Assembly: GCA_017473955.1 (NCBI GenBank) | Contig: JAFUIK010000048.1 | Span: forward strand, 1 to 34,730 | DNA length: 34,730 bases | Direction of reading: 5' to 3' | Source: Ruminococcus sp. | Lineage (GTDB): Bacteria; Bacillota; Clostridia; Oscillospirales; Acutalibacteraceae | In this document: positions 1 to 34,730 of the stretch, one piece after another | Position numbering within the stretch: the stretch's first letter is position 1 | Layout of the letters: each line of letters starts with the position of its first letter | Made by a program: the position numbers and the translations under genes | The notes under the pieces: model-generated | The model's input: only the letters and a program-made list of their open reading frames with translations | Database searches by the model: none | Told to the model about the DNA's origin: nothing

Positions 1-1161
1 ATTTCCGACAGCTATAGCATTATATGCTGTTTTTGATGGTACGACTCCCAAAGAGCCTGCATTACTAGTTGTTAAAATTAAATGAACATTATGTTGAACG
101 GCTACATGATCATACCATTTAGCGGTATCGCTATAGGTGTTATAGTTTATCGTTCCATCGTAAGGATAAGAAAATGAGCAGTTAATGGCTGTAACACCAT
201 ACCCTAGTAAATCCTCAACAGCACCTTTTATATCGCCTTCTTTTGATACAGTGGTATAACGCAAGCCTGCCTCTGGTATTGCTCCTAAAAAATCGTTCCT
301 GTTAGAAACCATCAAACCACAAACTAAATCTCCATGAGAAGACGTTTCAAAAGTTCCTTGTTTTATAATTACAACATCATCACAGTTAATTCTTTCAGGT
401 GTGAGTATGGATTCAGCTTCTATTACTCCAACATTTAAACCTAAACCTGTCAATCCAAAAACATCTCTTCCTGTAGATAATCCTGTAACACTATAAAAAG
501 TATCGTCTGGTTTATACTCTTGTGTTTCGTTATCTATAGTACAAATATTACTCTCCTCTAAGAGTAATTCGTTGTAAGGATTAACAAAATAAATCTCATC
601 AACGTTTTGTAACTCGGATACTTCGAAGATTTCTTCTTTTGATAACTCTAACTCTACATTAGGAGCATACTTAGAAACATAAACTTTTTCTATACTTGTA
701 CTATCCAACGCATCAGTGACTTTATTTATCATATTTCCATTATGTTTTTTATATTCGTCTTTATAAACTTCTCGTTTTCTTTCACTTATGTATTGGAAAT
801 CCTCTTGAGTTATATCTTTGTAGTATTCTTTAGCATACGACAAATAGTCTTTTGTATAATTCATAGGTATTTCACAGACTTCCCCAAATAACAGTTCCTC
901 AGATTTTTGATAAACATCTGCATTTTTCTTTCCCTTGTATGTTTCATATAGTTTATCTTTAACCAGTTCTTTATCGACATCATCAAACCATATTGACACA
1001 GTTATTTTCTCATTATCGTCAATTTCGTTCAACTTTGCTACTAGTCCCTCATCTAGCTTGTTCGATGCATAACTGTTATCTAAAGCAAATGTTGGTGCTA
1101 TAGATATACAAATAATCACTATCACCAAAAACAATGAGAATACAGCGTTATACTTTTTCAT
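1..1161 (-). CDS. Secreted S8 (subtilase)-like serine peptidase, C-terminus cut off by window edge
   Basis: Partial: 387 codons are read from the ATG at 1161 and the frame is open to base 1. AAGGGG sits about 8 bases before the ATG. The first ~26 residues form a signal peptide (MKKYN, then a hydrophobic run, then TFALD). Residues ~30-200 look like a pro-region rich in Lys and Glu. The peptidase domain begins near residue 230 with LNVGVIEAES, at the place where subtilases carry the catalytic Asp. SSHGDLVCG follows, matching the catalytic-His block, then TTSNAG, matching the oxyanion Asn. The visible part ends in AYNAIAVGN, which normally precedes the catalytic Ser by roughly 40-70 residues, so the Ser lies outside the window. 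The acid residue is Glu rather than Asp. It probably acts outside the cell on proteins. The family call is firm; activity and substrate are unknown. Confidence 0.8.
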   Translation of the reverse strand, partial: MKKYNAVFSLFLVIVIICISIAPTFALDNSYASNKLDEGLVAKLNEIDDNEKITVSIWFDDVDKELVKDKLYETYKGKKNADVYQKSEELLFGEVCEIPMNYTKDYLSYAKEYYKDITQEDFQYISERKREVYKDEYKKHNGNMINKVTDALDSTSIEKVYVSKYAPNVELELSKEEIFEVSELQNVDEIYFVNPYNELLLEESNICTIDNETQEYKPDDTFYSVTGLSTGRDVFGLTGLGLNVGVIEAESILTPERINCDDVVIIKQGTFETSSHGDLVCGLMVSNRNDFLGAIPEAGLRYTTVSKEGDIKGAVEDLLGYGVTAINCSFSYPYDGTINYNTYSDTAKWYDHVAVQHNVHLILTTSNAGSLGVVPSKTAYNAIAVGN

Positions 1162-1184
1162 AAAATCAGCCCCTTCTAAGTAGA

Positions 1185-1231
1185 ATAAAAACAAAAAAGC
1201 TTTGTTAAATGAGTGCTTTAGTATTTAACAA
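1185..1231 (-). terminator. Attenuator-like hairpin and U-run in the leader of the S8 peptidase gene
   Basis: On the minus strand a perfect 9-bp stem (TTGTTAAAT/ATTTAACAA, 1202-1231) is followed by AGC and a U-rich run (1185-1199). It lies only ~25 bases before the peptidase RBS. It could terminate transcription early, or it may be chance in AT-rich DNA. A possible -10 (TAAAAT) sits just upstream near 1257-1262 on the minus strand, with no convincing -35. Confidence 0.35.
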
Positions 1232-1342
1232 TTGTTTCCATTTATTACACTTTAATTTTAGCATAACAGGCAAGCTGAATCTATTGACGATTTTTACTAA
1301 ATCAATAAGCTTTGTTTAGCTATTATAACAAACGCAAAAACA

Positions 1343-1374
1343 CACAAAAATCCCCACCGCAAAAGCGATGGGGA
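1343..1374 (-). terminator. Rho-independent terminator of the NhaC-type carrier
   Basis: Minus-strand stem TCCCCATCGC/GCGGTGGGGA (one G-T pair) with a TTTT loop, followed by a U-rich run. It lies 18 bases after the carrier's stop codon. Confidence 0.85.
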
Positions 1375-1391
1375 TAAGCTGTGATATATAT

Positions 1392-3071
1392 TTATTGTGC
1401 CTTGCTGTAGTCCTTGTTTTTGGTAATCGCCTTGATAACAAAGAGAGTAGCAACAGTTAAAACCACACCGATTGGAAGCACGATGTACCAGCTCTTTACA
1501 AAACCTGCTAAGACGTAGCAGACAAATGAAATACCTGCAACTGTAATAGCGTACGGAATCTGAGTTGATACGTGGTTTAAATGGTCGCACTGAGCACCTG
1601 CTGATGACATAATTGTAGTATCAGAGATTGGTGAGCAGTGGTCACCACAAACTGCACCTGCAAGACAAGCTGACATTGAGATAATCATCAGCGGGTTGCT
1701 TGGGTCTGCAGCAAAGAGGTATGTAACGATTGGGATAAGAATACCGAATGTACCCCATGATGTACCTGTAGCAAAAGCGAGTACACAAGCTACTAAGAAG
1801 ATAATAGCAGGCAAGAAGTTCTGCAGTCCTGCAGCGGCATTATTCATAAGGTCGCCAACATAGTACTTAGCACCGAGTAGGCCTGTCATATTCTTAAGTG
1901 AAGTAGCGAATGTAAGGATAAGGATAGCAGGTACCATAGCGATGAAGCCCTTTGGAACAGCGTCCATAGTTTCCTTGAATGTAACTACCTTTCTCATAAT
2001 GAGATATGCCATAGAAACAACAAGTGCGATTAAACCGCCCCATGGCAGACCAACTGTAGCATCAGTGTTAGCGAAAGCGTCAACAAATGGAACGCCGTCT
2101 AAGATACCGCCGTTGTAAACAAGAGCGAATATAGAAATAACGATAAGGATAACTACAGGTAAGATAAGGTCAATAACCTTGCCTCTTGGGTTTTCTACGG
2201 CTGCTTCGCCTTCCTGCTTTTCACCGCAGAAGAGGTCTCCGTATTCTCTTGCTCTGTACTCGTGCATAGCCATCTTACCGTAGTCAAAGCCCATAAATGC
2301 GATAGCAATGATGAATACGAAAGTTAAGAGTGAGTAGAAGTTGTACGGAATAGCCGCGATAAACAGGTCAAGACCCTTTCCGTCCTCAGCGTAGGAAGCA
2401 ACAGCAGCCGCCCAAGATGAGATAGGAGCAATCATACATACAGGAGCCGCAGTAGCGTCGATGATGTATGCAAGTTTAGAGCGTGAAATCTTGTGAGCAT
2501 CAGTAACAGGACGCATTACCGAACCAACTGTTAAGCAGTTGAAATAGTCGTCGATGAAGATTAAAACACCGAGTACGAATGTAGCAAGCATTGCACCGAC
2601 CTTGGTTTTGATATGCTTAGCCGCCCACTTACCGAAAGCCGCAGAACCGCCTGACTTGTTAACCAAAGCTACGAGTATACCAAGCTCGACTAGGAAGATG
2701 AAAATACCTGCTGTATCGCTAACCGCAGGGATAATACCATCGTTGATAACCGTGTCCATAGTTCCAAGGAAAGAAAACTTTGAGTACAAAAGACCGCCTG
2801 TAACGATACCGATGAAAAGTGAGGAGTAAACCTCTTTAGTGATGAGAGCAAGACCGATAGCAATAACCGGTGGCAGTAAAGCCCAAAGTGTGCCCTGAAC
2901 AGCACCCTCGCCGGCACAGGTTTCGCAAGCTTCACCGTCAACTAAGCCTGTTGCGTGACAGTCCATACAGTTTACTGTGCCAAGGTAACCGCCCGATACT
3001 GCACCGAAAACGAGCAGACCTACGATAACAACAGCCGCAACAGCAAGAACTATCTTGTTTGTTTTTGACAT
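1392..3071 (-). CDS. NhaC-family Na+/H+ antiporter-type carrier, probable lysine transporter (LysW-like)
   Basis: 559 aa integral membrane protein of the NhaC family with many hydrophobic helices. FIDDYFNCLTVGS (about residues 172-184) and the SPISDTT block after GDHC near residue 480 are typical of the family. Plain NhaC proteins exchange Na+ and H+. The gene sits directly behind a lysine riboswitch, and NhaC members controlled by this switch have been assigned as lysine transporters (LysW), so lysine uptake is the better guess. An odd feature lies between the first two helices: four cysteines (C35, C38, C49, C52) in CMDC...CETCAGEG, resembling half of a DnaJ zinc centre. It is monocistronic, with its own promoter upstream and terminator downstream. 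The start has the RBS AAGGGGG just upstream. Family is certain; substrate is inferred from regulation. Confidence 0.88.
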   Translation of the reverse strand: MSKTNKIVLAVAAVVIVGLLVFGAVSGGYLGTVNCMDCHATGLVDGEACETCAGEGAVQGTLWALLPPVIAIGLALITKEVYSSLFIGIVTGGLLYSKFSFLGTMDTVINDGIIPAVSDTAGIFIFLVELGILVALVNKSGGSAAFGKWAAKHIKTKVGAMLATFVLGVLIFIDDYFNCLTVGSVMRPVTDAHKISRSKLAYIIDATAAPVCMIAPISSWAAAVASYAEDGKGLDLFIAAIPYNFYSLLTFVFIIAIAFMGFDYGKMAMHEYRAREYGDLFCGEKQEGEAAVENPRGKVIDLILPVVILIVISIFALVYNGGILDGVPFVDAFANTDATVGLPWGGLIALVVSMAYLIMRKVVTFKETMDAVPKGFIAMVPAILILTFATSLKNMTGLLGAKYYVGDLMNNAAAGLQNFLPAIIFLVACVLAFATGTSWGTFGILIPIVTYLFAADPSNPLMIISMSACLAGAVCGDHCSPISDTTIMSSAGAQCDHLNHVSTQIPYAITVAGISFVCYVLAGFVKSWYIVLPIGVVLTVATLFVIKAITKNKDYSKAQ

Positions 3072-3100
3072 TTTATGTCCCCCTTAATATTTTTATAAAA

Positions 3101-3127
3101 CAAAAACCGTGGCATAAGTGCCACGGT
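3101..3127 (-). terminator. Riboswitch-controlled attenuator terminator
   Basis: Minus-strand stem ACCGTGGCA/TGCCACGGT with a 4-nt loop, followed by TTTTTG. It is the expression platform of the lysine riboswitch and stands ~30 bases before the carrier start codon. Lysine binding would be expected to favour this terminator. Confidence 0.88.
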
Positions 3128-3303
3128 CAAAAGTTCAACCCAAATAGCACTCCACCAAAAAACTGGTGACAGTGTGATACATATTCTGCATCACCCCAGC
3201 CCTGTAAGCAACGGAATCAAAACAGGACTTCGGCAGTGATTCCTTTCATACACACCAAAATTCCGTAAAATGTGTGTACTACTCTTAAGCACTGCACCTC
3301 TAT
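3128..3303 (-). promoter_or_regulatory. Lysine riboswitch (L-box)
   Basis: Read on the minus strand, the leader carries the conserved L-box blocks in order: AGAGGTGC, then AAGAGTA, a variable hairpin, GAAAGG, CTGCCGAAG, a hairpin closed by CTGGGG, CTGTCACC, and finally GGTGGAGTGCTA. These are the joining regions that build the lysine pocket. A terminator hairpin follows immediately. Lysine excess should switch off the downstream carrier. Confidence 0.93.
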
Positions 3304-3319
3304 TCTTGTTTATACAGTG

Positions 3320-3347
3320 ATTATAACAAAAATCGTCGTTTCGTCAA
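3320..3347 (-). promoter_or_regulatory. Sigma-A-type promoter of the lysine riboswitch/carrier transcript
   Basis: Minus strand TTGACG (3342-3347), 16-base spacer, TATAAT (3320-3325). The start point falls just before the first L-box block. Confidence 0.8.
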
Positions 3348-3493
3348 CCTTTTCGACAAAATTGTTACCATATATGAAGAAATTTTATGCTATTTTTTGG
3401 GAGATTGTTATTCTAACGGATACATTAAAACCTTTTATACTGTCAAAAACTTAAAGGCTGAGCCGTAGTTAGTAATGAGGTGTTATTGTAAGC

Positions 3494-5107
3494 TTACTTA
3501 TAGCTTCTAAACTCTTCTATAAGCGAATTGATTTGCTCGGTGAATTTCTTTAAATCCTTGTTTGGTATACCGTCTAAATCTTTCGCCGCACTTTGGAGTC
3601 GTCGTGTACTTTCAAGCAGGTTGTGATAGAGCACATTGCTCTTAGAGCTTTGCTCAAAGGTCTTTCGCTCAATTCGGATACCCTTTGTGATGTTGATAAA
3701 CTCGCCTGTTTTAAGGTCAAACTCCGTTCCGCTGAAAGGAGCAAAAGCATCGTAACCCAAGGTTTTGAGCTCGCTAACAAAGTTGTCAGCCGCCGCCTCG
3801 TCGCCATGGTTAACAAAAACTTTCTGCGGATTATTTTGTACACCGGACAGCCACTTTATAAGTCCGTTTTTATCAGCGTGACCGCTAACTCCCTGAAGCG
3901 TGCAAATCTCAGCGTTAACGGCGATTTCGTCGCCAAAAAGTCGCACAGACTGTGCACCGTCGTGAATAAGTCTGCCCAGTGTGCCGTTAGCTTGATAGCC
4001 TACAAACAGCACCGTGCATTCCTTACGCCAGAGATTATATTTTAGATGGTGGCAAACTCGACCGGCCTCGCACATACCGCTTGCCGAAATGATGACTTTC
4101 GGTGTTTGGTCAGAGTTTAGCTTCATTGACTCACTTGTTGAAATGTACGTGTGAAGATTAGGGAAAAGTAGCGGATTGTTGCCGTTTCTCATAACCTCAA
4201 GGATTTCATCGTCAAGACAATCCATATCGCACTGCTGATAGATGCTTGTTGCTTCATTTGCAAGCGGAGAGTCAACATAAACAGGGAAGTTGCCGACTTT
4301 ATCTTCAATCATCTTCGAGTTTTTAATCTCGCGTATGAAATACAGCATCTCCTGTGTTCTACCAACAGCGAATGACGGAATAATCAGGTTACCGCCACGG
4401 GATAGTGTGCGTTCAATGTGTGAAGCCAAAGCGTTTATTGAATCAGCTCTGCTTTCATCGTGAAGCCTGTCGCCGTATGTCGATTCAATCACAACGTAGT
4501 CAGCACTGTCAACGGTTGACGGGTCTTTGATGATAGGCTGATTTGTGTTGCCCACATCGCCCGAGAACAAAATTTTCTTTGTAACTCCGTCTTCTTTTAG
4601 CCATAGCTCAATGCACGCACTGCCTAAAAGATGTCCGACATCAGTAAAACGCACAGCGAGATTTTCGCTAAGCGGTATGATTTTTGAGTATTCGCATCTT
4701 CGAAACAATTTGCACACTTCGTCTGCATCAGTTAAGGTGTACAGCGGTTCAACAAGATTTTTGCCTGCACGCTTTTTCTTTCTGTTTTTAAATTTAGCCT
4801 CACTCTCTTGAATGTGAGCACAATCTCTGAGCATTATGTTACACAAATTTGCGGTTTCGTTAGTACACAAAATGTCGCCTTTAAAACCGTTTTTGTAAAG
4901 CAAAGGCAGATGACCCGAGTGGTCAACGTGAGCGTGGGTTAAAAACACAAGGTCTATTTCGTTTTCCGATACAGGCAAAGGTGCGTTTTCAAAAACGTTG
5001 AAGCCTTGCTCCATACCGCAGTCAACAAGAATTTTGTGAGGACCGACTTCAAGGTAAGTACAGCTACCCGTTACCTCGTGAGCCGCACCGATAAACATAA
5101 TTTTCAT
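3494..5107 (-). CDS. MBL-fold / beta-CASP RNA-processing nuclease
   Basis: 537 aa. The metallo-beta-lactamase motif HAHVDHSG (H58, H60, D62, H63) binds two zinc ions. Further marks are DVGHLLGSA near residue 157, FSGDVG, ESTYGDR, PSFAVGRTQEM, ISASGMCEAGR and SGHADKNG near residue 410. The last four belong to the beta-CASP and RNA-specificity domains found in bacterial YSH1/CPSF73-like enzymes. Such proteins cut or trim RNA in the cytoplasm; the cellular substrate cannot be read from sequence. The start codon follows AAAGGGTGAT. It lies 26 bases after the uridine-kinase-like gene, so the two are probably cotranscribed. Length is normal for the family and no catalytic residue is missing. Confidence 0.88.
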   Translation of the reverse strand: MKIMFIGAAHEVTGSCTYLEVGPHKILVDCGMEQGFNVFENAPLPVSENEIDLVFLTHAHVDHSGHLPLLYKNGFKGDILCTNETANLCNIMLRDCAHIQESEAKFKNRKKKRAGKNLVEPLYTLTDADEVCKLFRRCEYSKIIPLSENLAVRFTDVGHLLGSACIELWLKEDGVTKKILFSGDVGNTNQPIIKDPSTVDSADYVVIESTYGDRLHDESRADSINALASHIERTLSRGGNLIIPSFAVGRTQEMLYFIREIKNSKMIEDKVGNFPVYVDSPLANEATSIYQQCDMDCLDDEILEVMRNGNNPLLFPNLHTYISTSESMKLNSDQTPKVIISASGMCEAGRVCHHLKYNLWRKECTVLFVGYQANGTLGRLIHDGAQSVRLFGDEIAVNAEICTLQGVSGHADKNGLIKWLSGVQNNPQKVFVNHGDEAAADNFVSELKTLGYDAFAPFSGTEFDLKTGEFINITKGIRIERKTFEQSSKSNVLYHNLLESTRRLQSAAKDLDGIPNKDLKKFTEQINSLIEEFRSYK

Positions 5108-5133
5108 AGTATCACCCTTTATGTGTAAATGTA

Positions 5134-6054
5134 TCAGTATTTTAAGGAGCTTCCGCCGATAAACTCACGCATCAGCGAGTTTGTTGGCACAAGCGAAGTG
5201 TCCAGTGGAATTGCAAGCTCTATAATTTTACTTAAAAGCTCTACCTGAGGAGTTTGTGGTAAAGTCTTCAGTGACTCGGATAAAAGTGTGTTATAAATGT
5301 TGATTTCGTAAGGGATAATCGTGTCGATTGAGTAGTTGCACCTATTCATAAACGGACGGATGAACTCGTCCTCTCCTTCGTTAACGCTATGAAACATATT
5401 GAATGTATCAAGCGGGTCGCGATCTCTGGTTTCCTGATCTCTTATCATTCTGCGAGCCAAACGGATGATCTTTGAACGAAGCTCTGTGTCGTCTGTTACA
5501 AACTGACTGCGAATACTCACGTAAAATCTCGCACATTCTTCATCAGGCACAGTAATAACATTCGGGTTTAACGCGTGTGTGCCCTCAAAAATGATAATTT
5601 CGCCCTCCTTACGCTTGAGTGTCCAGCCTGAAAACTCACGCTTGCAGGTTGTGAAGTTGTATTTCGGAATGTCAACTGAAACACCGTCCAAAATGCATCT
5701 TATCTGCATATTGAGGTAGTTTTTATCCAGTCGGTCAGGCGACTCCAAGTCTAGCTTGCCGTCTTTAGACAGCTTAAACTCCTCATCATTAAGCTCGCGA
5801 AAATAGTTGTCCAGCGAAATAGTGTGTGCTTCGTGCCCCCAACTGTCAAGTAAAGCTTCGAGCTTCATTGCGGTGGTGGTTTTACCGCTACCCGATGGCC
5901 CTGAAATTAGCACAATTGGAGCTATGTTAGCATTGTCGGCAATACTTCTTGCGATGCTTTCAAGCTGTGTGTTATACTCGCTTTCGCAAAACTCAATGAA
6001 TTTTTGCGGGTTATTTTTGATTTGATAGTTTATGTCATCTAAAAAATATTTCAT
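5134..6054 (-). CDS. Uridine kinase / phosphoribulokinase-like P-loop kinase
   Basis: 306 aa. The Walker A loop GPSGSGKTT (residues 52-60) is followed by SLDNYFR, a lid-like PDRLD, the pair PKYNF...CKREFSGW and EGTHALN, all in the order seen in uridine kinases. Uridine kinase phosphorylates uridine or cytidine for pyrimidine salvage. This protein is longer than classic Udk (~210 aa), with an N-terminal extension of about 45 residues and a longer C-terminus, as in the uridine-kinase-like family of Firmicutes, so the exact substrate is uncertain. I chose the ATG at 6054, which has AGAGGTGAT at good spacing; the frame stays open to 6159 but that extension crosses a terminator and has no RBS. It probably shares a transcript with the beta-CASP nuclease. 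Confidence 0.82.
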   Translation of the reverse strand: MKYFLDDINYQIKNNPQKFIEFCESEYNTQLESIARSIADNANIAPIVLISGPSGSGKTTTAMKLEALLDSWGHEAHTISLDNYFRELNDEEFKLSKDGKLDLESPDRLDKNYLNMQIRCILDGVSVDIPKYNFTTCKREFSGWTLKRKEGEIIIFEGTHALNPNVITVPDEECARFYVSIRSQFVTDDTELRSKIIRLARRMIRDQETRDRDPLDTFNMFHSVNEGEDEFIRPFMNRCNYSIDTIIPYEINIYNTLLSESLKTLPQTPQVELLSKIIELAIPLDTSLVPTNSLMREFIGGSSLKY

Positions 6055-6111
6055 AAAAATCACCTCTTGTATTCTTATTCTACCACACGTTGATGGAAAA
6101 ATTATATATAA

Positions 6112-6149
6112 AATGTAAAAAAATAACAGCGAAAATTGTATTTCGCTGT
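6112..6149 (-). terminator. Terminator of the formyltransferase-like gene
   Basis: Minus-strand 9-bp stem ACAGCGAAA/TTTCGCTGT with a 6-nt loop, followed by TA and seven U. It separates the formyltransferase-like gene from the kinase gene, which therefore should have its own promoter. Confidence 0.8.
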
Positions 6150-6161
6150 CAAATTGCACAG

Positions 6162-6938
6162 TTATCCCTTTTTGTTACATTCGATGTAACCGCCCTGTAT
6201 TTTAAATTGTTCGTCAAAGTTTTCGCCCTTTACTGCTGTGCAGTTTAAGAGTATATGTTCATTTTCTCCGTCATTATAAATAGTATGAAAGCCGTAAAAT
6301 GCCCGTAGTATCCTGTCTGCATACTCAAATTCGGTGTCTTTTGTGATGATGTAATTTCGCTCGTCTGGGGCAGTTTCGTATTCGCCCTCGCCTTGAGCAT
6401 AAGCATTATCGTAGTAATAGTCAAAATTTTGTAGCAAGTCCTTTACCATATTCGGGAGCAGTGCGTAAATTTTCTCCATAAATGTGTTAAGGTTCTCGGT
6501 CTTGTCAAGCTCAAAAGACTTTTGCATCAAAATTTCGCCAGTGTCAAACTGTTCTTCCATTTTATGAAAGGTTACTCCGCTTTCCTTATCGTTTCTTAAA
6601 ATGGAGAGAGGCATCGGCCACGCACCTCTGCCTTTTGGCAAAAGGGATGGGTGTACGTTAATCATTTTAAAGCCTTTTAGTATAGGCATACGGTAGTAAT
6701 AAGCCGCACAGAACAAAGCCTCAACGCCGTTTGCTTTAAGCTCTTCTAAATCAGAAAGGGTGATTTTTTCATAAGTAATCGGAATATTGTGATTTTGTGC
6801 AAATTGCGTCACCTTTGTGTTAAATTCAAACACTCCGTCAACCTCGCAGGAGAAGATTTTCACAATTTCACAACCGTTTTGGTATAAACTTTCAAGCATA
6901 GGATAAAACAAATCAAAGCCTGCATACGCAATTTTCAT
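6162..6938 (-). CDS. Formyltransferase-family enzyme (GART/Fmt N-terminal fold)
   Basis: 258 aa. INVHPSLLPKGRG (about residues 93-105) and GVTFHKMEEQFDTGEIL (about 121-137) carry the Asn, His and Asp used by formyltetrahydrofolate-dependent transferases. The protein is shorter than methionyl-tRNA formyltransferase (~310 aa), and its C-terminal ~80 residues do not look like the tRNA-binding domain. The fold resembles enzymes that formylate sugars, amines or a purine precursor. The acceptor cannot be told from sequence, and no sugar-nucleotide genes are adjacent. The start at 6938 has the strong RBS AAGGAGGGG. The gene ends in its own terminator and begins back-to-back with the SCIFF gene. Confidence 0.75.
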   Translation of the reverse strand: MKIAYAGFDLFYPMLESLYQNGCEIVKIFSCEVDGVFEFNTKVTQFAQNHNIPITYEKITLSDLEELKANGVEALFCAAYYYRMPILKGFKMINVHPSLLPKGRGAWPMPLSILRNDKESGVTFHKMEEQFDTGEILMQKSFELDKTENLNTFMEKIYALLPNMVKDLLQNFDYYYDNAYAQGEGEYETAPDERNYIITKDTEFEYADRILRAFYGFHTIYNDGENEHILLNCTAVKGENFDEQFKIQGGYIECNKKG

Positions 6939-6964
6939 AATCCACCCCTCCTTTTTATATACTA

Positions 6965-6994
6965 TACCACATATAAGTGTACTTAATCAATCAC
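6965..6994 (-). promoter_or_regulatory. Possible promoter of the formyltransferase-like gene
   Basis: Minus strand TTGATT, 18-base spacer, TATAGT, about 25 bases before the start codon. It lies next to the divergent SCIFF promoter. Confidence 0.45.
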
Positions 6995-7011
6995 AGAAAT
7001 TCACTTGCTTA

Positions 7012-7040
7012 TTGACTTTATTGATACTTTGCGATAAAAT
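7012..7040 (+). promoter_or_regulatory. Promoter of the SCIFF peptide gene
   Basis: TTGACT (7012-7017), 17-base spacer, TAAAAT (7035-7040), about 30 bases before the peptide's ATG. Confidence 0.75.
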
Positions 7041-7070
7041 ACACTTAGACTATTATAGGAGGTTACTACT

Positions 7071-7223
7071 ATGGAACATATCAAGACTATCGAAACTCGT
7101 AATCTTTGCGAAAGCGCAAAGAAGGGTGGCTGTGGCGAGTGCCAGACTTCATGTCAGTCTGCTTGCAAAACAAGCTGCGGTATTGCTAACCAGAAGTGTG
7201 AGAGCACAAAGGAGAGCAAGTAA
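7071..7223 (+). CDS. scfA: SCIFF ranthipeptide precursor (six cysteines in forty-five family)
   Basis: 50 aa peptide opening MEHIKTIETRNLC, with a cysteine-rich core GCGECQTSCQSACKTSC and a final C43. This spacing (C21, C24, C28, C32, C36, C43) is the signature of the SCIFF family, a ribosomally made peptide found across Clostridia. Its cysteines are linked to other residues by thioether bonds. The RBS TAGGAGG precedes the ATG, and the promoter is close upstream. The matching radical-SAM maturase lies downstream after a hairpin terminator. There is one extra cysteine, C13, in the leader part, giving seven in total. The mature product's role is not settled. Identification is firm because peptide and maturase occur together. 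Confidence 0.93.
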   Translation: MEHIKTIETRNLCESAKKGGCGECQTSCQSACKTSCGIANQKCESTKESK

Positions 7224-7238
7224 TTTTTAACAGGAAAG

Positions 7239-7266
7239 TGCCGCTCACAAGGGCGGCATTTTTTAT
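7239..7266 (+). terminator. Terminator/attenuator between SCIFF peptide and maturase
   Basis: Stem TGCCGC/GCGGCA (7239-7244, 7253-7258) with an 8-nt loop, then TTTTTTATT. The maturase begins 36 bases later with no clear promoter of its own, so partial read-through would give much more peptide than enzyme. Confidence 0.75.
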
Positions 7267-7301
7267 TGATATGGTTTATGAAGTGGTAAAGAGGAGTAAT
7301 T

Positions 7302-8678
7302 ATGATACATCAATATAAATTAGGCGGATATAATATCGTGCTCGATATATGCTCAGGAGCTGTCCACGCTGTTGATGAAGTGGCTTACGATATTATCGCA
7401 ATGTTTCTTGATAACGATAAAGATACAGTGATTTCTGCTATGGCTGAAAAGTACGCTGACAGAGCTGATATCACAAAGGAAGATATACAAGAGTGCTATG
7501 CTCAGGTTGAGGCTTTAAAAGACAGCGGTAAACTTTTTGTAGAAGATACCTTTGAGCCAATGGCGGGTGAGCTTAAGCGTAAAACCGCAGGGGTTGTAAA
7601 GGCTTTATGTCTGCACATTGCCCACACCTGTAACTTAAACTGTGCTTATTGCTTTGCAAGTCAGGGTAAGTATCAGGGCGAAAGAGCTTTGATGAGCTTT
7701 GAAGTAGGCAAGCGTGCCCTTGATTTCCTTGTTGAAAATTCCGGCACAAGACACAATTTAGAGGTTGACTTTTTCGGCGGTGAACCGCTGATGAACTTCG
7801 ACGTTGTTAAACAGCTTGTAGAGTATGCCCGTTCAATCGAAAAAGAAAAGGGCAAGAACTTCCGTTTCACTCTTACTACAAACGGCGTTTTAATTGATGA
7901 TGACGTTATTGACTTTGCAAACAAAGAGATGAGCAACGTAGTTTTAAGTTTAGACGGCAGAAAAGAAGTTCACGATAAATTCAGAGTTGACTACTCAGGC
8001 AACGGAAGCTGGGAGAAAATCGTTCCTAAGTTTAAAAAGCTGGTAGATGCCAGAGGTAACAAGGACTACTATATGCGTGGTACCTTCACCCACCACAATC
8101 CTGACTTTTTAGAAGATATCAAAACTATGCTGGACTTAGGATTTACAGAGCTTTCTATGGAGCCTGTTGTCTGTGCGGATAGCGACCCGTCCGCTCTTAC
8201 ATATGATGATTTACCTATAGTTTTAGACCAGTACGAAAAACTAGCAGAGCTTATGATTAAGCGTAGAAAAGATGGCAAGCCGTTTACTTTCTACCACTAT
8301 ATGATAGACCTGCAGGGCGGTCCGTGTATTTACAAGCGTATTTCAGGCTGTGGTTCGGGTACAGAGTATATGGCGGTTACTCCTTGGGGTGACCTCTATC
8401 CATGTCACCAGTTTGTAGGTGATGAAAAGTACCTGCTCGGTAACATCTTCGACGGTGTTAAGAACACAGCGATTCAGGATGAATTTATGGAGTGCAACGT
8501 GTACTCTCGTGAGGAGTGCAGAGATTGCTGGGCAAGACTTTACTGCTCAGGCGGTTGTGCTGCAAATGCGTACCACGCAACAGGTTCAGTCAAAGGCGTG
8601 TATAAATACGGCTGTGAGCTGTTCAAAAAGCGTATGGAATGTGCGATTATGGCTGAGGTTGACAGACTTTTATCATAA
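7302..8678 (+). CDS. scfB: SCIFF maturase, radical SAM/SPASM thioether-forming enzyme
   Basis: 458 aa. Residues 1-90 form a peptide-recognition (RRE-like) region. The radical SAM motif CNLNCAYCF (C-x3-C-x2-C, about residues 110-118) binds the [4Fe-4S] cluster that cleaves S-adenosylmethionine. The middle carries FFGGEPLMNF and TLTTNGVL. The C-terminus has the SPASM cysteines: CGSGTEY...CHQF, then CNVYSREECRDCWARLYCSGGC and a final YGCELF, which hold two auxiliary clusters. The enzyme installs thioether links from cysteine sulfur on the SCIFF peptide. Length and motif order are as expected. GAGGAG precedes the ATG. It follows the peptide gene after a terminator hairpin. Confidence 0.94.
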   Translation: MIHQYKLGGYNIVLDICSGAVHAVDEVAYDIIAMFLDNDKDTVISAMAEKYADRADITKEDIQECYAQVEALKDSGKLFVEDTFEPMAGELKRKTAGVVKALCLHIAHTCNLNCAYCFASQGKYQGERALMSFEVGKRALDFLVENSGTRHNLEVDFFGGEPLMNFDVVKQLVEYARSIEKEKGKNFRFTLTTNGVLIDDDVIDFANKEMSNVVLSLDGRKEVHDKFRVDYSGNGSWEKIVPKFKKLVDARGNKDYYMRGTFTHHNPDFLEDIKTMLDLGFTELSMEPVVCADSDPSALTYDDLPIVLDQYEKLAELMIKRRKDGKPFTFYHYMIDLQGGPCIYKRISGCGSGTEYMAVTPWGDLYPCHQFVGDEKYLLGNIFDGVKNTAIQDEFMECNVYSREECRDCWARLYCSGGCAANAYHATGSVKGVYKYGCELFKKRMECAIMAEVDRLLS

Positions 8679-8686
8679 ATTTCAAA

Positions 8687-8710
8687 TAGTAGGGGCGAAT
8701 CGGTCGTCCG
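8687..8710. repeat. Short dispersed element (GTAGGGGCGA...GGTCGTCC type)
   Basis: GTAGGGGCGA-ATCGGTCGTCCG lies between the maturase and the decarboxylase. Nearly the same sequence, reverse-complemented, occurs at 17527-17551. It is probably one copy of a genome-wide intergenic repeat. Confidence 0.5.
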
Positions 8711-8734
8711 AATGAACTACCCAAAGAGGTCTAA

Positions 8735-10108
8735 ATGAACACACCAATCGTAGAGTTTGTAAAAAAATACATCAAGAGCAACATCGTCCGAGCTCATATG
8801 CCCGGTCACAAGGGCGAGAGCGTTTTGGGCTGTGAACAATTTGATATAACCGAAATCAAGGGAGCAGACTCGCTTTTTGAGTGTGAGTCTATAATTAAGG
8901 AAAGCGAGCAAAACGCAGGCTCTCTTTTCAACGCTCATACCTTTTATTCGACCGAGGGTTCGTCGCTGTGTATTCGTGCGATGCTGTACCTTACGCTTCT
9001 TTATGCTAAAAAAGAGGGGAAAGCCCCCCTCGTTTTAGCAGGCAGAAACGCTCACAAAACCTTTTTGTCGGCAGTTGCCTTACTCGATTTTGAGGTTGAG
9101 TGGCTGTATCCTGAGAACGGAACATATCTGTCTGTTGACATAACTGCCGAGCATCTGGACGACAAGCTTAGCAAAATGAGCGTATCTCCTGTCGCTATAT
9201 ATCTCACATCACCCGATTACTTAGGCAACACGCTTGATATAAAAGGAATTTCAAAAGTGTGCAAAAAGCACGGTGTTTTACTTTTAGTTGACAACGCTCA
9301 CGGAGCATACTTAAAGTTTTTGGGAAATTCCCAGCATCCGCTTGATTTGGGAGCTGACCTTTGTTGCGACTCAGCACACAAAACTCTCCCTGTTTTAACA
9401 GGCGGTGCGTACCTACACATTTCGAAAAACGCGGACATACTTTTGTCTCAAAAGGCAAAAATCGCTCTTTCACTTTTTGCTTCAACCTCTCCGTCGTACC
9501 TTATAATGCAGTCGCTCGATATGGCGAATTTGTATTTAAGCGACGGTTACCGCGAGAAGCTTAACGCGTTTATCAAAAAGGTGGATGTTTTAAAGAGTGA
9601 TTTGTTAGAAAACGGCTACACACTCACAGGTGACGAACCGCTGAAAGTGACGATAAACGCTAAACACTACGGTTATACGGGCATTGAGCTTGCAGAGCTT
9701 TTGAGAGAAAAAAATGTCGAGTGCGAGTTTGCTGACCCTGACTTTTTAGTGCTGATGCTGACCCCGTCATTAAAAGACAGCGAGCTTATTAAAATAAAAG
9801 ATGCTTTGATGGATATCAAAAAGCATGAGGAAATAAAAACCACAAAACTTCCGTTTTGTATTCCGAAAAGGGTTATGAGTGTGCGTGATGCCGTGATGTC
9901 CTTGTCAAAAACCGTGAAAGTTAAGGACAGCATCGGCAAGGTGCTATCAACTGCAACGGTGTCGTGTCCTCCTGCTGTGCCTGTTTTGGTAAGCGGAGAG
10001 CTGATTGATGAAAACGCTCTGTCGCTTTTTGAGTATTACAATATAACAGAATGTGAAATTGTAGTCGACATCATCCCCGATGTTTCGCGTTACAACACAC
10101 CTACATAA
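8735..10108 (+). CDS. Orn/Lys/Arg decarboxylase family protein (PLP, fold type I)
   Basis: 457 aa. MPGHKG near residue 21 is followed by STEGSS (about 70-75), VDNAHGAYL (about 184-192) and DSAHKTLPVLTGGAYLH, whose Lys should bind pyridoxal phosphate. These are the marks of the aspartate-aminotransferase-fold decarboxylases acting on arginine, lysine or ornithine to make polyamine precursors. The protein is shorter than the large inducible enzymes and resembles the YaaO/SpeA type of Firmicutes. Substrate cannot be chosen from sequence. AAAGAGG precedes the ATG. It lies 56 bases after the SCIFF maturase on the same strand and may be read from that transcript, but nothing links it functionally. 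Confidence 0.85.
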   Translation: MNTPIVEFVKKYIKSNIVRAHMPGHKGESVLGCEQFDITEIKGADSLFECESIIKESEQNAGSLFNAHTFYSTEGSSLCIRAMLYLTLLYAKKEGKAPLVLAGRNAHKTFLSAVALLDFEVEWLYPENGTYLSVDITAEHLDDKLSKMSVSPVAIYLTSPDYLGNTLDIKGISKVCKKHGVLLLVDNAHGAYLKFLGNSQHPLDLGADLCCDSAHKTLPVLTGGAYLHISKNADILLSQKAKIALSLFASTSPSYLIMQSLDMANLYLSDGYREKLNAFIKKVDVLKSDLLENGYTLTGDEPLKVTINAKHYGYTGIELAELLREKNVECEFADPDFLVLMLTPSLKDSELIKIKDALMDIKKHEEIKTTKLPFCIPKRVMSVRDAVMSLSKTVKVKDSIGKVLSTATVSCPPAVPVLVSGELIDENALSLFEYYNITECEIVVDIIPDVSRYNTPT

Positions 10109-10118
10109 CGATAAACGA

Positions 10119-10147
10119 AAACACCGCCTTAGAGCGGTGTTTTTTGC
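10119..10147 (+). terminator. Terminator of the decarboxylase gene
   Basis: Stem ACACCGC/GCGGTGT with a 6-nt loop, then TTTTTTG. Confidence 0.88.
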
Positions 10148-10157
10148 GTTATTAGGC

Positions 10158-10186
10158 TTGACAAAATTGTCTACAAATGATAGATT
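10158..10186 (+). promoter_or_regulatory. Promoter with overlapping candidate BlaI-type operator
   Basis: TTGACA (10158-10163), 17-base spacer, TAGATT (10181-10186). A dyad TCTA-CAAATGA-TAGA (10170-10184) overlaps the -10 box and contains the TACAAATG core seen in operators of the BlaI/MecI family. The downstream repressor probably controls its own operon here. Confidence 0.7.
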
Positions 10187-10228
10187 TTAAGTGGGATTAT
10201 AATATTAAATTAAAATGAGGTGTTATTT

Positions 10229-10591
10229 ATGAAAGAATACAGACTTGGTGCATTGGAATCCCGTTTTGCGGATATCGTATGGGAGAACGCTCCGATTAAA
10301 ACTCCTGAGCTTGTTAAGATTTGTGAGGAGGAGTTTAACTGGAAACGTACCACTACTTACACAGTTTTGAAAAGACTGTCTAACGGCGGACTTTTCAAGC
10401 TTGAGAATGGTACAGTTCACGCTTTGCTTTCTCGCGACGAGTTTTACTCAAAGCAGAGCAAGCACTATGTAAAGGAGAGCTTTGGCGGTTCGCTCCCTGC
10501 GTTTTTATCTGCGTTTACATCAAACCGCAAATTATCAACTGACGAGGTTAATGAGATCAAAAAGATGATCGAAAATTTCGAGGAGAAATAA
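10229..10591 (+). CDS. BlaI/MecI-family transcriptional repressor
   Basis: 120 aa winged-helix protein. LESRFADIVWENAPIKTPEL and KRTTTYTVLKRLSNGGLF (about residues 38-55) are the recognition region typical of BlaI, MecI and CopY repressors. Such repressors bind a dyad as dimers and are removed when the partner M56 protease is activated. I start at the ATG at 10229, which has TGAGGTG at good spacing; a GTG nine bases earlier overlaps that RBS. The M56 gene follows after a single base, so the pair is translationally coupled. No beta-lactamase gene is near, so the regulon is probably a cell-surface response. Confidence 0.88.
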   Translation: MKEYRLGALESRFADIVWENAPIKTPELVKICEEEFNWKRTTTYTVLKRLSNGGLFKLENGTVHALLSRDEFYSKQSKHYVKESFGGSLPAFLSAFTSNRKLSTDEVNEIKKMIENFEEK

Positions 10592-10592
10592 A

Positions 10593-11861
10593 ATGACCAC
10601 CGCACTTTTCTCAAAAATTCTCAGCCTTAGCGTTACTGCGTCCTTTTTGATGGTAGCGGTAATTGTTTTAAGGCTTTTTCTTAAAAAATCCCCCAAAGGT
10701 ATGCGATACTTCCTTTGGGCGATGGTTGGGTTGAGGCTACTGTTTCCGTTTGAAATAGAAAGCCCGTTTTCCGTGTTACCATCAAAAAGCGAGCTTAATA
10801 GTGCTTCTGTTGTGCCGACAACAACTGTTGCAACAAATACCGAACCGATAAAGGTGAGTGAGAGCGTCGGCATTTTTGAGGTGCTTACATATGTGTGGCT
10901 TTTTGGCGTTGTGCTGATGCTGTTGTATATGCTTTTTAGCTTTATACGAGTGCGTTTGATGGTGCGTGAAAACGTGCTTTATAAAGACGAAATATATCTG
11001 TGCGACCACGTTAACAGCCCGTTTGTTTTAGGCATAATAAAGCCTAAGATTTATATTAATTCGTCGATGTCAAAACGAGATATGAAGCTGATTATTGCAC
11101 ACGAGCGTACTCATATTAAGCACGGCGATAATATATGGAAGCCACTTGGTTTTATACTTTTATGTGTTTACTGGTTTAATCCGCTTTGTTGGGTGTCGTA
11201 TTTTCTATTTGTTAAAGATATCGAGCTTTTCTGCGACGAAAGCGTTGTAAAAACACTTTCCAAAAAGGGCAAGAAAAACTACTCTTACGCCTTACTTTCT
11301 TGCAGTATGAGTAAAAATATGGTCACAGCCTGCCCTTTGGCTTTTGCTGAAAACAGCGTTAAAACGCGAGTCAGAAATATCTTAAGCTACAAAAAACCTG
11401 CTGTGTACATAATCGTCATTTCGGCTATCTTGTGTGTTGTCACTTCGCTTATGTTTATGACACACCCAGTTTCGGCAAAAGAGGTTGAAAAGTCAGAGAA
11501 TGTCACCGAAACAGTTTTTGAAACTGTCGCAGAAACTACCGCACCGACAGTAGCAGAAACAGAAATAGAAACACAAGCTCCAACAGAGAAACCGACGGAA
11601 AAACCCAAAAAGGCTCAAATAACAAATGAGTCACAAATTAATAGCCAAATTACAAACGCACCGCAAGAGCCTGCACAGAGTATAACACAGCCCGAACAGG
11701 AAGATAACTTTATTGATGAGATTATTGATGATGATATCAACAACTCGGATAAAAACGAGTTGTTAGACATAAATCAAGTAAAAGAAAATGTGTATGGCGG
11801 TTCAAAAAACCTTGTTGTATTAGATCGTAATAATAACAATATTTTATATAAAAAGGATTAG
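10593..11861 (+). CDS. M56 (BlaR1/MecR1-like) membrane metallopeptidase sensor
   Basis: 422 aa. Hydrophobic helices at ~10-30, 38-52, 97-119 and 182-205 flank the zinc motif HERTH (H170, E171, H174), with ELFCDES near residue 212 as the third-ligand region. A further helix near residues 269-288 is followed by ~130 external residues rich in Thr, Glu and Pro (PTEKPTEKPKK). It lacks the penicillin-binding sensor domain of BlaR1, so beta-lactams are unlikely to be the signal. It should sense something outside and cleave, or cause cleavage of, the BlaI-type repressor encoded just upstream. GAGGAG is the RBS. A 9-bp inverted repeat (11739-11764) lies inside the coding sequence near its end. Confidence 0.87.
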   Translation: MTTALFSKILSLSVTASFLMVAVIVLRLFLKKSPKGMRYFLWAMVGLRLLFPFEIESPFSVLPSKSELNSASVVPTTTVATNTEPIKVSESVGIFEVLTYVWLFGVVLMLLYMLFSFIRVRLMVRENVLYKDEIYLCDHVNSPFVLGIIKPKIYINSSMSKRDMKLIIAHERTHIKHGDNIWKPLGFILLCVYWFNPLCWVSYFLFVKDIELFCDESVVKTLSKKGKKNYSYALLSCSMSKNMVTACPLAFAENSVKTRVRNILSYKKPAVYIIVISAILCVVTSLMFMTHPVSAKEVEKSENVTETVFETVAETTAPTVAETEIETQAPTEKPTEKPKKAQITNESQINSQITNAPQEPAQSITQPEQEDNFIDEIIDDDINNSDKNELLDINQVKENVYGGSKNLVVLDRNNNNILYKKD

Positions 11862-11881
11862 ATCCTTGTAGGAGTTAAATT

Positions 11882-13759
11882 ATGAATAAATGTTACAGCT
11901 CTAAAAAACGACTTTTATCTGTATTATTGTGTGTAGTAGTGCTCATCACTGTGGTTCTTGTGCCAATTAACGTATCCGCACAAGAAGTAGATAACTCACA
12001 AACATCAGATTACTACCCTTGGAAGGACAGTGAGTATCCGAAAATCGTGAGGGATGGCGTTATCTATACATTGGCTGACGATCAATTGATTATAACAAAT
12101 TGTAATAGAGCTGACCTTCCTGAAAATCTTGTCATTCCTAGCGAGATTGACGGCTATCTTGTAACATGTATATGGAGTTTCGCTTTTGAGCATGCACAAA
12201 AGCTTATCAGCGTTACGATTCCGAATACAATATATGGTATTGAAGAGTGTGCTTTTCAAAACTGTAAAAATTTGAAGTCCGTGACATTTGAAAGTGGTTC
12301 AACCCTCAAGCACGTAATGGAATGGGGTTTTGCAGGTTGTTCGTCTTTAGAGAGCATAACTCTGCCTGCAAGTTTGAAGAGTATCGGCGATATGATGTTT
12401 GAAAATTGCACCAGTCTTAAAAGTGTAACTATCGAGAACAACTCGTCATTAGTGTATATTGGCTCATACTCATTTGAAAATTGCGAAAATCTCGAATACT
12501 TTGATGTTCCTGCATCAGTTGAGATGATTTCTGAAGAAGCGTTTAAGAATTGTTATAGTCTGAGTAGAGTTGATTTGCACGAGGGATTGATAGAAATATG
12601 GGGGTATGCCTTTTTTAATTGTTTCAGCCTTCCTGAAATTTTTATTCCTGATAGTGTTGAGGAAATCGGTGCTTGTGCTCTGGGTTGTTTTGAGTATGAG
12701 GGTGATATATATTCAAACCCTGAATTCGTCGTAGTCGGAAGTCCCGACTCTCTAGCTGATGAATACGCAGAGGCGTATATGGTAACTTGGGAATACGGTC
12801 TTTCGGCACCAAAGCTTTCTTCTATCTCAAACACTACTGACGGTGTCAAGTTAACTTTTGAAAAGCTGTCAGGTGTCAGCGGTCAGTACCGCATTTATCG
12901 AAAAACTTCGGAGACATCTTGGAAAACACTAGCAAATATTACAAGCAATACATACACCGATAAAACGGCTGAATCGGGTGTTTACTACACCTACACCGTG
13001 AAGTTTATCGGCTACGATGGGACTGAGAGCCGTTACGATAAAAATGGGCTTTCCATTACCCGTCTTGTAACTCCAACAGTAACCAATATTGCTAATACAA
13101 ATGATGGCGTTAAGCTCACTATCAGTGAGGTTAAGGGTGCTGTTAAGTATCGTGTGTACTACAAAACAAGCGATGGCTGGAAAGGTATCGACAACACTGA
13201 CACAACTACCTTTGTGCACGAAAGTGCTAAGTCTGGTGAGTCGTACACATACACAGTAAAAGCTTTTGATAAATACGATTCATCCAGCTCGTTTGATTCA
13301 AAGGGCTTTACAAATCAGTTTATCGAGACTCCTGTAATCACCGCTGTTTCTAGTACAAAAGATGGCGTGAAGATAAGCTGGAATAAGGTTACGGGTGCAG
13401 GTATTTATCGTGTTTATGTTAAAACCGACACAGGCTGGAAGGGCTTGGGTAATACAACCTCGACCACATTTACTGATACAAGTGCTACATCACGCGGAAG
13501 ATATACCTACACTGTCAGATGTATGGCACAGGATGGTAAAACCGCAGTGAGTGGCTACGATAAAGAGGGTAAAAGCTGCACTGTGTTTAGCACAGCTTCT
13601 ATGAAAGAAATGCAAAGCAAGATTAATAAAATCCAGCGACATGACGGTGCCGATAAATATCCAAGTTCCATAAAGCCACAGCTCAACAAGCAACAAAAGT
13701 CGAGAGTTAGCATACAAAGCTTGTCCGAAAAGCTTAAATTACTGTTAAATAACAAGTAA
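11882..13759 (+). CDS. Secreted BspA-like LRR protein with three Fn3-like repeats
   Basis: 625 aa. The first ~34 residues are a signal peptide (KKRLLSVLLC ... VSAQE). Residues ~75-285 hold leucine-rich repeats of the LRR_5/BspA type, with units such as SITLPASLKSIGDMMFENCTS. Residues ~315-570 hold three repeats of ~80 residues, each starting like TDGVKL and containing YRIYRKT or YRVYYKT and YTYTV; these look like fibronectin type III folds. The last ~50 residues are basic and polar with no LPXTG or membrane anchor, so it is secreted or held non-covalently. It begins 20 bases after the M56 gene with the RBS TAGGAG and ends in a strong terminator, so it is probably part of that operon. BspA-like proteins often bind host proteins or other cells. 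Confidence 0.86.
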   Translation: MNKCYSSKKRLLSVLLCVVVLITVVLVPINVSAQEVDNSQTSDYYPWKDSEYPKIVRDGVIYTLADDQLIITNCNRADLPENLVIPSEIDGYLVTCIWSFAFEHAQKLISVTIPNTIYGIEECAFQNCKNLKSVTFESGSTLKHVMEWGFAGCSSLESITLPASLKSIGDMMFENCTSLKSVTIENNSSLVYIGSYSFENCENLEYFDVPASVEMISEEAFKNCYSLSRVDLHEGLIEIWGYAFFNCFSLPEIFIPDSVEEIGACALGCFEYEGDIYSNPEFVVVGSPDSLADEYAEAYMVTWEYGLSAPKLSSISNTTDGVKLTFEKLSGVSGQYRIYRKTSETSWKTLANITSNTYTDKTAESGVYYTYTVKFIGYDGTESRYDKNGLSITRLVTPTVTNIANTNDGVKLTISEVKGAVKYRVYYKTSDGWKGIDNTDTTTFVHESAKSGESYTYTVKAFDKYDSSSSFDSKGFTNQFIETPVITAVSSTKDGVKISWNKVTGAGIYRVYVKTDTGWKGLGNTTSTTFTDTSATSRGRYTYTVRCMAQDGKTAVSGYDKEGKSCTVFSTASMKEMQSKINKIQRHDGADKYPSSIKPQLNKQQKSRVSIQSLSEKLKLLLNNK

Positions 13760-13790
13760 ATTATATAGTGTATCAAAACCAACAATATGT

Positions 13791-13822
13791 AACCGAAAGG
13801 CTTTTGCCTTTCGGTTTTTTGT
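13791..13822 (+). terminator. Terminator of the BlaI-M56-LRR operon
   Basis: Perfect 11-bp stem AACCGAAAGGC/GCCTTTCGGTT with a TTTT loop, followed by TTTTGTTTT. Confidence 0.9.
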
Positions 13823-13840
13823 TTTACGCAGATTTTTTAA

Positions 13841-14905
13841 TTAAGCAATCTGTGTAATAACAAGATGTGCAGAAACAGGACGAGTGCCTCCTGCTAGTGG
13901 TGTAATAGTAAGTGCGGCGGCGTTGCCAGCAGGATTGCGAACGGTAAGCGTTGAGTTTACTGCAGTAGTTTCAACTATAGCCATACCGACAATCTGTGAT
14001 GCACCGGCGGCTCTTCCGACTACTGTATACTCCAAATCAGCACCATTTAAGGTCAGTATTAACTGGCCTGCTTCGTCTACACTCACTTCAAATAACACCT
14101 GATAGGTTCCTATCTGTGCCAGATTGAATGAATCAGCACCGAGTCTGGTTATTTCAGCACCGCTGTTAGGGCCATCTTGTGGGAAGCTGACATCAGTTCC
14201 CGGTGCTACTGTAGCGGCATTATCAGGTGGCATCAGTGCGTAAAAATCAGCATAGCCCAGCACTCCGCCCGCAGGACCCTGAGGACCAGCAGGACCAGTT
14301 GCACCTACAGGGCCTTGAGGACCAACAGGGCCAACTTCACCCGCAGGACCCTGAGGACCAGCAGGACCAGTTGCACCTACAGGACCCTGAGGACCAACAG
14401 GACCTACTTCACCCGCAGGACCCTGAGGACCAGCAGGACCAGTTGCACCTACAGGACCCTGAGGACCAACAGGACCAACTTCACCTGCAGGACCTTGAGG
14501 GCCAGCAGGGCCGACTTCACCCGCAGGACCCTGAGGACCCACAGGACCAGTTGCACCTACAGGACCCTGAGGACCAGCAGGACCTACTTCACCCGCAGGA
14601 CCCTGAGGACCCTGAGGACCTATAGAACCACTTTCGCCTACAGGTCCCTGTGGACCAATAGGACCGGGGAAACCTCTCGGACCAACGGGACCGACAGGAC
14701 CTTGAGGTCCGTTTAAGCCTCTTGGACCTATAGGACCTTGCGGACCTCTTGGACCGGCAGGACCTCTTGGGCCTGGAGGGCAATTGGAACAGTCGCAGTT
14801 ATAAGAGCAACTATTTGCACAAGGACTTTTCTGACAACCGCAGTTGTAGTCGTTCTGCGTATTGTTATCGTTCCAGTTTCCATTGTATAAGTTCCATTTG
14901 TTCAT
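13841..14905 (-). CDS. Collagen-like (Gly-X-Y) protein with BclA-like C-terminal domain
   Basis: 354 aa. Residues 1-44 are polar, rich in Asn and Cys (about eight cysteines), and lack a signal peptide. Residues 45-212 are 56 uninterrupted Gly-X-Y triplets. Residues 213-354 form a beta-rich domain ([13 protein letters not shown]... [12 protein letters not shown]... HLVITQIA) like the trimerising C-terminal domains of BclA-type exosporium proteins. It probably forms trimeric filaments on a spore or cell surface. The start ATG at 14905 has a near-perfect RBS (AAGGAGGTGA); the frame is open 23 codons further but without RBS. There are no cell-wall sorting signals, consistent with a coat or exosporium protein made inside a mother cell. 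Confidence 0.88.
14268..14610 (-). repeat. 72-bp tandem repeats inside the collagen-like gene
   Basis: The unit encodes [20 protein letters not shown] followed by AGEV (24 residues). About three full copies and several partial ones are nearly identical in DNA as well as protein, so copy number is likely to vary between strains. Confidence 0.85.
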
Positions 14906-14934
14906 TTTTTCACCTCCTTGATATCCGTGTGTTA

Positions 14935-14964
14935 TATAATATGCCACCCTATGGGTATGTGGCA
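14935..14964 (-). promoter_or_regulatory. Possible sporulation-type -10 element and dyad upstream of the collagen-like gene
   Basis: On the minus strand CATATTATA fits CATAnnnTA, the -10 pattern of the mother-cell sigma factor K. A dyad TGCCAC...GTGGCA (14942-14964) overlaps its start. No sigma-A -35 box is visible. The -35 match is weak, so this is tentative. Confidence 0.3.
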
Positions 14965-15017
14965 CATAAAACATTTATCTTGATAGTTAATATGAAAAGC
15001 TCACTGCTTGTCTTAAT

Positions 15018-15060
15018 ATAAAAAAACACCCGAAAAGAACGCAAGGTTTCTTCTCGGGTG
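15018..15060 (-). terminator. Terminator of the TetR / FliB-like operon
   Basis: Minus-strand 13-bp stem with one mismatch (CACCCGAGAAGAA/TTCTTTTCGGGTG), 8-nt loop, then TTTTTTT. It lies ~40 bases after the FliB-like gene. Confidence 0.85.
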
Positions 15061-15101
15061 GCGTTATATTTGTACTGTTTTAAGTGATAATGTAAGTACC
15101 G

Positions 15102-16025
15102 CTAAGCTATATCGAACAGCGTGTACAAATTCTCGTCGGAGTATTCGATTTCCGATGAAAACATACGGGCGACTTCTATATGGTCAGACAGGTCGAAGTT
15201 GCCTTTTTTGTTGTAAATTAAAGCTCCTAGGTGGTATATGAGTCTGTACGCAAGCTTTACAAAGCACGCCCTGCTTTGAGCTTCATACAAGTCGGGCGAA
15301 TTTGCAAAATGGCGGTATATAAGATAAACGCAAAATTGCTCGTATTCGTGCTGTCTTTGTGACATATATTTATCAAAATCAACGGTGTCAAGCTGTTCAC
15401 AGTTTTCTTTAAGCAAAGATAAAAGCTCGCCCCAATTTTTGTCGAGCATCTCAAGACTTAGCATCACATCGCACAGCTCTTTAATGCTTATATTGTTTTC
15501 CGTTGTGTCGCATAAAGCCAGCATATCATAAAGTCGCTCATCAATGCTTTTGTCCCTGTTTTGCAGAGCTCTTATAATTTCGTCCCTAAGTAAGATGATT
15601 TCATCGTCAGTGGTTATTTTTTCGTCACTAATAAGTGTCGTTTTCTCTTTTTGTGACAAAATTATCCTGCCTGCTTCTTCACAACAAAGCCCAAGGCCGC
15701 TTTCAATTCTGTCGGGCAATTCGTTGTGAAACCGAGGATGCTGTGAGCAGATTGTACAAAGCTTTTTTTCGCCTAAGGTGCAGATTATATCGCACAGGTT
15801 TTTGTCATTTAAAAAAGGACAGCGTTCTTCGCTTTTGAGCTTAAAATGCGGTGTGTCAGAAAGCTCTATGTTATCCCTGAGCCTTTTGCCAAACTCTCCC
15901 TCAATAGAGTTATAGTATGCGAGTGTATCTTCGTCAATATCAATTTCCCAGCCGATACAGCAGTTGTGCTTACATTTATCTGCTATGCATTTAAATTTAT
16001 CGTAATAATCAGGGTAGATATGCAT
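15102..16025 (-). CDS. FliB-like (flagellin lysine-N-methylase family) Cys-rich protein
   Basis: 307 aa. The N-terminus has CIADKCKHNCCIGW (C13, C18, C22, C23), followed by CPFL, CDIICTL, CTICSQHPRF and LGLCCEEAGR. This cysteine pattern matches the family named after Salmonella FliB, which methylates flagellin lysines, and related YkgJ-type metal or Fe-S centres. No flagellar gene is in the window, and many non-motile Clostridia carry the family, so the substrate here is unknown. I start at the ATG at 16025, preceded by GGAAGG and lying 2 bases after the TetR stop codon; the open frame continues upstream inside the TetR gene and is not used. The tight spacing means cotranslation with the regulator. 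Confidence 0.75.
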   Translation of the reverse strand: MHIYPDYYDKFKCIADKCKHNCCIGWEIDIDEDTLAYYNSIEGEFGKRLRDNIELSDTPHFKLKSEERCPFLNDKNLCDIICTLGEKKLCTICSQHPRFHNELPDRIESGLGLCCEEAGRIILSQKEKTTLISDEKITTDDEIILLRDEIIRALQNRDKSIDERLYDMLALCDTTENNISIKELCDVMLSLEMLDKNWGELLSLLKENCEQLDTVDFDKYMSQRQHEYEQFCVYLIYRHFANSPDLYEAQSRACFVKLAYRLIYHLGALIYNKKGNFDLSDHIEVARMFSSEIEYSDENLYTLFDIA

Positions 16026-16027
16026 AC

Positions 16028-16543
16028 TTACCTTCCTTTGTACTCTTGTTTCAGGACTTCTGCCATCTCTTGAGGAGATTCTTTGCATCCGCCTGAGAGC
16101 CACAATTTAATAATAGCGTTGAGCCCGTTTCTGAAAAACTCAATGTGGTACTTAATATTTTTATTATCAAAGTCGGTGCTGGCTCTGTTAGCGTCATAAA
16201 TCTGTATCGCGTGCTTTTCGTCATACTGGAGCTTGAAGTAGGTTTTGTAGAAAAGCTGGTTTTCATAAATATGAGTGAACATTTTTAAAGCACCGTTTCT
16301 GTCCTTGTTATCGTAGTTTGAAAAAACGTGGGCAAAATCGCTCACAAGACTTTCTCTAACCTTATCCGCTAGGTCGTAAATATCCAAAAAATTTGCGTAA
16401 AAGGTGCTTCGGTTAAGCTCGGTTTTCTTGCATATATCTGAAACAGTGATGTCCTTTAACTCTCTTTCTTGCAAAAGCTCTACAAAGGCTTTTTCGATTT
16501 TGTTGACTGACTCTCTGCGTCTTTTGTTGTTTTTAGTATTCAT
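16028..16543 (-). CDS. TetR/AcrR-family regulator
   Basis: 171 aa. The N-terminal helix-turn-helix is ITVSDICKKTELNRSTFYANF (about residues 32-52), preceded by a basic stretch NKRRRESVNK. The C-terminal ~115 residues are helical, like the ligand or dimer domain of the DhaS-type subgroup. TetR proteins repress transcription until a small ligand binds. It is coupled to the FliB-like gene (2-base gap) and is divergent from a small membrane protein gene with 119 bases between start codons, so it probably controls that shared region. The ligand is not predictable. Confidence 0.85.
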   Translation of the reverse strand: MNTKNNKRRRESVNKIEKAFVELLQERELKDITVSDICKKTELNRSTFYANFLDIYDLADKVRESLVSDFAHVFSNYDNKDRNGALKMFTHIYENQLFYKTYFKLQYDEKHAIQIYDANRASTDFDNKNIKYHIEFFRNGLNAIIKLWLSGGCKESPQEMAEVLKQEYKGR

Positions 16544-16662
16544 AATCCACCATTATTCCAACACTTGTCTGTAAATTGATGATTGTTTTTATATTCTAAG
16601 GAATATTATAATTTAATTGCAATAAAAAGACAACTGTTGTTTTAATGAGAGGAGTTTTTATC

Positions 16663-17031
16663 ATGAAAAAGAGTAGTTTTGTTGCCTTAGTTTTAGGTAC
16701 TGTAAGCGGACTATTGTTTGCACTTGGTATGTGTATGGCTTTGCTTCCTGAGTGGAATGCATTTACACAGGGAGTTGTGTTTGGCTCTGTGGGTGCAGTT
16801 CTCGGTTTGGTAACTGTTTTTGTGTGGCGAAAAATGGAGAAAAAACCGTCCATTAAATTAAGCGGTAAAACTCTTGTCGCAATCATCGTTGGTGTTGTAG
16901 GTGCTCTTGTTTTGGGTGTCGGAATGTGCCTGTGTTTAGTTTGGGAGAGCTTTGTAATTGGTACACTTGTTGGAATTTGCGGTATAGTGATGCTCTTATC
17001 TCTAATTCCAATTTTAAAGGGTCTAAAATAA
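16663..17031 (+). CDS. Small membrane protein with internal duplication
   Basis: 122 aa with four predicted membrane helices (about residues 3-27, 33-55, 67-92 and 95-119). The two halves are related: LGMCMALLPEW...GVVFGSVGAVLGL in the first half pairs with VGMCLCLVWES...GTLVGICGIVMLL in the second, so it arose by duplication of a two-helix hairpin. A charged loop (KMEKKPSIK) joins the halves. I start at the ATG at 16663 with the strong RBS AGAGGAG; an ATG six codons earlier overlaps the RBS. It is divergent from the TetR gene and followed by a small helical protein gene. I do not recognise a named family. Transport of a small molecule is possible but unsupported. Confidence 0.72.
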   Translation: MKKSSFVALVLGTVSGLLFALGMCMALLPEWNAFTQGVVFGSVGAVLGLVTVFVWRKMEKKPSIKLSGKTLVAIIVGVVGALVLGVGMCLCLVWESFVIGTLVGICGIVMLLSLIPILKGLK

Positions 17032-17071
17032 CCATTGATGTGAAATTGCATTATTTGAAAGGTGAATTTTG

Positions 17072-17308
17072 ATGAACAACTTCGAAAAAGAAAACTATGA
17101 GACATTTGAAACAGCTGTTCAGGGAGCAGTTGAAAAAACAGGTGAGTTCTTAAAAGATGCGTTTAAGGATATGGCTGAAAACGCCAAGGCACAGCACGAG
17201 ATTGACAAAGCAAATTTCGAGGCGGTAAAAGCCCAGTCTAAAGCAAACTTTGAAGCAAACAAGTTTCCTAATTCCCTACAAAGAGCGAAGGAGGCTCATA
17301 AAAAGTAA
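17072..17308 (+). CDS. Small charged helical protein, function unknown
   Basis: 78 aa, almost entirely predicted amphipathic helix rich in Ala, Glu and Lys (TAVQGAVEKTGEFLKDAFKD; KANFEAVKAQSKANFEANKF). The repeated KANFEA/KANFEANK motif suggests an internal ~11-residue periodicity. There is no signal peptide. It starts 40 bases after the small membrane protein with the RBS GAAAGGTGA, and a terminator follows, so the two form a short operon. It may associate with membranes or with its neighbour; this is inference. Confidence 0.7.
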   Translation: MNNFEKENYETFETAVQGAVEKTGEFLKDAFKDMAENAKAQHEIDKANFEAVKAQSKANFEANKFPNSLQRAKEAHKK

Positions 17309-17318
17309 ATAGTAAAAC

Positions 17319-17359
17319 GGGCTGTCTTAAAGCAAAGTAGTAAGACAGCCTTTTGTTTT
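17319..17359 (+). terminator. Terminator after the small helical protein gene
   Basis: 9-bp stem GGCTGTCTT/AAGACAGCC (17319-17327, 17341-17349), followed by TTTTGTTTT. Confidence 0.82.
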
Positions 17360-17642
17360 GCAGTAAATTATAGTTTAATCAATTGTATCAATCGAACTTG
17401 TAGGGTACGGCATCCTTGACATCCCGTTAACACAAACATAAATGAATAATGTGGTGTTGTTAGGTGTAGATGATAATTGAATATTATTTCGTATATGATT
17501 GTAGTTCTATTGGTGCTACGCACGGTGGACGACCAATGGTCGCCCCTACAATTTGATGTTCATTTACGCTTTATTACTCAACTAAACCATAATTTAACAC
17601 AGAACACATAACACATAGGTAACTGTTGTGCAAAACTGTGGT
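17360..17642. other. Intergenic stretch with dispersed-repeat fragments
   Basis: No gene is visible between the terminator and the next promoter. It holds TGTAGGGTACGGCATCC (17400-17416), which resembles an insert found with the GTAGGGGCGA repeats, and the palindromic copy at 17527-17551. The rest is AT-rich and unremarkable. Confidence 0.6.
17527..17551. repeat. Palindromic dispersed element
   Basis: GGACGACCAATGGTCGCCCC followed by TACA. The core CGACCA-A-TGGTCG (17530-17542) is a perfect palindrome. The reverse complement matches the copy at 8687-8710. Confidence 0.6.
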
Positions 17643-17692
17643 TGTTGAAAGTTCAACAAGTGCTTGAAAAATTTGTCTTTTGGGTTTATAAT
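17643..17692 (+). promoter_or_regulatory. Promoter with upstream perfect dyad
   Basis: TTGAAA (17664-17669), 17-base spacer, TATAAT (17687-17692). Just upstream is a perfect inverted repeat TGTTGAA-AG-TTCAACA (17643-17658), a likely operator, perhaps for the downstream XRE protein itself. Confidence 0.7.
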
Positions 17693-17723
17693 ATATCTCA
17701 ATATTGTAAATGGAGACAATAGT

Positions 17724-18350
17724 ATGGAAAATGTTAAGAGCATTGTTGCCAAAAATATAACAGAGCTACGACTGCTGAATAATATGACCCAGCTTGAGCT
17801 TGCCTCAAAGCTCAACTATTCTGATAAAACAATTTCGAAATGGGAGCGTGGTGAGTCTTCGCCCGATATAACCGTTTTGGTTGAGATTGCAGATTTGTTC
17901 GGAGTAACGCTTGACTATATGGTCAGAGATGAAAACATAGAGGAGAAGGTTGTCGAGAACAAACGCACTGAAACAAAGTACAACCACCGTGCTATTACCT
18001 ACATAAGCGAGGGTGCAGTGTGGTTTGTGGCGGTTTTCGCGTTTATTATCACTTCGCTTATATCAAGCACCGCGTCATTTCAATGGTTGTATTTTATCTA
18101 CGCTTTTCCGATAGTTTTGATTATCCGTTTAGTTTTCAACAGCGTGTGGTTTAATCCGCGACACAACTATCTTATTATCTCTGCCTTGATGTGGTCAATA
18201 CTTGCAGCTATTCACATAACCTTTTGGTATTTCGGAATAAATGTAGCACTTATTTACCTGCTTGGTATTGCTGGTGAGATAATAATTATTCTGTGTTCAT
18301 TTATAAAAAAGCCGAAGAAAAAGTGTGAGCAGGAAAGTGAACACGTTTAA
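17724..18350 (+). CDS. XRE-family regulator with C-terminal membrane domain
   Basis: 208 aa. Residues ~5-65 are an XRE helix-turn-helix (MTQLELASKLNYSDKTISKW, then GESSPDITVLVEIADLFGVT). After a charged linker, residues ~95-195 contain about four hydrophobic helices, ending in a lysine-rich tail. DNA-binding protein and membrane anchor are thus fused, as in other Firmicute XRE-membrane proteins that respond to envelope state. I start at ATG 17724 with GGAGA upstream; the frame is open 20 codons more but runs through the promoter. It stands alone between a promoter and a terminator. Confidence 0.82.
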   Translation: MENVKSIVAKNITELRLLNNMTQLELASKLNYSDKTISKWERGESSPDITVLVEIADLFGVTLDYMVRDENIEEKVVENKRTETKYNHRAITYISEGAVWFVAVFAFIITSLISSTASFQWLYFIYAFPIVLIIRLVFNSVWFNPRHNYLIISALMWSILAAIHITFWYFGINVALIYLLGIAGEIIIILCSFIKKPKKKCEQESEHV

Positions 18351-18384
18351 GATTTAAGAGTAAACTGAATATTTTACATAACGC

Positions 18385-18424
18385 AACACCTCGTTTTCTT
18401 AGGAAAAACGGGGTGTTTTTTGCT
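18385..18424 (+). terminator. Terminator of the XRE-membrane gene
   Basis: Stem of about 12 bp with one mismatch (AACACCTCGTTTT/AAAAACGGGGTGTT), then TTTTTTGC. Confidence 0.82.
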
Positions 18425-18447
18425 TCTCTACGATTCGGAGAGTCAAC

Positions 18448-18464
18448 CGTAGAGTGGCTCTACG
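18448..18464. repeat. Perfect hairpin CGTAGAG-TGG-CTCTACG
   Basis: 7-bp perfect inverted repeat in the leader region before the glycosyltransferase operon. ATGCGGTTTTT follows, so it could act as a weak terminator or belong to a dispersed repeat (CTACGATTCGGAGAG nearby). Confidence 0.45.
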
Positions 18465-18561
18465 ATGCGGTTTTTGAAAAGTAGAAGCGTTTCTCCGACT
18501 TTTAGGTTTAGTTTTTTTAAACGTGTGTGTATAATAGCCCGTGGAAAAAGGAGGCAGAAAA

Positions 18562-19365
18562 ATGAACATCCTTTACTGCGGTGACTCTAACATAACAAAG
18601 GGCGTTTTGTTATCCGCACTGTCCGTTTGCAAGCACTGTGATGAAAAACTTGATATCTATGTTCTCACTGCAACAGTCGGCAAACACAAGGCAATTGAAA
18701 GCGGGTTTTCTCAAGCTCTTGAAAAAGCCGTAAGAGCTAAGAACAAAAACAGCACCGTTACACTTATTGATTTAAGCGATAAATTTAATTCGTATCTGCC
18801 TGTTGCCAATATGGGCACGCGGTTTACACCACTGTGTATGCTTAGGCTTTTTGCAGATGAGGTTGATGAGCTTCCAAACAAGCTGTTGTACCTTGATGCT
18901 GACGTTATGTGCAGAAAAGATATTTCAACTCTTTATAATACCGACATTGAAGATGTGGAAATTATGGGTGTGCCTGACAGATACGGCAAGTGGTTTTTCG
19001 GTAACATCTTAAAGCACGATTACTTAAACTCGGGTGTGCTTTTACTGAATATGAAAAGTATAAGAAAAAGTGGTCTTTTTTCAAAGTGCAGAGCGATGTG
19101 TCACGATAAAAAGATGTTTATGCCCGACCAATCAGCTCTTAATAAGCTCGCCAAAAAACGCAAGCTTCCACGCATATATAATGAGCAGGGCAAAATAAAA
19201 AGTGATACCGTATTAAAGCACTTCACAACATTTTTTAAATTTTTGCCGTTTTTTCACGCTGTTACAATCAAGCCGTGGGACGAAGATAGGCTACATAATG
19301 AACTCGGTGTTTTAGAGTTTGACGATATATTAAACAAAGCAAAAGGAGTATATGAAAATGAATAG
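18562..19365 (+). CDS. GT8-family glycosyltransferase (first of pair)
   Basis: 267 aa. LLYLDADVMC holds the DxD motif (D112, D114) that binds the metal and nucleotide sugar. NSGVLLLNMK and MPDQSALN are further GT8 marks, and the C-terminal KHFTTFFK replaces the usual HYxGxxKPW. GT8 enzymes of this type resemble the LgtC/GspA/glycogenin group and move glucose or galactose from UDP-sugar onto lipid or glycan acceptors at the membrane face. AAAGGAGG precedes the ATG at 18562. The end overlaps the start of a second GT8 gene. A -10 box TATAAT lies near 18529-18534 with a poor -35. Confidence 0.86.
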   Translation: MNILYCGDSNITKGVLLSALSVCKHCDEKLDIYVLTATVGKHKAIESGFSQALEKAVRAKNKNSTVTLIDLSDKFNSYLPVANMGTRFTPLCMLRLFADEVDELPNKLLYLDADVMCRKDISTLYNTDIEDVEIMGVPDRYGKWFFGNILKHDYLNSGVLLLNMKSIRKSGLFSKCRAMCHDKKMFMPDQSALNKLAKKRKLPRIYNEQGKIKSDTVLKHFTTFFKFLPFFHAVTIKPWDEDRLHNELGVLEFDDILNKAKGVYENE

Positions 19366-20311
19366 AGAAATCCCAATCTTTTTTACAATTGACAACGGTT
19401 ACGCTCCGTTTTTAGCGGTTGCACTTAACTCTGCCATCAAAAATTCAAGCAAACAAAGAAACTACAAGGCTATTGTTTTGCACGAAGGCTTAACTGATGA
19501 AAATAAAGAAAAATTAAGCAGCTTACAGACAGAGAATTTTAAAGTTGAGCTTACTGAAATGAAAGCAAATTTCGAAGCGTTAGATGACAGAATGAGCAAT
19601 AGACTGCGTTGCGATTATTTTACTCTTACAATTTACTTCAGACTTTTCATCCCTGCGATGTTCCCACAGTATGATAAGGGCATCTACATTGATTCCGACG
19701 TTGTTTGTACAACCGACTTAGCAAAGCTCTTCGATATCGAAATCGGCGACAATTTTATCGGTGCGTGCAACGACCTTTCAATTGCTGATATCCCACCGCT
19801 TGTTGCTTACACGGAGAATGCTGTTGGTGTTAAAAAACACGAGTACATTAACTCAGGCGTTTTGCTTATGAATTTAAAGAAAATGCGTGAGTGTGACTTC
19901 GAGGGTCATTTTTTAAACCTACTCAATGAATATCACTTTGACTCAATCGCTCCGGACCAAGACTACCTGAATGCAATTTGCAACGGCAAGATTTACTACC
20001 TTGACGAGTCTTGGGATGCTATGCCAAATGATAAAAAGCCTGAGCTTTCAAACACAAACATTATCCACTACAACCTTTTCTCAAAGCCTTGGTGCTATGA
20101 CGGTGTTCAGTACAGCGAGCAGTTCTGGAGCTATGCACAGGACAGCGGATATTTAGATGAAATTAAAACGTACAAAGAGTCATATTCCGATGAGCAGAAA
20201 AAAGCCGACAGCGAATGTCTTGAATTGCTTGTCAGACGAGGTATGGAAATTCCCAAAAACGATATTACATTTAAAAAGATGAACGAGAGTGGGGTCAAAA
20301 TCAGACTATGA
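19358..20311 (+). CDS. GT8-family glycosyltransferase (second of pair)
   Basis: 317 aa. IYIDSDVVC holds the DxD motif at D112 and D114, the same positions as in the upstream enzyme. INSGVLLMNLKKM, PDQDYLNA and HYNLFSKPW complete the GT8 set, so the full acceptor-side motif is present here. The C-terminal ~60 residues are a charged extension. Two ATGs are possible (19352 and 19358); I prefer 19358 because it lies 9 bases after AAAGGAG, whereas the first is only 3 bases away. Either way it overlaps the first GT8 gene. The stop codon overlaps the next start as ATGA. The divergence of the two enzymes suggests successive sugar additions to one acceptor. Confidence 0.87.
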   Translation: MNREIPIFFTIDNGYAPFLAVALNSAIKNSSKQRNYKAIVLHEGLTDENKEKLSSLQTENFKVELTEMKANFEALDDRMSNRLRCDYFTLTIYFRLFIPAMFPQYDKGIYIDSDVVCTTDLAKLFDIEIGDNFIGACNDLSIADIPPLVAYTENAVGVKKHEYINSGVLLMNLKKMRECDFEGHFLNLLNEYHFDSIAPDQDYLNAICNGKIYYLDESWDAMPNDKKPELSNTNIIHYNLFSKPWCYDGVQYSEQFWSYAQDSGYLDEIKTYKESYSDEQKKADSECLELLVRRGMEIPKNDITFKKMNESGVKIRL

Positions 20312-21171
20312 TTATAGGAGATAACCGAGAAGCTGTTATTGAAAATATTAAAACTTTTGCTCAAAGTGGAGCCTTTCACAACAAGGTCGAGCTAAATGAC
20401 CCTGTTTTAACCCCTGAGCAAAACCGTGAGATAACCCGTTCTTTTATTGAAAATCGCACAAGTATGCTGTATAAGCTAAAGTCAAAAATTGCGGTAGCTA
20501 TGGCAAAAACTGCGACTAAAATCATCAACAAAGATACTCAGATTATAGGCTTAGATAAAATCCCTAAAGATATCGGCGGTGCACTTATCACAAGCAATCA
20601 TTTCAGCCCGCTTGAAAATACGGTTATCCGCCATCTTACTAATAACTTGAAAAGAAAACATCTGGGCATCATCAGCCAGACAACTAATTTTGCGATGGGT
20701 GGTATTATTGGCTTTTTGATGAACTATGCCGACACTATCCCGATTTCAACAGAGCCAAGATATCTCGCACGCGACTTTTTGTCTGTTTTAAAAGAAAAGC
20801 TTGTCGATAAAAAGCAGATGATTTTGCTTTATCCTGAGCAGGAAATGTGGTTTAACTACCGCAAACCGCGTCCACCAAAAAACGGAGCGTACTTTTACTC
20901 GGCAAAGCTTAATGTGCCGATAATCTCCTGTTTTGTCGAAATGGTGGATATGGACGAGGATGACACAGAAGAATTCAAAAAGGTGAAATATGTACTCCAC
21001 ATTCTTGATGTTCTCTATCCTGATGCTAACAAAACTCCAAAGGAGAACACCGAGCTTTTATCCCAGATGGATTACAATCTTAAGAAAGAGTGCTATGAGA
21101 AGGTTTATGGGAAGGAGCTTACCTATGAATTTGAACCCTCAGACATAGCAGGCTGGAAAAAAGCACTATGA
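20308..21171 (+). CDS. PlsC-like acyltransferase (first of pair)
   Basis: 287 aa. TSNHFSPLENTV (about residues 96-107) is the catalytic His block of the lysophosphatidate/glycerolipid acyltransferase family, but with Glu instead of Asp (H98-x4-E103). The glycine-arginine block usually seen as EGTR is replaced by YPEQEMW near residue 170. The segment AMGGIIGFLMNYADTIPIS matches the substrate-binding region. Such enzymes move an acyl chain from acyl-ACP or CoA onto a glycerol or sugar lipid at the cytoplasmic membrane. The start overlaps the GT8 stop (ATGA), and its own stop overlaps the next start in the same way, so all four genes are coupled. Confidence 0.8.
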   Translation: MIIGDNREAVIENIKTFAQSGAFHNKVELNDPVLTPEQNREITRSFIENRTSMLYKLKSKIAVAMAKTATKIINKDTQIIGLDKIPKDIGGALITSNHFSPLENTVIRHLTNNLKRKHLGIISQTTNFAMGGIIGFLMNYADTIPISTEPRYLARDFLSVLKEKLVDKKQMILLYPEQEMWFNYRKPRPPKNGAYFYSAKLNVPIISCFVEMVDMDEDDTEEFKKVKYVLHILDVLYPDANKTPKENTELLSQMDYNLKKECYEKVYGKELTYEFEPSDIAGWKKAL

Positions 21172-21935
21172 AAGCAAAGGAAGAAAAGATAAGGTATTAC
21201 AGCGATTTTACCGATGATTTCGAAGTAACCGCTGACCAGAATTTTGAACTTAACAGTGATTATAAATGGGTTTGCACAGATTTTATTTCGAAATGTCTGT
21301 CAGTTCTCATTTACTCCTTGGCGATATTGTTCTCAAGTGTTTACTGTCCGATTTTTCTGCATATGAGAGTAAAGGGTAGAAAAAATCTAAAGGGTATTAA
21401 AGGCGGATTTTTTATCTACGGAAATCATACTCAACCGCTGGGGGATGTGTTTATTCCTGCTTTGACGGTGTTTCCAAGGCGGATTTATACTGTTGTCAGT
21501 CCTGCAAACTACGGTATTCCTGTTATAGGAAAAATTTTGCCGTATCTGGGAGCACTTCCGATAGTTGACTCTGTAAAGGGTTTTAAGGAGCTTTCAAAAG
21601 CGATGGAAACAAGGCTTAATAAAGCTCACCCGATTGTAATTTATCCCGAAGCCCACGTGTGGGAGTATTGCACCCAAATTCGCCCGTTTCCTAAAACCTC
21701 TTTTAAATTTCCGGTAAAGTTTGATGTGCCGACTTACTCGATGACAGTAACATATAAAAAGAGCAGGTTTTACAAAAAGCCTAAAATGACCGTTTACTTA
21801 GACGGTCCGTTTTATGGTGAGGGTAATACGGCAAAGGAAAAGGCAGAAAACCTTCATCAAAAGGTGTACAGCACAATGGTAAACCGCAGTAAGCAAAGTG
21901 ACTTTGAGTACATCAAGTATCGAAAGGTAAAGTAA
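21168..21935 (+). CDS. PlsC-like acyltransferase (second of pair)
   Basis: 255 aa. A membrane helix lies near residues 45-65. IYGNHTQPLGDV (about 83-94) is the His block, but the acidic residue is one place further than usual (H87-x5-D93). YPEAHVWEY and GIPVIGKILPYLGALPI are equivalents of the other family motifs. It is related to the preceding gene and probably acts on the same or a following intermediate. The ATGA overlap shows translational coupling. It is the last gene of the four-gene cluster; no clear terminator follows before the next promoter. Confidence 0.8.
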   Translation: MKAKEEKIRYYSDFTDDFEVTADQNFELNSDYKWVCTDFISKCLSVLIYSLAILFSSVYCPIFLHMRVKGRKNLKGIKGGFFIYGNHTQPLGDVFIPALTVFPRRIYTVVSPANYGIPVIGKILPYLGALPIVDSVKGFKELSKAMETRLNKAHPIVIYPEAHVWEYCTQIRPFPKTSFKFPVKFDVPTYSMTVTYKKSRFYKKPKMTVYLDGPFYGEGNTAKEKAENLHQKVYSTMVNRSKQSDFEYIKYRKVK

Positions 21936-21949
21936 ATTTTTTAAAAAGG

Positions 21950-21978
21950 GTGACAAAATAACGCTTATGTGATATCCT
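21950..21978 (+). promoter_or_regulatory. Possible promoter of the PH-domain gene
   Basis: GTGACA (21950-21955), 17-base spacer, TATCCT (21973-21978), ~25 bases before the start codon. Confidence 0.5.
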
Positions 21979-22002
21979 ATCCATAGAAACGGAGGAATCA
22001 AT

Positions 22003-22392
22003 ATGGCTAACAAAGATAACACCTCATATGTATGGAGAGAAAGAAAGAGAACCCTTTTTGGTTTACCACTGAGCTTTACGGTTTATAAGTTAACAGACGA
22101 GAAGCTTTACATCGAGTCGGGCTTTTTATCAAAAAGGGAAGAGGAGATTAGACTCTATCGAATTATGGACCTGACCCTTAATATGCCTTTATCACAGCGT
22201 ATTTTCGGCATCGGTACTATCCACTGTTGCACAGCGGATAAGTCAACCCCTGAGTTTGACATTATCGGCATCAAAAACAGCCGAGAAATCAAAAATATGC
22301 TTTCCGATATGATAGAAAAACAGCGTGAGGCAAAGCGAATTACAAGCAGAGAGTATATGGATGACGATGTAGATTACGGCGACCATTTCTGA
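22003..22392 (+). CDS. Bacterial PH-domain (bPH2/YdbS-like) protein
   Basis: 129 aa. The core VYKLTDEKLYIESGFLSKREEEIRLYRIMDL ... FGIGTIHC ... GIKNSREIKNML matches the bPH2 domain, a pleckstrin-like beta-barrel found in membrane-associated bacterial proteins. Unlike YdbS and YdbT it lacks flanking membrane helices. The tail is acidic (MDDDVDYGDHF). It has GGAGGA as RBS and a strong terminator afterwards, so it is probably a single-gene unit. Function is unknown. Confidence 0.75.
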   Translation: MANKDNTSYVWRERKRTLFGLPLSFTVYKLTDEKLYIESGFLSKREEEIRLYRIMDLTLNMPLSQRIFGIGTIHCCTADKSTPEFDIIGIKNSREIKNMLSDMIEKQREAKRITSREYMDDDVDYGDHF

Positions 22393-22416
22393 TATACAAA
22401 TCATTATTTATAAACA

Positions 22417-22461
22417 AACGCGGTTGTCACCGAGAAAGCGTGACAACCGCGTTGCTTTTTT
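22417..22461 (+). terminator. Terminator of the PH-domain gene
   Basis: 14-bp stem AACGCGGTTGTCAC/GTGACAACCGCGTT with a 9-nt loop, then GCTTTTTTG. Confidence 0.9.
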
Positions 22462-22487
22462 GTTAAACGCTACGACAAAGTGTGCTT

Positions 22488-22560
22488 TTGCACAAAAATT
22501 CAACAAAATACAACTGAGTGTTGTGCAATACTTGTAATTTCGCTTTCTCTGTGATAGACT
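22488..22560 (+). promoter_or_regulatory. Promoter with long-spaced inverted repeat upstream of the VirD4-like operon
   Basis: TTGTAA (22532-22537), 17-base spacer, TAGACT (22555-22560). Upstream, TTGCACAA and TTGTGCAA (the latter 22521-22528) form an 8-bp inverted repeat. The right arm sits in TGTTGTGCAA, which is also found before the XRE-membrane gene at 17624-17633. Confidence 0.55.
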
Positions 22561-22596
22561 TAAAAGCATAATATTTCCTTGTGTGGGGTAGGATTT

Positions 22597-23226
22597 ATGA
22601 AGTTTTTAAGTGGATTGATTTCCAATATTGCCCAAATTACTTTGATTGTGATTTTGTTTCCGTTAATTGCTTGGATGTTCGATTTCAGCAACCTTTTAAC
22701 CTTTTTAGGAAGCATTCCGATTTTTGATACATGGATCGATGTGCTTTACAGGGCTAATAATTTGGATTTAGATAATCTTGCGTATGTTTATTTAAGCTCT
22801 GTTTTCGAAACGTTAGTTGTTGGAATATGTACCCATGTTTTTATTAAAATTCACAAAATACTCGGTGCTTACGGCTTGCCTATTTTCGCTACCTTTTTAG
22901 GGGTTACGTTGGCTTGTGTTTTGTTCAGAGCACTGTCTTTTGCGGGAGCTTTTGAGCTGGTGCTTTATATAGTGATTTTAGCCGTCGGTATTTTTCTGAT
23001 GATTAAAGGTGTATTCAGGTCAGTAAAACTGTTTTCACTAAAGGATTTTTTCGAGTTAATTGTTGAATGTGTTTTCTCCGTTATGATTTGCGGTTATATT
23101 ACAGCACTCTCTTTGTTCTCAACCGGGTTAATTGGTGTGTCTGTATTGATGTTAATTACTTTGTTAACTATTGTAATGGCAATTGTTACTTGGTTGGTAA
23201 CAAAAAACGATTCTAAAAAAACTTAG
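22597..23226 (+). CDS. Polytopic membrane protein of the VirD4-like operon, unknown family
   Basis: 209 aa with about six hydrophobic stretches (roughly residues 10-30, 58-78, 86-108, 110-130, 145-168, 175-198) and a short basic tail NDSKKT. Between the first two is an external or cytoplasmic loop carrying DTWIDVLYRANNLDLDN. I recognise no family. The ATG at 22597 follows GGGGTAGGA; a GTG-type extension of six codons is less likely. It is the first gene after the promoter and is followed after 53 bases by the AAA+-like gene. Since the downstream VirD4-like ATPase lacks membrane helices of its own, this protein may be its membrane anchor or channel. That role is inferred from position only. 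Confidence 0.7.
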   Translation: MKFLSGLISNIAQITLIVILFPLIAWMFDFSNLLTFLGSIPIFDTWIDVLYRANNLDLDNLAYVYLSSVFETLVVGICTHVFIKIHKILGAYGLPIFATFLGVTLACVLFRALSFAGAFELVLYIVILAVGIFLMIKGVFRSVKLFSLKDFFELIVECVFSVMICGYITALSLFSTGLIGVSVLMLITLLTIVMAIVTWLVTKNDSKKT

Positions 23227-23279
23227 GTTGAGTTTTCATTTTTCAAAATATATACATAATCAAAAAGGAAGTGTGGTAT

Positions 23280-24134
23280 ATGAATACATATTATGAACAG
23301 TTGATGGCATTCAAAGGAGCTGATGAGCTGACAAAACTCATCAACAGGTGGGAGGTTTTGTCCAGTAACATAAGCAAACGTTCCTTTGACGCACCAATAA
23401 TTCTGCCAGATATTTTTATGTATACTTGGCCCGGATACGGAAACACAAAGTTGCTTTCCTTGCTTTCTGAGTATCTTAACTCAAAAGAAAATTTGATGAG
23501 CTTTTACGGTGACGTTAAGTTTTTTGAATTCAAGTTAGAATACTGTAAGCCTGATGATGAGTTCAAGGAGCTGTATCGCTTAATAGATACCACTGAGGTT
23601 GCAGCGGGCTTTCGTAATGAATTCAAGGGCATAATCCGTATTAACGTGAACGATTGGGTAGGTCATCATAAGGAAAAGCATTTCCGTGATTTTCTGCAGT
23701 TTTTGCAACTTAACACTTCATATTGGCTTGTTATTTTAACGCTTTCCAACACCCGTGAAAACGACAAAACAAGGGCGATGGAAGGTATGGTTAGCATGTA
23801 CCTGAGAATTGAAAAGGTTACATTAAATATGCCTGATAACGAAGAGCTGGTGGATTTTGCATCCACATATTTGGCTAAGTATGGCTTCGAACTGGACGAT
23901 AGTGCCAGAAAAGTGCTTGTTGCATCTGTTGACGCTTTGAGAAACAACGAGTATTTTTACGGCTTGAATACAATCAAGGACTTGTGTAGCGATATTGTGT
24001 ATTCGTTGTTTTCAAGCTCCAATAAGGTGAGCAATGTGATTACCGCAGATATGATAAGCGGTTTTTCTGCTGACAGCGAGTATATTAAGCGAACTATGGT
24101 TAAAATCGAAAAAACTGTCACACTTGGCTTTTGA
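23280..24134 (+). CDS. Degenerate AAA+-like protein
   Basis: 284 aa. WPGYGNTKLLSLLSEYL (about residues 44-60) looks like a P-loop in which the Lys before Thr is misplaced (GYGNTK rather than GxGKT). GIIRINVNDW stands where Walker B would be but lacks the Asp-Glu pair. VILTLSNTREN resembles a sensor-1 Asn, and residues ~195-260 form a helical lid like that of AAA+ proteins. It is probably an inactive AAA+ fold that binds a partner rather than hydrolysing ATP. The ATG at 23280 is chosen over the GTG at 23271, which overlaps the RBS AAAAAGGAA. The VirD4-like gene follows after 24 bases. The AAA+ assignment is by pattern only and moderate. Confidence 0.6.
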   Translation: MNTYYEQLMAFKGADELTKLINRWEVLSSNISKRSFDAPIILPDIFMYTWPGYGNTKLLSLLSEYLNSKENLMSFYGDVKFFEFKLEYCKPDDEFKELYRLIDTTEVAAGFRNEFKGIIRINVNDWVGHHKEKHFRDFLQFLQLNTSYWLVILTLSNTRENDKTRAMEGMVSMYLRIEKVTLNMPDNEELVDFASTYLAKYGFELDDSARKVLVASVDALRNNEYFYGLNTIKDLCSDIVYSLFSSSNKVSNVITADMISGFSADSEYIKRTMVKIEKTVTLGF

Positions 24135-24158
24135 TATTGTGGAAGTGGGGAAAAGATT

Positions 24159-25622
24159 ATGGAATACAGATTAGGTAAATATCAGAATATAAATCAGGAA
24201 ACACGATGGGCAACAATTGAAGAAATCAAATGTGCTACTACTCATGTTAATTTGCATAGCGATACATATCCCGGTGCAGGTCTGCCGATTATGTCAGACG
24301 GACACGAAGCACAGGTTGATTCAACCGACACTCATACCTTAATTTTTGGTTCTACAGGCTCGAAAAAAACACGTTTGTTCTGTATGCCTATGCTGAACTT
24401 TTTTATTAAAGCAGGAGAGTCGTTTGTTACTACTGACCCTAAAGGTGAGCTTTATGCCAGAACATCGGGTATGGCTAAAGCAAACGGATACAATCTTGTG
24501 GTGCTGAATTTCAGAGACATTGGAAAGGGTGATATGTGGAACCCTATTTCTGTCCCGTATAATATGTATCATAACGGCAAAAAAGACGAAGCAGTGTCAA
24601 TGCTCAACGACTTTATCAGGACTATTGCCGAGCCTCAGTTTGAAAACACAAAGGATATGTTTTGGCCTGAAATGGCATCATCGTTGGCACTTGCAAACCT
24701 TTTGCTTCTTATGGAGGCAGCGACAGCTGAAGAGGCTAACGTTGCCAGTCTTTCTGCTTTGTGTTCAAATGCGTCAGTTGAGAAACTCAATACATTGAGC
24801 AAACAGATGAGAATGGATACCATTGCCGGTATGAATTATAAGAACGTGTTTGTAAGCCCTGAAAAAACGTTGCAAAGTATTATGGCATCGCTTTATGCTA
24901 TGATTCGTATTTTCAACACACAGAAAAATTTGACTGATATGCTTTCAACTAACACAATTGATGTTACTCGTTTTGGAAAGGAGAAAACAGCAGTTTATCT
25001 TATTATTCCTGACGAAAAAAGCACATATCATTTTCTGGTTACAACCTTTTTAAAGCAAGCATATGAGATTTTAATTGCTGAAGCACAGAAAGAAAAAGAC
25101 AGACAGCTTCCTGTAAGAGTGAACTTTGTTCTTGATGAGTTTTGCAATATTCCAAAGATTCCGGATATGGCATCAATGATTTCAGCCGCAAGAAGTCGTA
25201 ATATGAGATACTTTCTTGTGGCTCAGAGCTTGCACCAGCTCAAGGGACGATATAGTGAAGACGCTGATACTATTAAAGGTAACTGTGACAACTGGGTGTT
25301 CCTTACTTCTAAAGAGCTTGATTTACTTAACGAGATAAGCTCACTTTGTGGTTCTTACTACACTACAGGAGGGCTCGAACGTAAGTTGATATCTGTTTCA
25401 GAGCTACAGCGATTAGACAAGAGTAAGGGCGAAGCGTTGATAATGCACGGGCGTCAGTATCCGATAATCACGGAAATTGCTGATATAGATTCTTATCCGA
25501 TGTTTAAAGGTTATGAGCCTATTCCTTTAGAGGAATTTCAAATGAAAGAAGCTCAGATGTTTGATGTGAAAGAGTTCTACGAGGACGTTATCACAGAGAA
25601 GCGACCTTTACCGTTCGCCTGA
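24159..25622 (+). CDS. VirD4/TraG-like (type IV coupling protein) ATPase, no membrane domain
   Basis: 487 aa. LIFGSTGSKKTR (residues 61-72) is the Walker A loop, with Lys69 in place of the usual last Gly (GSTGSGKT). TTDPKGELY, WNPIS and VNFVLDEFCNIPKIPDM (Walker B, D326-E327) follow, then ARSRNMRYFLVAQSLHQLKGRY and NCDNWVFLTSKE. These are the signature blocks of VirD4/TraG coupling ATPases, closest in feel to the VirD4-like CD1115 family of Firmicute conjugative elements. Such ATPases deliver DNA or protein to a type IV secretion channel. This one begins only ~60 residues before Walker A and has no N-terminal membrane helices. No relaxase, VirB4 or other transfer gene is nearby. RBS GTGGGGA. 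It is flanked by two genes at 24-base spacing. Confidence 0.86.
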   Translation: MEYRLGKYQNINQETRWATIEEIKCATTHVNLHSDTYPGAGLPIMSDGHEAQVDSTDTHTLIFGSTGSKKTRLFCMPMLNFFIKAGESFVTTDPKGELYARTSGMAKANGYNLVVLNFRDIGKGDMWNPISVPYNMYHNGKKDEAVSMLNDFIRTIAEPQFENTKDMFWPEMASSLALANLLLLMEAATAEEANVASLSALCSNASVEKLNTLSKQMRMDTIAGMNYKNVFVSPEKTLQSIMASLYAMIRIFNTQKNLTDMLSTNTIDVTRFGKEKTAVYLIIPDEKSTYHFLVTTFLKQAYEILIAEAQKEKDRQLPVRVNFVLDEFCNIPKIPDMASMISAARSRNMRYFLVAQSLHQLKGRYSEDADTIKGNCDNWVFLTSKELDLLNEISSLCGSYYTTGGLERKLISVSELQRLDKSKGEALIMHGRQYPIITEIADIDSYPMFKGYEPIPLEEFQMKEAQMFDVKEFYEDVITEKRPLPFA

Positions 25623-25646
25623 TAGCTGAAAAGGAGCTAAATTGCG

Positions 25647-26504
25647 ATGATTAATGAAAAAGGCGAAAGAATTGTTAGCGTAGAAGAAGAAAAGAATCTT
25701 GATTTCATTTTAGCAGAAATTAAGTTTATGACGAAAACCTTTCGCATACATAAAACCGATAACACCGCGTGGGATGCTGCGAAAAAAATGAAAGAATATC
25801 TGTCTTGTAAAGGCAATATTAAAAGCATAGAAGAGTGGCTTGCCGAACTGGAGACGTACTCCTTAAACGCTCAAAGCGAAAGCTTTGTCTGGGAGCTTGT
25901 ATATATACGCAGGAGTATGTCTGATATATACAGATTAAGCACAGGATATACAAAAGATTGTGCTGAGAGTAAATTAATTTCAGCTAAGCTCTTTGAAAGA
26001 ATTTGTAAGATAAATCCCTCACATCACAATTTCCTCTGTAGGGTCAGAGAATATCTTTCCGCAATAGAGCTTTTCAGGAAGACGAAAGTAAAGGGTATGG
26101 AAAAAGCGAAGGTTGATGAAATAATGCTCTATACAGTAAGCTTATTTGAAAACCTCGAAAACGATGGGGGAATTGCTATTTGCTTAACAGGCAGTAAGCT
26201 GTATGCGGATAAGTTCTTTTACTATGATTCTGAAAAAAGTAGCGAGGGCGAGTGTGCTGAAACATTGGCTAAGCTGATTTTTTATTTGCGTAATACCTAT
26301 AGTTACTTCGAGGATGACGAAGACTTAGAGCTGCTTGCAAATGTGTACCTGATATATATGACTTACGAGCAGTTTTCTTATAACGAGAAAGAGCAGGAGC
26401 TTAATGAGCTGATTGGTTGGGTTGAAAAGCTAGTGGATTGTGGATATAATCGCTTCAGAAAAGTATTGGAGGAGTTGAAAACAGCTCGAGATAAATTGCT
26501 ATAA
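25647..26504 (+). CDS. Helical protein of the VirD4-like operon, unknown family
   Basis: 285 aa, predicted almost entirely helical, with no signal peptide or membrane helix. Helix pairs around residues 60-130 and 185-280 suggest TPR- or HEAT-like packing, though no clear repeat consensus is visible. Acidic residues predominate (SYFEDDEDLELLANVY; YNEKEQELNELIGW). It starts 24 bases after the VirD4-like gene with AAGGAG, and the operon's strong terminator follows. A scaffold or substrate-adaptor role beside the coupling ATPase is possible. I do not recognise it. Confidence 0.68.
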   Translation: MINEKGERIVSVEEEKNLDFILAEIKFMTKTFRIHKTDNTAWDAAKKMKEYLSCKGNIKSIEEWLAELETYSLNAQSESFVWELVYIRRSMSDIYRLSTGYTKDCAESKLISAKLFERICKINPSHHNFLCRVREYLSAIELFRKTKVKGMEKAKVDEIMLYTVSLFENLENDGGIAICLTGSKLYADKFFYYDSEKSSEGECAETLAKLIFYLRNTYSYFEDDEDLELLANVYLIYMTYEQFSYNEKEQELNELIGWVEKLVDCGYNRFRKVLEELKTARDKLL

Positions 26505-26511
26505 TAACTAA

Positions 26512-26563
26512 AAGCGTTGTATTCGGGAATGTGGTTACCGAATACAACGCTTCTGTTTTTTGA
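26512..26563. terminator. Bidirectional terminator between convergent operons
   Basis: Perfect 15-bp stem AAGCGTTGTATTCGG/CCGAATACAACGCTT with an 11-nt loop. It is followed by CTGTTTTTTG on the plus strand and TTTAGTTATTAT on the minus strand, so it can serve both converging operons. Confidence 0.88.
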
Positions 26564-26580
26564 AAAACTTTTAGTGAGTA

Positions 26581-27009
26581 TTAATCACAAAGGGATTGTT
26601 TGTCAGTGTGGACAAAACCATCGTTGCCCATAGCACCGAATACTCCTTGAATAGTAAACGGAGTTATGGACTGAAAAACCAGTTTATTGCTATTTACTGG
26701 TTTGCCGTTTTTTGAAACCGATAAGGTAATGTGTGGCGTTTCAACTTTTTCGAGCAAAGTGTGTAGAGCCTCAGGATAGTCCTTGAACTTAACTTCAAAA
26801 GCTTCGTTTTCTGAGTCGCAACCATATCCTATGCATTCCACGGTTATCGAACTACCTAGCATATCATATGGCACAGTCTTGGGATGGTACCATATTGTGA
26901 CGTGTGGGGATGTTATTGTTCTGAAAAGTCGGCTTTCTCTTTGAGCTTTTGCCAGTTTTTGAATAAGCTCATAGTCAAAAAAACACCCGATGTATTGTAT
27001 TTTTTTCAT
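26581..27009 (-). CDS. 2H phosphoesterase-like protein (LigT / RNA-repair type)
   Basis: 142 aa. Two HxT motifs, PHVTIWY (H36, T38) and PHITLSV (H93, T95), lie in the duplicated arrangement of the 2H phosphoesterase superfamily. Members open 2',3'-cyclic phosphates, hydrolyse cyclic nucleotides, or act in RNA repair. The protein is shorter than LigT/ThpR (~180 aa) and close to the stand-alone RNA-ligase-like 2H group. RBS AAGGTG lies 5 bases before the ATG. It follows a membrane-protein gene on the same strand after 66 bases, and both probably share a transcript ending at the bidirectional terminator. Substrate is unknown. Confidence 0.78.
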   Translation of the reverse strand: MKKIQYIGCFFDYELIQKLAKAQRESRLFRTITSPHVTIWYHPKTVPYDMLGSSITVECIGYGCDSENEAFEVKFKDYPEALHTLLEKVETPHITLSVSKNGKPVNSNKLVFQSITPFTIQGVFGAMGNDGFVHTDKQSLCD

Positions 27010-27075
27010 ATAACACCTTATTTATTAAAATTTGTAATTCCTTGATTTGGAGTTACTGATTCTATTTTAACCTAT

Positions 27076-28413
27076 TCAACGTTTGTTTTTTAGGGAAAAC
27101 AGTCGGAATAATATAGCGACGCTTAAAATTATTACTATTGAGCCAATGGTTAGCTGTATAATCTTAGACCAAAGTGGCGGAATAAGCCAACCTAGGTTTG
27201 CGGTAATACCTAACGCATCTGTTATAGCTGAAAATATAGTCAGTAGCGATAATGCAGTAAGAGCTGTGTTTATGTTGTGGTCACGTTTTTGACGCTGCTC
27301 TTCGTTAACTTGACGTTGTATTTCTGCAAGACGTGACAAAGGCTCCTGTACATCTGCGAACATTTCCTTGATAGAAAAGGATTCCATTACCTTTTCGTAG
27401 AATCTTTGATACTGAGGAACCTCAGAAATTCTTGAAAACAGATATTTAGTGTTGAACTCATAAAGTCGACGCTTGTAATTTTCCAAAAGATTTAAATCAT
27501 CGTCGATATCAATAGAAATTTTCGTCAGGAACAGGTAAAGCATATACTTTTGATGTAATAGCAAAATGTATGTAAAGAGATAATGATTTTGCACATTATG
27601 TTGAAATGTATTTTCTATAAATTGCCTGTTTTTATCGCACCTGTTTATAATACAGACAGCAGCGGACGGAGATATTCCCCATATAGTGTTGCTGTTTGCG
27701 ACGTAATTTACACTATCTTTTTCAAGGCAATTGCTATCATACGTAAAATGGTCATTGTAACACCACTTTAAGTGAAACAGCTCTTCGTTGTAGTTTTCTT
27801 TTTTAGGCAGATCTATATATGTAAAGAAGTTTGCTCGTTCATTTTTTGTAGATGCATAAAAGAAAAAGTCGAGCGAATATATATCTGTCAAGTTACCTAA
27901 TATGCTTTTTGAAAGCTCGATAAAGCTGTGAGAAACAAAATCTCCGTTATCTGTCTTTACTCTTATGTGTTCAACATCGATTTTTCTTAAATAATATTGT
28001 GCCGCGGCAATATATAACGGGTCATTGTTTTCAAATTGTAGCTGAAAAGCCATAATGCAAATTGAAGTGTTAAATGAGAAAAGCTGAACATCTGATATTG
28101 TAAAGTCAAATGTAGTGGTTATATCGTTAAACTTCTTAGGGGCAGTTTGATAACAGCGATTGTTAAGATATATGTCGGTGAAATCAGACACCGATTCACT
28201 AAGTCGGTAGTGAAACAGGTTTTTATTGCTTTTATACTCATTTACCAAACGGTCCGAAACATATTTGTGTAAATAACGAATCTCATCGTTAACGGGCATC
28301 CACATACAGTTTGCAGAAAGGTCGTTATTGAATTTAATAAAATCTTTTTCCTGTTTGATAGAAAAAGGAATAAAAATATAGGAAAAGTTTGATAAATAAC
28401 CCGCTTTTTCCAT
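27076..28413 (-). CDS. Protein with large N-terminal domain and two C-terminal membrane helices, unknown
   Basis: 445 aa from the ATG at 28413, which has AAGGAGC 8 bases upstream. The frame stays open 63 codons further to a GTG at 28602, but without an RBS, so I treat that as leader. Residues 1-365 are soluble and contain no motif I know. Residues ~350-375 (RLAEIQRQVNEEQRQKRDHN) are a coiled-coil-like helix leading into two membrane helices (about 378-400 and 412-436), ending in LKNKR. This tail arrangement recalls CorA-type Mg2+ channels, but the GMN motif is absent (NLGW instead). Known CorA-like proteins include effectors of nucleotide-signalling defence systems. Membership here is only a resemblance. 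The 2H phosphoesterase gene lies downstream. Confidence 0.62.
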   Translation of the reverse strand: MEKAGYLSNFSYIFIPFSIKQEKDFIKFNNDLSANCMWMPVNDEIRYLHKYVSDRLVNEYKSNKNLFHYRLSESVSDFTDIYLNNRCYQTAPKKFNDITTTFDFTISDVQLFSFNTSICIMAFQLQFENNDPLYIAAAQYYLRKIDVEHIRVKTDNGDFVSHSFIELSKSILGNLTDIYSLDFFFYASTKNERANFFTYIDLPKKENYNEELFHLKWCYNDHFTYDSNCLEKDSVNYVANSNTIWGISPSAAVCIINRCDKNRQFIENTFQHNVQNHYLFTYILLLHQKYMLYLFLTKISIDIDDDLNLLENYKRRLYEFNTKYLFSRISEVPQYQRFYEKVMESFSIKEMFADVQEPLSRLAEIQRQVNEEQRQKRDHNINTALTALSLLTIFSAITDALGITANLGWLIPPLWSKIIQLTIGSIVIILSVAILFRLFSLKNKR

Positions 28414-28628
28414 AACATACGCTCCTTGTTCAATATGTAGCGAGCCAAGCATAGTTGCATCAGATTTTGGGGATGCTTTTCGCTCACTTGTTGTAAAAAT
28501 ACCCCTGTACTTGTCAGGGTTGACTGCGTTTGTGTCTAAAATGGTCAGAATGAATAGAACAAAAGCACTATAATTAAGGCTGGTTCTAGTACATCTACTC
28601 ACTCTAAACTACAAAATCAACTGTATTC

Positions 28629-28634
28629 ATTATA
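28629..28634 (-). promoter_or_regulatory. Possible -10 box of the membrane-protein/2H operon
   Basis: Perfect TATAAT on the minus strand, without a good -35 box. If used, the transcript has a leader of about 200 bases before the ATG at 28413. Confidence 0.35.
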
Positions 28635-28715
28635 ATACAACATAATCTGACGCTTAGCAAGAATATTTGCACCCGTTAAAAAATAAGAGGAGAGCAAAAT
28701 AATATGTATTGGCGT

Positions 28716-29144
28716 TTAGTTAAGAGTTTGTTCTCCTGCTTCAAACAAAGCTTCGTTTGTTTTGATTACGGACTTTTCTTCGATCATACAAAGTATTATT
28801 ATTGAGTCCCTTTTAACTCTCGGATATAGCGGCGAAAGTCCTGCGATTTTAAGTATGCTGTTGGTTTCATCGACGCTTAACTCCATTCCGAAACAAAGGC
28901 ATATTAGCTTATCTCTTTTTGGGTTAGCTTTGAGCCCTGAAAGTAGTTGATATGCGTAGTTTTCGTTGAGCTGGGCTTTCTTGATAACCTCAGCTTTAGT
29001 GAGGTTTTTCTCGTCTATCAGTTCTGTCAGATATTCCGAGAGGCTTTTGCTTATCATATAGTCTTTGTTAGCGTTTTCGTATTCTTCAAAAGTCTTGAAC
29101 CCTTGTAGCTCTTTTAGTAATTCTGTTGTAGTTTTACTTTTCAT
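28716..29144 (-). CDS. HTH (XRE-like) regulator divergent from a Ser/Thr kinase
   Basis: 142 aa. Residues ~35-75 (SEYLTELIDEKNLTKAEVIKKAQL...YAYQLLSGLKANPKRDKL) form an XRE-like helix-turn-helix. The region after it (CLCFGMELSVDETNSILKIAGL) continues as helices. The N-terminus is rich in Thr and Ser (MKSKTTTELL), plausible phosphorylation sites for the adjacent kinase, though nothing proves it. GGAAGTGG precedes the ATG at 29144; the GTG-type extension of five codons is not needed. Its promoter overlaps that of the kinase gene head to head. Confidence 0.75.
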   Translation of the reverse strand: MKSKTTTELLKELQGFKTFEEYENANKDYMISKSLSEYLTELIDEKNLTKAEVIKKAQLNENYAYQLLSGLKANPKRDKLICLCFGMELSVDETNSILKIAGLSPLYPRVKRDSIIILCMIEEKSVIKTNEALFEAGEQTLN

Positions 29145-29177
29145 CTTACCACTTCCCAAATTTATCTGTTCAAAGCA

Positions 29178-29206
29178 ATTCTAACATGGTATAATCTGTT
29201 TAGCAA
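29178..29206 (-). promoter_or_regulatory. Promoter of the HTH gene, interlocked with the kinase promoter
   Basis: Minus strand TTGCTA (29201-29206), 17-base spacer, TAGAAT (29178-29183). The kinase gene's -10 box, TATAAT at 29190-29195 on the plus strand, lies inside this spacer, so the two promoters cannot both be occupied. Confidence 0.6.
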
Positions 29207-29226
29207 CAATAATCGGAGTAAAGACA

Positions 29227-29931
29227 ATGCAAACAACATTTTTAGATGAGGTATTTAATAGTGAATATGAGCTTGTGAGAGTGTTAAAAAACACTGATGA
29301 AAAGCAAATTTGTGTTTTCGAGCATAAGAAACTCAAAAAGCGACTCGTTAAACGCTCTGTACAAGGTGTCGGAGATATATATTTCGTTTTGCGAAGCGTT
29401 TTTCACGAAAACATTTCGAACATCTACGAGGTGTATAAGACCGAAAACTCAGTTGTCGTTTTGGAAGAGTATATCGACGGTCAGACTATCAGTGAGTATT
29501 TGGAGGACGGACTTTATACTGTAAGCGGTGTGAAAGCAGTTGTGTCAAAGCTGTGTGATGCTCTAAGTTTCCTACATTCGCACAGCATTATCCACAAGGA
29601 TATTAAACCCGAGAATGTTATGATTGACAGTAGCGGTAATGTGAAACTCATTGACTTTGACGCTGCTCGTATTTATAAGTATCAACAGAGTGAAGATACT
29701 CGCATTTTAGGAACAACAGGCTATGCTGCACCTGAACAGTACGGACTTAACCAAACTGACGAGAGAACCGACATTTACGCGTTGGGTGTGCTGATGAATG
29801 TTATGCTTACAGGTGAGCCACCTGAGAGGAAACTTCATAACGGTAAGCTGAAAAAGGTGATAGTAAAATGCACCCAGACTATTCCTGATAATCGCTATCA
29901 GAGTGTAGCCGAACTAAAAAGAAATTTATGA
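29227..29931 (+). CDS. Serine/threonine protein kinase, kinase domain only
   Basis: 234 aa Hanks-type kinase. HSIIHKDIKPENVMI (about residues 115-129) is the catalytic loop, with Lys in place of the usual Arg of HRD. LIDFDAAR is the Mg-binding segment with DFD instead of DFG. GTTGYAAPEQYG is the activation-loop end. The N-lobe lacks a recognisable glycine-rich loop (VLKNTDEKQICVFEHKKLKK), and the conserved Lys is probably in LVKRS. There is no membrane helix or PASTA sensor, so it is soluble and smaller than PrkC-type kinases. The RBS is CGGAG. It sits back-to-back with an HTH regulator that is a likely partner. Confidence 0.88.
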   Translation: MQTTFLDEVFNSEYELVRVLKNTDEKQICVFEHKKLKKRLVKRSVQGVGDIYFVLRSVFHENISNIYEVYKTENSVVVLEEYIDGQTISEYLEDGLYTVSGVKAVVSKLCDALSFLHSHSIIHKDIKPENVMIDSSGNVKLIDFDAARIYKYQQSEDTRILGTTGYAAPEQYGLNQTDERTDIYALGVLMNVMLTGEPPERKLHNGKLKKVIVKCTQTIPDNRYQSVAELKRNL

Positions 29932-29952
29932 GTTACTGTGCTGTCAGCACAG

Positions 29953-29992
29953 GACAAAACAAATGCCCTTGACTATAATTTAGTCAAGGGCA
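29953..29992 (-). terminator. Terminator of the small XRE gene
   Basis: 12-bp stem TGCCCTTGACTA/TAGTCAAGGGCA with a 5-nt loop. The minus-strand side is followed by TTTGTTTTG. The plus side has no U-run, so it serves the minus-strand gene. Confidence 0.75.
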
Positions 29993-30001
29993 GTGTGATA
30001 A

Positions 30002-30337
30002 CTATAATTCATCTATATTCTGTACTAATATTTTTACAGTATTAAGGAATGCTTGGGCTTTCTTTTTATCAGCGTCGTTTAGTATAGGAGAGATGCTACT
30101 CAGGATATTGTCGTCATAAACCGAGTCAAAAAGCAAGTAATCGACACTTACCTTGAGTGCTTGTGAGATTTTAAAGAGCACTTCAACAGAGAGTATTCGA
30201 GTACCTCGTTCAATGTGTCCGATGTGAGCACTTGACAACTCGCAAATTTCTCCAAGCTGTTCTTGTGTGAGCTTTCTCTCTATTCGCTTTTCTTTGATTT
30301 TCTTGCCCAGAGCAACATAGTCGATATTCTTGTCCAT
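30002..30337 (-). CDS. XRE-family regulator
   Basis: 111 aa. Residues ~8-64 are a classic XRE helix-turn-helix: LGKKIKEKRIERKLTQEQLG, then LSSAHIGHIERGTR and KISQALKVSVDYLL. The C-terminal ~40 residues (NDADKKKAQAFLNTVKILVQNI) are a helix that may dimerise. GAGG precedes the ATG by 9 bases. It is divergent from the LRR-dockerin gene, with 151 bases between starts, and could control it. Confidence 0.87.
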   Translation of the reverse strand: MDKNIDYVALGKKIKEKRIERKLTQEQLGEICELSSAHIGHIERGTRILSVEVLFKISQALKVSVDYLLFDSVYDDNILSSISPILNDADKKKAQAFLNTVKILVQNIDEL

Positions 30338-30416
30338 AAGCGTAACCTCAAAATGCTATATACAACTATTTTATGCTTTTTGGACTAAAAAATAAATTTA
30401 CCATAAGCATTATTTG

Positions 30417-30445
30417 TTGACTATTAGCACAACGAATGTTAAAAT
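30417..30445 (+). promoter_or_regulatory. Promoter of the LRR-dockerin gene
   Basis: TTGACT (30417-30422), 17-base spacer, TAAAAT (30440-30445). It is ~40 bases before the start codon. Confidence 0.72.
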
Positions 30446-30488
30446 AGTGCGTATAGGATACAAAATGTACATTTAAGGAGTGGGTTGT

Positions 30489-32162
30489 ATGTTAAAACGA
30501 ATTGTATGTCTGTTTTTATCTTTGGCTGTTATGGCGACAATGTCATTTTCATTATCAGTTTCAGCAGCCACAAGCAACGTGAATGATTTTGAATGGTATT
30601 ACGAAAACGGCTGTGCTATTATCAGCGGTTATTATGGTACTGCTTCTGATGTTGTTATTCCGTCAAAAGTTGGTTCAAGTAACACACCGGTAACAGAGAT
30701 TGGAAGCTGGGCTTTTGAAGATAACACTACCATCAAAAGTGTCACACTGCCTGACACGATGACAACAATCGGAGATTATGCTTTCTGGGGATGTACAAAC
30801 CTAACGCACATTACTGTTCCTGACTCTGTAACAAAGGTTGGAATGTCTGCGTTTTACGACACAAATCTGCAAAATCTGCGTGAAGATAAAGACTTTAAGT
30901 ATATCGGTAAGGTAGCATACAGCTATAAGGGCGATTACAATTATGCCGACATAGTGTTCCCTGAAGGAACCGTAGGAATTGCCGCAGGTATGTTTTATGT
31001 TTCCAAATATGTAGGACCAAAGTCAGTTGTTATTCCTGATTCAGTAAAAGCAATAGGCGAGTGGGCTTTTAAAAACTGCTCTGTATTAGAGAGTGTAACC
31101 ATGGGTTGTGGCATAGAATATATCGGCGAGGATGCTTTTGATACATATTCAGATGTAACTATGTACTGCTACGAGGGAACTAATGCTCTGGGTTACGCAA
31201 AGGTAAACGGTTTTGATTACGTAGTGCTCGAAAAGCCAGCCGAGCCTATCGATAAATATATCATCGGGGATTCAAACGACGACGGAGTAGTTGACATATT
31301 TGATGCAACACACTTGCAAATGTATATTGCATCACTGGTGGGAGAAGATGAGGTTCACCTTAGTGCTTCTGATGTGGATGATGATTCTGACATAAGCATT
31401 ATGGACGCAACAGCAATCCAGTTTTATCTGGCATCGTTTGATATCGACTACCCGATAGGCGATGTGGTTGAAGTGTATCCTACAGAAACCGAAAATCGTG
31501 TTCGTTTTGATGATTTTTCGCTTGTGCTTCCTGAGGGCTGGACTTATATGTTTTATTATGGAGATGTATTCCTTTGCGAGAGAGCGAATCATGAGGCAGG
31601 CTATGACGGTACCTTGATTACAATATTAAAATTTGATGAAAAACCTGACTACAACTGGGGATTTACATATCTTGGAACAAATGGAGGTAGCTACTATTAC
31701 AGTTTCTTACCTACAAGTGTTACTTACGACCCGACAAATGCTTATTTAAGAGAAAAGTATGAAGCGGCTAAAAAGGAAGTAAGTACAACGATGGATACGT
31801 TCAGATTTGAGGACTCAACAGACGGCAGAACATATTTTGGCGATTTCTCATTAGACCTTCCTGCTAATCTTACTTACGAAGGTGACGAAGAAGAAATATG
31901 TTTCTACTCAAAATACTGCTACGATAACAATGTGTCTGGTATTGGCAGAGGCTATGTGTACAGCATTGTCAAAACAACTGCATCTCCGTCTGATTTCTTT
32001 GAGAGTACTAAGCTGCTCGGTGAAAAAAATGGATATAATTACATAAGACTATTCCCGACAGGCTTTGGTTACAGCAGCGACAGTAAAGCAAACGCTGAAC
32101 GCGATAAAGCCCTTCATCAGGAAGCTGAGGTTACGAGCAGTTTTAAGTTTATTAAACAGTAA
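30489..32162 (+). CDS. Secreted LRR (BspA-like) protein with internal type I dockerin
   Basis: 557 aa. Signal peptide at residues 1-27 (LFLSLAVMATMSFSLSVSA). Residues ~35-245 are LRR_5 repeats (IGSWAFEDNTTIKSVTLPDT, IGDYAFWGCTNLTHITVPDS). Residues ~257-320 are a type I dockerin with two calcium loops, GDSNDDGVVDIFDAT and SDVDDDSDISIMDAT, each followed by a helix. Residues ~335-445 and ~446-557 are two related domains beginning RFDDFSLVLPEG and YFGDFSLDLPAN. Dockerins bind cohesins of a scaffoldin, so this protein may join a cellulosome-like or cell-surface complex. Dockerins are usually terminal; here one sits in the middle. I start at ATG 30489 (AAGGAG, spacing 8). Confidence 0.86.
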   Translation: MLKRIVCLFLSLAVMATMSFSLSVSAATSNVNDFEWYYENGCAIISGYYGTASDVVIPSKVGSSNTPVTEIGSWAFEDNTTIKSVTLPDTMTTIGDYAFWGCTNLTHITVPDSVTKVGMSAFYDTNLQNLREDKDFKYIGKVAYSYKGDYNYADIVFPEGTVGIAAGMFYVSKYVGPKSVVIPDSVKAIGEWAFKNCSVLESVTMGCGIEYIGEDAFDTYSDVTMYCYEGTNALGYAKVNGFDYVVLEKPAEPIDKYIIGDSNDDGVVDIFDATHLQMYIASLVGEDEVHLSASDVDDDSDISIMDATAIQFYLASFDIDYPIGDVVEVYPTETENRVRFDDFSLVLPEGWTYMFYYGDVFLCERANHEAGYDGTLITILKFDEKPDYNWGFTYLGTNGGSYYYSFLPTSVTYDPTNAYLREKYEAAKKEVSTTMDTFRFEDSTDGRTYFGDFSLDLPANLTYEGDEEEICFYSKYCYDNNVSGIGRGYVYSIVKTTASPSDFFESTKLLGEKNGYNYIRLFPTGFGYSSDSKANAERDKALHQEAEVTSSFKFIKQ

Positions 32163-32186
32163 TGTTGTTTTGTTTAACACCCGACG

Positions 32187-32223
32187 TTATACTGTTGCAA
32201 ATAGTATAATCGGTTGATATAAT
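32187..32223 (+). promoter_or_regulatory. Promoter and dyad of the zinc-ribbon membrane gene
   Basis: TTGCAA (32195-32200), 17-base spacer, TATAAT (32218-32223). A perfect 7-bp inverted repeat TTATACT/AGTATAA (32187-32193, 32203-32209) surrounds the -35 box and may be an operator. Confidence 0.6.
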
Positions 32224-32241
32224 GGTGTTGAGGTGAGTGGT

Positions 32242-33825
32242 ATGAATACTAAAAAATGCCCTAAATGCGGTAAAGAGCTTCCGGTTGAATCAACTTTTTG
32301 TCCGTATTGTATGGAGAAGTTTAATTTGACAGAAACCAAGGACGACAACAAGGGAATGAAAAAGCTGCTTGTTATTTGTGCCTGCGTTTTGCTGTGTGTA
32401 ATAGTAGTTGTTACAGGTGTGGTAGTCGTTATTACCTCTGTCAACAATAACGATACAACTGCACAGACAAGCTCGGTTTCCGATAATAAAGCAAACGTCG
32501 ATTCAAAGGACGATAAAGATAATTCAAAAGAAGCGGCTGAATCCCAAAGCAGCGGGGCTGATACCGAGGTTGGTCTTAGAAACATTAAAGTCGATTCAAA
32601 AGGAGTTACCACGGAAGAGCAGAAGTTGGTGGCTCAGTATTTTGATAATGACTACATAAACATCACCGATTACGAGTTTTTAGCAAGATACCCTTCAATA
32701 TATGAGGATACTCAGATATGCTTTACAGGTACTATCGAGAAGATAATCAAGTCTACCGATAACGAGTACGAAATGCTTGTCTGGGTTGGTCGCAACGAAG
32801 CAAGCTTCTATTACCGCAACAGTAATATGGGCAAAACTTACGACCAGTATAGAGAAGAAACAAAGAATAATCTTTTGGTTATCAAAGGAACTCAGACAGA
32901 TACTCGCCTTATTACAGGTGACGCTATCATCGTATACGGCAGATACAACAAAATTGAGACACAGACTATTGATGGCACATCATATACTATCCCTACAGTA
33001 AAAGCATACAGAACCTTTTTTGACAATCAGGGTTGGTCGGACCCGATTAAATACGACGAAGCTTTTATCAAGAAGGTTGCAACTGCTCTGTTTGGAAAAG
33101 ACATTGAGGTAAGAAACGCAAAAGACGGTGAGGATTACGATTCAGGTGCAGGTATGATGAATTGTAATTTTGCTGATTATCCGTTTATGATATGTGAACC
33201 GGAAAACCAGTCAAATGCCAGATTTACTAAGTACAGGATGTATATGACTGAGGGTGTAATCGAGGACGCTAAGTCTCGTTCACAAGTAGGTGGAACCGGA
33301 ACATCCGTTGATGACTCCGAGATAATACGACAGATTGAATTCGCGGCGGATTTTGAACACTACTTCATATACACATTCGACACCAGCCTTAATACTATGT
33401 CGGTTGCATACTATGACAATGATTTCAAAAAAATCTGGCAAAGAGATTTTGACGAAACAATCAATGGCGTCTACGACTATACAATCAATAATTTCTACAT
33501 AGTTGCCAACAACGACCTCTACATAATCGATGTTGAAACAGGTGAAGATGTTATTTCTCCAAGCTTTGTAGGCGAAAAATATGACATAAGAAAAGTCAGC
33601 GATGGAATCATAATGTTGTCGGAAGAAAAGTCTGACACAGTTATGAAGGTTGACTTGAACGGCGAAATAGTATGGAAGACTAACGTTATGAATGATTACT
33701 ATTTCGGAACAAGAAAAACAACACAGTTTGTAGATGATGAAATAATCATCACTAATTGCTGGCTTTCTTTAGAGCTTGACGCAAAAACAGGAGAAATAAA
33801 AACCACGGGCGAGCATATCAACTAA
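32242..33825 (+). CDS. Zinc-ribbon, single-pass membrane protein with large external domain
   Basis: 527 aa. An N-terminal zinc ribbon (C6, C9, C20, C23 in KCPKCG...CPYC) is cytoplasmic. One membrane helix follows at residues ~41-66, then a Ser/Asp/Lys-rich linker (~70-115). Residues ~140-245 look like an OB-type beta barrel (QICFTGTIEKI, NNLLVIKGTQ, GDAIIVYGRY). Residues ~345-527 are beta-rich, with units such as FYIVANNDLYIIDVETGEDV and EIVWKTNV that resemble PQQ/propeller blades. Zinc-ribbon plus membrane helix plus external domain is a common Clostridial layout, often for envelope sensing. The function is unknown. GAGGTGAG precedes ATG 32242. Confidence 0.75.
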   Translation: MNTKKCPKCGKELPVESTFCPYCMEKFNLTETKDDNKGMKKLLVICACVLLCVIVVVTGVVVVITSVNNNDTTAQTSSVSDNKANVDSKDDKDNSKEAAESQSSGADTEVGLRNIKVDSKGVTTEEQKLVAQYFDNDYINITDYEFLARYPSIYEDTQICFTGTIEKIIKSTDNEYEMLVWVGRNEASFYYRNSNMGKTYDQYREETKNNLLVIKGTQTDTRLITGDAIIVYGRYNKIETQTIDGTSYTIPTVKAYRTFFDNQGWSDPIKYDEAFIKKVATALFGKDIEVRNAKDGEDYDSGAGMMNCNFADYPFMICEPENQSNARFTKYRMYMTEGVIEDAKSRSQVGGTGTSVDDSEIIRQIEFAADFEHYFIYTFDTSLNTMSVAYYDNDFKKIWQRDFDETINGVYDYTINNFYIVANNDLYIIDVETGEDVISPSFVGEKYDIRKVSDGIIMLSEEKSDTVMKVDLNGEIVWKTNVMNDYYFGTRKTTQFVDDEIIITNCWLSLELDAKTGEIKTTGEHIN

Positions 33826-33854
33826 AACGCCACAAAAATTTTATATAAAAGCAA

Positions 33855-33881
33855 AGCCTGAGTACAAAAAATACTCAGGCT
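33855..33881 (+). terminator. Weak terminator-like hairpin after the zinc-ribbon gene
   Basis: Perfect 10-bp stem AGCCTGAGTA/TACTCAGGCT with a 7-nt loop, followed by AAATTATTA rather than a U-run. Confidence 0.45.
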
Positions 33882-33913
33882 AAATTATTATAGGAATATA
33901 TAGAAAAAGAAAA

Positions 33914-33937
33914 TGGTCGATTCTCCACGATCGACCA
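33914..33937. repeat. Palindromic element TGGTCGAT-N8-ATCGACCA
   Basis: Perfect 8-bp inverted repeat around TCTCCACG, followed by CTACAAG. Its shape resembles the GGTCG elements at 8687 and 17527 and may be a divergent copy. Confidence 0.4.
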
Positions 33938-34028
33938 CTACAAGAAGAGATAAAGTGTTGTTTTTACCATAAACTATTTAACAGTAGTACCGTTAGAAAA
34001 GCACAAAAACGTGGTGGAGAACACTACA

Positions 34029-34082
34029 TCACTTAACAACACCGAAAAGCATTTTGCCCTTTAGCTGATGCATATTAAACAT
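34029..34082 (-). CDS. Tiny ORF overlapping the stop of another tiny ORF (17 aa)
   Basis: Reads MFNMHQLKGKMLFGVVK. Its ATG overlaps the stop of the preceding 17-codon ORF as TAATG. The same frame is open further upstream, giving ...NENIFESALHHNALRCYL, but has no start codon there. It could be a coupled micropeptide or the remnant of a 35-residue ORF frameshifted near its start. Low certainty that it is a gene. Confidence 0.25.
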   Translation of the reverse strand: MFNMHQLKGKMLFGVVK

Positions 34083-34135
34083 TAGATAACATCGTAATGC
34101 GTTATGGTGCAGGGCTGATTCAAAAATGTTTTCAT
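34082..34135 (-). CDS. Tiny ORF with strong promoter and RBS (17 aa)
   Basis: Reads MKTFLNQPCTITHYDVI. It has an unusually good RBS (AAGGAGGTGA) and a promoter just upstream, which is the main reason to list it. It may be a leader peptide or the decayed front of a small gene. Confidence 0.35.
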   Translation of the reverse strand: MKTFLNQPCTITHYDVI

Positions 34136-34161
34136 TTGAATCACCTCCTTGTACCTAAATT

Positions 34162-34190
34162 ATACTTTAAAGCAGGGTTTTAAGCAAGTT
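34162..34190 (-). promoter_or_regulatory. Promoter of the tiny minus-strand ORFs
   Basis: Minus strand TTGCTT, 17-base spacer, TATAAT, ~25 bases before the RBS AAGGAGGTGA. Confidence 0.6.
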
Positions 34191-34298
34191 AAACATACAC
34201 AAAGAAACTGGTGGCACACAACAGTTGATAAAGTCACAGTAAACTCAGACGGAAGTGTGGTGTTCAGCTTTAAGAATGGTAGTGAGATAGAGGTGTGA
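34182..34298 (+). pseudogene. Possible C-terminal remnant of a large serine recombinase
   Basis: The frame gives KQVKHTQRNWWHTTVDKVTV followed by NSDGSVVFSFKNGSEIEV and a stop. The ending (V-D-x-V-x-V, DG, VVFxFKNGxEI) resembles the extreme C-terminus of Clostridial large serine recombinases. No start codon or catalytic domain is present and the frame closes at 34137-34139, so if the resemblance is real this is a fragment left by a lost element. Confidence 0.4.
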
Positions 34299-34353
34299 AA
34301 GATATTAAGTTTATATTGCTATCATTTTATTTGATGTGATATAATAACCTCAC

Positions 34354-34394
34354 GACACAAGCAAAAGCCTTGTTAACACAAGCCTTTTGGTGTC
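34354..34394. repeat. Extended imperfect palindrome
   Basis: GACAC, AAAAG and CTTGT pair in order with ACAAG, CTTTT and GTGTC around TAAC, leaving small internal loops. It is a 41-base hairpin between the recombinase-like remnant and the last gene. TATAAT at 34340-34345 lies just before it. Confidence 0.5.
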
Positions 34395-34518
34395 TGAGAG
34401 AATATTGAATCACAAACGGATTTTTATGTAAATAATTTTATTTTCAGGTTTGTGATATAATCAACTCGATAAACTAGAACTTAACATATAGTGGTTATTT
34501 TAGGTAAGAGCAGATATT

Positions 34519-34730
34519 ATGGAATTTTACGAAAAATTACAGGAACTCCGAAAGCAAAAAAGACTTACACAGGAAGAACTTGCAGAGATTCTTTTTGTGT
34601 CCAGAACTGCTGTTTCAAAATGGGAGTCAGGCAGAGGATATCCAAATATAGATTCTTTGAAAGCAATCTCAAATTTTTTTGGAGTAACAATTGACGAACT
34701 GCTGTCTGGTGATGAATTACTGACCATAGC
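34519..34730 (+). CDS. XRE-family regulator, cut off by window end
   Basis: Partial: 70 codons visible. MEFYEKLQELRKQKRLTQEE, then ILFVSRTAVSKWESGRGYPN and IDSLKAISNFFGVTIDELLS form a complete XRE helix-turn-helix. In this group the C-terminal part is often a membrane domain, which would lie outside the window. GGTAAGAG lies upstream of the ATG, a weak RBS. A -10 box TATAAT lies near 34458-34463. Confidence 0.85.
   Translation, partial: MEFYEKLQELRKQKRLTQEELAEILFVSRTAVSKWESGRGYPNIDSLKAISNFFGVTIDELLSGDELLTI

Follow-up and report, generated by a model that had tools for sequence, protein, structure and literature searches.

Coupling ATPases are the gate of type IV secretion, and the substrates of this secretion are read by coupling proteins through C-terminal signals. 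In ordinary P-loops, the glycine before the catalytic lysine matters. ClpX docks onto ClpP by its IGF loop, a GF motif that lies in an internal loop of the protein. HerA-based defence systems pair HerA with SIR2 or DUF4297. DUF4062 is reported in a preprint (PMC13174449) to be a TIR-like NADase that acts against phages.

We analysed a stretch of 34,730 nucleotides from a Ruminococcus sp. genome (contig JAFUIK010000048.1), here called the window. Reading its ORFs gave four co-directional genes, g1 to g4, on the forward strand at 22597 to 26504. The first, g1 (22597 to 23226), encodes a 209-aa polytopic membrane protein with six hydrophobic segments; g2 (23280 to 24134) encodes a 284-aa AAA+ protein with a predicted CbbX/HslU/ClpX-type fold and the tail KTVTLGF. 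A 487-aa soluble VirD4/CD1115-type ATPase is encoded by g3 (24159 to 25622), and a 285-aa all-helical protein, predicted to form a TPR-like solenoid, by g4 (25647 to 26504). As a preliminary description of this DNA had it, gaps of 24 bases flank g3 on each side; the g1-g2 gap is 53 bases. The strong terminator given in that description is also there, because a hairpin with a T run follows g4 (26512 to 26552, forward strand; -23.7 kcal/mol, z of -6.0) and is the likely end of the operon. The promoter assigned to the operon did not hold up. A promoter scan returned 17 promoter-like sites, against 11.5 +/- 3.2 in shuffled sequences, which is the chance level, and none lay on the forward strand directly upstream of g1. 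One site, with 9 of 12 matches, lies upstream of g2 at 23233 to 23260.

Sequence comparison places g1 probably outside the conserved unit. The protein matched no family above cut-off in a profile scan, clustered with nothing, and had no BLAST relative within four genes of g3 in other loci. In some of those loci, unrelated membrane genes occupy its position. Since g1 is not common to the loci and has no relatives, we rejected it as the membrane part of the module, and with it the proposal that a separate membrane protein supplies what the ATPase lacks. The four co-directional ORFs of the proposed operon therefore stand, but g1 as a member does not, and the conserved unit is 23280 to 26504, comprising g2 and g3, with g4 added in close relatives.

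The third protein is a VirD4/TraG-type ATPase, as first described. It matched T4SS-DNA_transf (4.1e-40) and TraG-D_C (5.8e-24) in Pfam and scored 289.9 bits against the NCBIfam model conju_CD1115 (NF045973), whose cut-off is 250. Because this conjugation profile accepts g3, profile-based annotation would label it a conjugation gene. Its solved structural relatives are DotL, TrwB, and Cag5. With CD1115-family VirD4 (NF045973; PF02534), g3 shares the ATPase family, the Walker B DEF, and the TraG-D_C region. However, it has no hydrophobic anchor, carries a lysine in the P-loop, has no VirB4-type or relaxase neighbours, and is partnered by g2. In a simple Kyte-Doolittle scan, g3 had 0 hydrophobic segments and no N-terminal membrane anchor, which agrees with the earlier observation that it has no membrane helices. 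The stand-alone VirD4 relatives have 0 or 1 such segment; each of four conjugative ones from Bacilli has 2.

The Walker A of g3 reads GSTGSKKT (24348 to 24371, forward strand). A lysine replaces the glycine preceding the catalytic lysine, so that the motif departs from GxxGxGK[TS] and follows a clade pattern of GxxGxKK[TS]. This change had gone unnoticed: of the coupling-protein motifs reported earlier, the Walker B DEF is present (25134 to 25142, forward strand), but a canonical Walker A is not. Walker B is kept across the stand-alone relatives read in the right frame, and for that reason we do not call g3 a dead ATPase. Of 79 stand-alone sequences, 70 have K at position 6 of the P-loop, 5 have G, and 2 have L, while M and R occur once each. 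This count excludes L095 (wrong frame) and L087 (gap) and includes one gene twice (L013 and L100; K in 69 of 78 without the doubling). The same position is G in 10 of 10 outgroup VirD4s. Conjugation genes adjoin 7 of these, all but L010, L011, and L012 having been examined for such neighbours. In a FastTree tree, printed without support values, the stand-alone VirD4s separate from the outgroup; the tree omits the fragments L005, L008, and L009 and the too-short L030 and L085 and includes the misframed L095. L082 and L083, with G at position 6, are nested inside the K clade, and therefore the P-loop residue may revert within the clade.

Seven relatives were aligned, and a scan of a collection of species genomes with this alignment gave 186 confirmed stretches. 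The best 80 of these, together with the window and five loci from a survey of the order, make up 86 loci. By record title, the scanned stretches are mostly Lachnospiraceae, Oscillospiraceae, and Clostridia, and many are from animal guts. Many of the loci are truncated by contig ends, L028 and L029 are near-identical, and five loci share a genome with another (L035 with L023, L088 with L024, L093 with L025, L100 with L013, and L109 with L026). Genes were called as longest ORFs. In L044, L047, L050, and L076, this produced an antisense ORF where tblastn finds g2, so we recounted g2 by tblastn and found a g2-coding stretch adjoining g3 in 66 of the 86 loci. Among the 20 loci without a g2 match, four are conjugative Bacilli loci, and in L058, L085, and L087 the stretch begins at the ATPase. 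In Lachnospiraceae, the pair lies beside a recurrent DeoD-type phosphorylase, a dynamin-like GTPase, or Trp enzymes (named by eye), and the records include AB2028, NK4A179, XPB1003, and NC2008, which are not labelled as MAGs. Of the 394 genomes surveyed in the order, 9 have a stand-alone VirD4 at E <= 1e-55, and the window's genome is one of them.

Apart from the four in Bacilli, these loci lie outside conjugation. Pfam scans of 27 window ORFs, out of 90 mechanical ones of at least 60 aa, matched a conjugation family in g3 only, in keeping with the earlier statement that the window holds no relaxase, VirB4, or other transfer gene. The control loci L111 to L114, which carry other VirD4 relatives, have a common gene set. 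It includes a gene of about 775 aa that matches a Bacilli-locus gene called TraG P-loop (VirB4-type) by Pfam. Twenty genes of the L111-L114 type and the Bacilli conjugation genes served as BLASTP queries on every gene called in the 86 loci. They matched L106, L107, L108, and L110 only, all from Bacilli, and none of the remaining 82 loci had a conjugation gene by this search. The window's genome (83% complete) contains no PF19044 match and one relaxase, on contig C29. Plasmid records gave four g3 matches at E <= 1e-30, 28-33% identical, and 72,556 such records gave no g2 match at E <= 1e-3. Phage records gave 20 g3 matches at E <= 1e-20, with identities of 26.5-28.8% among the ten matches listed. 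Six peptide patterns, which detect close relatives only, found no g3 relative in IMG/VR. We are confident that g2-g3 recurs as a module outside conjugation, in which the P-loop has changed and the partner is a Clp-like AAA+ protein. The preliminary idea of a coupling ATPase that keeps recurrent company outside conjugation is thus borne out for g2-g3 and, in 8 loci, for g4, but not for g1.

The results for g2 agree with its description as a degenerate AAA+-like protein. A structure search with the g2 model placed its predicted fold nearest CbbX, HslU, and ClpX, among AAA+ folds that resemble one another, and its Walker A is degenerate (PGYGNTK). Some relatives have an intact GxGK[TS], for example those of L038, L045, L082, L084, L086, L090, and L099. 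Because the ATP site of the window g2 is degenerate and that of g3 is altered, the energy source of the machine is in doubt. The window g2 ends in LGF. Uncorrected for kinship, [ILVM]GF occurs in the last 14 residues of 29 of 63 g2-family proteins and 9 of 984 other genes. Two of those 9 are the tentative g2 proteins of L100 and L101, and in three of the 29 (L038, L045, and L049) a g2-like domain is fused to a second AAA domain, with the motif at the end of the fusion protein. In the Lachnospiraceae clade, g2 has no GF tail. The module is like ClpXP/HslUV and CbbX in the predicted fold of g2, and a possible further likeness lies in the [IL]GF tail and in the ClpP genes near the ATPase in six loci. 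However, Walker A is not intact in the window g2, the other ring would be VirD4-like, and the GF motif of the g2 family is a C-terminal tail, not an internal loop as in ClpX.

Several other assignments were rejected. A clamp-loader delta subunit was suggested by the HolA profile (1.3e-4), but the structure search ranks CbbX/HslU/ClpX higher; the Bacillus subtilis delta subunit 3zh9 appears in the Foldseek list for g2 with a TMq of 0.33. A Card1 hinge match to g2 (0.027) was below cut-off and was ascribed to chance. Reading the C-terminal extension that the longer VirD4 of L025/L093 carries as g2 had no support from hhalign (probability of 0.2). The downstream protein of L002/L100 was not accepted as a g2 homologue, being not significant in BLASTP and giving no tblastn match. 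It and L101 were kept in alignment A4 for their tail, size, and pairing, both as tentative members.

Homologues of g4 follow g3 in 8 loci, the window included. In L039, L041, and L042, TPR- or Sel1-type proteins take the place that follows g3, and a profile comparison of g4 with the L039 TPR protein gave a probability of 7%.

A ClpP-like gene lies near the ATPase in 6 of the 86 loci, and none was found in the other 80, the window included. It is directly 3' of g3 in L027, L045, L088, L098, and L109 (gap of -4 to +24) and lies four genes further on, as the fifth gene after the ATPase, in L103. The L088 protein matches CLP_protease at 1.2e-68 in Pfam, and a genome search confirms L027, L088 (in a row that spans one TGA), and L109. 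The Ser/His/Asp catalytic triad is kept in all six, in an alignment whose hk_L116 row is misframed. The ClpP loci are scattered over several parts of the VirD4 tree, and in three tested genomes (G236, G300, and G071) the locus ClpP is additional to another strong ClpP. Five of the ClpP loci have a g2-cluster protein, and in four of these (L027, L088, L098, and L109) it lacks the GF tail; no g2 was detected in the sixth, L103.

Other loci have immune-type genes in the ATPase operon. DUF4062 genes were found in L086 (by Pfam) and in L084 and L092 to L094 (by BLAST); L092 to L094 have a longer VirD4 and no detected g2. RyR/TrkA-like genes occur in L038, L049, L084, and L090, with RyR and TrkA_N profiles below the Pfam cut-offs. 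Three operons are long. That of L038 has Card1-like, sigma-like, zinc-finger-like, g2-like/AAA, and RyR/TrkA-like genes; that of L049 has Card1-like, g2-like/AAA, RyR/TrkA-like, and TIR-kinase genes; and that of L090 has sigma-like, zinc-finger-like, RyR, and Card1-like genes. The ClpP locus L027 also carries a 1412-aa protein with kinase and Card1-type domains. The Card1_endonuc match is above cut-off in L049 and on contig C51 of the window's genome, and below it in L038 and L027. We assigned the labels sigma-like, zinc-finger anti-sigma-like, dynamin-like, DeoD, and Trp by eye, and profile support for sigma-like is Sigma70_r2 at 0.006 in L038 and none in L090. The neighbour annotation covers 38 chosen proteins and two reference genes (40) from hand-picked loci, with no background rate.

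Contig C51 carries homologues of some of these genes: RyR/TrkA-like (8.6e-68, to L049), Card1-like (4.7e-108), sigma-like (1.3e-38), and zinc-finger-like (4.7e-14). It also has two YbjN-type proteins, a double-AAA M41 protease, and a HerA-type ATPase, after which come an LHH-nuclease and a SUKH immunity-type protein. Homologues of the C51 genes that follow this HerA/LHH/SUKH/YbjN set share an operon with g3 in L038. The genome has a strong ClpP match on contig C54. Among the 394 genomes of the order, the window's own excluded, Card1-like genes (E <= 1e-20) occur in 4 of 8 genomes with a stand-alone VirD4 and 34 of 385 others (p 0.004), and RyR/TrkA-like genes in 2 of 8 and 16 of 385 (p 0.047); the numbers are small, kinship is uncorrected, and G162 and G304 belong to the same genus.

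Described defence systems resemble the module in part. HerA-based defence also places a ring ATPase of the HerA/FtsK/VirD4 group beside effector-type genes in some loci. However, g3 is VirD4-type and matches DUF87 only at E 0.084, it is partnered by an AAA+ protein, and the effectors are of other kinds; none of seven window proteins scanned was a SIR2, DUF4297, or nuclease partner. Likeness to Swarozyc/DUF4062 TIR-like NADase defence (PMC13174449) lies in the DUF4062 proteins that share operons with g2-g3 (L084 and L086) or with the longer VirD4 (L092 to L094). However, the preprint describes that system as a portal-activated NADase, and VirD4, TraG, and ClpP have 0 occurrences in its main text. 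Against the PADLOC mad8 (Mad8) model of MADS, g3 matches at 4.8e-10, but the other six scanned window proteins match no mad model. A stand-alone VirD4 system was not found described in the open-licence PMC literature, where full texts may hold a mention. Because each known kind tested fails a defining feature, in comparative genomics and in the open-licence literature, we rate the module as apparently a kind of its own.

We tentatively favour, at somewhat less than an even chance, a domesticated coupling ATPase that with its Clp-like partner makes up a cytosolic, sensor-controlled machine, probably feeding a protease, within a conflict network. In this scenario, a coupling ATPase of the VirD4/CD1115 lineage would have been domesticated into a chromosomal module, losing its anchor and secretion partners and gaining the P-loop lysine. 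It would act in the cytosol with the Clp-family-like g2 and with g4 as a TPR-type sensor or scaffold. We infer, as the most likely mechanism, that the VirD4-like ring comes together with g2 on a substrate selected through the TPR-like protein, and that the complex may pass this substrate to an effector. ClpP is the best guess for the effector, because the [IL]GF tail of g2 resembles the ClpX IGF loop and some lineages encode ClpP beside the ATPase; the tail would dock ClpP. The module probably serves in a response to conflict or stress, because the pair elsewhere shares operons with DUF4062, Card1-like, TIR-kinase, and RyR/TrkA-like membrane genes. However, the 80 loci without ClpP, the missing tail in Lachnospiraceae and in four ClpP loci, and the ordinary chromosomal genes that adjoin many Lachnospiraceae loci speak against this reading. 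The reading is further weakened because L103, with ClpP, and L092 to L094, with DUF4062, have no detected g2. It is just as possible that the [IL]GF tails serve as C-terminal signals, which g3 would read.

The main rival is a DNA-handling defence machine, which is less likely than the favoured reading. A VirD4/HerA-type ring would move or inspect invading DNA, with g2 and g4 as regulators and nucleases such as the Card1-like proteins as effectors. The VirD4 type of g3, with its solved relatives, fits this reading, as do the Card1-like genes in three operons and on C51 and their co-occurrence with stand-alone VirD4s. However, the altered P-loop counts against a translocase of the ordinary kind, the handling of proteins is suggested by the ClpP neighbours and by the HslU/ClpX-like fold of g2, and nuclease genes were seen in few loci. 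A housekeeping or stress-control module that has no conflict role and is settled in the Lachnospiraceae chromosome is possible but rather improbable. The recurrent metabolic and GTPase neighbours in that family, seen also in non-MAG records, suggest it, but elsewhere the distribution is patchy (9 of 394 genomes), and the partners vary by lineage and include NADase-, TIR-, and nuclease-type genes.

The preliminary description had proposed an export or defence machine. Neighbours in some lineages suggest defence; export found no such backing. Minimal export of protein toxins, with the coupling function kept and g1 or the RyR/TrkA-like protein as the membrane component, is conceivable but distinctly improbable. 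It would suit the coupling-protein ancestry of g3 and the HerA-type, nuclease, SUKH, and YbjN-like genes on C51, whose next genes have homologues in the L038 operon. However, g1 is not common to the loci, g3 has no hydrophobic segment, the genome (83% complete) has no PF19044 match, and no toxin gene was seen beside g3 in loci whose proteins were read. We rejected, as strongly disfavoured and very improbable, a remnant of an integrative conjugative element whose remaining genes were lost, an arrangement that we looked for and did not find: g3 does exceed the CD1115 conjugative-model cut-off and the genome has one relaxase, but BLASTP found no conjugation gene in 82 loci, the 83% complete genome gave no PF19044 match, the plasmid searches gave no g2 and four distant g3 matches, the VirD4 clade is separate, and intact frames are maintained across species.

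A bolder form of the favoured reading is doubtful at present. The lysine-P-loop VirD4 ring, from a domesticated conjugation motor, and the Clp-like AAA+ protein would form a two-ring complex. This would be a new type of machine inside the cell, serving bacterial immunity as an alternative unfoldase, gated by a sensor, for ClpP and further effectors. The module raises the questions of whether the lysine P-loop binds ATP, whether the GF tail binds ClpP, and whether the operon protects against phage. Because protease or immune-type genes adjoin it in some species, the module may amount to a machine for cellular defence or protein control that has gone unrecognised. If the favoured reading is true, this chromosomal clade would show a transfer motor turning into a cellular machine, with secretion dropped, the P-loop glycine changed to lysine, and a Clp-like partner and, in places, immune-type neighbours acquired.

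The g2-g3 pair, which encodes an AAA+ protein and a soluble VirD4-like ATPase, has the same two neighbors in ten Lachnospiraceae loci (L055, L064, L066, L068, L069, L071, L072, L078, L091, and L097). By eye, one of these neighbors (clusters C3 and C5) is a dynamin-like GTPase and the other a DeoD-type phosphorylase. Kinase genes also lie near g3 relatives, namely, a TIR-kinase in L049 and a kinase with a Card1-type domain in L027. The latter is a 1412-aa protein (L027 2018 to 6253, minus strand) that combines a kinase domain with a Card1-type endonuclease domain and can also be aligned to the RyR/TrkA-like protein of L084. A VirD4-ClpP operon is close to it. In the window, a small Ser/Thr protein kinase (29227 to 29931, plus strand; Pkinase, 1.2e-39) is encoded close to the g3 operon.

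A CorA-like gene and an adjoining gene for a 141-aa protein occupy window positions 26581 to 28602 on the minus strand. PADLOC matched the CorA-like protein to CorA at 8e-18. Its neighbor has two HxT/S motifs that, by eye, are like those of 2H phosphoesterases, with an Acb1 match of only 0.049. The Cas10 palm had no match in the window's genome. The two proteins may be a stand-alone nucleotide-signal effector and its off-switch.

On contig C51 of the same genome (stretch L125), the gene for a HerA-type ATPase (DUF87, 2.4e-8) precedes two others, whose products are an LHH-nuclease protein and a protein of SUKH immunity type (349 to 4090). Sigma-like, zinc-finger-like, and YbjN genes lie downstream of these. 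The Card1-like gene of this contig adjoins one (10435 to 13911, minus strand) whose 1158-aa product contains an FtsH-type M41 protease domain in addition to two AAA domains.

L082 and L083 each encode a stand-alone VirD4 of about 780 aa that has the canonical GSTGSGKS P-loop and is nested in the clade with the P-loop lysine. The g2 of L082 keeps a canonical P-loop as well. Both loci are possibly natural revertants, which would make them of use for biochemistry.
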